From the NCBI GenBank assembly GCA_016934825.1, contig JAFGSB010000162.1:1-59060 (forward strand): a stretch of DNA of 59,060 nucleotides. Reading direction: 5' to 3'. The notes beneath the pieces are model-generated. The model searched no databases. It was given only the letters and a program-made list of their open reading frames with translations, and was not told the origin of the DNA. Below are positions 1 through 59,060 of the stretch, one piece after another (position 1 is the stretch's first letter; each line of letters begins with the position of its first letter). The position numbers and the translations under genes are program-made. This DNA is from Candidatus Zhuqueibacterota bacterium (GTDB taxonomy: Bacteria > Zhuqueibacterota > Zhuqueibacteria > Residuimicrobiales > Krinioviventaceae).

Positions 1-1
1 A

Positions 2-151
2 AGCAGATTAAAAAGTTTTTTCACGCAGAATTTGCGGGATGACGGTTTCAATGACCGGGAGATCAGGGATTTTATACAGTACTGGATGCCCCTTTTAACA
101 ACAAGGGGCTACAGCCCCTTGTTGAAGAAAGACTACCTACTCATTGTATAA
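2..151 (+). pseudogene. Truncated copy of the 3803-4468 lipoprotein gene
   Basis: The first ~98 bases are a near-identical copy of bases ~4151-4248, inside the orphan lipoprotein gene at 3803. In the same frame it encodes the counterpart of the motif RDFIQYWMPLL. Homology stops exactly where a palindromic repeat begins at base 99. The frame then runs through the palindrome and ends at a stop at 149-151, so the conserved C-terminal ~75 residues are lost. The 5' part lies outside the window. I read it as a decayed paralogue interrupted by, or recombined at, the palindrome. Confidence 0.75.
99..124. repeat. Perfect palindrome (12-bp arms), REP-like
   Basis: Arms CAACAAGGGGCT and AGCCCCTTGTTG are separated by two bases and match perfectly. 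A related palindrome with the same CAACAAG...CTTGTTG outer core sits at 6065-6096, and a half copy (AACAAGGGGTAGC) lies just downstream at ~150-163. The dispersal suggests a small REP-like or MITE-like element rather than a terminator. Confidence 0.7.
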
Positions 152-199
152 CAAGGGGTAGCTATACTTTGCTAAAATTTCACGAATTCCCCACTTCAT

Positions 200-340
200 C
201 TACGGACAATTTACGAACCACCCTTCATACCCATCTGCCCCAAGAGATTTTTTCGCCCTGATCCACCGCCAGTCAATTTTCTTTAACTTTCCGTAATCAT
301 CCGTCCCCGTGGAAAAAACTACTTTTGGCTTTTCGGTTTG
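200..340 (-). pseudogene. Coding remnant, copy 1 of a duplicated gene fragment
   Basis: The minus strand stays open for 46 codons with no start codon (a stop directly precedes it) and includes the peptide GKLKKIDWRWIRA. A second, diverged copy at 3448-3558 minus encodes GELKSIDWRRIRA. The protein-level similarity (GTD.YG.LK.IDWR.IRA...ADG) shows both come from a once-coding sequence. I do not recognise the family. Confidence 0.5.
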
Positions 341-512
341 TTATTTAATAAGCAATAAATAATTTCAAATTTTTCTTGCATGTTTTTTCGATAATATTTA
401 TATATAATTAATCACATCAGCAATGACTTGATGATTCCAGGGCGGGAAGGCTTCTGAATAAATTATTTACAGGCTATAAACAATAGAAATAAAACAAGCT
501 TTGTAATATAAG

Positions 513-590
513 ATGAAGTTGCTCTGGGTAGCAATATTTGCTGTTTTTTTTAGTACACCTAATTTTATGTTAGCGATAGAGATTGTATAA
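513..590 (+). other. Small ORF encoding only a signal-peptide-like sequence
   Basis: An ATG-initiated 25-codon ORF encodes a hydrophobic stretch resembling an isolated secretion signal (begins MKLLWVAIFAVFF). It sits 21 bases before the S41 protease gene. No clear ribosome binding site is visible. It may be the remnant of a deleted exported protein or a chance ORF. The rest of 341-611 is AT-rich and shows nothing else. Confidence 0.25.
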
Positions 591-611
591 TAGAAATAAA
601 TTGAGGAAAAT

Positions 612-2153
612 ATGAACTTGAAAATAAAAACAGGAATTTATGCTATTATTTTGCTGATAGAATTTATTCTATTAAACCAATTTTTTTTCGTTGAAGAAAT
701 TATACTTATTTTTATTTTAATCCCGATTCTTGTAAACAGTCTATCAATCCTGATTAAAAAATTATTAAAGAAGCCAATAATTATAAAAAAGATAATCAAC
801 AGAGAATTAAGAACTAAAATAATAGTTGATTCTGTTCTTTTGTGCCTAATCATATTCTCAATATTCCCTAGATATTATACTAAACAAGAGATAGTAAATG
901 ATTTAGATTATTTAATCGAAACCATTGAGGATGTCCACCCCAATCTATATGATTACATAACAAGGGAGGAATTTTATTCAAAAGTTTCATATTTGAAGAA
1001 TAGTTTAAATGACAAAGTTTCTGAAATAGAATTCTATAGAGGTATATCCAAATTATTAGCTCTTTTTAAGGATGGTCATACTCGACCAGCTTACGGTTTT
1101 TATGGCCAAAGAATGCGTCTGGTATTTCTAAAAATATTTCCGTACAAAATTAAAATAGAAAATAATAGAATATTTGTCATAGATAATTACAATTATAAAA
1201 ACAGAATTCCTGCTGGATCGGAAATATTAAAAATTAATGATCTCAAACCCGATCAATTTATTCGTAAAGTGAGCGAATATTGTAGTTATGAAAACAATCC
1301 ATTTAGAAACCGTCTAATTACTGATGATAAAAAAATTGGTTTATGGAACAGCTTTAAAGATTATGAAATTGTTTATAAAAATCCTCAAAACAATAAAATA
1401 GTTACAATACATTCATCCAGCGGATTTATATCCAAGTTTTTAATGCTGAAAGATATGACTGCAGATTATGCATTTACAACGATTGATGAAAATATTGGCT
1501 ATTTAGTTTTCAATAGATTTGAAAAACCAAATAAAAGTAATCAATTTATTAACAATACTTTCGATATAATTAAAAAGAGAGGAATTAAGGATTTAATAAT
1601 TGACATGCGTAATAATGAAGGTGGGCGTTCGATTATTGGCGATGAATTACTGCAATATATTGCAAAAGAACCATTTTCTGTGATGAATAGTATGGAGACT
1701 AAAATAAGCAAGGAATTGGTGAAAAAAAAATATAAAAGTTGGCTTGAATCAAAAAAAGAATCTATTGGCACCATTGAAAAATACACGGATATGGAAAAGA
1801 AAGCATTAAAAGACATTCCTCTCAGATTTAATGGTCATTGTTTTTTATTAATTAGCGGTCGTACATATTCAGCGGGAAGTGGTTTTGCTTCGGCATATCA
1901 ATGCGCCAATATAGGAAAAGTAATTGGGTCGGAAACAGGTGGATTGACGGTTACCTATGGTGATGTATACAGCTTTAGATTACCAAAAACAAAGTGTCGA
2001 ATTGATGTTTCCTGGAAAAAATTTTATTACCCTTGTGGGGAAGAAAACCGCCATGGCGTAATGCCAGACATTGACATCGAGAACTCAATTGAAGATGAGA
2101 TTAAAAGCAGGGATAGAGTGCTTGAATATGTAATTAAATTAATAAATGGCTAA
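612..2153 (+). CDS. S41-family peptidase-like membrane-anchored protein
   Basis: A 513-residue protein with two N-terminal hydrophobic segments (about residues 8-50 and 73-87), then a long extracytoplasmic part. Residues ~300-500 form the tail-specific protease (S41) core: an IDMRNNEGG strand, then LISGRTYSAGSG carrying the probable nucleophile Ser420. In CtpA-type enzymes a catalytic Lys follows in a GEKTFG-like motif; here the matching motif is GSETGG with no Lys, a variant seen in other S41 branches, so activity needs a different general base or is lost. The start has a good AGGA site 4 bases upstream. The gene is visibly more AT-rich than those from 3.8 kb on. Substrate unknown. Confidence 0.8.
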   Translation: MNLKIKTGIYAIILLIEFILLNQFFFVEEIILIFILIPILVNSLSILIKKLLKKPIIIKKIINRELRTKIIVDSVLLCLIIFSIFPRYYTKQEIVNDLDYLIETIEDVHPNLYDYITREEFYSKVSYLKNSLNDKVSEIEFYRGISKLLALFKDGHTRPAYGFYGQRMRLVFLKIFPYKIKIENNRIFVIDNYNYKNRIPAGSEILKINDLKPDQFIRKVSEYCSYENNPFRNRLITDDKKIGLWNSFKDYEIVYKNPQNNKIVTIHSSSGFISKFLMLKDMTADYAFTTIDENIGYLVFNRFEKPNKSNQFINNTFDIIKKRGIKDLIIDMRNNEGGRSIIGDELLQYIAKEPFSVMNSMETKISKELVKKKYKSWLESKKESIGTIEKYTDMEKKALKDIPLRFNGHCFLLISGRTYSAGSGFASAYQCANIGKVIGSETGGLTVTYGDVYSFRLPKTKCRIDVSWKKFYYPCGEENRHGVMPDIDIENSIEDEIKSRDRVLEYVIKLING

Positions 2154-2501
2154 CATTGCATTTGCAACTGACAACAGGGTGGCTTTTCCTCTGGAATCAA
2201 GTAATTTTATTTTTATCAAGTTTTCCCCTTGTTCCTATCTCCGGGTTGGAACACAATTGCCCGTGAAACTCTGTTTCGTATTTATTTCTGCGTCCCGGGT
2301 TGGTCCTGACGCAAATAAGCGGTTTAAGGAGCTATTTCGTACTCTGAGCCCTTGGGGTGATCTGGTTTTCCTAATCTCCAAACTACAATTTTGAAATTCA
2401 ATTGACCGCGGAACTTTGTTTCGCTTTATCTGCGTACTATATGATCAATCTTAACTCCTTCCAACACTCCCAAAATCCTTTAACAATCTCAAATAAAATG
2501 C

Positions 2502-2530
2502 TTGACAAACTATTATAAATATTTTATACT
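2502..2530 (+). promoter_or_regulatory. Sigma-70-like promoter for the FISUMP gene
   Basis: TTGACA at 2502-2507 and TATACT at 2525-2530 are separated by 17 bases, close to consensus. The predicted transcript would start about 45-50 bases before the 2585 ATG. The rest of the 2154-2584 spacer has no credible gene. It contains two similar short motifs (around 2262-2300 and 2405-2440, sharing AACT-TGTTTCG and a later CTGCG) that may be decayed repeats. Confidence 0.6.
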
Positions 2531-2584
2531 ATATTAATATCATTTCTCTTATATTTCATCCAAAATTTATTTAAGGGTCACATC

Positions 2585-3346
2585 ATGGGTAAAAATTTAT
2601 TTTGTTATAAAATTGTTTTAATATCTTTCATTATTCTTTCATTGCTGGCCTGTAATAAAAAATTGCGGAAACCTGAAATAATAACTGAAACAATTAAAAC
2701 TGGCACAGTTAAAACTGGAATAGTTACAGATATAAACGGTAATATATATAAAACCATAAAAATTGGTAACCAATGGTGGATGGCGGAGAACTTAAAAGTA
2801 ACCAGCTACCGTAATGGAGATGCCATACCCAACGTAACCGATAATACAGAGTGGATAATTTTAGAAAATGGCGCTTATTGTTATTTTAAAAATGACAGCA
2901 GTAATGGTTCTGAATTTGGTGTGCTTTATAACTGGGATGCAGTTAATGATAGCCGAAATATAGCTCCTGCCGGTTGGCATGTACCGACAGATGAAGAATG
3001 GAAACAACTGGAAATTCACCTTGGTATGAGCCAATTGGAAGCTGATAGAGAAGGTCGTCGAGGGGAAAACGAAGGAGGCGTACTAAAAGAAACCGGTACT
3101 GTATTCTGGAAAAATCCAAATAAAGGTGCTACCAATGGAAGCGGTTTTAATGCTCGACCGGGTGGGAGTCTCGGCGGTTACGACGGGCGTTTCAGCATTT
3201 TTGGTTGTTTTGCCTTTTTTTGGTCTGCTTCAGAGTATGGAAATTACAGTGCCTGGTGCCGTTGTTTATACTATGAATCAGATAAAGTTGAACGTAATGT
3301 TAGAAATAGGCGCTACGGGTTTTCAGTTCGTTGTGTGAGGGATTGA
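2585..3346 (+). CDS. FISUMP-domain lipoprotein
   Basis: A 253-residue lipoprotein: lipobox LLAC with lipidated Cys23. Residues ~50-253 match the Fibrobacter succinogenes major paralogous domain (FISUMP): the opening IGNQWWMAENLKVT, the middle YNWDAVN and APAGWHVPTDEEW, and the closing FWSASEYG...YGFSVRCVRD are hallmark segments. The domain has a C-type-lectin/formylglycine-enzyme-like fold, but no catalytic role is established; such proteins are surface-associated. It is transcribed alone from the promoter at 2502-2530. There is no operon partner: a degraded spacer follows. Confidence 0.85.
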   Translation: MGKNLFCYKIVLISFIILSLLACNKKLRKPEIITETIKTGTVKTGIVTDINGNIYKTIKIGNQWWMAENLKVTSYRNGDAIPNVTDNTEWIILENGAYCYFKNDSSNGSEFGVLYNWDAVNDSRNIAPAGWHVPTDEEWKQLEIHLGMSQLEADREGRRGENEGGVLKETGTVFWKNPNKGATNGSGFNARPGGSLGGYDGRFSIFGCFAFFWSASEYGNYSAWCRCLYYESDKVERNVRNRRYGFSVRCVRD

Positions 3347-3447
3347 CTTTATCTATTTGTCGGCTAGCCCTTAGTATACCGACTAAAAATATTTTTCTTC
3401 TCCTTCCCAATCTCCAGTTTGTAAGTACAATTCATGAATTTCCCTCC

Positions 3448-3558
3448 TCACACCCCATCCGCCCAAACAGGCCGCCGCGCCCTGATCCGCCGCCAGTCTA
3501 TTGATTTCAATTCACCATAACCATCCGTCCCGGCCCCTTCTTCCCATACCCCGGTTTG
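3448..3558 (-). pseudogene. Coding remnant, copy 2 of a duplicated gene fragment
   Basis: The minus strand encodes a 36-residue open stretch with the segment GELKSIDWRRIRA, homologous to the remnant at 200-340. After the stop, a further segment (GGKFMNC) still aligns in frame with the other copy's EGWFVNC, so this copy has gained an in-frame stop. The larger spacer 3347-3802 holds this remnant and the palindrome at 3602-3623 and otherwise no gene I can support. Confidence 0.45.
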
Positions 3559-3601
3559 TGAAGGTCATTGTAAGCAAAACTCTCTTTCGCATTCCCTGCG
3601 A

Positions 3602-3623
3602 CCCATCCCGTAGACGGGATGGG
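3602..3623. repeat. Perfect 10-bp inverted repeat
   Basis: Arms CCCATCCCGT and ACGGGATGGG flank a two-base centre. No T-tract follows, so it is not an obvious terminator. It lies in the degraded spacer next to a gene remnant and could be another dispersed palindromic element. Confidence 0.5.
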
Positions 3624-3802
3624 AAACAGGTGAAATTTGGGATGGTGAAAGAACGAGTGAACGATCCACCATTCTCTTCTCCGTGTCCTCCGAGAGCTCT
3701 GTGGTTTAATAATGTAAATCCCCCCAAAAAAAATCTTGAATTTGTAAAAAAAATTGATTAGAGTGTGTTATATAATTTTTATATCACAAGCGAGAGGGAT
3801 AA

Positions 3803-4468
3803 ATGAAAAAATATATTTCCCTGTTCGTGATGTTAAGCTTGGTAGTCGCCTGCTCCACCAATAAAGATCCGCTGAAAACACAACTCAATGAAAATGGGAG
3901 GGTAATTGATGATACCCTGAATGTATATAAACCCAATATATACCTGTACCCGGAAACCGCGCAACGGGTGACGGTACGGCTTGACGTGCCCCGGGGCGGC
4001 GCGATTGTGGAATCCGACCCTGAATACGATAACGGCTGGAACGTTTGGGTGGAACCATCCGGATTGATCGATAGAAAATACAGCTATTTGTTTTACGAAT
4101 GCCGCCTGCCGATGACACAAAAATTATCGGCAGGGTGGAAGATACCCCAAAGCAGATTAAAAAGTTTTTTCACGCAGAATTTACGGGATAACGGTTTCAA
4201 TGATCGGGAGATCAGGGACTTTATACAATACTGGATGCCCCTTTTAAACGATTTCCCGTATTATACCATTTATCCGCTGTACACCCGCAGGGTCGATGTT
4301 CTGTTGCCGCTGCACATATCTCCGTCTCCTGACAATTTGTTGCGCCTCTGGTATGTGGTGGAGGGTGCGGACAGGAACGCTGAACAGCCGTCTACTCCCG
4401 CCGGCATTCCACAATTCGTCCGGCGTGGATTTTGTGCCGCCGAATGGGGTGTGATTTATATTAAATAA
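3803..4468 (+). CDS. Orphan lipoprotein of unknown function
   Basis: A 221-residue lipoprotein with lipobox VVAC (Cys16-17 region) and a good GAGAGGGA ribosome binding site. I do not recognise a named family. Striking segments are KPNIYLYPETAQRVTVRLD (~50-68), DNGWNVWVEPSG (~77-88), YLFYECR (~94-100) and the C-terminal FVRRGFCAAEWGVIYIK. The sequence is mostly beta-rich and has a Cys in each half. A truncated paralogue occupies the first bases of the window, so the gene belongs to a locally duplicated family. It sits upstream of the PEBP gene with a 34-base gap but differs in compartment, so common function is unclear. Confidence 0.75.
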   Translation: MKKYISLFVMLSLVVACSTNKDPLKTQLNENGRVIDDTLNVYKPNIYLYPETAQRVTVRLDVPRGGAIVESDPEYDNGWNVWVEPSGLIDRKYSYLFYECRLPMTQKLSAGWKIPQSRLKSFFTQNLRDNGFNDREIRDFIQYWMPLLNDFPYYTIYPLYTRRVDVLLPLHISPSPDNLLRLWYVVEGADRNAEQPSTPAGIPQFVRRGFCAAEWGVIYIK

Positions 4469-4502
4469 CAATTTAGCTATAATATTTTCAGGAGATATCA
4501 AA

Positions 4503-4961
4503 ATGAAAATATCAAGTCCGGCATTTACGGAAGGGGGGATGATCCCTAAAAAACATACCTGTGACGATGCGAATGCCTCGCCGCCGTTAATATTCGAGGG
4601 CGTTCCATCCGGCGCGAAAAGTCTGGCGCTCATCGCCGATGATCCGGATGCCCCCGCGGGAACATGGGTGCACTGGGTGATGTTTAATATACTACCCGCA
4701 ACCAAAAGTATAGCGGAGAATGTACCGCCGGATAAACTCCTGTCCAGCGGCGCCAGGCAGGGGATCAATGATTTCCGCAGGATCGGTTACGGTGGCCCCT
4801 GTCCCCCGGGCGGAACGCACCGGTATTTTTTCAAGTTATACGCCCTGGATACAGAACTCAAGCTGAATGCCGGTATCAGCAAAAAGGAACTGATCAACGC
4901 CATGCGTGGGCATATCCTGGCCGAAGCGCAATTGATGGGAAAATACAAAAGACAACGTTAA
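4503..4961 (+). CDS. YbhB/YbcL-type PEBP (Raf kinase inhibitor-like) protein
   Basis: A 152-residue cytosolic protein of the phosphatidylethanolamine-binding protein family, bacterial YbhB/YbcL branch. Visible family marks are SPAF at the N-terminus, the ligand-pocket motif DDPDAP (~47-52), HWV (~59-61), GGPCPPGGTHRYFF (~98-111) and a C-terminal GKYKR. Length is normal for the branch. Bacterial members lack a firmly established role; anion-binding or protease/kinase modulation is proposed. Start ATG is preceded by CAGGAG. It lies in a co-oriented run with the next two genes (gaps 40 and 37 bases). Confidence 0.9.
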   Translation: MKISSPAFTEGGMIPKKHTCDDANASPPLIFEGVPSGAKSLALIADDPDAPAGTWVHWVMFNILPATKSIAENVPPDKLLSSGARQGINDFRRIGYGGPCPPGGTHRYFFKLYALDTELKLNAGISKKELINAMRGHILAEAQLMGKYKRQR

Positions 4962-5001
4962 TTCAGTTGCTGTTGAATAAAATATTTATCCGGGAAAGAA
5001 C

Positions 5002-5652
5002 ATGCTCGAAAAAGATTATTTGATGCGAATGATACAACAACTGACCGTCGCGCTGGCCAAAATTCTTTTCAATAAGGATATCCGGAACTACGATCTGGCG
5101 TTGAAAGAAATTGATGATGCGTTTAAATCCATGCTGGGATGGGACCATGATTATGCATCGTCCCTGACCTCGCTGGAATTATTTGACAAACTGGAGTTGA
5201 TCGACGGCAAATATTGGGAAAAATGCCTGGTCGCGGCGGAGCTGATTAACCAGGAAGCGCAGGTTTATGAATTAAAAAGAGGCCGGTCACCTTTGATTAC
5301 CGATCTGTATATTAAAGCTTTTTTATTCTATCTGCAGGTTGTCGAAAACGCGCAAAATTATAACATTGATAACTGTTTTTTTAATCTTGAATATATTGCC
5401 AATATTTTAGTCAATGAGGAATTATCGCCTGATTTTAAATACCGGTTGTGCAGATATTTTGAATTATCAAACCAGTTCGACCGTGCGGAGAATATTTATT
5501 ACGAATTAATGGAGGAACAGGAAAAGGACGCAAAGAAAAAAATAAATGATTTTTATAAAAGGTTGTTGTCCAGAACCGACGCCGAGCTGGAATCGGGTAA
5601 CCTGCCCCGGCATGAAATTGAGGAGGGCCAGCGTTATTTGAACAAAATGTAA
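5002..5652 (+). CDS. DUF6483-like helical protein
   Basis: A 216-residue soluble protein with no signal or membrane segment. The N-terminus MLEKDYLMRMIQQLTVALAK is characteristic of the DUF6483 family, and the remainder is predicted all-helical, with TPR-like paired helices near the C-terminus (FDRAENIYYELM). Function is unknown; a scaffolding role is only inference from the helical-repeat look. It is flanked by a PEBP protein and a Mth938-domain protein in the same orientation, probably one transcript. Confidence 0.7.
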   Translation: MLEKDYLMRMIQQLTVALAKILFNKDIRNYDLALKEIDDAFKSMLGWDHDYASSLTSLELFDKLELIDGKYWEKCLVAAELINQEAQVYELKRGRSPLITDLYIKAFLFYLQVVENAQNYNIDNCFFNLEYIANILVNEELSPDFKYRLCRYFELSNQFDRAENIYYELMEEQEKDAKKKINDFYKRLLSRTDAELESGNLPRHEIEEGQRYLNKM

Positions 5653-5689
5653 AAGTATTTGTGACAATTAATTTTACCATGGAGGAGTA

Positions 5690-6052
5690 ATGTATCCTCA
5701 TATTAATGACACGAGCTTTGGCTCGATAACCATAAACAATGAAAAATACAAATATGACGTTTATATTTTATCGGACAGTCATGTTGAGAAACGACGTAAA
5801 AAACTCTCCAAACAAATTTACGGCACATCGCATAAAATATCCAAAGATGAAGTGAAATATATTTATCGTGAGGGCGTTAACGCCCTGATTATCGGTACGG
5901 GGCAATATGGTTGTGCAGACTTGTCGGAAGACGCGGCCCGGTTTCTTAAACAAAAAAAGTGCAGTGCGAATTTATTTCCCACACCCAAGGCCGTTCAGGC
6001 GTGGAACACCGCCGAGGGAAAGGTGATCGGCCTGTTTCATGTGACCTGTTGA
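5690..6052 (+). CDS. Mth938-like (DUF498/NDUFAF3-type) domain protein
   Basis: A 120-residue cytosolic single-domain protein of the Mth938/DUF498 family, related to mitochondrial complex I assembly factor NDUFAF3 and to AAMDC. Diagnostic parts are FGSITI near the N-terminus, the central strand EGVNALIIGTGQYG (~63-76) and the later segment PTPKAVQAWN (~97-106). Biochemical activity in bacteria is not established. GGAGG ribosome binding site, and likely co-transcription with the DUF6483 gene. A palindromic repeat follows directly, marking the end of the unit. Confidence 0.85.
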   Translation: MYPHINDTSFGSITINNEKYKYDVYILSDSHVEKRRKKLSKQIYGTSHKISKDEVKYIYREGVNALIIGTGQYGCADLSEDAARFLKQKKCSANLFPTPKAVQAWNTAEGKVIGLFHVTC

Positions 6053-6064
6053 TTTTTATGGGTT

Positions 6065-6096
6065 TTACAACAAGAGGCAGCTGCCCCTTGTTGTAA
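6065..6096. repeat. 32-bp palindrome related to the one at 99-124
   Basis: Two 16-base arms meet with no loop (TTACAACAAGAGGCAG / CTGCCCCTTGTTGTAA) and have one mismatch. Its outer part is the same CAACAAG/CTTGTTG core as the palindrome at 99-124. It lies 12 bases after the Mth938-domain gene and has no T-tract, so I favour a dispersed palindromic element that may double as a weak transcription stop. Confidence 0.65.
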
Positions 6097-6174
6097 GGTT
6101 TGTGTTCTTTACATATTCGGCGGTAAAAAACAATCGAAAAATTATTGTAACTTCCACCAGCTAAGGAATCTGCT

Positions 6175-7776
6175 ATGAAAATTCTACGCACTACTACTGT
6201 TCTGTTAAGTCTAATATCGTTATCATTCTCTCACCCCGGACAGGTCGTCACTGAATTTGATTCGCCGTCTTCTTTCACTGTCGGATTGACGTTCGACGGT
6301 AAAAATCTGTGGATGTCGGACTACAAGTCGGACGTCCTGATCTGTCTCGATCCGTCAACGGGTAAAAAAATACGCGAGATCCCGTCTCCGGGATTCTGGC
6401 CTGCCGGCCTGGCCTGGGACGGTTCGTATCTGTGGAACGTCGACAGTAAACAGCAGAAAATATTCAAAGTCGACCCGAAGGATGGCGGTATTCTGTTTGC
6501 CGTTGACTCGCCCACCGGTAATCCTGAAGGATTGACGTGGGACGGACAAACGCTTTGGGTGAGTGATTCCCGGGACAAAAAAATTTTCAAGATCGATCTC
6601 AGCGACGGGACGGCCGTAAAAATCCTGACCGCCCCGGCGCAGGCCGCAAACGGACTGACCTTTGACGGTACATATCTCTGGTGTGCCGACCGCCTGGAAG
6701 ACGAAATTTATATGCTCGATCTGGAAACCGGGGAAGTCCTTATTATTTTCAAATCCCCCGGACCTTATCCGCGCGGCCTGGCATTTGACGGCGAATATAT
6801 CCGGAATCTCGATTTTCAAAATAAAAAGATTTACACACTTGTCCGCGAGGATGACGAATTGTTCAGTCTGGAAGACACCCGCCATGCCAGAGTGACGTTG
6901 ACCCATGAAGTGAAAACCTCCGGTAAAGGCCTGCTCCGCGATCTGAACGTCTATTGCGCCATCCCGGAAAGCTTGCCGCAGCAGGACATTCTGAAAATCG
7001 AATATTCTCCTCAATCCTTTCAAACCGTAACGGATCGCTGGGATCAGCGGTTCGCTTATTTTCACTACAAGAACATTAAATCCGCCGCACCGCAACAAAC
7101 GATTTTGAACGTGGAGACTAAAATTTCCGCTATTACTTATTATATCTTTCCGGATAAAGTCGGACCCCTGAGCGACATACCGGCGGATCTGCGTGAAAAA
7201 TATACCGCCAACGGCAGTAAATACTGTATTGACGACTCGTACATCCAAAAACTCGCAAAGGATATAGTGGACGATGAGCGGAATCCGTATTGGATCGCCC
7301 GCCGGATATTCGATTACATCCGCACCACTCTGGAATACAAACTGGAGGGCGGCTGGAATGTCGCACCGGTGGTACTGCAGCGGGGCACCGGCTCGTGTTC
7401 AGAATATTCGTTCAGTTTTATCGCTTTGTGCCGCGCCGCGGGATTGCCGGCGCGCTATGTCGGCGCTGTTGTTGTCCGCGGCGACGACGCCAGTCTGGAT
7501 GAATATTTCCACCGCTGGCCCGAAGTGTATCTGCCAAATTACGGCTGGGTTCCGGTCGATCCGCAGGGAGGCGACAAGGACCTGTCACGCGACCGGGCCA
7601 ACAGTATCGGAAGGCTTTCCAACCGTTTTTTGATCACCACCCAGGGAGGCGGAGAATCGCAATATATCGGCTGGTTTTATAATTCATACGAAACCTGGAC
7701 CGCCGATCCGCAGGTGCAGGTCAACATCGAAACTTTCGGCGAGTGGGAACCGGTCGAAAACGAGACCGTGAAATAA
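6175..7776 (+). CDS. Secreted beta-propeller / transglutaminase-like protein
   Basis: A 533-residue exported protein: Sec signal (1-19, ...SLSFSHPG), then about five NHL/SMP30-like propeller repeats (~25-225), each with a G[LN][TA][FW]DG..LW signature, and a C-terminal transglutaminase-like domain (~330-500). The catalytic triad is visible: Cys408 in GTGSCSEYS, His446 in FHRWPEVY and Asp462 in VPVDPQ. Members act as cysteine proteases or amide-crosslinking enzymes on surface proteins; the propeller may bind substrate. Unlike its AT-rich downstream neighbour it is GC-richer. Its last ~50 bases are duplicated at ~8985-9032, so a tandem paralogue or segment once existed downstream. Confidence 0.88.
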   Translation: MKILRTTTVLLSLISLSFSHPGQVVTEFDSPSSFTVGLTFDGKNLWMSDYKSDVLICLDPSTGKKIREIPSPGFWPAGLAWDGSYLWNVDSKQQKIFKVDPKDGGILFAVDSPTGNPEGLTWDGQTLWVSDSRDKKIFKIDLSDGTAVKILTAPAQAANGLTFDGTYLWCADRLEDEIYMLDLETGEVLIIFKSPGPYPRGLAFDGEYIRNLDFQNKKIYTLVREDDELFSLEDTRHARVTLTHEVKTSGKGLLRDLNVYCAIPESLPQQDILKIEYSPQSFQTVTDRWDQRFAYFHYKNIKSAAPQQTILNVETKISAITYYIFPDKVGPLSDIPADLREKYTANGSKYCIDDSYIQKLAKDIVDDERNPYWIARRIFDYIRTTLEYKLEGGWNVAPVVLQRGTGSCSEYSFSFIALCRAAGLPARYVGAVVVRGDDASLDEYFHRWPEVYLPNYGWVPVDPQGGDKDLSRDRANSIGRLSNRFLITTQGGGESQYIGWFYNSYETWTADPQVQVNIETFGEWEPVENETVK

Positions 7777-8053
7777 ACCAATTCTGTTGTCCCTGGTGAA
7801 TAGAATTATTTTAATATTAATAATTCTTTTTTATAGACTAGGGAGCGGAATGTCTTGCCAAGAAAATCCGTGATAACCATTGACAGTTTCAATTTGTTAA
7901 CGGGTATTTTTTAATATTCACACCGGTACGAATATTTTTCGTATTCATGTTTTTTTTTCAGTTCTTGTTTGAATAGTTAATAGCATCTAATTTATTAAAA
8001 ATCAGCATATTAGGAACTAATTGACGGCTGGCATTGTATTTGAATGTATAATT
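7720..8053. repeat. Segmental duplication, copy A
   Basis: The 3' end of the transglutaminase gene (GTCAACATCGAAACTTT...GAGTGGGAAC) and a ~139-base block at 7915-8053 recur, in the same order and with nearly the same spacing (195 versus 203 bases), as copy B at 8991-9332. The period is about 1.27 kb. The block begins TATTCACACCGGTACGAA and ends TTGAATGTATAATT; the bases between its two matching parts have diverged. The 320-base spacer between genes consists mainly of this unit. Confidence 0.85.
8021..8052 (+). promoter_or_regulatory. Possible promoter in duplicated block, copy A
   Basis: TTGACG and TATAAT are separated by 20 bases and are conserved in copy B (TTGACA at 9300). The spacing is longer than optimal, so activity is uncertain. 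Conservation inside the duplicated block, and its position ahead of a gene in both cases, support a regulatory role. Confidence 0.35.
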
Positions 8054-8129
8054 AATATAATTTTAAATCTATTCAATATCAAAAGGGGATAAATTTATAA
8101 AAAAAATAATTTTAAAAATTATTATTTTC

Positions 8130-8963
8130 ATGTTTATATTTCAATTTTCCTGCAATTTTTTTAATGAGACAGAAAATTTTTACAATCTCTGTGGTCAGGT
8201 TTATAAATCGGAGAATGGTAATAATGTACCAGTATACGAACTGGAATTGAATCTTAAAGATCATAATGTAAGGATTGACACTACAGATATTGATGGTAAA
8301 TTTTGTTTCGAAAATATCAAAGAGGGAACATACCACCTGCTTGTAAATGATACACTTTTTGTTACATTGGACACAACTATTGTTTTAAACAAAAATCTTG
8401 ATGTAAAGCTTTATGCCAGTTATGTTGAATTATCGGACTATTTTCCTTTAAAATTAAATAATTCATGGTTATATCATTATACATATAGTATTCATGATGT
8501 TAATAATTGTGTTGGGATAGACTATAAACAAATCGAAGGTTCAAAAAAGTGGCAAGTCACAAATATCAAATCAGAATTCCCATATATGATATATGAAATT
8601 ACCGAGACCTTGAATACATATAAATTAAAACCTGAATTTGATGATTGTGGATGTGTAATAAAGTATGATTCTGTGGAAGTAATAAATGATAATGTGAAAT
8701 TCTATTTAAAAGAAGATAATAAATTCAATTTAAATGCCCTCGATTCTGCCGATTTATTTTTTGGGGTAAAGATAAAAAGATTTTATACACAAAATACACC
8801 CGATACACTTAAAGTTCACGGATTTGTAGGGGACGATGTAAAAGATAAAAATTTAAAAATTGTTAAAGATCTGGGGATGATTCTTTATAATTGCCGAATA
8901 GGTCCCTCTAATCATTATTTTGAAATTGAAACATTAGAATTAATAGAGGCCAGATTATTTTGA
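8130..8963 (+). CDS. AT-rich lipoprotein with carboxypeptidase-regulatory-like domain
   Basis: An exported protein of unknown function, 277 residues from the first ATG. That ATG has no ribosome binding site and leaves only eight residues before the Cys of FQFSC. The frame stays open upstream: an AAAAGGGG site at 8081-8088 is correctly spaced for a start at codon ATA 8097, which would give a perfect lipoprotein signal (KKIILKIIIFMFIFQFSC). So the gene may use a rare AUA start, or the start has mutated. Residues ~20-90 look like a carboxypeptidase regulatory-like fold (GQVY...DTTDIDGKFCFENIKEGTYHL); the rest is unrecognised. Base composition is far more AT-rich than its neighbours, suggesting acquisition. 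It sits between the two copies of the duplicated block. Confidence 0.7.
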   Translation: MFIFQFSCNFFNETENFYNLCGQVYKSENGNNVPVYELELNLKDHNVRIDTTDIDGKFCFENIKEGTYHLLVNDTLFVTLDTTIVLNKNLDVKLYASYVELSDYFPLKLNNSWLYHYTYSIHDVNNCVGIDYKQIEGSKKWQVTNIKSEFPYMIYEITETLNTYKLKPEFDDCGCVIKYDSVEVINDNVKFYLKEDNKFNLNALDSADLFFGVKIKRFYTQNTPDTLKVHGFVGDDVKDKNLKIVKDLGMILYNCRIGPSNHYFEIETLELIEARLF

Positions 8964-8990
8964 CTTTTTATTATTTTCCCAAAGGTGCCG

Positions 8991-9332
8991 GTCAACATCG
9001 AAACTTTTTCCGAGTGGGAACTGCTGAAGTAGAAGATGGTATAGAAATAAACATGATAAGATGTTCCTGTCTCGCAAAATATATTGATTAACATTAATGA
9101 GCAAAACATAAGAAACTCAACAGGTAAAGGTTGGGTTTCATTTTGTCAGTAAAATCCGGACATGGTCTGAGATTGTCTCAGATTGCTGGGGATTATTCAC
9201 ACCGGTACGAATATTTTTCGTATTCATGATTTTTTTTCGGTTTTTGTTTGAATAGTTATTTATATCTAATCTATTAAAAATCAGTATATTAGTAGCTGGT
9301 TGACAACTGGCATTGTATTTGAATGTATAATT
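8991..9332. repeat. Segmental duplication, copy B
   Basis: This second copy of the 7720-8053 unit starts with a decayed 3' end of a transglutaminase-type gene (GTCAACATCGAAACTTT, then GAGTGGGAAC at ~9012) and ends with the highly similar ~139-base block 9194-9332 carrying TTGACA...TATAAT. It fills most of the 534-base spacer 8964-9497. The remainder, 9333-9497, shows no gene and ends in the ribosome binding site of the next operon. Confidence 0.85.
9300..9331 (+). promoter_or_regulatory. Possible promoter in duplicated block, copy B
   Basis: TTGACA at 9300-9305 and TATAAT at 9326-9331 have a 20-base spacer, as in copy A. It lies ~165 bases ahead of the 9498 gene and is the best promoter candidate I see for that operon, though the spacer is long. 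Confidence 0.35.
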
Positions 9333-9497
9333 TCGGCACGTCTGCTGATGGACTATTTATAATTGTGCATGTTTTTTCAGTAATACAAGTTTATATGATT
9401 ATTTTCTGTGTGAAATTATGACGACCGACGCCGGGATTTAATTGTTTTCGATTTCAGCCGCGTTGTAAAAAATAACCGGCCATAACGGAGGAAAAGC

Positions 9498-11774
9498 ATG
9501 TTTTTCCAAAGTCAACAAAGTCTTCAACGCAATAGATGTATCAGTTTTATTTTACTACTTTTATTTCTTGTTTTTAACCAGGTAAAACCGGCCTGGTTTG
9601 AACAGAATGAAACACCTTCTCTGCAGCCCACCGGCCGGATTTTCTGGGGCCAGTATAATGTGATGTGCTCGTCGGAAGATTATGTGTTCGTCGGAGCGGG
9701 CGGGTCCGTGCTTGTGTGCCGGGTTTTGGCTGAAAATTATTTTCCTGTTATTCATTATATCAACACCCCCACTTTGGTCAAAAGTCTTTATGTTAGAGAT
9801 AATACTTTGTTCGTGCTGGACCAGTATTGTGGTTTGTTTGTATATGATATTTCCAGTATCTATCACCCGTGTTTACTGTCTACGCTGGAGATGAGTAAAG
9901 AATCGATGAGTTTCGTTGCCGGTAATAACAATCTGTTTATTCGCCACCGGACTGAAGGGATCAGCAAAATAGATATAAGCCATATTAATGAACCGGTTGT
10001 AACAATGAGCGACACGCTGAATAGTTATGACCTTTATTTGCACGGGGATCATCTTTACTCACATTATATTGGACAGGAAGAAAGCGTTTTTCGTATTTTG
10101 AAATGTGAGACCCTTGAGCAGGTCGGGCAGTTGAATTATACAAATTGGGCGACATTGTGGGAATATGTTAATTTATTATTTTTTAAAAATACAGCCTATT
10201 TTGTGGAAAATCATGGCGGCGTATTGAGTAAAAAAAGTTCGCCATCTTCCTCCTGGGGTGAAATTAGGACGTGGGATATAAAGGACCCAACGCATCCCGA
10301 ATATTTAAAAACATACGATTTGGCTTTACCGATATCCGCAGCCATAAATGATGGTGATACATTATATGTTGCTTATGAAAACAAAATCGGGATTTTTGAT
10401 TTATCAAATCCTGAACAAATGGAATTTGTGGCAGAACAATACCAGGTGCTTAATAACAAAAATGCCGGGCAATTATTGATTAAACAGCCTTTTTTATTTG
10501 CCGGTTTTACCGGCGCCGGCGTTCAGGTCGCCAGAATCAAAAATAATTTCAAGCTGGTATCCGGTTATTACCTGGATACTAAAGCCGATTACGGAAGCCT
10601 GTGCACCATTGATTCAATTCTTATTAGCGGGCACGAAAGTTCGGACGGACTTGTCGTGACAAACATTGCCGACCTGCATAAATTCAAGATCAAACAGAAA
10701 TATTCGTTCAAAACCGTTTATATTCGCGACATGGTTTTGCGGGAGAATTTTATATATGCCGCAACCGGCAAGGGCATGAGTGTGTTCAGTGTAGATCATA
10801 ACGGGAATATAGATTCACTGGCAACTATCGATATCGGCAAAACCTGCACAAGTCTGGCGCTGAACGATTCACTCGCGGTGTTCGGCGGTTCTTATTCAAA
10901 CGTGCATCTGGCGGATATAAGCGATCCGGTTATGCCCCGCAACATTACCGAAATTAATATGCCTAACGGCATGGCTGTTGATGAAATTCTGCTGCGTAAT
11001 CACCTGCTGATCGTCGGCGGCGATTACAACGGACCCCTGATTTTTGACATAACCACTCCGGAGCTTCCGGTCCTGGTAAATCATCAGCATAGTTACAGAA
11101 ACGCGGTGAATTGTTCCGGGGACGGCCGGTATCTTTTTGTCGCTGAAAACAATGAACTGATTGTATATGATCTGTCAAATCCGGAAAACCCGGCTGCGGT
11201 TAAAAGTGTGACTATTCCCGAAGACGTTCGACGGATGTACATTAAGGATAACTATCTTGTTGCCGTATTTTTCGACCAGTACAAATATGAGAGTGATATT
11301 TATTTTTTTGATATTTCAAATCTGCCCGATTTAAGACTATTAAAAACAGCTTTTATTCCGGCGTCTATAAATTACGTTTATATGAATGATCATAATATTT
11401 TTATATCGAATAATAAAAACGGTATTTATGTCTATAATATAAAAGATCTTTTAACGTCTGTTTCCTTTAACAAATATAACCCGAAAAAAGCACAATCACA
11501 TGTTCTCTATCAGAATTATCCCAATCCGTTTAAAGCCGGTACAACTATTCATTTTGAACTCGATAATCCCGGAAATGCAGCAGTAAAGATTTTTGATCTT
11601 CATGGACGGCTGGTGCGGACGTTCGAAAAAAATATTTTATCAGCGGGTAGATTTTCGGTAATGTGGAACGGATGTAATAATTCGGAACGCCAGGTGGCAA
11701 GCGGTTTGTATTTTTACACGTTATATGTAAATGAAAATCCGATTGTAACAAGAAATATGGTTTTGATTAAATAA
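9498..11774 (+). CDS. Beta-propeller (LVIVD-like) protein with T9SS sorting domain
   Basis: A 758-residue exported protein with an N-terminal hydrophobic signal (~15-32). Residues ~45-660 consist of repeated strands of the LVIVD/WD-like type (VYDISS, IFDLSNPE, LADISDP, IFDITTPE, VYDLSNPENP, FFDISNLP), i.e. one or two beta-propellers. Residues ~672-758 form a T9SS type A sorting domain (YQNYPNPFKAGTTIHFEL ... GLYFYTLYV), predicting outer-membrane export through the type IX system and surface attachment or release. GGAGG ribosome binding site. It is the first gene of a run through 15,923 (next gap 21 bases). Ligand unknown; the surface propeller and the following lipoproteins may form one assembly (inference). 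Confidence 0.85.
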   Translation: MFFQSQQSLQRNRCISFILLLLFLVFNQVKPAWFEQNETPSLQPTGRIFWGQYNVMCSSEDYVFVGAGGSVLVCRVLAENYFPVIHYINTPTLVKSLYVRDNTLFVLDQYCGLFVYDISSIYHPCLLSTLEMSKESMSFVAGNNNLFIRHRTEGISKIDISHINEPVVTMSDTLNSYDLYLHGDHLYSHYIGQEESVFRILKCETLEQVGQLNYTNWATLWEYVNLLFFKNTAYFVENHGGVLSKKSSPSSSWGEIRTWDIKDPTHPEYLKTYDLALPISAAINDGDTLYVAYENKIGIFDLSNPEQMEFVAEQYQVLNNKNAGQLLIKQPFLFAGFTGAGVQVARIKNNFKLVSGYYLDTKADYGSLCTIDSILISGHESSDGLVVTNIADLHKFKIKQKYSFKTVYIRDMVLRENFIYAATGKGMSVFSVDHNGNIDSLATIDIGKTCTSLALNDSLAVFGGSYSNVHLADISDPVMPRNITEINMPNGMAVDEILLRNHLLIVGGDYNGPLIFDITTPELPVLVNHQHSYRNAVNCSGDGRYLFVAENNELIVYDLSNPENPAAVKSVTIPEDVRRMYIKDNYLVAVFFDQYKYESDIYFFDISNLPDLRLLKTAFIPASINYVYMNDHNIFISNNKNGIYVYNIKDLLTSVSFNKYNPKKAQSHVLYQNYPNPFKAGTTIHFELDNPGNAAVKIFDLHGRLVRTFEKNILSAGRFSVMWNGCNNSERQVASGLYFYTLYVNENPIVTRNMVLIK

Positions 11775-11795
11775 TAATTTAATGATAAGGAGGAC

Positions 11796-12299
11796 ATGAT
11801 GAAAGTATTAAAATATCTTTTATTAATGTTGTTAATTGTGCCCCTGCTAAATGGGTGCCAGAAGGACGATTCCGTCATCGGGACAAAAGATGAGGAAACA
11901 AAAATAGAATTTCTGCGTTTTATAAATTACGGGTGCGCCTCTGAAAAAGGACTTGAGAAAACTTTACAGAACGATTATTATTTAACAGGATACCGCTTAA
12001 ACAAAGATACGTTGACGCTGACGATCCATTTCCCGGCAAACTGTTGTCCTGATTTTTCGGATAGTATTTACGTGAGTAATAATAACGTAAATATCACACT
12101 GGCGGATAAAAGTCCGGGCTGCTTTTGTATCTGCGAATACAATAATGATTTTACTTTTCTTTATACCGGCGGCAATAAAATACATATCATATTCCGGTTC
12201 ATGGATTTCGGAGACGAAGGCTACACGACCAGAATTGATACGCTTGTTGTTTTAAACACAGGTTATGAGCCTCGTGTTGTTTCAGACATAACTTATTGA
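11796..12299 (+). CDS. Cys-rich lipoprotein, paralogue 1 of 3 (NCCP/CICxYxNDF)
   Basis: A 167-residue lipoprotein with lipobox LLNGC (Cys ~21). I do not recognise the family. The three tandem genes 11796, 12315 and 12903 encode paralogues sharing DTLTLTIH, NCCP, ADxxxxCxCICxYxNDFxFLY and a terminal IDTxVV strand. Conserved cysteines are the free N-terminal one in YGC, the pair in NCCP, and CFCIC: enough for disulfides or metal binding, but no known metal motif fits. An ATGATG start follows AAGGAGG; the second ATG (11799) has the better spacing. It lies 21 bases after the T9SS propeller gene and 15 bases before the next paralogue, so it is clearly in an operon. Confidence 0.78.
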   Translation: MMKVLKYLLLMLLIVPLLNGCQKDDSVIGTKDEETKIEFLRFINYGCASEKGLEKTLQNDYYLTGYRLNKDTLTLTIHFPANCCPDFSDSIYVSNNNVNITLADKSPGCFCICEYNNDFTFLYTGGNKIHIIFRFMDFGDEGYTTRIDTLVVLNTGYEPRVVSDITY

Positions 12300-12314
12300 T
12301 GACGTGGAGGTTTT

Positions 12315-12785
12315 ATGCAGAAATACGGATTTTCGGTTTTATCAATAATATTGTGCTGTTTTGTTTTATTTTGTAACGTGAATAAAGACCCGATAAAATC
12401 GGAACAACCGGCGGATGCGTCCGTTTTTTATCTGGAATTCACCGATTTTGGCTGTCAGGGGAATGAATTGAATCTTGATAAGGTCATGAATTCCGATACA
12501 TATCTGAAAAACTACTATTTTAAAAATGACACCCTGACCTTACGGATTCATTACTCCGCCAATTGCTGCCCTGAATTTGTTGATAGTGTTGCCGTTAAGG
12601 ATAATGTTGTCGAAATCGCGCTGGCCGATACACTGCGCGGCTGTCGCTGTATCTGTGATTATGATAATGATTTTTCGTTTCTTTTTTCAAAAGAAGGCAC
12701 ATTGAGGATAATATTCAAAGAGTGGGATATACCCGGGAATTTGTTCACAACTTTACTGGATACAACAGTTACTATTATAAAATGA
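12315..12785 (+). CDS. Cys-rich lipoprotein, paralogue 2 of 3
   Basis: A 156-residue lipoprotein (lipid Cys in FVLFC, ~residue 20) of the same unnamed family as its two neighbours. Conserved features are DFGCQG (~48), DTLTLRIHYSANCCP (~75-89), then ADTLRGCRCICDYDNDFSFLF (~108-128). The mature part after NKDP is ~130 residues of predicted beta strands. GTGGAGG ribosome binding site 15 bases after the previous stop. A 117-base AT-rich gap separates it from paralogue 3. Function is unknown; tandem triplication suggests dosage or subunit diversification. Confidence 0.78.
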   Translation: MQKYGFSVLSIILCCFVLFCNVNKDPIKSEQPADASVFYLEFTDFGCQGNELNLDKVMNSDTYLKNYYFKNDTLTLRIHYSANCCPEFVDSVAVKDNVVEIALADTLRGCRCICDYDNDFSFLFSKEGTLRIIFKEWDIPGNLFTTLLDTTVTIIK

Positions 12786-12902
12786 AAGGCAACGACGGTA
12801 CCGGATATAAAATTTGTCAATTAATCAACCGTTTATTTATATTAATTATTTATATAAATGGACTGAGGTATTTCAGTATATCATTAATTGAGGGGAAGAT
12901 TT

Positions 12903-13379
12903 ATGAAAAAAGTTTTTTATTTTATGTTCGGTTTGTTTATATTTTCACTGATAGTATTCTGTAATTTAAACAAGGACCCTTTGAATACGAAATATGATGG
13001 TTTCCCTTTCGGCAACCACTTTGTTTTTACCGACAATCACTGTATTGATAACGGAGATGCGCTGTTTAAGCTAAATTCCCGGATTTACCTGCGGGCTTAC
13101 CGGTTCATCCAGGACACGCTGACACTGCAAATCCATTATACCGCCAACTGCTGTCCCGCTTTTGTTGTTGATGTTGATATCAATGATAATGTTGTCGAGA
13201 TCGCAATAGCCGACACATTACGCGCTTGTCTTTGTATCTGTGAATATAATAATGATTTTACGTTTCTCTATGATAAAGAAGGTGTATTGCGGGTCCTTTT
13301 TAAATGGTGGGATATCACCCATACCCAGTTGTCTACGGAAATGGACACCACAGTTATTGTAACCAGACAGGATTCCTGA
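12903..13379 (+). CDS. Cys-rich lipoprotein, paralogue 3 of 3
   Basis: A 158-residue lipoprotein (lipobox region LIVFC) of the same family: DNHCIDNG, DTLTLQIHYTANCCP and ADTLRACLCICEYNNDFTFLY are all present. I start at ATG 12903, directly after a GAGGGGAAG ribosome binding site; an upstream in-frame TTG overlaps that site and is rejected. The N-terminal NLNKDPLN matches paralogue 2 (NVNKDPIK), so 2 and 3 are the closest pair. The stop overlaps the start of the CAP-domain gene (TGATG), implying translational coupling. Confidence 0.8.
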   Translation: MKKVFYFMFGLFIFSLIVFCNLNKDPLNTKYDGFPFGNHFVFTDNHCIDNGDALFKLNSRIYLRAYRFIQDTLTLQIHYTANCCPAFVVDVDINDNVVEIAIADTLRACLCICEYNNDFTFLYDKEGVLRVLFKWWDITHTQLSTEMDTTVIVTRQDS

Positions 13380-14035
13380 TGCGAATACCGCAATTATTAG
13401 TTTTACTGCTTTTGTTGATAACATGTCTGCCGTACGACGCGGTCAACAGGCCTTCCGGACACCCCGTAACAGCGCAAAAACAAACCGTCACCGCAAATGA
13501 CATCCTCAGGGAATTGAACCTGGCGCGGCAGAACCCGGCCCAGTATGCCGCCGTTCTGGAACAACTTCGTCCCTTATATAAGGGTAAATATCTGGCAAAA
13601 CCGGGGCAGGTGATGCTGGTGACAAAGGAGGGCGTAAAAGCGTTGGAAGAAGCGATCCGTTTTTTGAAAAAAGCCGAACCGCTACCGGCATTGAGATTGT
13701 CAAAAGGTATGTCGCTTGCCGCGCTCGATCATGTGCACGAACAGGGCTGGAACGGCAACACAGGCCACCGCGGTACGGACGGCAGTACTCCGGATAAACG
13801 GTTGGCCCGTTACGGCACATGGTTGTATACTATGGGAGAGAATATCTCCTATGGCGGCGACAACGCCAGGGATGTTGTCATCGATCTGATCGTCGATGAC
13901 GGCGTACCGGACAGGGGGCATCGCAAAAATATATTCAATCCGAATTTTCGAGTTGTCGGCGCAGCATACGGTCCGCATGCCCAATACGGCACCATTTGTG
14001 TGATGACCTTTGCCGGGGAGTTTAAAGAGAACTAA
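13379..14035 (+). CDS. Exported CAP-domain (SCP/PR-1-like) protein
   Basis: A 218-residue exported protein with an N-terminal hydrophobic signal (LLVLLLLLITCLP; the Cys could be lipidated but the box is imperfect). Residues ~45-215 form a bacterial CAP/SCP domain: ILRELNLARQNPAQYA at the start, HVHEQGW, TGHRGTDGSTPDKRL, GENISYG, and GHRKNIFNPNFRVVGAAYG near the end. The CAP cavity residues (His in TGHRG, Glu in GENI, His in GHR) are present. Family roles include lipid or peptide binding; activity unknown here. Its ATG overlaps the stop of the upstream lipoprotein gene. A longer in-frame start at 13304 would lie inside that gene and is rejected. Confidence 0.88.
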   Translation: MRIPQLLVLLLLLITCLPYDAVNRPSGHPVTAQKQTVTANDILRELNLARQNPAQYAAVLEQLRPLYKGKYLAKPGQVMLVTKEGVKALEEAIRFLKKAEPLPALRLSKGMSLAALDHVHEQGWNGNTGHRGTDGSTPDKRLARYGTWLYTMGENISYGGDNARDVVIDLIVDDGVPDRGHRKNIFNPNFRVVGAAYGPHAQYGTICVMTFAGEFKEN

Positions 14036-14072
14036 TATTTTTGAAGATAAATTTCCTCATAATGGAGGGAAT

Positions 14073-15923
14073 ATGAAAATAAGAGCTGTTTTTTTAATAA
14101 TCGTATTATTGTCAGGCTGCACATCCCGTCAACTGACAGTTCCCGAAAAAAAAGACACGCTCGATTTTTTACTGGATTTGACGGAAAAAATTCAATCGGA
14201 TACTACACTTCATCAATCCGGGGCAGCGGACAGGTATTCGGCAATTTTTGACAGTTTGCGTGACAACGATTTTACTCTCGCCCATAAATACGATATAGAA
14301 ACCCTGTTAAACAAAATCAATAATACTTTTGTCCTGGATACAGTATTAACCGGATTGGCAGAAAAGGAACAAAACAATTTACTTTCCGTGTCCCTGAACG
14401 AGACGAGATTCCGTTTACTCATTCCCGTACAGGAAAGACTCGATTTGTTATATAATAATGAAGAAACTGTCGATGAACCGAAACAACCGGAAAACAGCAA
14501 TGCAAAAGAAACAACAAAAACCGATAAATTTGAAACGCATGGCAAATGGGTGTTTAAGGAAAATGTGTCCTGGATGCTGGTATTGATCCGGGAAAATGAT
14601 AAATTCAGCCGGTTGAAAACAGATTGCCTGTATCGTGTTATGAACATTCTTCACCAACTTGAAAATCCTGCCCAAAAGATCCGTGCATGGCGGGCAATAG
14701 GTCGCATGATCGATTTGATCGATCTGCAAAAATCAACCAGCGGTTATGGGCCGTTTCAACGAAGCGCTCACGGACTTTATACGGACAAAGGCGTCGTGAT
14801 CAATACTCTGCTGGCCCGGCGGGACGGGGAGACGAATAAAGATGTATTGGCCATTGCGGATCAGGTTATTCAGCACGTTGAAAAACAATTGAGCGCGAAA
14901 AAAGATATGGAATTCTGGACAAAGGTATACGAATCCCGTGAAATGAAGAATATCGCACGGCAGCAAAGAAAAGGTATTCAAATTGATTCGAATTCAAGGG
15001 TTTATGATTCCGATAGTTTGAACGCGCTGTACTGGTTTGAAAAAGGGTACAAAACGCAGGACCCCAGGCAAAAGATTTATTTTTACTCAAAGGCTATCGC
15101 GCTCGATCCGGAGATGACCGAAGCTTACAACAATCGCGGTAATGTTTATCAGAATACCGGTAACGATACAAACGCCCTGAAAGATTATGACAAAGCGGTC
15201 AGTATCGATCCGTATTATGCACCTGTTTATTTGAATCGGGCTAACAATTATCAGAACCGCGGCGACTATGATAAAGCGATTCAGGACTTTCATTCCGCCG
15301 TGATGTTTGCTCCCGATAACGCGCAGGCCTGGTTTTACCGGGGGCAATGTTATAAAAATATGGAACAATATTCAAAAGCCATACAGGATTTCGATAAAGT
15401 ACAACAAATGGGCTCGTCGCCCGAATATCTTCAAAAAGCCATTTATTACAGCGCAATATGTTATTTGAAAATGAATGAATTAGAACCGGCGCTGAGTGAT
15501 TTTTACAGGGTGCTGGAGTTTGACCCGGAAAATGTCTCCGTTTATATCCAATGCGGCGATATACACAGGAAAATGAAAGAATATCACAAAGCGCTGAACA
15601 ATTACGACGCCGTTTTGCAAATCGATTCACTGAATGCGCTTGCTTATAATAATCGGGGACTGTGTTATCAAAAACAGGGTGAATTCGATCTGGCTGTTAA
15701 AAGTTTGGAAAAAGCTGTAAATATTCAGCCGGAGTACGTTTCCGCGTATTATAATCTCGGCAGCGTATACTGGCAACAGCGGAAATGGAAACAGGTTGTT
15801 GCCGCCTGGGAAAAATGCCTAAAAATCGACCCGGAATACACACTGGCCAAAAAATGGCTGACAAAAGCAAAAGAGCGGACAAAGAAACGGTATATAACGA
15901 TTGAGGTCGAAGTGCCGGAATAA
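14073..15923 (+). CDS. TPR-repeat lipoprotein
   Basis: A 616-residue lipoprotein (lipobox LLSGC, Cys16). Residues ~20-330 form a helical N-terminal region of unknown type. Residues ~335-600 carry about eight tetratricopeptide repeats with canonical spacing (AYNNRGNVYQNTGNDTNALKDYDKAVSIDP; AYNNRGLCYQKQGEFDLAV; AYYNLGSVYWQQ), typical of protein-protein scaffolds. It closes the run that starts with the T9SS propeller, so it may organise the surface or periplasmic complex of these lipoproteins (inference). ATG 14073 follows GGAGGGA; a TTG 63 bases upstream, inside the previous gene, is rejected. Confidence 0.88.
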   Translation: MKIRAVFLIIVLLSGCTSRQLTVPEKKDTLDFLLDLTEKIQSDTTLHQSGAADRYSAIFDSLRDNDFTLAHKYDIETLLNKINNTFVLDTVLTGLAEKEQNNLLSVSLNETRFRLLIPVQERLDLLYNNEETVDEPKQPENSNAKETTKTDKFETHGKWVFKENVSWMLVLIRENDKFSRLKTDCLYRVMNILHQLENPAQKIRAWRAIGRMIDLIDLQKSTSGYGPFQRSAHGLYTDKGVVINTLLARRDGETNKDVLAIADQVIQHVEKQLSAKKDMEFWTKVYESREMKNIARQQRKGIQIDSNSRVYDSDSLNALYWFEKGYKTQDPRQKIYFYSKAIALDPEMTEAYNNRGNVYQNTGNDTNALKDYDKAVSIDPYYAPVYLNRANNYQNRGDYDKAIQDFHSAVMFAPDNAQAWFYRGQCYKNMEQYSKAIQDFDKVQQMGSSPEYLQKAIYYSAICYLKMNELEPALSDFYRVLEFDPENVSVYIQCGDIHRKMKEYHKALNNYDAVLQIDSLNALAYNNRGLCYQKQGEFDLAVKSLEKAVNIQPEYVSAYYNLGSVYWQQRKWKQVVAAWEKCLKIDPEYTLAKKWLTKAKERTKKRYITIEVEVPE

Positions 15924-16359
15924 CCAGGATATTCTATTCATCCCGGGGAGAAAATAATGAACATGCAGAGGACTTTGTCGGTGTCACAGTTTCCTTTGAA
16001 TGATTAAATCACAGGGTGTAGGAATTTTATAATCCTTATATTTGGAACAATTATAATATCGGCGTAATCTAATCCTCATTCCTGAGGAATATACACTATA
16101 CCGGCGGCAGCGCTTATGACGCGATTCATCCCCTAACTTATACTTTGCAGGAAAATCACTAAATATTTTGTTCCCAAAGAATTATTTATTATCTTAAAAC
16201 TGATACTTCTTTTTCTCTGTTTTACCGGATCATCAAACTTTTCCGGGATAAAACAGATATGGATTCAACAGCAAAACGAAGAACCATCCTTACGGTTGTA
16301 TAAGAACAAATAGAACCGATAAATTATGCAAATCCCGTTTATTTATCGAGGTCACAATT
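15924..16359. other. Spacer with possible decayed coding sequence
   Basis: No intact gene. A ribosome-binding-site-like CGGGGAG precedes ATG 15958 of a 16-codon ORF. Beyond its stop, stretches such as ~16103-16160 translate to plausible protein (YTGGSAYDAIHPLTYTLQE) interrupted by stops. This could be a degraded gene, but I find no homologue from memory. No clear promoter for the sulfatase is visible. Confidence 0.2.
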
Positions 16360-17823
16360 ATGAATACGAAAAACTATTCACGCCGTTCTTTTCTGCAAAC
16401 ATTTGGCGCCGGTACCGCGGCTTTGGGACTGTCCTGTTTGTACTGTAATATCAATCCGAAATCCATGCCCAATATTGTTTTCATCCTGGCGGACGATATG
16501 GGGTATGGCGACCTGACCTGCCTGAACAAAGACTCGAAAATCCAAACCCCAAATATGGACCGGATTGCCGATGAGGGCGTGATATTTACCGACGCGCATT
16601 CCGGGTCCGCGGTATGTACGCCCACTCGCTACGGTATCCTCACAGGCCGCTACTGCTGGCGTACATCTCTGAAAAGCGGCGTATTATGGGGTTATTCGCC
16701 GTGCCTTATCGAGCCCGGCAGGCAGACCGTTGCTTCACTGCTCAAACAAAATGGATATTCCACCGCATGTATCGGCAAATGGCATCTGGGCCTCGGCAGT
16801 GAAGAAAAAACCGACTATGGCAAACCGCTGCATCCCGGTCCGAATGATTTCGGATTCGATTACTTTTTCGGCATCCCGGCGTCTCTGGATATGGACCCGT
16901 ATTTGTATGTCGAAAATGATCACGCAGTAGAACAACCGACCGGACAAACACCCGGAAGCACCCGGGAGCAGGAGGGTTTCTGGCGCGCAGGACCCATTGC
17001 CCCCGGATTTAAACACGTCAATGTCCTGCCCGACCTGACGAAAAAAGCCGTCGAATTTGTGGACAAACACGTTCAGGAACGGAAAAACAATCCATTTTTC
17101 CTTTATTTCGCGCTGACCGCGCCCCATACCCCCTGGGTCCCGGATGATTCGTTCAGGGGCAAAAGCAGCGTGGGCAAGTACGGCGATTTTGTTAAACAGG
17201 TTGACTGGACGATAGGCCGTGTATTGGAAACGCTGGAAAGGCATGACCTGTTGGACAATACGCTTTTAATAGTCACCAGCGATAACGGCTCCGACGAGCG
17301 GTTTATCGATCCGGACTATGATCACCAGGCCAATTATATTTTCCGCGGCCAAAAGTCGGATATATGGGACGGCGGGCATCGTATACCTTTTATTGCCCGC
17401 TGGCCGGAACGAATTAAATCCGGAACCGTTTGTGACGAACTGATCTGTTTGACCGACCTGTACGCAACCGCCGCGTCGATTGTCGGCGCCGATCTGCCGG
17501 TAAACGCCGCTGAAGACAGCTTTAATATCCTTCCCGCACTGGAAGGACGAAAACAGGATAAACCAATCCGTGAGGCTGTTGTTCATCATTCCATAGACGG
17601 AATGTTTGCAATTCGAAAAGGCGGATGGAAGCTTATCCTTGGACGCGGTTCGGGCGGCTGGACAGATAGCGGAAAAATATCCGATCTGCCGGGACAGTTG
17701 TATAATATAACTGACGATATCGTTGAAACGCGTAATCTGTATAATGAAAAACCGGACATTGTTAAACAATTGACGGACCTGCTGGAAAAATACAAGCAGG
17801 AGGGTCACAGCAGACAGGTTTAA
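16360..17823 (+). CDS. Tat-exported arylsulfatase (type I, family S1)
   Basis: A 487-residue sulfatase with a Tat-like N-terminus (RRSFLQTFG). Visible marks: NIVFILADDMGYGDL metal-site strand (~38-52, Asp-Asp pair), the formylglycine signature CTPTRYGILTGR with Cys86 as the modified residue, GKWHLG (~142-147), and DNGSD metal ligands (~308-312). The Cys-type signature needs conversion to formylglycine by an FGE or an anaerobic maturase, neither in the window. It removes sulfate esters, likely from a sulfated glycan outside the cytoplasm; natural substrate not inferable. It stands alone between the TPR lipoprotein operon and ccmF. Confidence 0.92.
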   Translation: MNTKNYSRRSFLQTFGAGTAALGLSCLYCNINPKSMPNIVFILADDMGYGDLTCLNKDSKIQTPNMDRIADEGVIFTDAHSGSAVCTPTRYGILTGRYCWRTSLKSGVLWGYSPCLIEPGRQTVASLLKQNGYSTACIGKWHLGLGSEEKTDYGKPLHPGPNDFGFDYFFGIPASLDMDPYLYVENDHAVEQPTGQTPGSTREQEGFWRAGPIAPGFKHVNVLPDLTKKAVEFVDKHVQERKNNPFFLYFALTAPHTPWVPDDSFRGKSSVGKYGDFVKQVDWTIGRVLETLERHDLLDNTLLIVTSDNGSDERFIDPDYDHQANYIFRGQKSDIWDGGHRIPFIARWPERIKSGTVCDELICLTDLYATAASIVGADLPVNAAEDSFNILPALEGRKQDKPIREAVVHHSIDGMFAIRKGGWKLILGRGSGGWTDSGKISDLPGQLYNITDDIVETRNLYNEKPDIVKQLTDLLEKYKQEGHSRQV

Positions 17824-18160
17824 TCAATTATTATCAATTTTGTGTTCCGGTTTAGTTTTTTAATGTCTGAAAATTATTAATAAACGCTCATGCCGGGGTA
17901 ATAGTCCTTTTATAAGTAATTATTTATATTTTTGCCCATTTTCGTTTTTTCTTTACTAATCTATCTCTGTTGAAATAATAGAAAAACATTCCTGAATATT
18001 ATTCAGTAAATGAAGAACCCACCTGCTGCCTAAAAATACGGCAATATAACGCAAATCCCTTTAATTTGAACTGTAGGTGCGTTTTAAAAGTTTGCATTTA
18101 ATATCTGGCATTATTATATTTCGCAAATTTGAAATAATTTTATTTAACAGGATAACAGCC
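17824..18160. other. Intergenic spacer before ccmF
   Basis: An AT-rich 337-base spacer. I see no gene, terminator hairpin or strong promoter. An in-frame GTG at 18077 would extend CcmF by 28 residues but has no ribosome binding site. Confidence 0.4.
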
Positions 18161-20104
18161 TTGAACGAAATCGGATATCAGTCTCTTATACTTTCTCTTG
18201 TCCTTATCGGATATTCTACTGTTTTGTTTTTTATCGCCGGCAGGAAGAAATCATTTATATTGTTTCAAAGCGCCCAGCACGCCGTTTACGCCGTATTTTT
18301 ACTTGTCAGTATTGCTTCGGCGGCCCTGCTTTATGCCTTTTATACCCGTGATTTCCGTGTAGAGTATGTGGCCAATTATTCGAACCGTTCTTTATCATGG
18401 TTTTATACGACCGCGTCCTTCTGGGCCGGACAGGACGGATCTTTACTGCTTTGGGCATGGCTGCTATCTTTATTTTCAGTTATCGTTATCAAACAAAACA
18501 AAAATAAAAATTCCCTGTTGCTGCCATATACGATGGGAATTATGAGTTTTACAACTCTTTTTTTTCTGTATTTACTGGTGGTCAAAACCAATCCCTTTGC
18601 CACATTTTCATTTACGCCTGCCGATGGTAAAGGACTCAATCCGTTGTTGCAAAACCCGGAAATGATCTTTCATCCGCCGTCGTTGTACATTGGATTTGTC
18701 GGCTTTACTGTGCCGTTTGCCTTTGCGATTGCCGCGTTAATGAATAACCGGCTTGATGAACAATGGATAAAAAGCATCCGCCGCTGGACTTTGTTTTCCT
18801 GGCTGTTTCTGACAATCGGCAATATTTTAGGAATGCAGTGGGCTTATGTTGAACTGGGCTGGGGAGGTTACTGGGCCTGGGACCCGGTTGAAAATTCGTC
18901 GCTGCTGCCCTGGCTGACAGGTTCGGCATTTTTGCATTCCGTAATTGTACAGGAACGCAAGGGCATGCTGAAAAAGTGGAACATTACACTCATTGTTCTC
19001 ACATTCGCGCTGACCATTTTTGGCACCTTTGTCACCCGCAGCGGGTTGATTTCTTCCGTTCACGCCTTTGGTGTATCCGACCTTGGGCCCCTGTTTTTGG
19101 GATTCCTGGCGCTCATTTTGATCGTATCGTTTACCCTGTTGTACCGCAGGGCGGATTCGCTGACAAATGACAGGAATATCATATCATGGTCATCCAAGGA
19201 ATCCAGCTTTTTACTGAACAACATTCTATTTTCCGCGTTAACTCTGGGTGTGTTTTGGGGAACCATTATGCCGGCCATCTCGGAAGTCTTTACCGGCAAA
19301 AAGGTGACGGTTGGCGAACATTTTTTCAATCAAATGGCGACCCCGATCGGTTTGGTCATTTTTTTACTGATCGGAATTTGCACTTTATTGGCCTGGAATA
19401 AAACAACAGTGAAAAAATTATATAAAAATTTATTGATACCGGGTGTTGTTACCGTTGTACTATTTGTTCTGTTTATTCTTTCCGGTATTCGAAATACAAC
19501 CGCATTAATTGCGCTTTCCATATTTGTTTTTTCTCTTGGCGTCACTTTACTGGAATTTGCACGCGGAATATCCGCGCGAAAACGAATGGACAACTCTTCA
19601 TTTGCGAAAGCGATCGTAAATTTATTGAGAATAAATAAAAGACGGTACGGCGGTTTTATTGTCCATCTGGGCGTTTTAATGCTGTTTTTGGGTATGATCG
19701 GTTCTTCTGCCTTTGGTCTCGAAAAAACGGCTACCATTCATAAAGGCGGGAATATAGAGGTCGGCCGTTTTAGTCTATTGTATAAAGGATTGACAAGCGA
19801 GCATACCGGCGACCTGAACATCGTCTCCGCCAATTTTGATATTTACAATAACAAAAAATTTGTAGGACCCATATCCTCAGAAAAACATTTTCATGAGAAT
19901 TTTCAACCGGCAACCGAAGTTGGAATTCGTTCTACACTTAAGGAAGATCTGTATGTTATCCTGTCCGGTTACGATAACAAAACCGATACCGCAACCGTCA
20001 GCGTTTTGATCAATCCGCTGGTGCTGTGGATGTGGATCGGAGGAATAGTCATGGTGGTCGGTACAATACTGGCTATGACGCCTCGAATTTTTAATAAAAA
20101 TTAA
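18161..20104 (+). CDS. ccmF: CcmF heme lyase component, cytochrome c maturation System I
   Basis: A ~647-residue polytopic inner-membrane protein matching CcmF in length. It carries the WWD heme-handling motif (WGGYWAWDPVENSSLLPWL, ~residues 235-253 of this start) plus conserved segments HPPSLYIGFVG and GTFVTRSGLISSVHAF. CcmF, with CcmH, ligates heme delivered by CcmE to CXXCH apocytochromes on the periplasmic side. I chose TTG 18161, which follows ACAGGATAAC at good spacing and gives the usual N-terminus. It is separated from ccmABCD by a 5.5-kb insert including heme-uptake genes. It serves the many multiheme cytochromes downstream. Confidence 0.92.
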   Translation: MNEIGYQSLILSLVLIGYSTVLFFIAGRKKSFILFQSAQHAVYAVFLLVSIASAALLYAFYTRDFRVEYVANYSNRSLSWFYTTASFWAGQDGSLLLWAWLLSLFSVIVIKQNKNKNSLLLPYTMGIMSFTTLFFLYLLVVKTNPFATFSFTPADGKGLNPLLQNPEMIFHPPSLYIGFVGFTVPFAFAIAALMNNRLDEQWIKSIRRWTLFSWLFLTIGNILGMQWAYVELGWGGYWAWDPVENSSLLPWLTGSAFLHSVIVQERKGMLKKWNITLIVLTFALTIFGTFVTRSGLISSVHAFGVSDLGPLFLGFLALILIVSFTLLYRRADSLTNDRNIISWSSKESSFLLNNILFSALTLGVFWGTIMPAISEVFTGKKVTVGEHFFNQMATPIGLVIFLLIGICTLLAWNKTTVKKLYKNLLIPGVVTVVLFVLFILSGIRNTTALIALSIFVFSLGVTLLEFARGISARKRMDNSSFAKAIVNLLRINKRRYGGFIVHLGVLMLFLGMIGSSAFGLEKTATIHKGGNIEVGRFSLLYKGLTSEHTGDLNIVSANFDIYNNKKFVGPISSEKHFHENFQPATEVGIRSTLKEDLYVILSGYDNKTDTATVSVLINPLVLWMWIGGIVMVVGTILAMTPRIFNKN

Positions 20105-20160
20105 GATATATACAGGCAGAAAAATCAAAAATAGCTTGAAAAAATAATTATTATTAGGCC

Positions 20161-22284
20161 ATGAAAAATTTTACAGCTTACCTCATTCTTTCATTCATGA
20201 TCTTTGCAGGCGGTGTAACGTATTCCCAGCAAGGTTCTTCTATTATTGAGGGTATGGTTGTAGATGCCGTTACGAGCGAAGGGCTGCCGAACGCCAATGT
20301 TTTTCTGGAAAATACGACACGCGGGGCCGCGGCCGATCAAAACGGCCATTTTATCATTAAAAGAGTGCCGCCCGGCAGTTACACGATAAAAGCGCAAATG
20401 ATGGGCTATGAGGTTATCGCTCAAAAAATTGAATGTCAACCGGACAGGAATCTGAATTTAAAGTTCGATATGCGGGAAAGTTATTTTCAAACCCAAAAAA
20501 TTGTCGTTACGGCGACCCGCACTAAAATGCTGATGGAAAACGTACCGGTCGTTACCGAACTTATAACAAACAATGAAATTGAGGAAACGGGAGCGGAAAA
20601 CATTGCCCAGGTGCTTGAAGACCGGCCAGGTATTATTATTGAAGAAGGAGTGAACGGCGGCAAAACGTTACGAATGAACGGAATTGACAGCAAGTATATT
20701 TTGATCCTTGTCGACGGAATGCCGATTGCCGGAAAATTTAACAATCGTCTGGAATTGAATTTGCTTGACGTCGACGATATTGAACAGATCGAAATCGTCA
20801 AGGGACCCAGTTCGGCATTGTACGGCAGTGAAGCCATGGGCGGCGTGATCAATATTATTACAAAAGGATACAGCGAAAATTTAACTGTCAACGGTAATGG
20901 CAAAATCGGTTCCTATGACCTGTACAGCGGCAATATCTCGTTAAAAGGAACTAAAAATAAATTAGGTTATCTGTTAAACGCCGATTATTCCCGGGGCGGA
21001 GTTGATCAGAACCTGGCGTCCATTAATGTTACGGATACGGAAGCGAATAAACTCACGGGAAAGTTCAGGTACGCATTCGAAAAGCTGGGGGAGATTGAAA
21101 CGGGAACAACCTTTAATCAGAATTTTCAGGACAGCGAGGATCCGATATTCTTCAACAGAACCAATGTGAAAAGATATGATAATTTTGTGAAATGGGATAA
21201 AACAATTTCGGACCGGTTTTCCGTTAACACAAAAACTTTTTTTAATTTTTACCGGCGGGTTTATGACGTTACTGTGCGTAATTCCGGTTATTTGAGCAAA
21301 AGTGATTCAACTCGTGAAAATATTATCGGCGTAAAAACCGATTTTACCTGTTTGTTATCCCATAATTACCATCTGGATTTTGGAGTGGATTTTAATTTTG
21401 ACCGTTTTGAATCCGACAGGGTACTGAACGATAAAGTAACCAGGAACCAGGGCGGTATGTTTGTCCAGTTCGAAGCCAATCCTGTCAAAAAACTCACCCT
21501 GATACTGGGCGGCCGTTATGACAAGATTTCCGATATCGATCCGTATTTCAGTCCCAGGTTAAGCGGTATGGTCAATATCACCAACACGCTGAAATTCCGT
21601 GGATCATACGGAGGCGGATTCCGCGCCCCGTCCTATTCGGATATGTATATTGATTTTGATCATGCCGCTATCGGTTATAAAGTGATCGGTAATCCCGACC
21701 TGAAACCGGAACGTTCCACAGGCGCCACTCTCGGACTGGAATATTTCTGGAACTATATGGTGCTTGTCAATGTCAACCTGTTCCACAACCGTTTTAAAGA
21801 TTTGATACTTGATTATACGGTCAAACCCGCCGTGTTAAGTTACAGAAATATCGATCTTGCTTCATTTCGGGGTGTTGAATGGCAGTGCCGGATTTACTGG
21901 CTGAATAATTTTACAACCACATTGGCTTATAACTATACGGATGTAAGCCAGAGTGAAATGATCGAGGACAGTTTTAATTTATCACCGCATACGGCTTCAC
22001 TGAACCTGAATTACAGTATATTGAAAAAACGGGTCCGGTTCTCGCTCCGCGACCAGTTTTTCAGTGAACGAAAAGTCAGGGAATTCGACCGCCGGACCGG
22101 TGAGTTTTCGACCCGAATAAAGCCGAAAGCCGCCTACCATTTATTAGACGGTACGGTTACTATTGTATTGAATAAAATGCTGTCTGTCCGGGCAGGCGCA
22201 ACAAATATAACTGATTATACCGATGTGCTTTACGGCCCGTGGATTGGCAGAAGATTATTTACGAGTTTGAATATCAATTATTGA
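20161..22284 (+). CDS. TonB-dependent heme/hemophore receptor (HmuR-like)
   Basis: A 707-residue outer-membrane receptor: signal peptide (1-22), carboxypeptidase-D regulatory-like domain (~28-105, EGMVVDAVTSEGLPNANVFL), plug domain (~115-235, KIVVTATRTKMLMENVPVVTE ... LVDGMPI ... VKGPSSALYGSEAMGGVINI) and a 22-strand barrel ending in an aromatic-rich tail. The HmuY-like lipoprotein directly downstream (28-base gap) points to heme as substrate, as in the HmuR-HmuY pair; barrel features alone do not prove it. It needs a TonB-ExbBD system located elsewhere. Probably co-transcribed with the HmuY gene and ended by the hairpin at 23314-23338. Confidence 0.85.
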   Translation: MKNFTAYLILSFMIFAGGVTYSQQGSSIIEGMVVDAVTSEGLPNANVFLENTTRGAAADQNGHFIIKRVPPGSYTIKAQMMGYEVIAQKIECQPDRNLNLKFDMRESYFQTQKIVVTATRTKMLMENVPVVTELITNNEIEETGAENIAQVLEDRPGIIIEEGVNGGKTLRMNGIDSKYILILVDGMPIAGKFNNRLELNLLDVDDIEQIEIVKGPSSALYGSEAMGGVINIITKGYSENLTVNGNGKIGSYDLYSGNISLKGTKNKLGYLLNADYSRGGVDQNLASINVTDTEANKLTGKFRYAFEKLGEIETGTTFNQNFQDSEDPIFFNRTNVKRYDNFVKWDKTISDRFSVNTKTFFNFYRRVYDVTVRNSGYLSKSDSTRENIIGVKTDFTCLLSHNYHLDFGVDFNFDRFESDRVLNDKVTRNQGGMFVQFEANPVKKLTLILGGRYDKISDIDPYFSPRLSGMVNITNTLKFRGSYGGGFRAPSYSDMYIDFDHAAIGYKVIGNPDLKPERSTGATLGLEYFWNYMVLVNVNLFHNRFKDLILDYTVKPAVLSYRNIDLASFRGVEWQCRIYWLNNFTTTLAYNYTDVSQSEMIEDSFNLSPHTASLNLNYSILKKRVRFSLRDQFFSERKVREFDRRTGEFSTRIKPKAAYHLLDGTVTIVLNKMLSVRAGATNITDYTDVLYGPWIGRRLFTSLNINY

Positions 22285-22312
22285 TTATATGTCCAACTAA
22301 AGGAGTAGATTT

Positions 22313-23302
22313 ATGAAATTATTTCTTAAAAGAGTAGTGCCTGTTACGCTTTTTATGATATTCACAATATTTGTTTTATTATCGGCCTGTTCAAAAGAAA
22401 ATCCCGCTGAGCCGAAAAAAGAAACTCCCGATGACGATACGCATGTAACCCAAAATGTCAAACTGGCCCCGTCTTTTCTGGCTTTGGATAAACTGGCTCC
22501 GGTTTCCTTATGGGATATTAGATTTTATATCGAGAACCGCAGTCCCGATCTGGCTTTGAACAGCGGCAGCGCCGGTTCCGCCGGTGTGTCCGCGGTAAAT
22601 CTGGGTGTGGTTGATTTTAACGCCGAAGCCGATCTCAGCGCGACCCTGTCCACCGATAAACCGGATACACTGGTGATCGGCGATAAATGGTACAACTATG
22701 ATTTCACAACCCACACCATTTCAAGTAAAAATGAGATATTTTTGATCAAATCTGTCGATTATAAGTTTTATAAATTAAGAGTTGATAGTTATACAAATAA
22801 TACATGGCAGGTCAGTGTTTCCCCGGTTGACGATAAAGGTAAACCGACAGACATAAAAACCGTAGAGATAACGGCAACTGATTCCACACCCGGTTACATT
22901 GCGCTGAGTTCGGCATCAACAATTGAACCGGCAAACTGGGATATTGCTTTTGTAACAATCTCCTTGTATATACCGGAGATGAACGCCTCCATTAATAATC
23001 CGGCATTACGGATCAATTCCGTCGAAGGAGTCGAAATCGCGACGTTGGAAGGAAAAATTTTCGATGACGTGACCGGCGTTCCTTCCGGATTGACCTGGGC
23101 CAAGGATGAGGGTGACAATCTGGCCGTCGGCGACGCAGTACTGAATTATAACGGCACAACTCATATCCTGACCCCGCCGGATGTAATTTATATCGTAAAA
23201 ACTGTTTCCGGCAAACATTATAAACTAAAAGTGACGAGTTATTACGATCCTGTAACCGGTGAATCGGGCTATTTTAATTACAGATCAGGATCATTAGATT
23301 AA
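22313..23302 (+). CDS. Double-domain HmuY-like heme-binding lipoprotein
   Basis: A 329-residue lipoprotein (lipobox LLSAC, ~Cys26). HmuY proteins are single-domain hemophores of ~200 residues; here two HmuY-like halves occur in tandem. Half 1 (~45-185) has LWDIRFYI, GDKWYNYDFTTHTIS and IFLIKSVDYKFYKLRVDSY. Half 2 (~185-325) has NWDIAFVTI, GDAVLNYNGTTHIL and IYIVKTVSGKHYKLKVTSYYD, followed by the family-typical ending GESGYFNYR. In HmuY, surface heme is seized and passed to the TonB receptor HmuR; two domains could bind two hemes or relay one. Heme ligands (His/Met) cannot be assigned by eye. Partner receptor gene is immediately upstream. Confidence 0.75.
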   Translation: MKLFLKRVVPVTLFMIFTIFVLLSACSKENPAEPKKETPDDDTHVTQNVKLAPSFLALDKLAPVSLWDIRFYIENRSPDLALNSGSAGSAGVSAVNLGVVDFNAEADLSATLSTDKPDTLVIGDKWYNYDFTTHTISSKNEIFLIKSVDYKFYKLRVDSYTNNTWQVSVSPVDDKGKPTDIKTVEITATDSTPGYIALSSASTIEPANWDIAFVTISLYIPEMNASINNPALRINSVEGVEIATLEGKIFDDVTGVPSGLTWAKDEGDNLAVGDAVLNYNGTTHILTPPDVIYIVKTVSGKHYKLKVTSYYDPVTGESGYFNYRSGSLD

Positions 23303-23313
23303 TTAGGATCATT

Positions 23314-23338
23314 CGTGTCCGGTTTATTACCGGACACG
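23314..23338 (+). terminator. Hairpin after the heme-uptake genes
   Basis: A perfect 10-bp stem (CGTGTCCGGT / ACCGGACACG) with loop TTATT lies 11 bases after the hmuY-like stop and is followed by a T-rich but not pure T-tract. It is probably a rho-independent terminator separating the receptor/hemophore pair from the MarR gene. Confidence 0.65.
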
Positions 23339-23454
23339 TGATTTTAAATTTATGTTTTATTAAAGTATCTTTAATTATTTTAATTTATTATATTAAAAAT
23401 GTCATCAGAAGCAGGTTAAGGTGTCCGCGATCTGGACGCCGGTATATTTAAATT

Positions 23455-23913
23455 ATGATAGAAAAAAGAGGTAAAAGATTAGCGGAAGTGGCCCCCAAAA
23501 TAATGGGGGCGTTCCATGAATTGGGACGTCATCATCCAGACCACAAAGAATCATTAACAATGCGGCAGTATCAGGCGCTTATTATTGTGAACGCTTTTGA
23601 AACACTATCGATCAGCGATTTTTGTACCAAATTAAATCTTGCTGCTTCCACCGGCACCGAACTGGCCAATCGTATGATCGCGCTCGGTTATTTTAGTAAA
23701 GGCAGTGACTCACCGGATAAACGCCAGGTGTTGCTGACTGTTACGAAACGCGGCATCGAGGTGTTAAACAAAAGGCATGATGATCTGACGGATCTTTTTG
23801 TAAAGTTTATTGCTCCTTTTTCCGAACAGGATCAGATAGAGTTTGTAAATTGTTTTGAAAAAATTTGGGAATTAATTCATAAAAATCGTTCGAATAGATC
23901 GTCTCATAAATAG
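23455..23913 (+). CDS. MarR-family transcriptional regulator
   Basis: A 152-residue winged-helix regulator. Order: N-terminal dimerisation helix, MRQYQALIIVNAFETLSISDFCTKLNLAASTGTELANRMI (HTH, ~42-80), wing SDSPDKRQVLLTVTKRGIEVL (~90-110), C-terminal helix. The DKR wing is the family signature. It sits between the heme-uptake pair and the CcmI-like gene, so control of heme import or of ccm expression is a reasonable inference; ligand unknown. No strong ribosome binding site precedes the ATG. Confidence 0.88.
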   Translation: MIEKRGKRLAEVAPKIMGAFHELGRHHPDHKESLTMRQYQALIIVNAFETLSISDFCTKLNLAASTGTELANRMIALGYFSKGSDSPDKRQVLLTVTKRGIEVLNKRHDDLTDLFVKFIAPFSEQDQIEFVNCFEKIWELIHKNRSNRSSHK

Positions 23914-23964
23914 TCCTGTGATTTTAAAATGTGGATGTTTAATTACTAAATTCTATGGTATATT

Positions 23965-24321
23965 ATGCTAAATATATTATTTATTTTTGTTGTTTTGTTT
24001 CTGAGTCTTTACGTGATCAAACCCCTGTTCAGTCATAATGATAAAACAATCGCACAATTGAATAAGAAAACCGCAAGGATCGAAGATCTGGTTTTCCAGC
24101 GCGAATTATTGAACACGACGATACAGGAATTAAACTTTGAACACCAGATGGGGAAGATTTCCGATAATGATTTTAACCAGATAATGAATGAACATCAGCA
24201 ATCACTAAATGGATTGGAAAAACAAATTCAATTTCATTCCGGAAAGACAATGGAGAATATCCAGAAAAAACTTGAACAGGAAATTGCCAGAAAAAAGCAG
24301 AACCTGGGCCGGAAAAAATGA
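23965..24321 (+). CDS. CcmI-like small membrane protein of the ccm cluster
   Basis: A 118-residue protein: one N-terminal membrane helix (~2-17), then a long charged coiled coil. The segment LVFQRELLNTTIQELNFEHQMGKISDNDF (~35-63) resembles the E[LI]x[FY][DE]xxxGKxSxxD[FY] motif of the N-terminal part of CcmI and of small proteins in bacterial ccm operons. CcmI chaperones apocytochrome c in System I. The TPR-containing periplasmic part of full CcmI is absent. Position directly before the ccmABCD group supports the assignment, but it is not certain. Confidence 0.5.
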   Translation: MLNILFIFVVLFLSLYVIKPLFSHNDKTIAQLNKKTARIEDLVFQRELLNTTIQELNFEHQMGKISDNDFNQIMNEHQQSLNGLEKQIQFHSGKTMENIQKKLEQEIARKKQNLGRKK

Positions 24322-24417
24322 TTTTGATATTGATTTTGCTTATTTCTTTTATTAATTTTGAAATCCTAATTAAATATATGTATTCATTCATTATAAATAA
24401 TAAATTAACGGCGATAT

Positions 24418-25605
24418 ATGATCAAGTTGATTGTTACCCGGCAAAGATATGAGGGTTTGTTATCTGTCATTTCTTTTTTATTTTTGATTTTATCTTTTTT
24501 AGTTACTCAATCTGAATCCCGGGCGGATGTTATTCTTGCAGGACATGTTATTAACGGGACCAGGGACAGCTCCGCGGTAAAAAATATTACGGTAAAGTTA
24601 CAAAGGATGAAAACCGGCGACGAAGCGCCGGTCGATCTCGATAAAACAAATACCTCCGAAGACGGTGAGTTTAGATTTGTTATCAACAATTTTGATTCAT
24701 CGGCGTCTTATTTTTCCATGGTGAATTACCAAGGCGCCAGATATTACAGCGGTTCAGAACAGGCTCTTGCCCAAAAAATTGTGGTTTTTGATTCGACTCA
24801 TTCGTTGGATCATATCAGCACATTGATACATCATTTTTTAATTGATGATTTTGGAAGCGTCATAAATATCCGTGAAACCCGGATCATTCATAATCCCGAC
24901 ATGTATGCCATAACCGGCGGTATTCATGATACGCATATTGGCGAGGCCGTGCTTCAATTTTCACTTCCGGATAATTATTCAAATTTTAATCCCATTTCCG
25001 TATATTTCGGCAGCAATATATCGGCGCATGGTTCAACAGTTTATACCAATGCCGTGCTCTTTCCCGGTAACAGTCAAATTTCATATTCATACCAGGTTCC
25101 CTGGAATAAAAATTCTGCCAATATTACTTTGACATTGGGTCAGCATACCAGGTCTTTCGATATATTTATCAATAGCAGCGATGTCAATATCATTTCAAAT
25201 CAGCTACAGGATCTTGGACCGTTTAATATCCGCAATACGCAGTACAAAAGGTATAATGCAGCCGAACTCCATGCCGGTACGCCTGTCACTTTTACGATCC
25301 AGCGCGCCGGTCAGAAAAAGATCATTCCGTTACTGCCGGTTACTCTTGTTGCAATTGTACTTTTGGCCGGATCGGTTATCGGTCATTATTTAAATTCACG
25401 CGCAAAAGTACGGCCGGTTAAAACTGAAAAGGTCGATCTGGAAAACCGCAAAAACGAAATTATAGAAATTATTGCCAGGCTGGATACGGAAAAAAAGACC
25501 GAAAAAAATGACAACAGGAGAAAGGAATTATTCGAAGAACTGCAGAATATCGAATTATCGTTAATGGCAGGCAAGGATAGCCCTAAATCGCGAAAAAACA
25601 AATGA
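24418..25605 (+). CDS. Unknown ccm-cluster membrane protein
   Basis: A 395-residue protein: N-terminal signal or anchor (~12-35), an extracytoplasmic beta-rich part beginning with a carboxypeptidase-regulatory-like unit (GHVINGTRDSSAVKNITVKL, ~42-62), a second membrane helix (~304-325, LLPVTLVAIVLLAGSVIGHYL) and a cytoplasmic coiled-coil tail (~335-380). I do not recognise a named family. Its stop overlaps the ccmA start by 4 bases (ATGA), so it is translationally coupled to ccmA and very likely works in cytochrome c maturation or heme handover. Topology would place the beta domain beside CcmF and CcmC in the periplasm. Confidence 0.65.
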   Translation: MIKLIVTRQRYEGLLSVISFLFLILSFLVTQSESRADVILAGHVINGTRDSSAVKNITVKLQRMKTGDEAPVDLDKTNTSEDGEFRFVINNFDSSASYFSMVNYQGARYYSGSEQALAQKIVVFDSTHSLDHISTLIHHFLIDDFGSVINIRETRIIHNPDMYAITGGIHDTHIGEAVLQFSLPDNYSNFNPISVYFGSNISAHGSTVYTNAVLFPGNSQISYSYQVPWNKNSANITLTLGQHTRSFDIFINSSDVNIISNQLQDLGPFNIRNTQYKRYNAAELHAGTPVTFTIQRAGQKKIIPLLPVTLVAIVLLAGSVIGHYLNSRAKVRPVKTEKVDLENRKNEIIEIIARLDTEKKTEKNDNRRKELFEELQNIELSLMAGKDSPKSRKNK

Positions 25606-26288
25606 TCACTGCGCAAAATATCAGGAAATCTTTTGGTCATGCCCATGCTTTAAAAGGGGTCAATTTCCACATCAAAAAAGGCGAGTATGTTTCCCTGTTG
25701 GGAATAAACGGAGCCGGCAAAACAACGTTAATACGTATTATATCCGCATTAACCAAACCGACCGAGGGAAACATTATTGTTTCCGGAGTACCGCTGAAAA
25801 AAAATCCCAATTTAATCCGAAGGCTCATTGGTGTAATGAGCCATTTTACTTTTTTATATGGGGACATGTCCGCGGAAGAAAATTTAAAATTTTACGGTAA
25901 TATGTATAACGTGCCGGATTTGCATGATAAAATCGATCAGCTATTGGTTAAAGTGAACCTGAATACGCGGCGCTATGACCTGGTGCGGACATTTTCACGC
26001 GGTATGCAGCAGCGGCTGTCCCTGGCGCGGGCTATTTTGCATGATCCGCACATACTGCTGCTTGATGAGCCGTTTGCCGGTTTGGATGTTAATGCCGAAA
26101 AATTATTGACGGACCTGATACATGATTACGTCTCCGGCGGTATGACTATTTTGCTGACAACTCATGATATAAATTACGCCCTGCGGCACTCTCAAAGAAT
26201 TTTTGTTTTGAAAGAAGGTGAACTGGTCAAAGATGATGTTTCAGGGGCTTTGACCCGGAATGAGATAGCCGAGTTATTGTCGGTTTAA
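25602..26288 (+). CDS. ccmA: CcmA heme-export ABC ATPase
   Basis: A 228-residue ABC ATPase: Walker A GINGAGKTT (~35-43), signature FSRGMQQRLSLARAI (~130-144), Walker B ILLLDEP (~150-156) and a D-loop GLDV, then the H-loop TTHD. With CcmB and CcmC it forms the complex that loads heme on CcmE and releases holo-CcmE by ATP hydrolysis. The 4-base overlap with the upstream gene and the downstream ccmB/ccmC/ccmD fix the assignment despite general similarity among ABC ATPases. Confidence 0.9.
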   Translation: MITAQNIRKSFGHAHALKGVNFHIKKGEYVSLLGINGAGKTTLIRIISALTKPTEGNIIVSGVPLKKNPNLIRRLIGVMSHFTFLYGDMSAEENLKFYGNMYNVPDLHDKIDQLLVKVNLNTRRYDLVRTFSRGMQQRLSLARAILHDPHILLLDEPFAGLDVNAEKLLTDLIHDYVSGGMTILLTTHDINYALRHSQRIFVLKEGELVKDDVSGALTRNEIAELLSV

Positions 26289-26361
26289 TATTCATGATTC
26301 AACTGTACTATAAAAAAAAATACATAAATATAGGATTTTCAGTCTAAATCGATAAAAGATA

Positions 26362-27039
26362 ATGATCGCTTTGAAACAAATACTGGCTATTTTACGCAAA
26401 GACATTTTGCTGGAGTTGCGCAGCAAGGATATCATTGTTTCGATGTGCGTTTTTGCTTTTATAGTGGTCATCGTATTCAATTTTACATTTGATCCGACCA
26501 CACAGCAGATCAAAATATCGGCTCCGGGAATTTTGTGGGTCGCGCTTTTATTTTCCGGAAACATCGGATTAAGCCGGTCATTCGCGCGGGAACAGGAGAA
26601 CAGTATGATGCAGGGCGTCTTGTTATGTCCGGTTGACCGGAGTTTGATATATATCGCCAAAGTCATCGGTAATGTCATTTTTATGACAATAGTTCAGCTC
26701 ATCATTTTGCCGGTTATGGTTATATTGCTCGATCTGTCCATCGGGCATGTTCTTCCGCAGTTACTTGTGGTTTTATTTTTAGGTACCCTGGGATTTGCCG
26801 GTATCGGCACCCTGTTTTCGACCATCTCGGCCAATACAAAATCCAGGGAAGTTATGCTGCCAATTTTACTTTTCCCGGTCTCCGTACCTGTTATATTGTC
26901 GGCAACCAAAAGTACAGCGTATTTATTAAGCGGCAAAGATATAGGTCAGAGTTTATCCTGGATCAAACTGCTGGTCGGTTTTGATGTTATTTTTTTAGTT
27001 ATCTGTTTTTTATTGTATGAATATGTCATTGAAGAATAG
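26362..27039 (+). CDS. ccmB: CcmB heme exporter membrane subunit
   Basis: A 225-residue protein with six predicted membrane helices. The N-terminal cytosolic segment KQILAILRKDILLELRSKDIIVSM and the later RSFAREQENSMMQGVLLCPVDRSLIY are typical of CcmB. It is the membrane partner of CcmA. Seventy-three bases of AT-rich DNA separate it from ccmA. Length and gene order are normal. Confidence 0.92.
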   Translation: MIALKQILAILRKDILLELRSKDIIVSMCVFAFIVVIVFNFTFDPTTQQIKISAPGILWVALLFSGNIGLSRSFAREQENSMMQGVLLCPVDRSLIYIAKVIGNVIFMTIVQLIILPVMVILLDLSIGHVLPQLLVVLFLGTLGFAGIGTLFSTISANTKSREVMLPILLFPVSVPVILSATKSTAYLLSGKDIGQSLSWIKLLVGFDVIFLVICFLLYEYVIEE

Positions 27040-27050
27040 CGGGATTTATT

Positions 27051-27737
27051 ATGAAAAATATTAAATTAACATATTTGGTTTTGATTGTCATCACCTATAT
27101 GCTTGTTTTAACGGGTTTGTACCTCGCTTTTATATACGCGCCGCCCGAAAAAACAATGGGTGATGTACAAAGAATATTTTATTTTCATGTGCCATCGGCC
27201 TGGGTTTCGTTTATCGCGTTTTTTGTCGTGTGTCTTGCCGGTATCATTTTTTTAAAGACCGGGAAAGAACAATGGGACCGGTTGGCTGCCAGTTCGGCGG
27301 AAATCGGGGTATTATTTATCGTTATTGTTCTCATTACGGGCCCGTTATGGGCCAAGCCTGTCTGGAACACCTATTGGACCTGGGATCCCCGCCTGACAAC
27401 TTCGTTTGTTCTTTTTCTGATTTATGCGGCTTATTTAATGTTGCGAAGTTATGTGTCGAATAAAGAACGCGGAGCCCGTTTTGCAGCGGTTTTCGGTATT
27501 ATCGGATTTGTTGATGTTCCGATTGTTTATATGTCAATTCGATGGTGGCGAACCCAGCACCCGACCCCCGTTATCGGCGGCGGCAGCGGCAGCGGCCTGG
27601 CCCCCGAGATGCTGACTACTTTAATGTTTTGTCTGCTTGCGTTCACCTTTCTTTACATCACTTTACTTGTTTTACGGTACCAGAGCGAAGGAGTGGTTAA
27701 GGAGTTTCAGGCGCTCAAACATAAATTACAAAATTAA
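27051..27737 (+). CDS. ccmC: CcmC heme handling protein
   Basis: A 228-residue six-helix membrane protein with the WWD motif (WAKPVWNTYWTWDPRLTT, ~101-118) and the flanking His in FHVPSAW (~47) and near IRWWRTQHP (~170). CcmC binds heme at the periplasmic face and attaches it to CcmE. Eleven bases separate it from ccmB; ccmD follows. CcmE itself is not found in the window. Confidence 0.92.
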   Translation: MKNIKLTYLVLIVITYMLVLTGLYLAFIYAPPEKTMGDVQRIFYFHVPSAWVSFIAFFVVCLAGIIFLKTGKEQWDRLAASSAEIGVLFIVIVLITGPLWAKPVWNTYWTWDPRLTTSFVLFLIYAAYLMLRSYVSNKERGARFAAVFGIIGFVDVPIVYMSIRWWRTQHPTPVIGGGSGSGLAPEMLTTLMFCLLAFTFLYITLLVLRYQSEGVVKEFQALKHKLQN

Positions 27738-27755
27738 CGTTTTTAAGGAATCGAA

Positions 27756-27893
27756 ATGAATAAAATATTGTTTTTATTTTTAGCATACACTTTTATCTGG
27801 ACAGCCCTTTTTATTTTTCTTTTGAGCATCGCAAGAAAACTGACATTCATGCAAAAACAAATTAAACAATTGAAGCAAAATACGGAAAATTAA
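27756..27893 (+). CDS. ccmD: CcmD-like small membrane protein
   Basis: A 45-residue ORF 18 bases after ccmC with an AAGGAA ribosome binding site. It has one membrane helix (YTFIWTALFIFLLSI, ~11-25) followed by a basic coiled coil (RKLTFMQKQIKQLKQN), exactly the layout of CcmD, which holds CcmE on CcmABC. CcmD sequences are too short and variable for a firm sequence match; position is the main argument. Confidence 0.75.
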   Translation: MNKILFLFLAYTFIWTALFIFLLSIARKLTFMQKQIKQLKQNTEN

Positions 27894-28031
27894 TATTATT
27901 ATCCTTTTTTTTGTTGAATGTTTAAATTTATAAGTCTAATTTACTAACTGAGATGATTAAAATTTTCATATAGAATTCTATTGTTATAAATAAAATGTAT
28001 TGTGGCATACCTTAATTTGGAGGAGCATCTT

Positions 28032-28583
28032 ATGAAAAAATTAATTTTCGTTACGGCTTTAATTGTGGGTTTAGTATACGTGGTTAGTAACTTATTGGCC
28101 GCTGATGCTCAATATGTGGGCGCGGCAAAATGTAAAATGTGCCATATGAGTAAAAGTCGTGGAGATCAGTTTGGTATATGGCAAAAATCGAAACATGCCG
28201 ATGCGTATAATGTACTGGCTACTGATCTGGCAAAAGAAGTTGCTAAAAAAGCCGGTATTGAAGGGAATCCTCAGGAAGCAGCCAATTGTTTAAAATGTCA
28301 CGTAACCGCTTATGAAGCTCCGGCATCGGCCAAAGCTGCCACTTTAACACTTGAAGAAGGTGTAGGATGTGAAGTCTGTCATGGGCCTGGTTCGTTGTAC
28401 AAGTCTATGAAAGTAATGAAAGATTTAGCCGCAGGCACACAGGACGCAAAAGCCGTTGCTTTCCAGACAGGGAGCGATGAAACCATGTGCAAAAAATGTC
28501 ATAATGAGTCCAGTCCGACATATAAACCTTTCAATTATGCGGAAGCTCAGAAACTAATCGCTCATCCTGTACCTGAAAAATAA
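28032..28583 (+). CDS. Periplasmic tetraheme cytochrome c (c554-like)
   Basis: A 183-residue exported protein: signal peptide 1-24, then four CXXCH sites (CKMCH at Cys34, CLKCH, CEVCH, CKKCH). The arrangement YVGAAKCKMCHMS...IWQKSKHADAY, with EEGVGCEVCHGPGSLY, is that of the cytochrome c554 family, in which tetraheme proteins carry electrons in the periplasm. ATG 28032 follows GGAGGAGC; a GTG 30 bases upstream overlaps that site and is rejected. It lies between ccmD and the large c/b fusion genes and is closed by its own terminator, so it is probably an abundantly made periplasmic electron shuttle. Confidence 0.88.
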   Translation: MKKLIFVTALIVGLVYVVSNLLAADAQYVGAAKCKMCHMSKSRGDQFGIWQKSKHADAYNVLATDLAKEVAKKAGIEGNPQEAANCLKCHVTAYEAPASAKAATLTLEEGVGCEVCHGPGSLYKSMKVMKDLAAGTQDAKAVAFQTGSDETMCKKCHNESSPTYKPFNYAEAQKLIAHPVPEK

Positions 28584-28599
28584 TTTGATCTATATTTAA

Positions 28600-28643
28600 A
28601 AAACGCCTTATGTGTTAAAAAAATATGACATAAGGCGTTTTTT
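28600..28643 (+). terminator. Rho-independent terminator
   Basis: A perfect 14-bp stem (AAAACGCCTTATGT / ACATAAGGCGTTTT) with a 14-base loop, ending in a T run. It terminates the tetraheme cytochrome gene. Confidence 0.9.
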
Positions 28644-28709
28644 AGTAATACAATACAACAATATAAATTCAATTTTATTCCATATTGTGGCTGGAAGGAT
28701 ATAAATTTT

Positions 28710-30626
28710 ATGAAAAAAATAATGGTTTTGCCTGTTTTCCTCCTTGTTTTTTCGATAAATTTTTTATTTGCCCAGGATAATTGTTTTGATTGCCATGGAG
28801 AAAAAGAATTTACTCGCACATTGGAATCCGGTGAAGAACAGTCTTTATTTGTTGATAAAGAAAGTTATCAACAATCTGTTCATGGCGAATTCAGTTGTCA
28901 GGATTGCCATATGGATGCCGAAGGGGACCCTCATCCTGACAGACTTGAAAAGGTACAATGTGAAAACTGCCATGAAGGTATCAGGGATAATACGAAAATT
29001 GGGATACATCAACAACTATTACTTGACGGCGATCCCGATGCTCCGACCTGCTCCAGTTGTCACGGTACGCATGATATTTTAAGTTCAACTGACGAAAAGT
29101 CAAAAACCTATTCCGTAAATTTACCCCATACATGCGGACAATGTCATCAGAGTAACGGAAAAGCGGCAATCCGGGAACCGGAAATAGACAAGCCATATGA
29201 AAGATTTGAAAAGGGAGTGCATGGCACCGCCCTTGCTGCAGGAAACAATGAAGCGGCAAGCTGTAATGATTGCCATGAAAGCCATACTCTGTTGCCGAAA
29301 TCCGATCCCGACTCGCCGATTTTTCGAACCAATATTTCCAAAACCTGTGGTAAATGTCATGAGGATATTACAAAAGAATTTAACGAAAGTATCCATGGCG
29401 TCGCACTGGCAAGAGGGGAATTCGATTCGCCGACATGTACCAACTGTCACGGCGAACATGAAATCTTATCTCCCCAGGACCCCAATTCACCCACTTTTCA
29501 GTTAAATTTGACCGAGCAAACCTGTGCTCCCTGTCATGGATTGCTGAAATTAAATGAAAAGTATGGATTTTTACCCGATATTGTCGATTCCTATTCAAAC
29601 AGCTATCATGGTTTAGCTTCCGTGGGCGGTTCAAAAGTCGCGGCTAATTGTACCAGTTGTCATGGAATACATAATATTTTTTCACATTATGATCCACGGT
29701 CGACGATCTACCCGGCAAATTTGAAAAAAACCTGCGGTAACTGTCATTTGAACGTGACCGAAGCATTCACCAAAAGTTATATTCACGCCAATCCCGCATC
29801 ATTAGAGGACAAGCTTGCGTCGATTATTAAGGAAATTTATATATGGTTAATTATCGTTGTCATCGGCGGTATGGTGCTTCATAACTTTATTATCTGGATG
29901 AGCTATGTCCGCGCTAAAATACGCAAGCTAAAGGAAGAAGAAACAATTCAACGGTTCGATAAATGGTGGGTCATACAACATGTAACGACCCTGGTAACCT
30001 TTATATTGCTTGTTATCACCGGTTTTGCGCTTAAATTTCCCGATTCCTGGTGGGTCAAAGCATTGTCGACAATCGGTTTCACGGAGACTTTGCGCGGTAT
30101 AATACATCGGGTGGCGGCAGTTACTATGCTTTTGGCCGGAGTATATCATCTCTATTATCTCTTTTTCGTGAAAAGCTGGAAGGGAGAATTGAATGAATTG
30201 TTACCCAAGCCGAGCGATGTCCCTTTATTTATTCAAAATATAAAATATCATTTAAATGCCAATAAAAACAAAAATGTAAGGAGACCCAGATTTCATAAAT
30301 ACGGTTATATCGAAAAAGCAGAATACTGGGCTCTTATATGGGGAACTGTTATTATGGCCTTTACCGGTTTTGTATTGTGGTTCCCTACACTGGCAACAAA
30401 ATACTTTCCGGCCTGGATTATCAAAGTATCCGAAACCGTTCATTTTTATGAAGCCATTCTCGCGTCCCTGGCAATTTTGTTATATCACATGTTTTTTGCA
30501 ATTTTCCATCCGGAAGACTATCCGTTAAACCTGACAGGTTTTACCGGTAAAATACCGGAAGAAGAAGCTAAAGAAAGATATCCCGAGTGGGTTAAAAAAA
30601 TCGAAGATCACTCGCAAAACAGGTAA
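28710..30626 (+). CDS. 11-heme cytochrome c / cytochrome b fusion (CbcL-like)
   Basis: A 638-residue inner-membrane protein: signal peptide 1-21, periplasmic part with eleven CXXCH sites (Cys25 to Cys342), then a membrane part (~376-600) with four to five helices resembling the diheme b-type subunit of hydrogenases and formate dehydrogenases (VIQHVTTLVTFILLVITGF, RGIIHRVAAVTMLLAGVYHLYY, with helix histidines). The c/b fusion matches the idea of Geobacter CbcL, a quinone oxidoreductase; CbcL has far fewer c hemes. It likely passes electrons between the quinone pool and periplasmic cytochromes. Paralogous to the next gene, 75 bases away. Confidence 0.85.
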   Translation: MKKIMVLPVFLLVFSINFLFAQDNCFDCHGEKEFTRTLESGEEQSLFVDKESYQQSVHGEFSCQDCHMDAEGDPHPDRLEKVQCENCHEGIRDNTKIGIHQQLLLDGDPDAPTCSSCHGTHDILSSTDEKSKTYSVNLPHTCGQCHQSNGKAAIREPEIDKPYERFEKGVHGTALAAGNNEAASCNDCHESHTLLPKSDPDSPIFRTNISKTCGKCHEDITKEFNESIHGVALARGEFDSPTCTNCHGEHEILSPQDPNSPTFQLNLTEQTCAPCHGLLKLNEKYGFLPDIVDSYSNSYHGLASVGGSKVAANCTSCHGIHNIFSHYDPRSTIYPANLKKTCGNCHLNVTEAFTKSYIHANPASLEDKLASIIKEIYIWLIIVVIGGMVLHNFIIWMSYVRAKIRKLKEEETIQRFDKWWVIQHVTTLVTFILLVITGFALKFPDSWWVKALSTIGFTETLRGIIHRVAAVTMLLAGVYHLYYLFFVKSWKGELNELLPKPSDVPLFIQNIKYHLNANKNKNVRRPRFHKYGYIEKAEYWALIWGTVIMAFTGFVLWFPTLATKYFPAWIIKVSETVHFYEAILASLAILLYHMFFAIFHPEDYPLNLTGFTGKIPEEEAKERYPEWVKKIEDHSQNR

Positions 30627-30701
30627 AAAAATATTATACTAAAAGGGGGAAATTATTTTTTTTGCATATGAAACAGTATTCAACATATCGAATATTATTT
30701 T

Positions 30702-33530
30702 ATGATTAAAGAAAAATTGATTTTATGTAAAGGTTTCCGGAGCTTAATAAAACTCTTTGGAGTTTTATTTGTCCTTATTGTCTTTTCGTTTTTATCAGTC
30801 AATATGCTTCATTCTGCCGAAGATGAAGATTGTTATGTTTGTCATTCCGACCCGACCCTGACAATGGAAAAGGATGGTAAAACAATCTCACTTTTTGTTA
30901 AAGAAGGAATTCTTAAAGGTACGGTCCATGAGGGTAATGGCTGTGTATCATGTCATGTTGACGCAGACGTTACTGAATTTCCTCATGATACCCCCCTGCA
31001 AAAGGTGGATTGTTCCATGTGTCATGATGAGGTCACGGAAGAATATAATAACAGTTCCCATGGCAGGGCATTGGCCACAGGTGATGCTGATGCACCAGAC
31101 TGTGTGGATTGTCATGACAAACATAAAATACTGAATACAAAAAATCCCAATTCTCCGTCTTATATCATGAATATTCCCGCTACCTGCGGTCAGTGTCATC
31201 GTGAAGACAGTGAAATAGCCAGACGACACAGATTACCGCAGCAGGATATTATTCAGAATTATACCATGTCTATTCATGGAGAAGGGTTGTTTCAGGGGGG
31301 ATTGATAGTTACCGCCGTTTGCACCAACTGTCATACTTCACATAATGTACTGCCTCATACCGATCCCAAATCGACAATTAACCGGGATAATATCGCAACG
31401 ACCTGTATGAATTGTCACGCACAGATTGAGAAAGTACATCAGAAGGTGATTCGCGGCGAGTTATGGGAAAAACAACCTCATGCCATTCCGGCCTGTGTGG
31501 ATTGCCATTCCCCGCATAAAATTCGTCGTGTGTTTTACGCGGAGGAATTTACCGATCATTATTGCATGGAATGTCATGAGAATAAAGATCTGACGAGAAC
31601 CCTTGAGGACGGAACCGTTGATTCTTTATATGTTGATATGCAAAGTATCTCACATTCGGTACATGGACAGAAAATTTCCTGTGTGAAATGTCATACTAAT
31701 GTGAGCAGGGGCAGATATCCGGTATGTAAAGATTCCGGTAAAATAGATTGTTCGATCTGTCATGTTGAGGTTGCCGACCATTTTTATGAAAGCATACATG
31801 GACAGTTATTGTTAAAAGAAGATGAAAACGCGCCGACTTGTACTAATTGTCATGGTGGACATAATGTATTGTCCAAAACTGATCTCAAGTCTCCGACCTT
31901 TGTCCGTAATATTCCGACGCTTTGCGCCCAATGCCACAGGGAGGGGGAAAAAGCCGCGGTTCGTTATACGGGACCGGAAACCCAGGTTATCAGTCATTAT
32001 ACCATGAGTATTCATGGTAAAGGTTTGTTTGAAAGCGGATTAATGGTATCGGCAGTTTGCAGCGACTGCCATACGCCGCATGAAACCCTTCCTGCGGACA
32101 ATCCCAAATCAAGCGTCAATCCCGCCAATGTCGGGCAAACATGCGCGAACTGTCATCTGGGTATTTATGAACAATTTAAGAGTTCCATCCACAGCAGGGA
32201 AGTTTCGCACACGGATAAAAAACTACCGGTTTGTAATGACTGCCACAAGTCCCATGAAATTGAACGTGTTGACCAGAGCGATTTCCGGTCGGCAATTTTA
32301 CAGCAGTGCGGGCACTGCCACGAGGACGTGACCGAAACATATTTTGAGACCTATCATGGTAAAGTATCCAAACTGGGTTCGGCCAAGGCGGCCAAATGCT
32401 CGGATTGCCACGGATCGCACAATATTTTACCGACGACCAACCAGGCGTCTACATTAAGCCGTCAGAATATTGTGGAAACATGTAAAACATGTCATCCCAA
32501 TTCAAACAGGAAATTTGCCGGTTATTTGACGCATGCAACACATCACAATAAAAACAAATATCCCGTATTGTTCTATACGTTTTGGTTCATGACTCTACTG
32601 GTTATCGGTGTGTTCACCTTTTTCGGCATCCATACCTTATTATGGATCCCGCGCTCGATCCGGGAACGTTTAAAACTTAAATCAAAGCTGGCAAAACATC
32701 CGCGTCGATATGTGCAGCGGTTCAGTGTATTTCCGAGAATCATACATTTACTGGTTATTATCAGCTTTTTCGGGCTGGCTCTAACCGGAATGAGTCTGAA
32801 ATTTTCACAATATAACTGGGCTTTGAGCATCAGTCATTTCTTCGGCGGTGTGGAAGCGGCGGGTATAGTACACCGTTTGTGCGCATTGATTACTTTTCTT
32901 TATTTCGGATTACATTTTGTGTATATTTATCGTGGCGCGAAAAAGGAAAATATAAGCTTTTTTAAATTCATGTTCGGTCCTGAAGGGATGATGCCGCGAA
33001 AACGCGATTTTGTGGAATTTTTTCAAACTTTTCTCTGGTTTATGGGTCGAAAAAAAGCGCCACAATACGGTCGTTGGACCTATTGGGAAAAGTTTGATTA
33101 CTTTGCCGTCTTCTGGGGTGTTGCGGTCATAGGTTCTACCGGTCTGGTTTTGTGGTTTCCGGAATTTTTTACCAAATTTATTCCCGGTTATTTAATCAAT
33201 GTCGCCACCATAATTCATAGCGATGAGGCGCTGCTTGCAACCGGTTTTATATTTACGATCCATTTTTTCAACACACATTTTCGTCCCCAAAAATTCCCGA
33301 TGGACCAGGTTATATTTACCGGCAAAGTACCTTATGATGAGTGGAAACATGAAAGACCCAGGGAATATGAAATCTTGAAAGCAAGCGGCAAACTTGATGA
33401 ATTGACAAAAGACAGACCCCCAAAACGCTGGCTGATCATCTGGTCCAGGATTTTCGGCTTCTTCTTTTTAATTTTAGGTTTTTCACTTGTTGGGTTGATT
33501 ATCTGGGCCATGATCTTTCAATATAAATAG
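30702..33530 (+). CDS. 19-heme cytochrome c / cytochrome b fusion
   Basis: A 942-residue inner-membrane protein: signal anchor ~18-36, nineteen CXXCH sites (Cys44 to Cys594), then a membrane b-type domain (~620-930) with an added terminal helix. The c part is an internal duplication: unit 1 (~44-287, eight hemes) and unit 2 (~288-530, eight hemes) repeat TMSIHGEGLF/TMSIHGKGLF and VCTNCHTSH/VCSDCHTPH, followed by three more hemes. Unit 2 also resembles the start of the upstream 11-heme protein (TRTLE.G...SL.VD). The b domain carries LTGMSLKFSQ and IVHRLCALITFLYFGLHF with likely heme histidines. A large membrane-bound quinone/cytochrome electron conduit; partner not proven. Confidence 0.86.
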   Translation: MIKEKLILCKGFRSLIKLFGVLFVLIVFSFLSVNMLHSAEDEDCYVCHSDPTLTMEKDGKTISLFVKEGILKGTVHEGNGCVSCHVDADVTEFPHDTPLQKVDCSMCHDEVTEEYNNSSHGRALATGDADAPDCVDCHDKHKILNTKNPNSPSYIMNIPATCGQCHREDSEIARRHRLPQQDIIQNYTMSIHGEGLFQGGLIVTAVCTNCHTSHNVLPHTDPKSTINRDNIATTCMNCHAQIEKVHQKVIRGELWEKQPHAIPACVDCHSPHKIRRVFYAEEFTDHYCMECHENKDLTRTLEDGTVDSLYVDMQSISHSVHGQKISCVKCHTNVSRGRYPVCKDSGKIDCSICHVEVADHFYESIHGQLLLKEDENAPTCTNCHGGHNVLSKTDLKSPTFVRNIPTLCAQCHREGEKAAVRYTGPETQVISHYTMSIHGKGLFESGLMVSAVCSDCHTPHETLPADNPKSSVNPANVGQTCANCHLGIYEQFKSSIHSREVSHTDKKLPVCNDCHKSHEIERVDQSDFRSAILQQCGHCHEDVTETYFETYHGKVSKLGSAKAAKCSDCHGSHNILPTTNQASTLSRQNIVETCKTCHPNSNRKFAGYLTHATHHNKNKYPVLFYTFWFMTLLVIGVFTFFGIHTLLWIPRSIRERLKLKSKLAKHPRRYVQRFSVFPRIIHLLVIISFFGLALTGMSLKFSQYNWALSISHFFGGVEAAGIVHRLCALITFLYFGLHFVYIYRGAKKENISFFKFMFGPEGMMPRKRDFVEFFQTFLWFMGRKKAPQYGRWTYWEKFDYFAVFWGVAVIGSTGLVLWFPEFFTKFIPGYLINVATIIHSDEALLATGFIFTIHFFNTHFRPQKFPMDQVIFTGKVPYDEWKHERPREYEILKASGKLDELTKDRPPKRWLIIWSRIFGFFFLILGFSLVGLIIWAMIFQYK

Positions 33531-33540
33531 GAATATCAAT

Positions 33541-34257
33541 ATGAAATTGTCTTTAATTATATCGGGAATATTTATTTTGTTTATTGGTTTTTTTGCATGT
33601 CAAAAATCCGCAGAAAAAGTGGAATTACCGGCCGGTATGCATGCCGTTAAAGTTATTGAAACAACCGGTGCGGCCAATTATAATTATTTACTGGTTTCCG
33701 AAAATGGATCAAATTACTGGATTGCCGTTCCCGAAATGCAGGTTGAAATTGGTGAAACTCTCTATTTTACAAAAAGCATGGAAATGAAAAATTTTCATAG
33801 CAAAAGTTTAAATCGGGATTTTGAATCAATATTGTTTGTGGAGGATATTTCCAGAACCCCGGATAAAAAGCCCCATGTCGCTCCGCATCCCCAGGTTAAA
33901 CTTGCCCCGGTTCCGGATATTACCGTGGAACATTTAAAGGACGGAAAGACGGTGGAGCAAATTTATAACGAAAGGAAATCCTTAAACGGTAAAAAAGTTC
34001 GTGTTCGTGCTAAAGTGGTCAGATATAATCCTTCCATAATGGACCGGAACTGGATACATATCCAGGACGGTACCGGGTCTGAAGGAACGCACGATTTGCT
34101 GGTAACAAGCCAGGATGAAGCCAATGTGGGTCAAATTGTTATTGTTGAAGGAATTATTGCCACAGATATCGATCTGGGGGCCGGTTATTCATATGTCGTC
34201 GTGATGGAAAAGGCTAAAGTAACAGTCGAACAGGATTCTGAAAAAGCCATCTTATAG
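33541..34257 (+). CDS. OB-fold-containing lipoprotein of the cytochrome operon
   Basis: A 238-residue lipoprotein (lipobox FFAC, Cys20). The C-terminal half (~140-230) looks like a periplasmic OB-fold domain: YNERKSLNGKKVRVRAKVVRYNP, NWIHIQDGTG, DLLVTS, VEGIIATDIDLGAGYSYVVVMEKAKV. The N-terminal half (~30-100) is beta-rich with a similar strand pattern (GANYNYLLVSENGSNYWIAV), suggesting a second, diverged unit. It follows the 19-heme gene by 10 bases and precedes a terminator, so it is the last gene of that operon. Role unknown; it may assist assembly or docking of the cytochromes. Confidence 0.75.
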   Translation: MKLSLIISGIFILFIGFFACQKSAEKVELPAGMHAVKVIETTGAANYNYLLVSENGSNYWIAVPEMQVEIGETLYFTKSMEMKNFHSKSLNRDFESILFVEDISRTPDKKPHVAPHPQVKLAPVPDITVEHLKDGKTVEQIYNERKSLNGKKVRVRAKVVRYNPSIMDRNWIHIQDGTGSEGTHDLLVTSQDEANVGQIVIVEGIIATDIDLGAGYSYVVVMEKAKVTVEQDSEKAIL

Positions 34258-34294
34258 TCATAAAGTATAAATTTCCCCAAGCGATTTTAATTAG

Positions 34295-34343
34295 AGGGAG
34301 CATTAATATCAACTATATTATCGATATTTATGCTCCCTTTTTT
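34295..34343 (+). terminator. Terminator of the c/b fusion operon
   Basis: An approximately 15-bp stem (AGGGAGCATTAATAT / ATATTTATGCTCCCT, one mismatch) and a 14-base loop end in a T6 run. It lies between convergent genes 33541 (+) and 34408 (-). Confidence 0.85.
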
Positions 34344-34407
34344 AATTGTTCCAATATAATCAATTGGCCTTAAAAGCAACCCTGCAAAATAGCCGGATAG
34401 AATCATA

Positions 34408-35922
34408 TCATAACGGCGGCGTGGAATGGCATTCATAACACCCGATTTCGCGCCACTCTTCGCCTATATCGATGGGATGCTGAAAATCCAGTGATTCCTG
34501 CATCGAAGCGTGTTGAGCTGATTCTTTTGTTCCCTGTGAGGTAATGAGATGGCAGACGACACATTCATGCGAAATCATTTCCCCGTTATCGCCGGCATGT
34601 TTGCCGTCGTGACATCTGAAACAACCCTGACTGGTCATGTGGCCGATATAGTCCGGATAATTTTCCCAGCGGACTTTCATTTCCGGGAAGATATTTTGTG
34701 AAAACGCCTGTTGAACGCCGGCTATGGATTTTTCGATTTCCCGGTTTTTGCTTTCGGTTATCTCCGGGTAGTTTTCCTGATAAAAAGACTGTATATAATT
34801 TTTTATTTCGCCAAATGCCTGCTCTGTGGTTTCATATTCCTGTAAACAGGCTTCAACAGCAACCTGTTTTATCAAGGGTAAAGTATCATCAATTAAACCG
34901 CTGGCAAGTGAGATATTTATGAATTTAGACGGATCATTGTAAATATGGCCGGGTCTGTTGTGACAATCAATACAATCCATAACCCGCTGATCCCGAAATG
35001 AATCTTCTCCATCTCCCTCTTCGAGCGGTTCTTCAATGTTGTTATAAATAATTTGTTCCCCGGTAACCTTGTTTGTTTGAATGACCCTGGGGATACTCGA
35101 ACGCTTTTCGTCGGTTGTTATATATTCTATGTCAATATCAGAATTTACGTGCCAGTGTATGCCCGAGCTTTGGCCGAGTGCGGGATTGCCCCCGCCGGTG
35201 TTCATCAATAAGTCAATCTCCCACCGGGTATTGTCTTCATCCGGTAAATAATAAAATTCTTTTCTCTGCTGTTTTCCGTATACTTTTTGCGGCCAGTGAC
35301 ATTCTTCGCAGGTTTCTCTTGCCGGGCGTAAATTTTTGATCGGTGTAGGTATGGGCTGTGGGTAAACATTGGCAACTGTTGCGTATACCTGATATAAACC
35401 GCTGAGTTTGGATTTGACATACCAGTTGGCCCCGGATCCGATATGACATTCCGCGCATTTCACCCGCGCATGAGGTGACAACTGGTACGATGTATATTCC
35501 GGTACCATCAGTTTATGACATAGCGTACCGCAGAACCTGTTGGATTCTGTAAAATGATAGGCATGATAGCTGCCAAAAGCTGAAAGAAAGAGAAACAGGG
35601 TTGTACCGATGGCAAAAATTATTGTCGCGTTGCGATGATTCGGAAGATTTAAATTTAATACGGGTAATTCCCTGCTTTCAATTTCGCCGCTCTTTTTTTG
35701 ACGCCTTATTTTATTCAACATACCTATCGGAATGAGTAATAAACCCAATATTAGAAAAAAGGGAATCACAATAAAAATAACAATTCCAATATATGCTTTG
35801 TCAAAACCGGATATTGATGTTAACGCATATAGAAAGATAAACATAAATAGCGCAATAAGAGCGATAACCGCCCCGATATACGATGTTAAATTATAAAAAG
35901 AGTATGGTAATCTTAATTTCAT
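34408..35922 (-). CDS. NapC/NirT-type multiheme membrane cytochrome
   Basis: A 504-residue protein with three N-terminal membrane helices (~15-38, ~43-68, ~98-118) and a periplasmic multiheme part. The first heme site is FCGTLCHKLMVPEYTSY (Cys131, CX3CH), followed by SPHARVKCAECH..GANWYVKSKLSG, typical of NapC/NirT-like quinol dehydrogenases. Six further CXXCH sites (CEECH, CIDCH, CFRCH, CVVCH, CYECH and the CAECH above) give eight heme sites in all. The likely role is quinol oxidation and electron delivery to periplasmic carriers. A strong AGAGGAG ribosome binding site precedes the ATG. Convergent with the c/b fusion operon. Confidence 0.85.
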   Translation of the reverse strand: MKLRLPYSFYNLTSYIGAVIALIALFMFIFLYALTSISGFDKAYIGIVIFIVIPFFLILGLLLIPIGMLNKIRRQKKSGEIESRELPVLNLNLPNHRNATIIFAIGTTLFLFLSAFGSYHAYHFTESNRFCGTLCHKLMVPEYTSYQLSPHARVKCAECHIGSGANWYVKSKLSGLYQVYATVANVYPQPIPTPIKNLRPARETCEECHWPQKVYGKQQRKEFYYLPDEDNTRWEIDLLMNTGGGNPALGQSSGIHWHVNSDIDIEYITTDEKRSSIPRVIQTNKVTGEQIIYNNIEEPLEEGDGEDSFRDQRVMDCIDCHNRPGHIYNDPSKFINISLASGLIDDTLPLIKQVAVEACLQEYETTEQAFGEIKNYIQSFYQENYPEITESKNREIEKSIAGVQQAFSQNIFPEMKVRWENYPDYIGHMTSQGCFRCHDGKHAGDNGEMISHECVVCHLITSQGTKESAQHASMQESLDFQHPIDIGEEWREIGCYECHSTPPL

Positions 35923-36252
35923 TTTACTCCTCTTGTCAATTTATAATAATAGATTTTTCAGATTCATCTGGAATTAGTTGTCAGATATTTGGCATTTTTT
36001 ATAATTTTTATATCAAAAATATTAAAGATAATGATTATATATTGTTTAACTTTACAGATATACCCGGCAAAGGATATTAAGATCGATTCTAATTTAAAAT
36101 AATAAACTATTAAAAGAAAGAATTTAATCGATTTAAATTAGTAATTGTATTAAAATACAATCTGATTTGTATCCCGGCTGAACAGGAATAAAAGTTTTTA
36201 AGATTTTAACAATTAAACGTTCACACTTTATACTTTTTAAATATATTCCGGT
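35923..36252. other. Intergenic spacer with 18-base palindrome
   Basis: No gene. ATTGTATT-AA-AATACAAT at 36144-36161 is a perfect inverted repeat about 220 bases upstream of the NapC-type gene and could be an operator. No confident promoter. Confidence 0.35.
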
Positions 36253-37908
36253 TTATTTTTCTTCAACATCTTGTTTTGATAATTTCTTTCGGAAACGCGT
36301 ATAATAAAAGGAGAGGAGTAAAATACTAAATCCAACGGCCAGGAAAAGGATAATACGAAATCCCGCAGAGAGTCGTGACATATCAATTAGAATGATATAT
36401 ACAACTGTAGCGAAAATCGTTAAAATTGCCATCCATCGGTATTTTATATTTTTCAGAATGATATTCATTATAAAATAAAATAATGCCGCTCCTGTCCAGG
36501 ATAAACTGATGAATTTTGCCGGTATCGCGTGATAAAGCCCGTACAGTATAATGATAAATGCACATGCCAGATAAATATTTCTGATCAAGTCGGTTTTTAA
36601 TTTCAAACGTTGTTTTTTCCAGTTCAGAACTCTGGCGCTTATCAGAGCAGTTAAAGCATAACTTAAATTAACCCAATTGTCTGATGCTGAAAAGCGAAAA
36701 TAAATAACAAAAATCAATAAATAAATGATAATGTTGGCAATAATAATGATCTTGGAACGGAACCAGAGCGCAGTAATGATGACCAACAGACTTTGTAATC
36801 CCAGCCATATAAAATAATCCGGATATTCGAATTGAGCAAAGATTGCAAAACTTAACGCGATAAAAGCAAAACAGGAATAATATGCTGTAGAATAATTACT
36901 TTTTGTGCGTTTCCAGTTCAGTACTGCCAATATAAAAAAGAATATAAATGTGAGAAACCCAAATAAACTTGTTTGCGGTTTAAAATAATTTAAAATATTT
37001 ACACCACCGATCATAAAAATTCCCAGTCCGTTGAACCCTGTTAATATAATTTCAAAAAAATCTGAATAGGAATTTTTATCACGGATTATATTGCATAAAC
37101 CAAACATGGCGCCATAGATAACCAAATAAACCAGATTATAATGATGCGCCGACACCGGTTTAATTGAATTCCCCAGTACAGGATTATTGAACAACCATAA
37201 TAAATGAGTCAAGAAGACCATAATTAAAGCTAAAATGGCGATTGAATGCCAGTTATATTTTACTAATAAATAAATGGAAACAATTGTGGTCACTGTTATG
37301 AAAATTAGTGTAAAATGGGCATAAATACTGAAAAGACTGGAAGTATAGCAGAGAAATATAGTGATTCCCGTTATTGCCACGCTCTGTCTTTTGACAGTAA
37401 TATACAGTATTATGGATAATACAATAACCAATAACAATAAACCCGCCAACTCATTGGTAATGACAGGATGGGGACTGAAAAAGTGAAGACGTAATGTCGC
37501 AAAATATAAAAGAACCAGTCCCCCGCCAAACAGAATGTTTGATAAATACAAATATTCCTTATGCCAGAAATGTGATAATCCCAATAGCCCGGCTACGGCA
37601 ATATACCCTAAAAAGCTGGCAATAAGGGCGGGGATACCGGGTATGGGGTAGCTGATAAAGAAGGCGATTCCCATTAAAACAATTACTGCGCCAACCTGCG
37701 CCAGCCAATATTCACCTATTCTGAATTCCAGGCTTTCATCAATTGATTGGATTGTATCTGCTTTCGCTTTAACTTTACCGGGTGTGGGTTGAACTGCTGA
37801 TGGCAGCCTGAGGTATTCCTCGATGCGGGCAATTCTGGCCTCAAGGCGGTAAAGAATTTCATGTAAATTTTCCCCATTTTTTTCATGAGTCTTTTTATTT
37901 GTTTGCAT
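36253..37908 (-). CDS. DUF2339-type polytopic membrane protein
   Basis: A 551-residue protein: an N-terminal coiled coil (~12-36, LHEILYRLEARIARIEEYL), a linker, then a dense array of more than twelve membrane helices. The entry segment EYWLAQVGAVIVLMGIAFFISY is characteristic of the DUF2339 family. No function is established for the family. It is flanked on both sides by cytochrome genes in the same orientation but separated from each by over 100 bases, so a role in respiration is only suggested by position. Confidence 0.7.
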   Translation of the reverse strand: MQTNKKTHEKNGENLHEILYRLEARIARIEEYLRLPSAVQPTPGKVKAKADTIQSIDESLEFRIGEYWLAQVGAVIVLMGIAFFISYPIPGIPALIASFLGYIAVAGLLGLSHFWHKEYLYLSNILFGGGLVLLYFATLRLHFFSPHPVITNELAGLLLLVIVLSIILYITVKRQSVAITGITIFLCYTSSLFSIYAHFTLIFITVTTIVSIYLLVKYNWHSIAILALIMVFLTHLLWLFNNPVLGNSIKPVSAHHYNLVYLVIYGAMFGLCNIIRDKNSYSDFFEIILTGFNGLGIFMIGGVNILNYFKPQTSLFGFLTFIFFFILAVLNWKRTKSNYSTAYYSCFAFIALSFAIFAQFEYPDYFIWLGLQSLLVIITALWFRSKIIIIANIIIYLLIFVIYFRFSASDNWVNLSYALTALISARVLNWKKQRLKLKTDLIRNIYLACAFIIILYGLYHAIPAKFISLSWTGAALFYFIMNIILKNIKYRWMAILTIFATVVYIILIDMSRLSAGFRIILFLAVGFSILLLSFYYTRFRKKLSKQDVEEK

Positions 37909-38038
37909 AATGAATAATTAATTTTAATTCAATTTTATCAAAACTTTACTTCAAGACTCATTTGATAATCGAACCGGCTTGAATTTTTACCCCTTTCACA
38001 AATTGAACATTAAAACAGTCCGGTTCAATTTCATCATA

Positions 38039-39286
38039 CTAAGATTTTTGTTCGGACGCCCTGATATAGAGAATCAGGAGTACGGCAACAAGCAATGTTA
38101 AAACGACCATAATAATAAGCATTTGTCTTCTATGTCCAACTTCCTTTAAAGCCTGCTGTCCGATAGATAACGCCTCGTTTGCGGCTTCCAGACCGGCGTC
38201 GGTGCTTTCTTTCATTTTATCAAGGGAGAATGTATGAATTTGTGTTCTCGCATGAACGAGCGCATCATTGGCATTGGTAAATGTCATATTTTCGTCTTTA
38301 ACTTCCACACCGGCTCTTTGCGCTTTTGAAAGCATTATCTCGGCATTGTTGATTTTATGAACAAGTGTATCTAAAACTGAACGCATTTGTGCCGCAATCC
38401 TGTAACCGTCTGAATCTTTGTCATGGCATTGAACACATATCGCGTTTTCCGCTACTCCCAGCATATTATCATCTGCGGCCTGAATGGCATGATTACCATG
38501 ACAGGCTTCACATTCCGTCAATCCCATATCGTCAAATGCCGCTTTGTGCGGGCTTCCGGAGAAATATTCCGATTGTATTACGTGACAAACTCCACATATA
38601 TTTGCGATCGACATAACTCCGGGCGGACTGGCGCCGTGATTGCCGTGACAATCATTACATGTGGGCGCGCTCAAATCACCTTTTTCATACAACAGGTTTG
38701 CATGTATACTTTTTTTGTATTCCGTTAATTGATCCGTACTGATTGAATAATCCTGCATATAATCAGGATCGGAATGGCACAGCCCGCATAAATCGGCGAT
38801 ATTGGTCGGGAATACCGGGGATGTTGGATCATCGGTGCGTTTTATATCATGCACACCATGGCAACTGGCGCACGTTGCCGCATTTCCGTCCCCTTTTGCC
38901 AGTAGTTCTCCATGTTTGCTGGTTTTGTAGCGGTCATATTGTTCGACGGAGATATTCGGATCAAAATTTCTCATGTACAATGCATCGCTGTGGCATTTGG
39001 CGCAGAGTTGCGGAATTTGTAATCGATCCGGTCTGCCGATAAATCCTTTTTGTGGGGACATGGATAATTCAGGATCTTCCTGATTCGGATCTCCGCCATG
39101 ACAGCCTGTGCAGTTAATTTGTGCATGACTGTGGACACTGCCCTCAAGTTGTTCAACAGGGGTTGATAACGGCGGGTCAAGTTCGCTGTGACAGTTGATA
39201 CAGGTGTTTGGTTGTCCGCTGTTCTGGGCAAAACAGGGAAAAGCGGCATATAATGTTATTAGTGCATAAAGTATTCTTGTATTCAA
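38039..39286 (-). CDS. Membrane-anchored nonaheme cytochrome c of the Rieske/cyt b operon
   Basis: A 415-residue protein: signal peptide 1-20 (...PCFAQ), nine CXXCH sites (CINCH at Cys29, then CTGCH, CAKCH, CASCH, CGLCH, CNDCH, CGVCH, CEACH, CVQCH), a helical stalk, and a C-terminal membrane anchor (~385-408). I set the start at TTG 39286, seven bases after AAGGA and 26 bases after the cytochrome b stop; a longer frame would overlap the cytochrome b gene. It takes the place of cytochrome c1 in the operon, so it probably accepts electrons from the Rieske protein and hands them to other multiheme carriers. Confidence 0.85.
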   Translation of the reverse strand: MNTRILYALITLYAAFPCFAQNSGQPNTCINCHSELDPPLSTPVEQLEGSVHSHAQINCTGCHGGDPNQEDPELSMSPQKGFIGRPDRLQIPQLCAKCHSDALYMRNFDPNISVEQYDRYKTSKHGELLAKGDGNAATCASCHGVHDIKRTDDPTSPVFPTNIADLCGLCHSDPDYMQDYSISTDQLTEYKKSIHANLLYEKGDLSAPTCNDCHGNHGASPPGVMSIANICGVCHVIQSEYFSGSPHKAAFDDMGLTECEACHGNHAIQAADDNMLGVAENAICVQCHDKDSDGYRIAAQMRSVLDTLVHKINNAEIMLSKAQRAGVEVKDENMTFTNANDALVHARTQIHTFSLDKMKESTDAGLEAANEALSIGQQALKEVGHRRQMLIIMVVLTLLVAVLLILYIRASEQKS

Positions 39287-39312
39287 AATAATATCCTTAA
39301 TTTGTTTTTGGT

Positions 39313-40389
39313 TTAATCGAAAAAATATGATATAGCGGTTAAAGCAATAATATAAAGAACCAATATAATACCGATTACCGTGAAAGTCCGGCTGTGCAAA
39401 TTTTTTTGTCCCTTTCGATCCAAAAACGGGATAAAAATCCACAAAACTACTGCTATTGCAATGGCAAAAATTGCCAGGGATTCTCCGCTAAAGCTCAGTA
39501 TTTTGCCCGGAATATATTTTAAGGTTTGGAACAGAAAGACAAAAAACCATTCCGGTTTAATACCCTGAGGGGCAGACGCGTAGGGATCGGCCTTTTCACC
39601 CAGTTCCCAGGGAAAGATTGCCGCCAAAATGCCCAATAATCCCAGTACAAGCAGCCAGCCAACCGCATCCCGCAACATAAAATCAGGAAAAAATTTCATG
39701 CTTTTTGGTTTTTTTTCATATTCTTCACTCAGGGAGGGTGGCACGCTCATTCCCTGCGCCTGTATTAAAATAATATGTATAACCAGAAAAAGCGCAGTAA
39801 TCAAGGGCAGTAAGGCAACATGGAATCCGAAAAAACGGGTCAATGTCGCACCGGTGACTTCTTCGCCTCCGCGCAGAAAAATAAGAACATCATGTCCGAT
39901 TACGGGGATCACGGCGGCCATTTCAGTCCCGACTTTGGTGGCAAAGAAAGCGAGTTTATTCCATGGTAAAAGATAACCGGAAAAACCGAATGCCAGCGCC
40001 AGTATTAGTAAAAATGCTCCAGAAATCCAGGTCAATTCCCTTGGTTTACGATAGGCCTTCATAAAGTAAGTACTGAACATATGTATGAAAAGAAAAAAGA
40101 TCATTAAATTGGCGCCCCAGCTGTGTATGGAGCGGATCAGCCAGCCAAATCGTACCGATGTCATGATGAATTCAACGGATTCAAAAGCGTTTTCCGCAGT
40201 AGGCCGGTAATACAACAATAACAGGATGCCGGTCAATACCTGGATGATATAAAGAAATAAAGTGATGCCGCCGATTCCGTACCAAAAATGATATTTGTGT
40301 ACCGGTACCACTTTTTTGTCTGCAAAGTTGCTGATGCCGCTAAGGTCCAGCCGGTCGTTAACCCAGTTATAAAATTTTTCAATTTTCAC
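39313..40389 (-). CDS. Cytochrome b of a Rieske/cytochrome b complex
   Basis: A 358-residue, eight-helix protein joining the cytochrome b6-like four-helix part (~35-215) and the subunit-IV-like part (~235-358). Heme ligands are visible: His89/His103 and His190/His205, the latter pair with the 14-residue spacing of the b6 type. The quinol site motif appears as PEWF ([11 protein letters not shown]) rather than PEWY. The start is GTG 40389 after TTTAGGAGAA, 13 bases after the Rieske stop; the longer frame would overlap the Rieske gene. It oxidises quinol and passes one electron to the Rieske cluster and one across the membrane. Confidence 0.92.
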
Positions 40390-40402
40390 TGATAATATTC
40401 TC

Positions 40403-40852
40403 CTAAACTTTTTTAGAAACAAGAATATCCTCACCGCTCGTAAAAACATCAAATGCTTCCAATGGTGAAGGCGGAGGTCCCGATGATACATTTCCATTCA
40501 GATCAAATTTAGCATTATGACAGGCGCACCAGATCATTTTAAAATCTTCCCGATACTGGACCGTGCATTGCAAATGGGTACAAACAGCTGAAAAGGCGCG
40601 GTACTCTCCGTTGGGCAGCCGTATGAGAATTGCCGGTTTATTATTAAAGGGAAAGGTTTTTGCACTGTTGGGGGAGAGTTCATCCACTTTTGCTGCTTTG
40701 ACTGTATTTTGTGAGGATTCGGCTAATTTGGGGGGCATAATAAATCGCAAAACCGGGTAAAGCAACATCCCTAAAAATGCGACAAGTCCTGTAAAAAGAC
40801 TCCAGCCAATAAAGTGCCTTCTGCCCGATTTGCTTGTTTTTTCTTTTACCAT
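40403..40852 (-). CDS. Rieske iron-sulfur protein
   Basis: A 149-residue protein: Tat-like N-terminus with a membrane anchor ([23 protein letters not shown], ~9-31) and a C-terminal 2Fe-2S domain. Cluster motifs are CTHLQC (Cys91, His93, Cys96) and CACH (Cys109, Cys111, His112); Cys91, His93, Cys109 and His112 are the expected ligands, and Cys96-Cys111 the disulfide. It is the first enzyme gene of the Rieske-cyt b-nonaheme operon, 94 bases after the MerR gene. Confidence 0.93.
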
Positions 40853-40946
40853 TTAGGACTCCTTTGAAAAATTTTTTTCTCACAAGATCCAGTGTGGTAA
40901 ATGAATTTTTATGGTCGATGATATAAAAATCTCAAAGCAAAAGAGA

Positions 40947-41393
40947 TTAATAATTTGAATTGTTGAATTTAAATAAACTTTTCGGATCTTTGAGTATTGA
41001 TGGACAATTTTTATATACTTTACAATTTCGACATTCCTCTATGGAATGGAAGCAGGCTGTATCTCCCTTTAACCAGCAGGGGATACTGTTTTCATTATAG
41101 GCGCTGCAATTATGAAAAGTTTTATAAGTACAGTTTTTAATCATCCAGCATGGAATAATTGATAAAAGTTTTTTTATCGCCTCTAAATTTAATTTATGAT
41201 TTCTGATCATATCCTGTATCATTAAAAGGTAATAAATATCATGACTCGAATACATGCGGCGACCTGTTTTTGTCCGAAAGGGAATAATTAATCCCGCTTT
41301 TTCATACATCCTTATTGTGGGAACGGCTACCCGTAATTGTCTGGCAGCTTCTCCGATCTTGAAAACAGGTTCATTTGAATAAAAGGTTATCAT
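40947..41393 (-). CDS. MerR-family regulator with eight-Cys C-terminal domain
   Basis: A 148-residue regulator with an N-terminal MerR winged HTH (FKIGEAARQLRVAVPTIRMYEKAGLI, ~11-36; RRMYSSHDIYYLLMIQ, ~45-60), a short dimer helix, and a C-terminal part with eight cysteines between ~residues 81 and 130 (CWMIKNC, NC, CWLKGDTAC, ECRNC, NC). That Cys density suggests a metal or Fe-S redox sensor; no ligand can be assigned. It heads the run leading to the Rieske/cyt b operon and is divergent from the T9SS cytochrome gene at 41830, so it is placed to control both. Confidence 0.85.
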   Translation of the reverse strand: MITFYSNEPVFKIGEAARQLRVAVPTIRMYEKAGLIIPFRTKTGRRMYSSHDIYYLLMIQDMIRNHKLNLEAIKKLLSIIPCWMIKNCTYKTFHNCSAYNENSIPCWLKGDTACFHSIEECRNCKVYKNCPSILKDPKSLFKFNNSNY

Positions 41394-41652
41394 GCTTTTT
41401 TCTCTCTTATCTCTTTTTTCGTATTGTGGGGATACTAAAGTGAATACATTGATGATATTTAATTTTATTCAGATTGTCAAGAAAAATTATAAATTTTTCA
41501 AGAGTTTGTTGCAGAATAGTTTATATTAGTTTTGAATCGGATTCATAAAAATTTAAAATTTAAAAATGAAAAATTAATTTCGTGTCTACGAAATTAATTA
41601 TAAATTATTATAAATACATACTTTAACTTATGTAAAAAAAAATAGATTTGAC

Positions 41653-41681
41653 TTGACAAATTTCAAAAAAATATTTATTAT
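41653..41681 (+). promoter_or_regulatory. Promoter for the T9SS nonaheme cytochrome
   Basis: TTGACA (41653-41658) and TATTAT (41676-41681) are separated by 17 bases. The transcript start would be near 41688, leaving a ~140-base leader ahead of ATG 41830. The rest of the 436-base divergent spacer 41394-41829 is AT-rich and holds no gene. Confidence 0.6.
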
Positions 41682-41701
41682 CTATAGTAACAAATATAGA
41701 T
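41680..41701. promoter_or_regulatory. Inverted repeat over the transcription start (operator candidate)
   Basis: ATCTATA and TATAGAT form a perfect 7-bp inverted repeat with an 8-base centre, placed across the -10 box and predicted start site of the 41653 promoter. The location fits a repressor or regulator site; the binder is unknown. MerR proteins normally bind between -35 and -10, so this need not be the MerR site. Confidence 0.4.
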
Positions 41702-41829
41702 TATTTAAAACTTTAATAAACTTTTTAAAATAATAATTTATACAGGACAGATTAAAATATTAGGTAAGAAAAGGAGGTGTGTGGCACTTTATATTTGGAG
41801 TTTAAAATAATAATTATAATGGAGGAAGT

Positions 41830-44568
41830 ATGAAAAAAGGATTTTTTACAGCACTTGTATTCGTGATTTCACTGTGCACAACATTTGTCGTTGCCCAGGC
41901 GGCAAATCCGATAATTGTTGTTGAATCATTCAGCCCGGCTGAGATCCATGAATTGGGTTTGCACTCCGTATCCGGAGGATTAACAACCGTAGGGACGGGA
42001 GAACTGGTTTATCTTTCAGCCCTCGATTCCAGTTCATATACATGGTCCATAATTGACCAGCCCGATGGCTCTGCCGCCACTTTGGACAGCACAGATACAA
42101 GAATGACGACATTCCGTCCGGATGTAACAGGACAATTTGAAATACAATTATCCACAACGGAGGGAGATACAACAGTCGTAATTACCAGTTCAACATTTGT
42201 TGGCGCGGGTATACCTGAAGAGTGCGTTGCTGATCCATATGAAAGCGGCTGTTTTTGCCATAATACGAAAGTTACTGAATGGGCAGCATCCGGCCATGCA
42301 TACCTTTTTCAATTAGGTATTGAGGGCAAAGATAGTCCAAGCAGTCATTACAATGAAGGTTGTATTGAATGTCATACTCTTGGTTTTAATACTGACCCGG
42401 AAGCCGTTAACGGGGGTTTTGATGATGTTGCCCTGGAAGTAGGCTGGGAATTTCCTGAAACATTGAAAGAAGGGAATTGGGCTGATCTGAAAACAAATTA
42501 CAGAAAACTGGCCAAATTAGCCAGCATCCAATGCGAGAATTGCCATGGACCGGCCAGTGAACACAGGTACGATTTCAAACCGGAAAAAATGGCCGTTTCT
42601 GTGGATGCCGGTGTTTGTCATGTCTGTCATGATGAACCATGGCGACATAAAAACAGTAAACAGTGGAAGAATTCGGTACATAATTTTGATCAACTGGGTT
42701 CGCATCCGACAAATTCAGGTTGCCAGCCCTGCCATAGCGGTTCAGGTCTGGTGGAATATTTGGGCGGTTCAAAATGGAACCCGAATAATCCGGGCAATGT
42801 CTCCTGTGCGGCCTGTCATGACCCCCATACCGCGGAACTTCGTGAAGCTAAACCCGTTGTACTGGAGAACGGTGTAGCTATTGATTTTGGAGGCGAAGGT
42901 CTGTTATGTATGACCTGTCATCATGATCGTCGTGATGCCCCCGTATATGCGGAAGAATATCATTCCCGTTTCGGTCCGCATCATAGTCCACAGACGGATA
43001 TGCTTGCCGGTACCAATGCTATTACATTCGGATTGCATATTCCGAGTTCAACACACAGAGATGCCATTCCCAATTCCTGTGTAGACTGCCATATGGCGCC
43101 AACCCCCGGCAGCGGTGTTGAACCGGCCGAGGGCCAGTATGGACGGGATTATATTGGCGAACATTCTTTTGCCATGAGCTGGGACGGCGGAACTCCTGAC
43201 GATGAAAGCGATGATATTGATAATGTCATCGCCTGTGAACGCTGTCATGGCGCTTTAACAACTTTTGACGATATCAAAGCCAGAGAGGATTATGACGGCA
43301 ACGGTAAAATCGAAGGTGTTCGTGTGGAACTTAAGGGTATACATGACCAGGTCGGTATGTTACTGCCGCCGGTCGGCGAACCTTCTGTATCAGTCACCTC
43401 AAGTTATAATAAAATCCAGCTAAAAGCTGCCTATAATCACGCGTTTATCGAAGATGACGCCAGTTTTGGTATGCATAATTACCAGTTTGCTATTGGCTTG
43501 ATGAAAGTATCAAAAGCCGCATTGGAATACGGTATTCTTTCCGCCGGTCAAATTCTCGGTGTCGCTGACATTCCAAATGATCAGGGTAAACAGGTCAGAG
43601 TGAGCTGGGACCGTTTCGGAGGCGACGGCGTCAGTGATAATCCGGTTAGAACTTATGCAGTTTTACGACGCATCGATGCTCCGATGGCTGTGATTAAAAA
43701 GAATAATAAAAATTTGATCGAGTCGTTTGAAGCAATGGCATCTTTAACCGATAATGTCACTCCGGGAACTCAAGTGGCACTTGAAGACGGCGGTTGGGAT
43801 GTGGTTGGAATTGTACCTGCCGCTGCTGCGGAACAATACAATGCCGTGGTTCCGACATTGTATGATTCCACCAAAGACGCCGGCGTTCAGTTCTCCGTAT
43901 TCAGAGTTATGGCGATAACCGGCATGCCGGCAATAAATGCGGTATCCGCGCCGGACAGCGGTTACTCGATTGATAACCTGGCTCCGGCTCCGCCCGCCAA
44001 TGTTGCAGGCACTATTATTGAAGCCGGTGCTGAATTGACATGGGACGAATCGATTGATGCTGATTTTAAATATTTCACTGTTTATCGAAGCATGTCAAAG
44101 AATTTCAATCCTGCAAACGCTGAAGCCATTGCCAAGATTTCCGAAACCCGGTACGTAGACGCGACCATTGAAGCGGGCAAAACCTATTACTACAAAGTTA
44201 CCGCAACGGACTTTGCAGGTAATGAAGGTCTGGGTTCTTCTGAAGTAACCGTTATAGTTATGGGTATTTATAGTGAAAATGCCATTCCGACAGAGTTTAT
44301 TCTGAACCAGAATTACCCGAATCCGTTTAATCCGAGTACGGTAATTCGTTTCGGATTGCCGGGTGTACAGCAGGTTACCGTAAAGATATATGATATTCGC
44401 GGTTCGCTGGTACGTACACTTGCGCAGGGAAGATTCTCTGCCGGATACCATAATTTGACATGGGATGGCCGGGATGAATCTGGTCAACTCGTGAGTGCAG
44501 GTACGTATATTTATCAAATCGTATCCGCGTCCGAAAAGATCAGCAAGAAGATGGTTTTCCTCAAGTAA
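41830..44568 (+). CDS. T9SS-secreted multiheme cytochrome c
   Basis: A 912-residue exported protein: signal 1-24, an Ig-like beta domain (~27-125), a c554/multiheme region with eight CXXCH sites (Cys178 to Cys469) plus an unusual CFCH at Cys141-His144 placed where a first heme would be (FCHNTKVTEWAASGHA), a middle domain of unknown type (~500-720), a fibronectin-III-like domain (~725-815), and a T9SS type A sorting domain (~825-912, NQNYPNPFNPSTVIRFGLPG ... SAGTYIYQI). The sorting domain predicts export across the outer membrane, which makes this a strong candidate cell-surface electron-transfer protein. Good GGAGGA ribosome binding site, own promoter and terminator. Confidence 0.92.
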   Translation: MKKGFFTALVFVISLCTTFVVAQAANPIIVVESFSPAEIHELGLHSVSGGLTTVGTGELVYLSALDSSSYTWSIIDQPDGSAATLDSTDTRMTTFRPDVTGQFEIQLSTTEGDTTVVITSSTFVGAGIPEECVADPYESGCFCHNTKVTEWAASGHAYLFQLGIEGKDSPSSHYNEGCIECHTLGFNTDPEAVNGGFDDVALEVGWEFPETLKEGNWADLKTNYRKLAKLASIQCENCHGPASEHRYDFKPEKMAVSVDAGVCHVCHDEPWRHKNSKQWKNSVHNFDQLGSHPTNSGCQPCHSGSGLVEYLGGSKWNPNNPGNVSCAACHDPHTAELREAKPVVLENGVAIDFGGEGLLCMTCHHDRRDAPVYAEEYHSRFGPHHSPQTDMLAGTNAITFGLHIPSSTHRDAIPNSCVDCHMAPTPGSGVEPAEGQYGRDYIGEHSFAMSWDGGTPDDESDDIDNVIACERCHGALTTFDDIKAREDYDGNGKIEGVRVELKGIHDQVGMLLPPVGEPSVSVTSSYNKIQLKAAYNHAFIEDDASFGMHNYQFAIGLMKVSKAALEYGILSAGQILGVADIPNDQGKQVRVSWDRFGGDGVSDNPVRTYAVLRRIDAPMAVIKKNNKNLIESFEAMASLTDNVTPGTQVALEDGGWDVVGIVPAAAAEQYNAVVPTLYDSTKDAGVQFSVFRVMAITGMPAINAVSAPDSGYSIDNLAPAPPANVAGTIIEAGAELTWDESIDADFKYFTVYRSMSKNFNPANAEAIAKISETRYVDATIEAGKTYYYKVTATDFAGNEGLGSSEVTVIVMGIYSENAIPTEFILNQNYPNPFNPSTVIRFGLPGVQQVTVKIYDIRGSLVRTLAQGRFSAGYHNLTWDGRDESGQLVSAGTYIYQIVSASEKISKKMVFLK

Positions 44569-44592
44569 TTAAATTGTCATATATTTCATAAG

Positions 44593-44629
44593 AAAAGCCG
44601 GTATCCATAGAAAGGATACCGGCTTTTTT
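44593..44629 (+). terminator. Terminator of the T9SS cytochrome gene
   Basis: A perfect 14-bp stem (AAAAGCCGGTATCC / GGATACCGGCTTTT), 7-base loop and T run, 25 bases after the stop codon. Confidence 0.93.
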
Positions 44630-44669
44630 AATGCCAATTGTAATAATTAAAAACGGATTTTAAACGTGC

Positions 44670-45086
44670 TTAGTACTCCGGATTTAATATTTCATTTATT
44701 TTTTTGATCAGGACGTCAGGTTCGAGGGGTTTGTTCAAAAATATATCAACAGGCAGCCATTCCGTTCCGACATCCCTGTCAAAATGAAAATCATATTTTT
44801 TATGGATTGAACTGAGGATCATGATAGGTATATTTTTATACTCATTGTATTCCGAATCTGTTGACTTTGATCTGAGTGTCTGGGCAACGTGAAAGCCCTC
44901 GGTTAAATCATTCATCATGACATCAAGGATAATGAGGTCCGGCGTATCCTGTTTGACTTTTTGTAATCCTTCTACGCCGTTTTCGGCTTCAATCACTTTA
45001 AAACCATGAGATTCCAGGATAGTACGATAGTTTTCGCGCAGGTCTGCATTATCATCAATGATTAAAATTTTATTTTTAACTGGCAT
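44670..45086 (-). CDS. Single-domain response regulator
   Basis: A 138-residue CheY-like receiver with no output domain: acidic pair Asp11-Asp12 (ILIIDDN), phospho-acceptor Asp55 (LIILDVMMND), Ser in MILSS (~95), and Lys in LNKPLEPD (~119-126). I start at ATG 45086, just after GGGAGG; a TTG 15 bases upstream overlaps this site and is rejected. The histidine kinase gene is immediately upstream (24 bases), so they form a pair. Without a DNA-binding domain the regulator must act by protein contact or further phosphotransfer. Confidence 0.93.
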   Translation of the reverse strand: MPVKNKILIIDDNADLRENYRTILESHGFKVIEAENGVEGLQKVKQDTPDLIILDVMMNDLTEGFHVAQTLRSKSTDSEYNEYKNIPIMILSSIHKKYDFHFDRDVGTEWLPVDIFLNKPLEPDVLIKKINEILNPEY

Positions 45087-45110
45087 CTTAAAACCTCCCA
45101 AAAAAAATTA

Positions 45111-46454
45111 TTATTCAATTTCTTTTATTGCCGGAAATTCTAAAATAAAACTTGTCCCGGTATGTAATTTAGGTAATTTATCATGTGGACTTTTGATTTT
45201 TATTTTTGCATTATGCAGTGACAAGCCTAATTTGACGATTGACAGGCCAAGCCCGGTGCCGTCTTTTTCATATTTTATGGCGTCCGGGGTGCGGAAAAAG
45301 TCCTGAAATACTTTTTCCTGGTACTTGGCGGGTATTCCGATTCCCGTATCCCATATTTCCAGTAACACTTTAGTTTTGTGACCTGATAAATCGATCCCGA
45401 TCGTTCCATTCTCAGGTGTGTATTTTATAGCGTTGGATATCAGGTTGGTGAGAATATGGCTGAAGATTTCTTTATCGGCGGCGATCCAGGTATTCCTGGA
45501 ACTTTTTTTATATTTTAGATTAATTGATTTCTGACTTGTTTGTTGATCAAAATCTTTTAATATATTTGTAATTGTTTTGTTTATACATAATGGTTCCAGG
45601 TTTATCGAAACCATTACGTTTAAATTTGAAAGACTGGCCAGATCGCGAATCAAATGTATCATTTTATCCGTCCATTTTGTCGCTCTTTTTAATGTTTGGG
45701 TCACTCCGGGATCACAGTTGCCGCAGTATCCGTCCAGTACGATTTGTATGCAATTTTGAACAGTTGCGATAGGTTCATGTAAATCATGTGATATCATTAA
45801 AACATATTCGGATTTGATTTTGTCCTGTTCCTGTAAAACTTTGTTTGCTTTTTCCAGTATTTTGTCTTTACGTTTTATTTCCCCTGATATTGTCGTACCC
45901 ATAAAAGTGGCAAAAAACAGGGCGCTGCTAAAAGCAAGCAAAACGCAAATTACATAAAAGGTATTTGTAAAAAGCGGATTTTGGGTGTAATCGAAAACCG
46001 GATAATGGGGAATGACGGAAAAATATTCCAATAGAGCAATACTAATGAATAATAAAACGCCAAAAATAGTGTGCTGGTATGCGTAATTTTTATTGAGTAA
46101 AAAGCTGCTCATAATGACATGAAAAATAAAATATATGGCAATCGGATTTTCGATTCCGCCGGTATAATGTAAAAACAAAGCCAGTAATAAAAAATCAATA
46201 AAAAGCTGACTCCGGATAAGGAGTGAAGCAAATTTTTCAAATTTTTTAAAAGTTAACTTTCGCATTAACAGAACAAAAGTCAAATTATATATCCCAAGAA
46301 CAAAAAGCAGTATAATTAACTGTAAAATGGGTAGGTCAATGGAAAATATTTGATGAAATGTAATGATGGCCAAAGAAACGAAAACAATCCAACCCCAGCG
46401 TATATGAATTAACCACTTTACATGTTTTTGGAATTGCTTTTCTAATTTTTCCAT
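45111..46454 (-). CDS. Membrane sensor histidine kinase
   Basis: A 447-residue kinase: about six N-terminal membrane helices (~20-185), a short coiled coil (~192-212), HisKA with His223 in ISHDLHEPIA, and an HATPase domain with N box NLISNAIKYTPENG, G1 WDTGIGIP and G2 GTGLGLSI. The sensor is buried in the membrane with no large periplasmic domain, so it may sense a membrane or quinone-related signal (inference). HisKA contains an unusual CGNCDPG insert (~Cys240-245). ATG 46454 follows CAGGTG. Pairs with the receiver gene downstream and sits between two multiheme cytochrome genes. Confidence 0.9.
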   Translation of the reverse strand: MEKLEKQFQKHVKWLIHIRWGWIVFVSLAIITFHQIFSIDLPILQLIILLFVLGIYNLTFVLLMRKLTFKKFEKFASLLIRSQLFIDFLLLALFLHYTGGIENPIAIYFIFHVIMSSFLLNKNYAYQHTIFGVLLFISIALLEYFSVIPHYPVFDYTQNPLFTNTFYVICVLLAFSSALFFATFMGTTISGEIKRKDKILEKANKVLQEQDKIKSEYVLMISHDLHEPIATVQNCIQIVLDGYCGNCDPGVTQTLKRATKWTDKMIHLIRDLASLSNLNVMVSINLEPLCINKTITNILKDFDQQTSQKSINLKYKKSSRNTWIAADKEIFSHILTNLISNAIKYTPENGTIGIDLSGHKTKVLLEIWDTGIGIPAKYQEKVFQDFFRTPDAIKYEKDGTGLGLSIVKLGLSLHNAKIKIKSPHDKLPKLHTGTSFILEFPAIKEIE

Positions 46455-46640
46455 AAAACACCTGTTAAATGGCACTGTTAATTTAAATGATCAATAATTA
46501 AACATTTACAGGCAAAAATGCAAAAAATATCCGTTTGTACAAAAATTATTGAAACGGATTCTATTAAATTAATGTTTGACTTTATATGTAATCGGGTGTT
46601 CAGAAAAGCTGATGTGGAAATCATTTCAATTGAATATATA

Positions 46641-46694
46641 CGGGAGAGAAATTAAAATTTACAGGTGCTTTCACCGGTTTTAATTTCTCTCCCG
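46641..46694. terminator. Long perfect inverted repeat after the 23-heme gene
   Basis: CGGGAGAGAAATTAAAA and its exact 17-base complement flank a 20-base loop that itself contains a smaller hairpin (AGGTG-CTTT-CACC). It begins 21 bases past the stop of the minus-strand 46715 gene. There is no T run, so it may act as an mRNA-stabilising 3' hairpin or an atypical terminator. Confidence 0.55.
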
Positions 46695-46714
46695 GAACGA
46701 GACTTATCCAGGTA

Positions 46715-48694
46715 TTAAAAATTTGTCCAGATATAAGATTTATTTTCATCTGTATGACAAATCGTTTCACACGTTGCCGTTTCCCTGTTCCACTTCCATG
46801 CTTCTTTTACTTCGGCGTGAGGTGTATTGTCGATATGCTTGGGATCGTCAAACGAATCATATACCTCGTGACAGTACTCGCAGGATTTAAATTTATCGAC
46901 ATGAAGCCGATGCGCACCAACACCAATAAAAGAAGTTTCTGTATTGTTATTCAGATCCTCCGGAGGTGCACTATTTTTACCGAAACCGTGACAAACATTA
47001 CACGCTTCCGGGCCTTCTTCTTCAAAGTGGCATTTATTGCAGGCTTCCCCGGAACTTCCGCCGGAATAATCAACCCCATGACAGGATTTACAGTTATCCA
47101 TGGACCAGTTTGCCTGTCTGATATAGTTGCCGTGAAATTCCTCATTTCCTTTATTGCCGTAGAAATCTGACACATGCGGGTAGCCATTATGACAGGTGTA
47201 ACAAGAAACATTTGAGGTTCCGCCTTTATAATCTGTTCCATGACAAATCTGACATGATTCTGAAGAATAGTCGGCTTCTTTTACAAACTGGCCATGAAAT
47301 TTATCACTGTTTTGAGTCAGCCAGTCTGTAACATGGGGATAATTGTTATGGCAGGTGAAACAGGAAATTTTACTGGAACCGCCCGTATAATCTTCACCGT
47401 GACAGAGTTGACAGCCCTTCAAGTCATAATTCAGTCCGTTTAAAAACGCGCCGTGATATTCACTTGATGACGTGACACTCCAGTTATCGTTATGCGGATA
47501 ACTTGTGTGACATTTGAAACAGGACACCTCGGAAGTACCACCGGTATTATCGCTGCCGTGGCAGAGCTGGCAGGATTCCAGCGAATAATTATTGTTTTTC
47601 AAATATTTGCCATGTGAGTTATCACCCGTTAACCAGTCCGACGCATGCGGGAAATTTCCATGACATTTATAACATGACACCTCGCTGCTGCCGCCCAAAA
47701 GATTGGTTCCATGGCAGGACTCACAGGCCGTTGTTTCGTAGTTCAGGTTTTTAAGAAATACTCCATGATTATCATTGGATGTGGCTTCCAGCCAGTTTTC
47801 ATTATGCGGGAATGAAGCATGGCATGTGTAACAGGATTTTCCCGATGTTCCGCCCTGGTAATTGGTTCCGTGACAAGACTGACAGGACTCGGAGGACCAT
47901 TCCGCGTTTTGTATATATGCGCCGTGAAATTCAGAGCTGCCCGAATTTATCCACGCTTCGGTATGCGGATAATTCTCATGACATTTATAACATGAAAGCT
48001 CACTGCTGCCGCCTTTATAGTCCGTTCCGTGACAACCCTGGCAACTAATTGCGGACCAGTTCAATGATTGTAACAATTTGCCATGAAAATTTCCGGATGA
48101 CTCTCGCGTCCAGCCATCATCGTGCGGAAAATACGAATGGCATTTTTCACAGGAAATGCCGGTGCGTCCGCCGGTTTCGTCAACACCATGACATTTCTCG
48201 CAGGCTGTTAATATATCTTCGTTCTGTTTGACATAGGTGCCATGATAATTATCACTTGCGGAATTTAACCAGCCCTCTAAATGAGGATAAGAGGAATGAC
48301 ATTTAAAACATGAAACTTCACTGCTGCCGCCTTTATAATCCTGTCCATGACAGTCCTGGCAATTCTGTATTACCCAGTTTAAATTCTTCAGGTACGTTCC
48401 ATGAAAATCACTGTCATCTTTTTTAATCCAGGTTTCACTGTGCGGATAGGATTTATGGCATTTAAAACAGGAAACTTTACTATCTCCGCCATCCAGATTC
48501 TCGCCATGGCATGAAGTACAGGAGCTATATCCTACGGTCGAAACTTTTGTCCCATGAAAATTCTCGGAACCCGCCTGCGACCAACTTTCGGGATGGGATT
48601 TGGATGGTAAAGGATTTTTATCATCTGAGCACCCATACCAGCTTAACGTAATGAATAGTAGCAGGGATATAATGAGTATACTAAATACTTTCAT
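46715..48694 (-). CDS. 23-heme lipoprotein built of ten di-heme modules
   Basis: A 659-residue lipoprotein (lipobox WYGC, Cys22). From Cys59 to ~570 it consists of ten tandem modules of ~53 residues. Each has two CXXCH sites 18 residues apart, a YPH or FPH histidine near position 27 and an [FY]HG histidine near position 40: pattern CxxCHGx[DN]xxGGxSxxSC, then xxCHxxYPHxxxW. So every module brings its own two extra histidines, enough for bis-His ligation of its hemes. After the modules come CNVCH, CEYCH and a CX3CH (CETICH), giving 22 canonical plus one unusual site. I know no characterised protein of exactly this layout. Probably an outer-membrane-anchored electron wire. AAAGG ribosome binding site. 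Confidence 0.9.
   Translation of the reverse strand: MKVFSILIISLLLFITLSWYGCSDDKNPLPSKSHPESWSQAGSENFHGTKVSTVGYSSCTSCHGENLDGGDSKVSCFKCHKSYPHSETWIKKDDSDFHGTYLKNLNWVIQNCQDCHGQDYKGGSSEVSCFKCHSSYPHLEGWLNSASDNYHGTYVKQNEDILTACEKCHGVDETGGRTGISCEKCHSYFPHDDGWTRESSGNFHGKLLQSLNWSAISCQGCHGTDYKGGSSELSCYKCHENYPHTEAWINSGSSEFHGAYIQNAEWSSESCQSCHGTNYQGGTSGKSCYTCHASFPHNENWLEATSNDNHGVFLKNLNYETTACESCHGTNLLGGSSEVSCYKCHGNFPHASDWLTGDNSHGKYLKNNNYSLESCQLCHGSDNTGGTSEVSCFKCHTSYPHNDNWSVTSSSEYHGAFLNGLNYDLKGCQLCHGEDYTGGSSKISCFTCHNNYPHVTDWLTQNSDKFHGQFVKEADYSSESCQICHGTDYKGGTSNVSCYTCHNGYPHVSDFYGNKGNEEFHGNYIRQANWSMDNCKSCHGVDYSGGSSGEACNKCHFEEEGPEACNVCHGFGKNSAPPEDLNNNTETSFIGVGAHRLHVDKFKSCEYCHEVYDSFDDPKHIDNTPHAEVKEAWKWNRETATCETICHTDENKSYIWTNF
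46985..48520 (-). repeat. Ten tandem ~159-bp coding repeats
   Basis: These are the DNA-level counterpart of the ten di-heme modules in the lipoprotein at 46715. Copies are diverged in sequence but keep the period (53 codons); the seventh boundary is shortened (WLTGDNSHG). They indicate growth of the gene by unit duplication. Confidence 0.85.
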
Positions 48695-49509
48695 GGATAT
48701 TTACCTTTATAATTATTAATTTGTCTTAAATGTAATTACTCCGGCCTTTCACCGATTTGGGTCAATTTTTAATATGTTTTGATAACTTTTTTTTGGTTAT
48801 GTTTGCTCTGTTTTATTTTTTTTCCTCCTGTTGTTTTTTGTAACTGTCCGACAGGGAATGTTTGCAGTCAATATCGGTTCATATCGTTGATAAAACATTG
48901 AAAAGTGTATACTGAAATATAAATATTCATTGATGATTCATTTCCTTTCCGAACTGATAGCCTGGATTTATATGAAATTCCGGGAAAATAAATTGTGCAT
49001 TAATATAGAAATGAGAATTATTAAAACAGAGGGTTAAAGTCATCATTATTTTCATTATATCCCTCGAATAAATCTTTAAGGACGCTTTATTAACGAAAAT
49101 AACAAATAAATAAAATTAAAATCAAGCAGTTTCACTATTTTTATTTTAGACTTTATTGTATTATGCTGAAGGTGAATGCGTAAATTACTCATATTTATTA
49201 CAAAAATTTAAATTAATAATTATTTTATCATATATCCACATTATTATAACAAATTTTAAAAAGAAAAATTTATTTAATTTTTAATCTCATAAAGTTTTAT
49301 TCCCCGAGGTTTGCTTTGGAATTTTTTTTTTGTAAATTACTGCATAACAAGTTTTTTCAAAGTCATAATATATCGGTATTACTATATCATTTTGTATATC
49401 CGGCAAAATACAGAACAGAGGTATTTAGTACGGAAGTAGATAAGCGGTGAACTATCTCTTGCTTGCTGCGAGATAGTTCTTCTCAAAAAAAATATATTAA
49501 GGTAATCTT
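48695..49509. other. Long AT-rich intergenic region
   Basis: An 815-base divergent spacer between the 23-heme gene and the 49510 gene. No credible ORF; the longest stretches with signal-like translations lack starts. AT-rich tracts dominate 48,760-49,400. A hairpin at 49449-49479 precedes the downstream gene. Confidence 0.5.
49449..49479 (+). promoter_or_regulatory. Hairpin in the leader of the 49510 gene
   Basis: A perfect 10-bp stem (GAACTATCTC / GAGATAGTTC) with an 11-base loop, 30 bases upstream of the ATG and followed by an A-rich stretch and an AAGG ribosome binding site. It could be an attenuator-like or protein-binding element, or the end of an upstream transcript; the missing T run argues against a plain terminator. 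Confidence 0.4.
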
Positions 49510-50556
49510 ATGAATAGAAATTTGTTTATTTTTATCCTGGCCATAAGTTTGTGCTGTTTGTCAATCTTTTGTTCGCACCAGAGGAAATCCGGCCCAAAGC
49601 GCTTTTTTTCTGATCACAGTTTCTGGAACACGCCTCTGCCGAAAGATCCGGCTATCGATCCGCGGAGTGATCTTTTTATCGGTTTGCTTAAAACCGAACC
49701 GACCGGCAATAACTTTGGCATTAATACCACGAAATGGACCATTCCGGTTTATGAGGCGGATGAAAGCACAAAAAGAGTGGATATAAATTTTCATTATCTT
49801 TCGGATAGTGAGAAAAAAATCTGGGCGACAACAAGAGAAAAATTCGGTCATGGCCCCGGTTTTGGCAAAGATGTGCCCATGCCGGACAACGCGACACCGG
49901 ACCCGGAGCAGGATTCCCATTTTGCCGTGATCGACCGGCAAAAAATGGTTGCCTGGGATATGTGGGGTCTGCGAAAGCATCCTGACGGCTCGTGGGAATC
50001 CAAAACCGGTATGAAATACAGGCTGGACGGCGACGGCGTTTTCAACACAAAAGATTTTGACGTGATCGACGGCGAGAGCATTCATTTTCACGGCCCGAGC
50101 AGGGCGGCAGGGGTGCCCGCCATTGCTGGATTGATAATGTACGATGAAGTGATATCGGGTGAAATCCGTCACAAGCTCGCCTGCGCGACCCGGTTCAATG
50201 CTTTCAAGGAATTCACTTTTCCCGCGGCATGGACGGATGGGAATGTGGACGGTGGAATTCCTGAGGGTGCAGTTATTCAACTCAATCCGGAACTCGATTT
50301 GACCCGGTTCGATTTGCTGCCGGGAGAAATTATTGTTGCCAAGGCTTTGCAGAAATACGGAATGGTCATTGTTGATAATGCAGGCGGAAGCACCCTGTAT
50401 GCCGAAGGTTTGTGGGGCCATGCCGATAAAACCTGGGACGGCATTCTGCGGGAATGGGACGGAGGGATCAATACGATTCCCCTGGAAAATTACCGCGTGC
50501 TAAAAATCGGCGAGATCACCCGTAAAGGTGACGGACGCTGGATAACTTATAATTAA
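49510..50556 (+). CDS. Conserved secreted lipoprotein of unknown function
   Basis: A 348-residue lipoprotein (lipobox LSIFC, ~Cys21). I recognise the general layout from many uncharacterised secreted bacterial proteins: SFWNTPLPKDPAIDPRSD at the N-terminus (~38-55), a central HFAVIDRQKMVAWDMWGLRK (~137-156), HGPSRAAGVPAIAGLIMYDE (~194-213), IPEGAVIQLNPELDL (~261-275) and AKALQKYGMVIVDNAGG (~289-305). No activity is known to me. The aromatic- and histidine-rich centre suggests a ligand-binding beta fold. It precedes a nitrilase-family gene by 34 bases and may form an operon with it. Confidence 0.7.
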   Translation: MNRNLFIFILAISLCCLSIFCSHQRKSGPKRFFSDHSFWNTPLPKDPAIDPRSDLFIGLLKTEPTGNNFGINTTKWTIPVYEADESTKRVDINFHYLSDSEKKIWATTREKFGHGPGFGKDVPMPDNATPDPEQDSHFAVIDRQKMVAWDMWGLRKHPDGSWESKTGMKYRLDGDGVFNTKDFDVIDGESIHFHGPSRAAGVPAIAGLIMYDEVISGEIRHKLACATRFNAFKEFTFPAAWTDGNVDGGIPEGAVIQLNPELDLTRFDLLPGEIIVAKALQKYGMVIVDNAGGSTLYAEGLWGHADKTWDGILREWDGGINTIPLENYRVLKIGEITRKGDGRWITYN

Positions 50557-50590
50557 TTAAAGTATGATAACCTTGGTTAGGGAATGATTT

Positions 50591-51547
50591 ATGAGAGACA
50601 TAACAATCGCAGCCGCACAGTTTGAAAACAGGAGTTGGGACAAACAATATAATCTCAATAAAATAGATGAATTATGCGCCGCGGCGGTAAAGCAGGGCGC
50701 CAAAATAGTCAGCTTTCATGAATTGAGTATTACCGGTTATACATTCTTAAATAGACTATCAATAAATGAATTAAACGAACTTGCCGAAAATGTGCCCGGT
50801 GGTGACAGTACACAAAGATTAATTAATATTGCCGGAAAATATGATATTGCCGTTCTGGCAGGACTTGTTGAAAAGGGAAAAAATAATTTTTACAATACAT
50901 ATATCTGCGTTACCGGGGACGGAGTACAAGCGAAATTTAGAAAACTGCATCCTTTCATCAGTCCTTTTTTATCGGCGGGCGATAAATATGTGGTTTTTGA
51001 TCTGTTTGGCTGTAAATGCGGGATACTGATCTGTTATGACAACAATATCATTGAAAATGTTCGGGCCACGGTTTTGTCCGGGGCGGAAATACTGTTCGCA
51101 CCGCACGTCACCATGTGTACACCGTCGCCGATGCCCGGACGGGGATTCGTCGATCCGAAATTATGGGAAAATCGGAAAAGAGATCCGGTTTCCCTTCGTC
51201 TTGAATTTGACGGTCCCAAAGGCCGGCGATGGTTGATGAGATGGCTCCCGGCCCGGGCGTATGATAACGGGATTTATATAGTGTTTACAAATCCAATCGG
51301 CATGGATGACGATCAGCTCAAGAACGGCTGTTCAATGATTCTCGACCCGTTTGGCGAGGTCCTCGTTGAATGCCGGAGCATGGAAGACGAGGTCGTCACC
51401 GCTTTGTGCACGGATGAAAAGCTTACTCTGGCGGGGGGATTTCGTTATAAGAATGCCCGCCGGCCTGAACTCTATGGGAAAATACTTGCCCGGAAAAATA
51501 AATCAATTACCAGACCTGTGTGGCTGACCGAAAAGGAGAGTGAATAA
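50591..51547 (+). CDS. Carbon-nitrogen hydrolase (nitrilase superfamily)
   Basis: A 318-residue cytosolic amidohydrolase. The catalytic triad is visible: Glu44 (FHELSITGY), Lys118 (KFRKLHPF) and Cys148 (GILICYDNN). The N-terminus (ITIAAAQFE) and the segment AFAPHV-like ILFAPHVTM are typical. It hydrolyses a C-N bond (amide, carbamoyl or nitrile); the branch and substrate cannot be told by eye. A ~20-residue insert after the Cys region (FVDPKLWENRKRDPVSLR) is longer than in omega-amidases. Co-oriented with the 49510 gene. Confidence 0.9.
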   Translation: MRDITIAAAQFENRSWDKQYNLNKIDELCAAAVKQGAKIVSFHELSITGYTFLNRLSINELNELAENVPGGDSTQRLINIAGKYDIAVLAGLVEKGKNNFYNTYICVTGDGVQAKFRKLHPFISPFLSAGDKYVVFDLFGCKCGILICYDNNIIENVRATVLSGAEILFAPHVTMCTPSPMPGRGFVDPKLWENRKRDPVSLRLEFDGPKGRRWLMRWLPARAYDNGIYIVFTNPIGMDDDQLKNGCSMILDPFGEVLVECRSMEDEVVTALCTDEKLTLAGGFRYKNARRPELYGKILARKNKSITRPVWLTEKESE

Positions 51548-52295
51548 AACATACTATCGAATTCGCGGGGCAAAATCATCAATCGGTATTTTTTTTCAGG
51601 ATTATGTACCATGATTGCATGTTCCGGGACACCGGAAGATAGCTCCTGCTGGTTTTTAATCATTTAAATATGTTAAAATTCCCGGGTATCTGATCTTTTA
51701 AACGTATGTTCATTTAAGGGGTATTTTTCAGCGTTGCATGCGGGGCATCCCAACCGATTTACACAGGGCGGAATTAAACAAGCATTATGGGATAAAATTC
51801 CTTATAAAGTGCCTTATTTACATTTCATTTCATTTTTTTTGCTTGTAAAATAAAAAAAAACAATTGACATTTAATGTAAAATTGATTATACTTCGCAAAT
51901 AAAGACAATTAAAAAGTTATAAAACGAAAGTAAGTAGGAAAGAAAACACAAGTTGTTGTAATTCAATATCTCTCGAAAGCTATCCATATAAGTATTCACT
52001 TTTTTGTTTCCTGAAATATCTGGTCAAGAAAATACGGAAAAGCCGACTCGTTCAAATACAAGAATAAAAATTAATTATGTTTTAGAAAATTCTTGATGAT
52101 TTAACAGTTGCGGCTTTGATTATCACTTTATGGTGACACGATATAAAACATACATTCAACTGAATATGATTGATTGACGTAATATGTTTATTAATATCAA
52201 TATATTAGACCCTTTTATCGTTTCCTGTTCAAAAATACAAATCTTTTCATTAACTCTAATTTTGTTGTAAAGAAATAAAATCAAAGGAGAACAAA
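51548..52295. other. Intergenic region with long predicted leader
   Basis: A 748-base spacer with no credible gene. It contains the promoter at 51864-51892, which would give the downstream glycosidase gene a ~400-base untranslated leader (51,900-52,295). No known riboswitch was recognised in the leader. Confidence 0.45.
51864..51892 (+). promoter_or_regulatory. Sigma-70-like promoter
   Basis: TTGACA (51864-51869), 17-base spacer, TATACT (51887-51892), near consensus. The only downstream gene in this direction is the glycosidase at 52296, about 400 bases away. Confidence 0.6.
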
Positions 52296-54707
52296 ATGAA
52301 AAAGTTGAGCCGTAGGATGTTGTCACTCATAATTGTGGCGCTCTGTTTTTTTATGTTTACAGAGTGTTCTAACAATGGAGTAACATTTGACCAGAAAGGG
52401 TGGTCTCTGCTGTTTAACCCACAAAATGAAACCTTTACCATCGCGTATAAAGAGCTTGGTGTCATTTTAGGCGATGTCAAACTCAATATAGACAAAGATG
52501 GAGAATTGTTAACTCTTTCCGGGTGGACACTGGAGAAAAAAGATAACGAACTCGTCACAATTACCACCAGTCAACCTGAAAAAACCTCGTGGAGTTTTGT
52601 TATTACCGATGAGGGGCTGGATATTAATTCATCAACCGATGACGCCGTGATTACCGGCAAAGCAAATGCGGATGGTTCCCGAATTCCTGCAAGAGTCGGA
52701 AGTCAGGACAACGGGATCATCTTTACATCACTGGGGTATGTCTCGGCCAAAAACATTTATTGTATATTTGACCGTGCAACCGATATGCTTATTCAATTTC
52801 CGCAAAAAACCGATCTGACGCGAAATGTAAAAGATAATAAAATTATGGATGTTACTTTTCCACTGCTTCCTAACTGGGGACGTCGCGAAGGACGAGGTAC
52901 AAGAACGCGCCGCGGAGACAAAATAATGCCAACCATCGAAATGATGGTGGTTCCAAATTATTACACCGAAACTCTTGATCTCAAAGTCTATAATCCTTAT
53001 TGGCCGCAATATCCGGATAAACGACCTTTTCAGAAAGCTCCGACCGGGTGGTTATCCTGGTATTGTTACTATATGCCGGCCAATGAAGAAGACATGGTTG
53101 TGGAAACTGACGCTCTCTCCCAGGACTTGAAACAGTATGGTTTGGACTATGTTCAACTGGATGCCACTTTTACCGGAGGAGTCGATGCGAATTGGCTTGA
53201 ATGGGATAAAGAAAAATTTCCCAAAGGTGGCAAATGGATTATGCAGTATATAAAGAGCAAAGGATTAAAACCGGGACTTTGGGTTAATATCTACGGGGCA
53301 AATCATGACAAACCTGCATTCGGTTCGCAATTCCCGGATGGTAAATATCCTGAAAACTACTATCTTCATTCCAAAACAGGCCAGCTTTTAAGGGCATGTT
53401 GTACGGCCGATTCCACCGTAGTCAGACTCGATTTTTCTAATCCGGCGGTCATTGAAAAACACCTCCGACCGCTTTTTGAAACATTGGTGAATGATTGGGG
53501 CATCGAATATCTTAAAGACGCCGGCCATGCCAGGTGGCAGTGGAGTTACGAAGAAAACCGGGAAAGAGTTTATAATCCCTCGCTTGAAGGTAGAGCCCTG
53601 TACTGGAAAGCCCAGGATGTCGTCCGCGAAGTAATGGGTCCGAAAAATTTTCTCATGGGATGCGATGCCGAGGGCGGCTCTGATTATTATTCGCTGGGTT
53701 TTGGTGTTTTCGACAGCGCATTTGATATTTTGAGTGATGTTTATAATGTTTGGGAAAGGCAAAGTCGTTTCGGCGGTAATTCTACCGGAACGGTCATGCA
53801 TTTGGCCACAATGTTCAGCGCGAATTATCTGAATGATATTGTCCTTTACAATGATCCGGATGCGACCATGGCCCGACTGCCGCTGACCATGGATGAAGCG
53901 ATCACCAACATCACTTCCATTAGCTTGACCGGTCAGTCTTATATGATAAGCGACTTTATGGCACAACCTTCCGAGGAACGGGCTAATGTTTTAAAAACGC
54001 GTACACGTTTGGGTAGAGATTATCCTCAACTTATCAAAAAGTTACCGGAAGACAGATTGGATCTTTACAGACGGACAATGCCGGCGATGGATATTACACC
54101 GATTGATTTATTCCCGTTCCGTTCAAAGGCTGAATATGCTCCGTTACCTGACGGTTATCCTGCAAAAGATAGTTTCCCGAAAGCTCTGGATCTGAAGGTC
54201 AAGTCCCAAATCGGTGTTTACGATGTACTTTCCATTTATAACTGGGAGGATGCAATTACTGATAAAGAGGTTACATTTGCCGATCTGGGCCTGGATATAT
54301 CCAAAACATATCTGGCTTTTGATTTCTGGAATCAGAAGTTGCTCGGTACTTTTGAGAACAGCATTCAATGCACCGTACCCACTCATGGCTCCAGGGTTCT
54401 TGTGATCAAACCCATATCTGATGAACCACAGGTAATGGCAACATCTCGACATATCACGGGTGCTTATAGTATAAAATCCTTAAATTGGGATAAGGACAAT
54501 TTAACCCTCACCGGTTCCTCTGAAACGGTTGCCGGTTCGCCATATACTTTATTTGTGCATGTTCCCCAGGGAATGACTGTGTCCAAAGTAAATGCAAATG
54601 CTTCCGATGTTTCCCAGACTATTGACTCGGACGGGGTTCTCTTGTTCGGCATGCAGGGACAGCAAGAGCCAATAAACTGGACAATTACTTTTAAAAAGGG
54701 AATATAA
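52296..54707 (+). CDS. GH36-like alpha-galactosidase lipoprotein (clan GH-D)
   Basis: An 803-residue lipoprotein (lipobox FTEC, Cys24). Order: N-terminal beta-sandwich (~30-235), (beta/alpha)8 barrel (~245-600; PTGWLSWYCYY, YVQLDATF, GLKPGLWVN) and a C-terminal beta domain (~625-800). The likely nucleophile is Asp408 in GIEYLKDAG, matching the KxD-type strand of clan GH-D; Asp457 in GCDAEGG is a second barrel acid. The family cleaves alpha-galactosides; substrate range unknown. Surface or periplasmic by its lipid anchor. AAAGGAG ribosome binding site. The rhodanese-fusion gene follows after 4 bases. Confidence 0.8.
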   Translation: MKKLSRRMLSLIIVALCFFMFTECSNNGVTFDQKGWSLLFNPQNETFTIAYKELGVILGDVKLNIDKDGELLTLSGWTLEKKDNELVTITTSQPEKTSWSFVITDEGLDINSSTDDAVITGKANADGSRIPARVGSQDNGIIFTSLGYVSAKNIYCIFDRATDMLIQFPQKTDLTRNVKDNKIMDVTFPLLPNWGRREGRGTRTRRGDKIMPTIEMMVVPNYYTETLDLKVYNPYWPQYPDKRPFQKAPTGWLSWYCYYMPANEEDMVVETDALSQDLKQYGLDYVQLDATFTGGVDANWLEWDKEKFPKGGKWIMQYIKSKGLKPGLWVNIYGANHDKPAFGSQFPDGKYPENYYLHSKTGQLLRACCTADSTVVRLDFSNPAVIEKHLRPLFETLVNDWGIEYLKDAGHARWQWSYEENRERVYNPSLEGRALYWKAQDVVREVMGPKNFLMGCDAEGGSDYYSLGFGVFDSAFDILSDVYNVWERQSRFGGNSTGTVMHLATMFSANYLNDIVLYNDPDATMARLPLTMDEAITNITSISLTGQSYMISDFMAQPSEERANVLKTRTRLGRDYPQLIKKLPEDRLDLYRRTMPAMDITPIDLFPFRSKAEYAPLPDGYPAKDSFPKALDLKVKSQIGVYDVLSIYNWEDAITDKEVTFADLGLDISKTYLAFDFWNQKLLGTFENSIQCTVPTHGSRVLVIKPISDEPQVMATSRHITGAYSIKSLNWDKDNLTLTGSSETVAGSPYTLFVHVPQGMTVSKVNANASDVSQTIDSDGVLLFGMQGQQEPINWTITFKKGI

Positions 54708-54711
54708 AAAG

Positions 54712-55515
54712 ATGGCCGGTACATTTCCAAAACTGCTTAAATGGAATTATTGTTTATTGACAGCCGGAATACTGTTATGTTGTTTATCCAATTGCAGTGA
54801 CAATCAGAAACAGATATCATCTGAAAAGAATGAAGCGATAAATTCCAAAGTTGTCGGATCGAACGATTCAAAAGAAAAGCCCCTTTTAAAGATTGCCGGT
54901 CCGACTCATATTGATCTGGGAACGGTTATGGAAGGTTCCGAACCGCATGTCGTTTTTATGCTTTTGAATACAGGTACGGCGGCAGCCAGGGTTGCAGTAG
55001 ATGATCTGTCAAAAGGGGGGTGTACCGCCGTTTCTCTGATTCCAACACTCGCTCCTGGAGATTCGAGTATTTTGGAATTCATTTTTGAAACGCTTGGCTA
55101 CGGTGGCCGCACGGAAACCAGACGTATTCAAATTAACTATAATAATCCTGAAAACAGTCCACTGGAATTCAGCGTATCGGCCACAGTCACAAAACCTGAA
55201 CCCTATCAGGCTTTGACGGGTGAGCTTTGGTATGGATATTATCTCCTTATTGACGTGCGATCACCAAAAGAGTTTGCAAGAGAACATTTAGTCGGTTCGA
55301 TCAATGTTCCGTTTGATGAATTAATGGAATGGACCGCCAGCCTACCTCAATATATTTTGATATATCTGATTTCTCAGGATGGCACACAAAGCGACCAGGC
55401 AGCGATAATGCTCAGGGAAAAAGGTTATTCCGAGTGCGTCAGCCTGGTCGGTGGTCTCGATGAATGGAAAAATAAATACATTTCAAAACAACTGCTCATT
55501 GCCGGAAATCGGTAA
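54712..55515 (+). CDS. DUF1573-rhodanese fusion lipoprotein lacking catalytic Cys
   Basis: A 267-residue exported protein with a likely lipobox (LSNC, ~Cys28). Domain 1 (~60-165) is DUF1573, an Ig-like (ASPM-SPD-2-Hydin type) fold: IDLGTVMEGSEPHVVFMLLNTG...TLAPGDSS. Domain 2 (~170-262) is rhodanese-like: LLIDVRSPKEFAREHLVGSINVPFDEL ... LVGGLDEW. Active rhodaneses have Cys in the YCxxGxRS loop; here the loop reads IYLISQDGTQSD, with no Cys, so sulfur transfer is not expected and a binding role is more likely. It is coupled to the GH36 gene (4-base gap) and precedes the thioredoxin-CcdA gene (32 bases). Confidence 0.85.
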   Translation: MAGTFPKLLKWNYCLLTAGILLCCLSNCSDNQKQISSEKNEAINSKVVGSNDSKEKPLLKIAGPTHIDLGTVMEGSEPHVVFMLLNTGTAAARVAVDDLSKGGCTAVSLIPTLAPGDSSILEFIFETLGYGGRTETRRIQINYNNPENSPLEFSVSATVTKPEPYQALTGELWYGYYLLIDVRSPKEFAREHLVGSINVPFDELMEWTASLPQYILIYLISQDGTQSDQAAIMLREKGYSECVSLVGGLDEWKNKYISKQLLIAGNR

Positions 55516-55547
55516 GGCATTTACTTGTTACAATTTATTATAAAAGA

Positions 55548-56672
55548 ATGTTAACTAAAATTAAAAACCGGCAAAAGCATATCACATTGATCCGAAAAAA
55601 TGTTTTTTTAGCACTATTTCTTTTATTGCCCGGTTTTCTTAACGGCGCGGCAAAAACTGAAATTATTTATTTTTATGAAGCAGGTTGTCCGCATTGTAAA
55701 CGTGTTACTGATTTTTTGGAAAGTCGGATAGAAGATAATTATCCGGTTATCATCAAAAAATATGAAATCCATAATGCGGGTATCGCCGATACATTGCGGC
55801 AACTGGCTTATATTTATCGAGCCCGTGTGAAAACACCAACTGTTTTTATTGGCGACAAGGTGGTCCAGGACGATAACAGAAGTGCTCTGCGTAAAATTGA
55901 AGTTTATGTATCGGAAGCTGTCAGAAATCAGGCTCCATCACCATTGAGCCGTCTGAGAAAAGGCGCAGGCCGCATACGGCAGCAGATTACCATTCCCATT
56001 CTGATTGGCGCTGCGGCCGCCGATGCGATCAATCCCTGTGCCTTTGCTGTTCTCACAATCTTGCTCGGTACAATCCTGCTGAGTTCAAAAAAAAGGAGAC
56101 GCGTACTGGGAGCCGGTCTCGCTTTTACCGCTTCAACTTTTTTGTCCTATTTTCTGATGGGATTCGGACTTTTTTCAGTTATTCGCACGTTTAGTGTGCA
56201 ATATTATCTCTATATAATTATAGCCATTTTAGCTGTAGTAATCGGACTCTGGCATTTAAAAGATTTCCTGTGGTATGGCCGCTGGATTACACTCGAAGTA
56301 CCTAATTCATGGCGGCCAAAATTAAAACAAATAACCTCCGGTGTCACTTCGGTGACCGGAGCGTTTTTTATCGGCTTTATAGTGAGTTTGTTCTTATTGC
56401 CGTGTTCCTCCGGTCCTTATGTGGTTGTCATAGGAATGTTAAGTGGCAATTCCACACGCGTACAGGCAATTTGGCTCTTACTTTTGTACAATTTTATCTT
56501 TGTCCTTCCTTTTATTATCATCACACTGGGTGTAACATTAGGTTTTACCACAACGCAGAAACTGGAGCGGTTTCAATTACAAAATCTGGAGATACTCCAT
56601 CTCGTTATGGGGATTGTCTTATTTATTTTGGGAGTGACAATGATTTTTCTGGTTGCAACCGGTAAAATTTAA
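55548..56672 (+). CDS. Thioredoxin-like / CcdA (DsbD-type) fusion
   Basis: A 374-residue membrane protein. After a signal anchor (~18-33) comes a thioredoxin/glutaredoxin-like domain with CPHC (Cys47/Cys50; IIYFYEAGCPHCKRV) and a cis-Pro region KTPTVFIGD, then a six-helix CcdA/DsbD transmembrane domain (~150-374) with the paired cysteines Cys164 (DAINPCAFAVL) and Cys286 (LLPCSSGPYVV). CcdA domains carry reductant across the membrane; the attached CPHC domain is the probable periplasmic acceptor. Reduction of CXXCH cysteines before heme attachment is a plausible job, given the missing CcmG/CcmH, but it is 28 kb from ccmD. Confidence 0.88.
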   Translation: MLTKIKNRQKHITLIRKNVFLALFLLLPGFLNGAAKTEIIYFYEAGCPHCKRVTDFLESRIEDNYPVIIKKYEIHNAGIADTLRQLAYIYRARVKTPTVFIGDKVVQDDNRSALRKIEVYVSEAVRNQAPSPLSRLRKGAGRIRQQITIPILIGAAAADAINPCAFAVLTILLGTILLSSKKRRRVLGAGLAFTASTFLSYFLMGFGLFSVIRTFSVQYYLYIIIAILAVVIGLWHLKDFLWYGRWITLEVPNSWRPKLKQITSGVTSVTGAFFIGFIVSLFLLPCSSGPYVVVIGMLSGNSTRVQAIWLLLLYNFIFVLPFIIITLGVTLGFTTTQKLERFQLQNLEILHLVMGIVLFILGVTMIFLVATGKI

Positions 56673-57152
56673 TTTCAACAGTGCGGATCCTGAGAAATTT
56701 TCATTCGATGACTTGATCACATCGAAGTTTATCGATTTATTCGGACACAGACAAGAGTAATCCGAATTCATCGACATATTGAAGAATATGTATAATAATA
56801 CACTTTCCAAATAAAATCGCCTGCATATTAAATTTTCCATGCTTGACCACGAATAGTTATTGTAACAAAACAATCAGAGTCCAAAGTGTGTCCCGGTAAC
56901 ATTTCTCACAATGCCGCTTGAAAGTAAAAAATTAATGGACCGGAAATTTCAGTTTAGCTGCTGAAATTGTAATATTTCCAGATTAATGGTAAGGGATAAA
57001 AGTTTTTACATATAAAGCTTCATTTGGTGATTAAGTAATTTCACCTTAAAAATGATACCTAAAAAAATGTTGAATATTTACTTTTTAAAAGGTAGTTTAT
57101 AAAGTGTAAGATTTCAATTCCCCCGGTTATTTTTATTTGGAAAGACAACAAT
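56673..57152. other. Intergenic spacer with possible coding remnant
   Basis: No intact gene. Directly after the CcdA stop, another frame (~56655-56762) reads an unusually protein-like stretch containing FSFDDLITSKFIDLFG without a start codon, possibly the tail of a lost gene. A small 8-bp inverted repeat (AATTTCAG / CTGAAATT, 56945-56968) lies downstream. No clear promoter. Confidence 0.3.
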
Positions 57153-58172
57153 ATGCGAAACATTTTATTATATATTTTAATTGTACTTTGCGGGATAATT
57201 ATATTTTGTTCAAGGATTGATATGGAAAAAGAAAAAACGAATAAAAACCTTATTATCGATACGGACGTGGGGCAGGATGATTTAATGGCTATGGCCTTCC
57301 TGTTAAGCCGTTCTGACGTTAAGATTGAGGCGATAACTATCGCAAATGGTTTGGCCCATGTTGAATACGGCGCCCGGAATGTTTTGAAAATGTTATCCGT
57401 GGCGGAAATGGATATTCCGGTGTACATCGGCAATCCGGTTCCGCTGATGGGGGACCGGGAATTCCCGAAGGAATGGCGGCGTTTTTCGGATATAATGCCC
57501 GGTGTTCACACCGAGAAAATGTTATATGATGTTCAAAACGATAATGCTGTCGATTATTTATTAAACAGACTGCAGGGTCGAAATAAACCGGTTCGGATAC
57601 TGGCTTTGGGCCCGTTAACTAATTTGGCCATTGTCTACCAAAGCTCGCCTGAATGTTTTGAACAGGTGGAAGAGATTGTTTTGATGGGCGGGGCTTTCAG
57701 GGTTCCCGGAAATGTGTTCGATGCCGGAGAATTCAAATCTCCGACCGATTTTGTCGAATGGAATATATTTGTCGATCCCGTCGCCGCCAAAATCGTTTGT
57801 GAATCCGGTGTAAAACTGTTTTTTGTTCCGCTTGACGCGACCAATAAAGTTCCCCTTGACTGGGATTTTTTAAACAAATTTAACAATGCTGACGTTAATG
57901 TTCTGGGTGAATTTGTCGGCAGTTTGCTGAACAGTTCCCGGTTCATGATAGTAGAAGGGGGCTATTACGCGTGGGACCCACTCGCGGCCGCCGCTCTTGT
58001 GAAACCGGATGTGGTGACCGTTGAGGATTTTCCTGTCAATGTAATAACGACCGAACCACATGCCGGACAAACTATAATACAGGATGACGGACAATACCGG
58101 GTCCGGATTGCGCTTGATGCCGACAGGGAAAAATTTGAATCAGAATTTATTCGCTCATTTACACAAAAATAA
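57153..58172 (+). CDS. Exported inosine-uridine nucleoside hydrolase family protein
   Basis: A 339-residue protein with an N-terminal signal (probable lipobox IIFC, ~Cys19), so exported rather than cytosolic as most family members are. The calcium-site motif is DTDVGQDD (Asp36-Asp43), the family's DTDPGxDD with Val for Pro. Further marks: ILALGPLTNLA (~149-159), IVLMGGA (~175-181), EWNIFVDPVAA (~205-215) and YYAWDPLAAA (~271-280). It hydrolyses the N-glycosidic bond of ribonucleosides. A role in salvage of external nucleosides is inferred from export. Confidence 0.88.
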   Translation: MRNILLYILIVLCGIIIFCSRIDMEKEKTNKNLIIDTDVGQDDLMAMAFLLSRSDVKIEAITIANGLAHVEYGARNVLKMLSVAEMDIPVYIGNPVPLMGDREFPKEWRRFSDIMPGVHTEKMLYDVQNDNAVDYLLNRLQGRNKPVRILALGPLTNLAIVYQSSPECFEQVEEIVLMGGAFRVPGNVFDAGEFKSPTDFVEWNIFVDPVAAKIVCESGVKLFFVPLDATNKVPLDWDFLNKFNNADVNVLGEFVGSLLNSSRFMIVEGGYYAWDPLAAAALVKPDVVTVEDFPVNVITTEPHAGQTIIQDDGQYRVRIALDADREKFESEFIRSFTQK

Positions 58173-58260
58173 AATCGATGTAGGGATCTGTAATAGATTT
58201 GAATATAACATTTTTATTTTTCGGGTCTGTTCATACACGATCATTCAGGAGGAATAATTT

Positions 58261-59001
58261 TTGAATACCGGGCCGATTCAGTTTAAGCCTCTAAATTTAT
58301 GGGGATCTTTATTGTTTTTTGGGATTCCGTCCATAGTTTTTTATTATGCGACACATTTTGGAATTCCTTTATTAATGTCGATATCCGGCTTACCGTCCAT
58401 TATATGCTGGTTTATTACGGGACTGTTTGTATTTGTTCCGTTATTTATATTTGCGCTGACGGCCTATCGTGTGGAAGGAGGGGAATGGTCGTTGAAACAG
58501 TTTTCTCAACGGTTCCGGTTGCGAACCATGAATAAAAAAGACTGGTACTGGACGTTGATATCCATCGTGATCGTTTTCATTCTCACCGGGTTCATCATGT
58601 GGGCTGCGGAATGGTTATATCGTCTGACCGGACGATTTGGCCCGATCAATACTTCGCCGTCTTTTTTCCAGTATCACGGTATTGAAGACGGCCGGTACTG
58701 GATTTTACTTGCCTGGCTGCCCATGTTTGTATTCAATATATTCGGCGAGGAATTGTTATGGCGTGGTTACATTCTGCCCAGACAGGAACTGGCTTTTTAT
58801 AAATATGCCTGGCTGGTAAATTTTGCGTGCTGGTTATTATTCCATATCTGTTTTGGATTTGGTATGATGGTTATGCTTTTGCCGATACTTTTGATAGTAC
58901 CTTTTGTCGTGCAAAAAAGAAAAAATACCTGGATCGGTATTTTGATCCATGGAATTGTTAACGGATTGGGATTTATTACGATTTCTTTGAAATTAATATA
59001 A
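58261..59001 (+). CDS. CPBP-family intramembrane glutamic protease
   Basis: A 246-residue polytopic protein with about seven membrane helices. The Abi/CPBP motif EELLWRGYILPRQE (Glu163, Glu164, Arg168) and a later LFHICFG and LIHGIVNG histidine pair are the catalytic motifs of the CAAX/Rce1-like family. Bacterial members act in membrane-protein processing or bacteriocin immunity; the substrate is unknown. The TTG start directly follows AGGAGGAATAATT. The 60 bases after it hold nothing visible. Confidence 0.88.
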   Translation: MNTGPIQFKPLNLWGSLLFFGIPSIVFYYATHFGIPLLMSISGLPSIICWFITGLFVFVPLFIFALTAYRVEGGEWSLKQFSQRFRLRTMNKKDWYWTLISIVIVFILTGFIMWAAEWLYRLTGRFGPINTSPSFFQYHGIEDGRYWILLAWLPMFVFNIFGEELLWRGYILPRQELAFYKYAWLVNFACWLLFHICFGFGMMVMLLPILLIVPFVVQKRKNTWIGILIHGIVNGLGFITISLKLI

Positions 59002-59060
59002 TTACAAAAAATATAACTGTGAATTTAATATTCTTATATTTCCGCATATATTCTTTTTAT

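Follow-up and report, generated by a model that had tools for sequence, protein, structure and literature searches.

The window, by which we mean the whole 59,060-nucleotide stretch of DNA analysed, is an entire contig (C36) of a Candidatus Zhuqueibacterota genome, and its reverse strand encodes a 659-residue multiheme lipoprotein to which we give the working name c0. An earlier note made from the DNA alone had described ten modules of about 53 residues with two CXXCH sites each, attached to a lipid anchor and closed by a cap with CXXCH, CXXCH and CX3CH sites, for 23 heme sites in all; our analysis bears out each of these elements, and the gene is laid out as follows:

46715..48694 (-), c0, modular multiheme lipoprotein, 659 aa, 23 heme sites
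48629..48694 (-), signal peptide with the lipobox LSWYGC as read from the sequence, the predicted lipidated Cys22 being followed by SDDK
47027..48595 (-), ten di-heme modules, residues 34-556, each PH..HG..CXXCH-x12-CXXCH
46718..47026 (-), conserved triheme cap, residues 557-659, with CNVCH, CEYCH and CETICH and the ligands H595, H598 and H620

The heme motifs comprise 22 CXXCH and one CX3CH (CETICH, residue 642), a density of ~29 residues per heme, while 2000 shufflings of the c0 residues gave a mean of 0.2 CXXCH and a maximum of 3. Modules recur with a period of 53 residues, with two exceptions (one of 51 and one of 54), and the repeat is also seen at the DNA level as a 153/159-nt spacing. 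Identity among modules 2-9 is 39-59%, with module 1 (24-33%) and module 10 (28-44%) being more divergent. Recent growth through identical copies is ruled out, since the modules are merely 24-59% identical.

There are 47 histidines in c0, 23 of them proximal and 24 extra. The natural unit frame is PH(or HP)-x4-W ... HG ... CXXCHG-x12-CXXCH, set at the PH/HP start because the partner H34 (in SHP) lies ahead of the opening CXXCH pair and no PH follows module 10. In this frame H34 belongs to module 1, and the cap comes straight after module 10. The two further conserved histidines that had been proposed for every module are indeed kept, once the frame is corrected in this way. To survey them, 115 candidate modules were excised from 26 proteins, of which 113 satisfied a simple check that both extra histidines are there; one of the two that failed keeps both but carries a 3-residue insertion, and the other is no module, such that both histidines are retained in 114/114 genuine modules. 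The x12 spacing between CXXCH sites is likewise found in 114 of the 115 candidates. The modules of c0 take 20 of the extra histidines, while the cap supplies three conserved ligands: H595 and H620 are histidine in 15/15 capped relatives, and the H598 position has histidine in 13 of these 15 and methionine in the other 2, which fits a sixth heme ligand. H626, in contrast to these, varies among relatives. With 20 module histidines and three cap ligands, 23 hemes are matched to 23 conserved sixth ligands, and the conservation supports the earlier idea that two bis-His hemes are possible per module; if all sites are loaded, each module would carry its own pair. Separately, the cap residue at the H598 position is Met at L058 and L091, which suggests that one cap heme there has naturally exchanged a His ligand for Met.

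Profile searches place c0 in no described family. It exceeds the gathering cut-offs of PF14537 (Cytochrom_c3_2; 72.5 bits, cut-off 25), PF14522 (Cytochrome_C7; 62.6 bits, cut-off 24.8) and PF22113 (MtrC/MtrF domain II/IV; 43.3, threshold 30), but these are generic heme-motif matches and none describes the 53-residue module. The best PF22113 match is confined to positions 121-168 of a 176-position profile, and c0 has 23 sites rather than the 10 of the MtrC/OmcA decaheme family. No NCBIfam model scored above its cut-off, phmmer against PDB chains returned nothing significant (no solved filament subunit at E<=1), and a two-module profile run against the PDB yielded marginal matches only, with a best E of 0.0047 (NrfH). 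The search that the earlier note had called for, for a described family with the same module, has therefore turned up no curated family or solved structure in Pfam, NCBIfam or PDB. Relatives are nevertheless plentiful in whole genomes, with c0 homologues in 41/63 genomes of the class and 46/82 of the phylum, and at E<=1e-15 in 18 genomes outside the phylum by their kinship labels. A scan of named records with the 12-heme alignment led to MAGs of candidate division KSB1 and Calditrichota; a named-genome scan with the full c0 protein gave no match. Judged by sequence similarity, c0 is a member of an unnamed family found in candidate division KSB1/Calditrichota and beyond.

What varies in this family is the number of modules, n. 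The heme number is 2n+3, 2n+5 where a longer cap carries a CX4CH, or 2n where the cap is absent, and within the class n takes the values 2, 3, 4, 6, 9, 10, 12 and 14. A genome outside the phylum (G211) encodes a 1050-aa lipoprotein with n=18 and 40 heme sites (L074:8763-11915), with no porin or 12-heme gene near it. At the other extreme, a 138-aa form with two modules and no cap takes the same operon position in five relatives, L047:8938-9354 and L049:11743-12159 among them, and the cap is thus dispensable in some versions. A tree of the modules, which rests on few columns and is unsure in its deep forks, clusters first modules with one another (2 changes against a shuffled mean of 19.6) and last modules likewise (5 against 19.8), while middle modules group mostly by lineage. 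Alternate modules are sisters in several proteins (e.g. m02/m04, m03/m05), as if modules were copied two at once. End modules are common to the family, and middle modules have multiplied separately in each lineage, often in twos.

In most relatives, c0 does not stand alone. It is the last of three contiguous genes on one strand, c2-c1-c0, at 15/19 class loci, where c2 encodes a ~396-aa outer-membrane beta-barrel (the porin) and c1 a 12-heme periplasmic cytochrome. The same row is found at L077, L079, L080, L081, L090 and L091, in the wider phylum or beyond. Co-occurrence is strong, with c2 present in 41/41 class genomes that have c0 and in 5/22 that lack it (Fisher p 2.6e-11, ignoring shared ancestry), and c1 present in 40/41 of those with c0. 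AlphaFold models the c2 of the source genome as a 22-strand barrel (pLDDT 83.5) that is closest, among the matches listed, to 22-strand TonB-dependent receptor barrels (Z 21.4, rmsd 3.9, 329 aligned) but, unlike these receptors, has no plug. No MtrB-type chain was among the matches listed in the c2 structure searches (Foldseek, VIA), an absence that is uninformative. The c1 protein has 12 hemes and a signal sequence, with a predicted periplasmic location, and its first half matches c7-type domains of solved proteins. An outer-membrane electron conduit is defined by a periplasmic multiheme cytochrome, a barrel and an outer redox lipoprotein, where the outer-surface parts vary most (PMC6148476). 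Together c1, the barrel c2 and c0 supply these three elements, c0 being the redox lipoprotein by virtue of its lipobox Cys22, a Ser at +2 and 23 heme sites with predicted loading.

Two giant relatives with 14 and 12 modules (L035:7272-12787 and L036:1948-6953) come after a barrel-like protein of 653 aa and a small lipoprotein with 3-5 hemes. The barrel-like protein has no Pfam match, no homologue of the one at L035 was detected in the source genome, and the pair is perhaps a second kind of conduit.

The source genome itself departs from the usual row, with c0 on the window and c1 and c2 on another contig, C42. The genes surrounding c0 are the following:

48695..49509 (strandless), AT-rich gap of 815 bp with no gene called, the place of the 12-heme and porin genes in a same-genus genome (G001)
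49510..50556 (+), flanking gene outside the system, a marker of the ancestral locus, whose orthologue adjoins c2 in L039
45111..46475 (-), histidine kinase, the next gene downstream of c0, whose orthologue lies directly after porin-12heme-c0 in L043 (47% identity)
44670..45101 (-), response regulator, whose L043 orthologue (64% identity) keeps this gene order
41830..44568 (+), T9SS-tailed multiheme cytochrome of 912 aa (TIGR04183 35.6 bits, cut-off 23), a possible extracellular partner
40403-40852 (-), Rieske protein, orthologue adjoining the conduit in L079, L081, L084 and L037
39313-40497 (-), cytochrome b, orthologue adjoining the conduit in L079, L081 and L084
38039-39442 (-), 9-heme cytochrome, orthologue adjoining the conduit in L079, L081, L084 and L037

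The genes bounding the gap, c0 before it and the 49510 gene after it, are orthologous between the window and L039, and G001 shows c0-c1-c2 and then the orthologue of 49510-50556. At L043 the order is c2-c1-c0-kinase-regulator, of which the window retains c0-kinase-regulator. From this synteny with G001 and L043, c0 appears to have remained while its partners were lost from the spot. On C42, a rhodanese-repeat lipoprotein and a 10-heme protein precede c1 and c2, as they also do in L046, L047, L049 and L080, and C42 may carry a conduit that functions without c0. That C42 is an assembly or binning artefact was rejected, its GC being 39.8% versus 40.3% and its tetranucleotide distance of 0.16 lying within the window's own 0.105-0.18. 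The rhodanese-repeat lipoprotein and 10-heme protein ahead of the porin (L050:5580-7685, on C42) recall ExtH of Geobacter; membership of the set in ExtHIJKL was rejected despite this lipoprotein, as no NCBIfam Ext model scored above its cut-off.

Other redox genes of the window also have counterparts beside conduits. Orthologues of the T9SS-tailed cytochrome adjoin the conduit in L033, L034, L041, L051 and L084, and the source genome also encodes SprA of the type IX system. The Rieske/cytochrome b/9-heme set (38039..40852) is likely the quinol-side electron source, as the position of its orthologues beside conduits suggests. Further along the window, two adjacent large membrane proteins (28710-33530) have 11 and 19 CXXCH sites together with a part resembling cytochrome b, the second being 74% identical to a relative, and positions 18077-27737 hold cytochrome c maturation-like genes (CcmF-like, an ABC-type pair and CcmC-like by sequence inspection) that are syntenic with a same-genus genome.

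The explanation we favor, and consider probable, is that c0, with its lipid anchor, forms the outer subunit of a porin-cytochrome conduit and grew longer through tandem duplication of a di-heme module. Electrons would pass from the quinol pool through the Rieske/cytochrome b/9-heme complex to the 12-heme c1 in the periplasm, from c1 through the 22-strand barrel c2 to the string of ten c0 modules, and from these to an outside acceptor, which could be a mineral, an electrode, another cell or a T9SS-secreted cytochrome; the path might run outward or inward. How c0 would dock on c1/c2, the direction of flow and the acceptor are our suppositions. Because each module would hold its own two bis-His hemes, a gain of modules would add hemes with no redesign of the c0 ends. 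The modular wire of the earlier note is a plausible function, but that proposal had overlooked the porin and 12-heme partners, the variable module number and the split of c0 from the conduit. Surface exposure of c0 is suggested by the operon type and, weakly, by its C-SDDK start, which is similar to the SDDDD and SDDFE signals for surface export in Bacteroidota (PMC5080379), although against 20 other predicted lipoproteins the SDDK motif is not sharply distinct. Counting against this explanation are the separation of c0 from c1 and c2 in the source genome, the cap-less forms, and the two giant relatives (n=12 and 14), which keep c0 apart from their own c1/c2 locus.

The hemes of c0 are probably in contact along the chain, given that its residues per heme match those of GSU1996 and that solved multiheme cytochromes show parallel or T-shaped packing in the vast majority of their heme pairs (PMC12954529). 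We estimate that a chain of 23 hemes would be about 20 nm long. An AlphaFold model of modules 7-10 plus the cap (29-row alignment) had a pLDDT of 59 and a pTM of 0.32, too poor for heme distances. More tentatively, and with somewhat less than even confidence, c0 could be an evolutionarily length-tunable lead, in which modules are gained or lost between fixed docking ends, often two together, shifting the reach of a surface conduit between ~4-7 and 33-40 hemes in one continuous chain; a module would then correspond to one repeat of the stacked/T-shaped heme pairs of cytochrome filaments.

The estimated length also suits a different placement, in which c0 sits in the inner leaflet of the outer membrane and spans the periplasm, connecting inner-membrane complexes to c1 or other acceptors. 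As a lipoprotein whose surface signal is unproven, c0 could face inward, ~20 nm is near the width of the periplasm, and c0 is unlinked from the porin in the source genome. However, a range of 2 to 14 modules within one class is odd for a protein spanning a fixed gap, relatives pair c0 with a barrel and a separate soluble periplasmic 12-heme protein, and T9SS-secreted cytochromes are encoded alongside; we regard this placement as unlikely. Less likely again is that c0 mainly stores electrons when an acceptor is absent, its length reflecting capacity rather than reach. Charge storage is expected of any 23-heme chain, and the periplasmic multiheme wires of Geobacter have been suggested to work in this way (PMC10138318), but the membrane anchor and the operon with the porin and c1 indicate transfer across the outer membrane, with which storage can coexist. 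That c0 is a subunit of an extracellular filament like OmcS, OmcE or OmcZ, as its heme density and repeated units might suggest, is highly improbable given its lipid anchor, its lack of sequence similarity to any solved filament subunit and a repeat already contained within one chain, which makes polymerization unnecessary.

On the outer-subunit reading, the family offers a heme count that is an integer times two plus a fixed cap, in natural versions of 2 to 18 modules. This makes testable both the distance and speed of electron transport along a single protein heme chain and whether selection tunes reach. It also carries conduits, and their probable quinol-side donors with them, into candidate division KSB1/Calditrichota, on which a limited search of open papers turned up little more than the presence of multiheme cytochromes. 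Within the incomplete coverage of the open literature, we found no paper on a lipid-anchored conduit subunit with a variable number of two-heme modules.

Among known systems, the Geobacter conduits (OmcB-type, ExtABCD, ExtEFG) and MtrCAB follow the same three-part logic with a varying surface part, and the periplasmic cytochromes ExtA and ExtG have 12 hemes (PMC6148476). In contrast to these, c0 is a string of uniform di-heme modules with n = 2 to 14 in the class, neither it nor the c2 barrel has a named family, and c0 is unlinked from its partners in the source genome. The earlier note knew of no characterised cytochrome with so regular a repeat layout, a view not borne out by GSU1996, the 'monomeric nanowire' of Geobacter, in which four tandem triheme domains hold 12 hemes in ~42 kDa, 3-5 A apart edge to edge (PMC10138318). 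Both GSU1996 and GSU2210, with its 27 hemes (PMC10138318), resemble c0 in carrying many hemes along one chain, and GSU1996 also repeats a small domain with similar residues per heme. However, the GSU1996 domains are c7-like triheme units with one His-Met heme each, in a periplasmic protein with no lipid anchor, while c0 is di-heme, predicted to be bis-His, lipid-anchored and distinctly capped, and does not carry domains of that type. OmcS, OmcE and OmcZ share with c0 the use of heme chains for long-range transfer, and in OmcS and OmcE the repeat is a pair of hemes (PMC9473688), but they polymerize from separate subunits that lack lipid anchors and show no sequence match to c0. Nor are 23 hemes a record, being modest beside the 86 reported for one Desulfuromonas protein (PMC12133095). 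Repeat-built heme wires and porin-cytochrome conduits are thus already known, and what is new is a putative conduit subunit on a lipid anchor, assembled from uniform two-heme units in widely differing numbers between ends that stay fixed.
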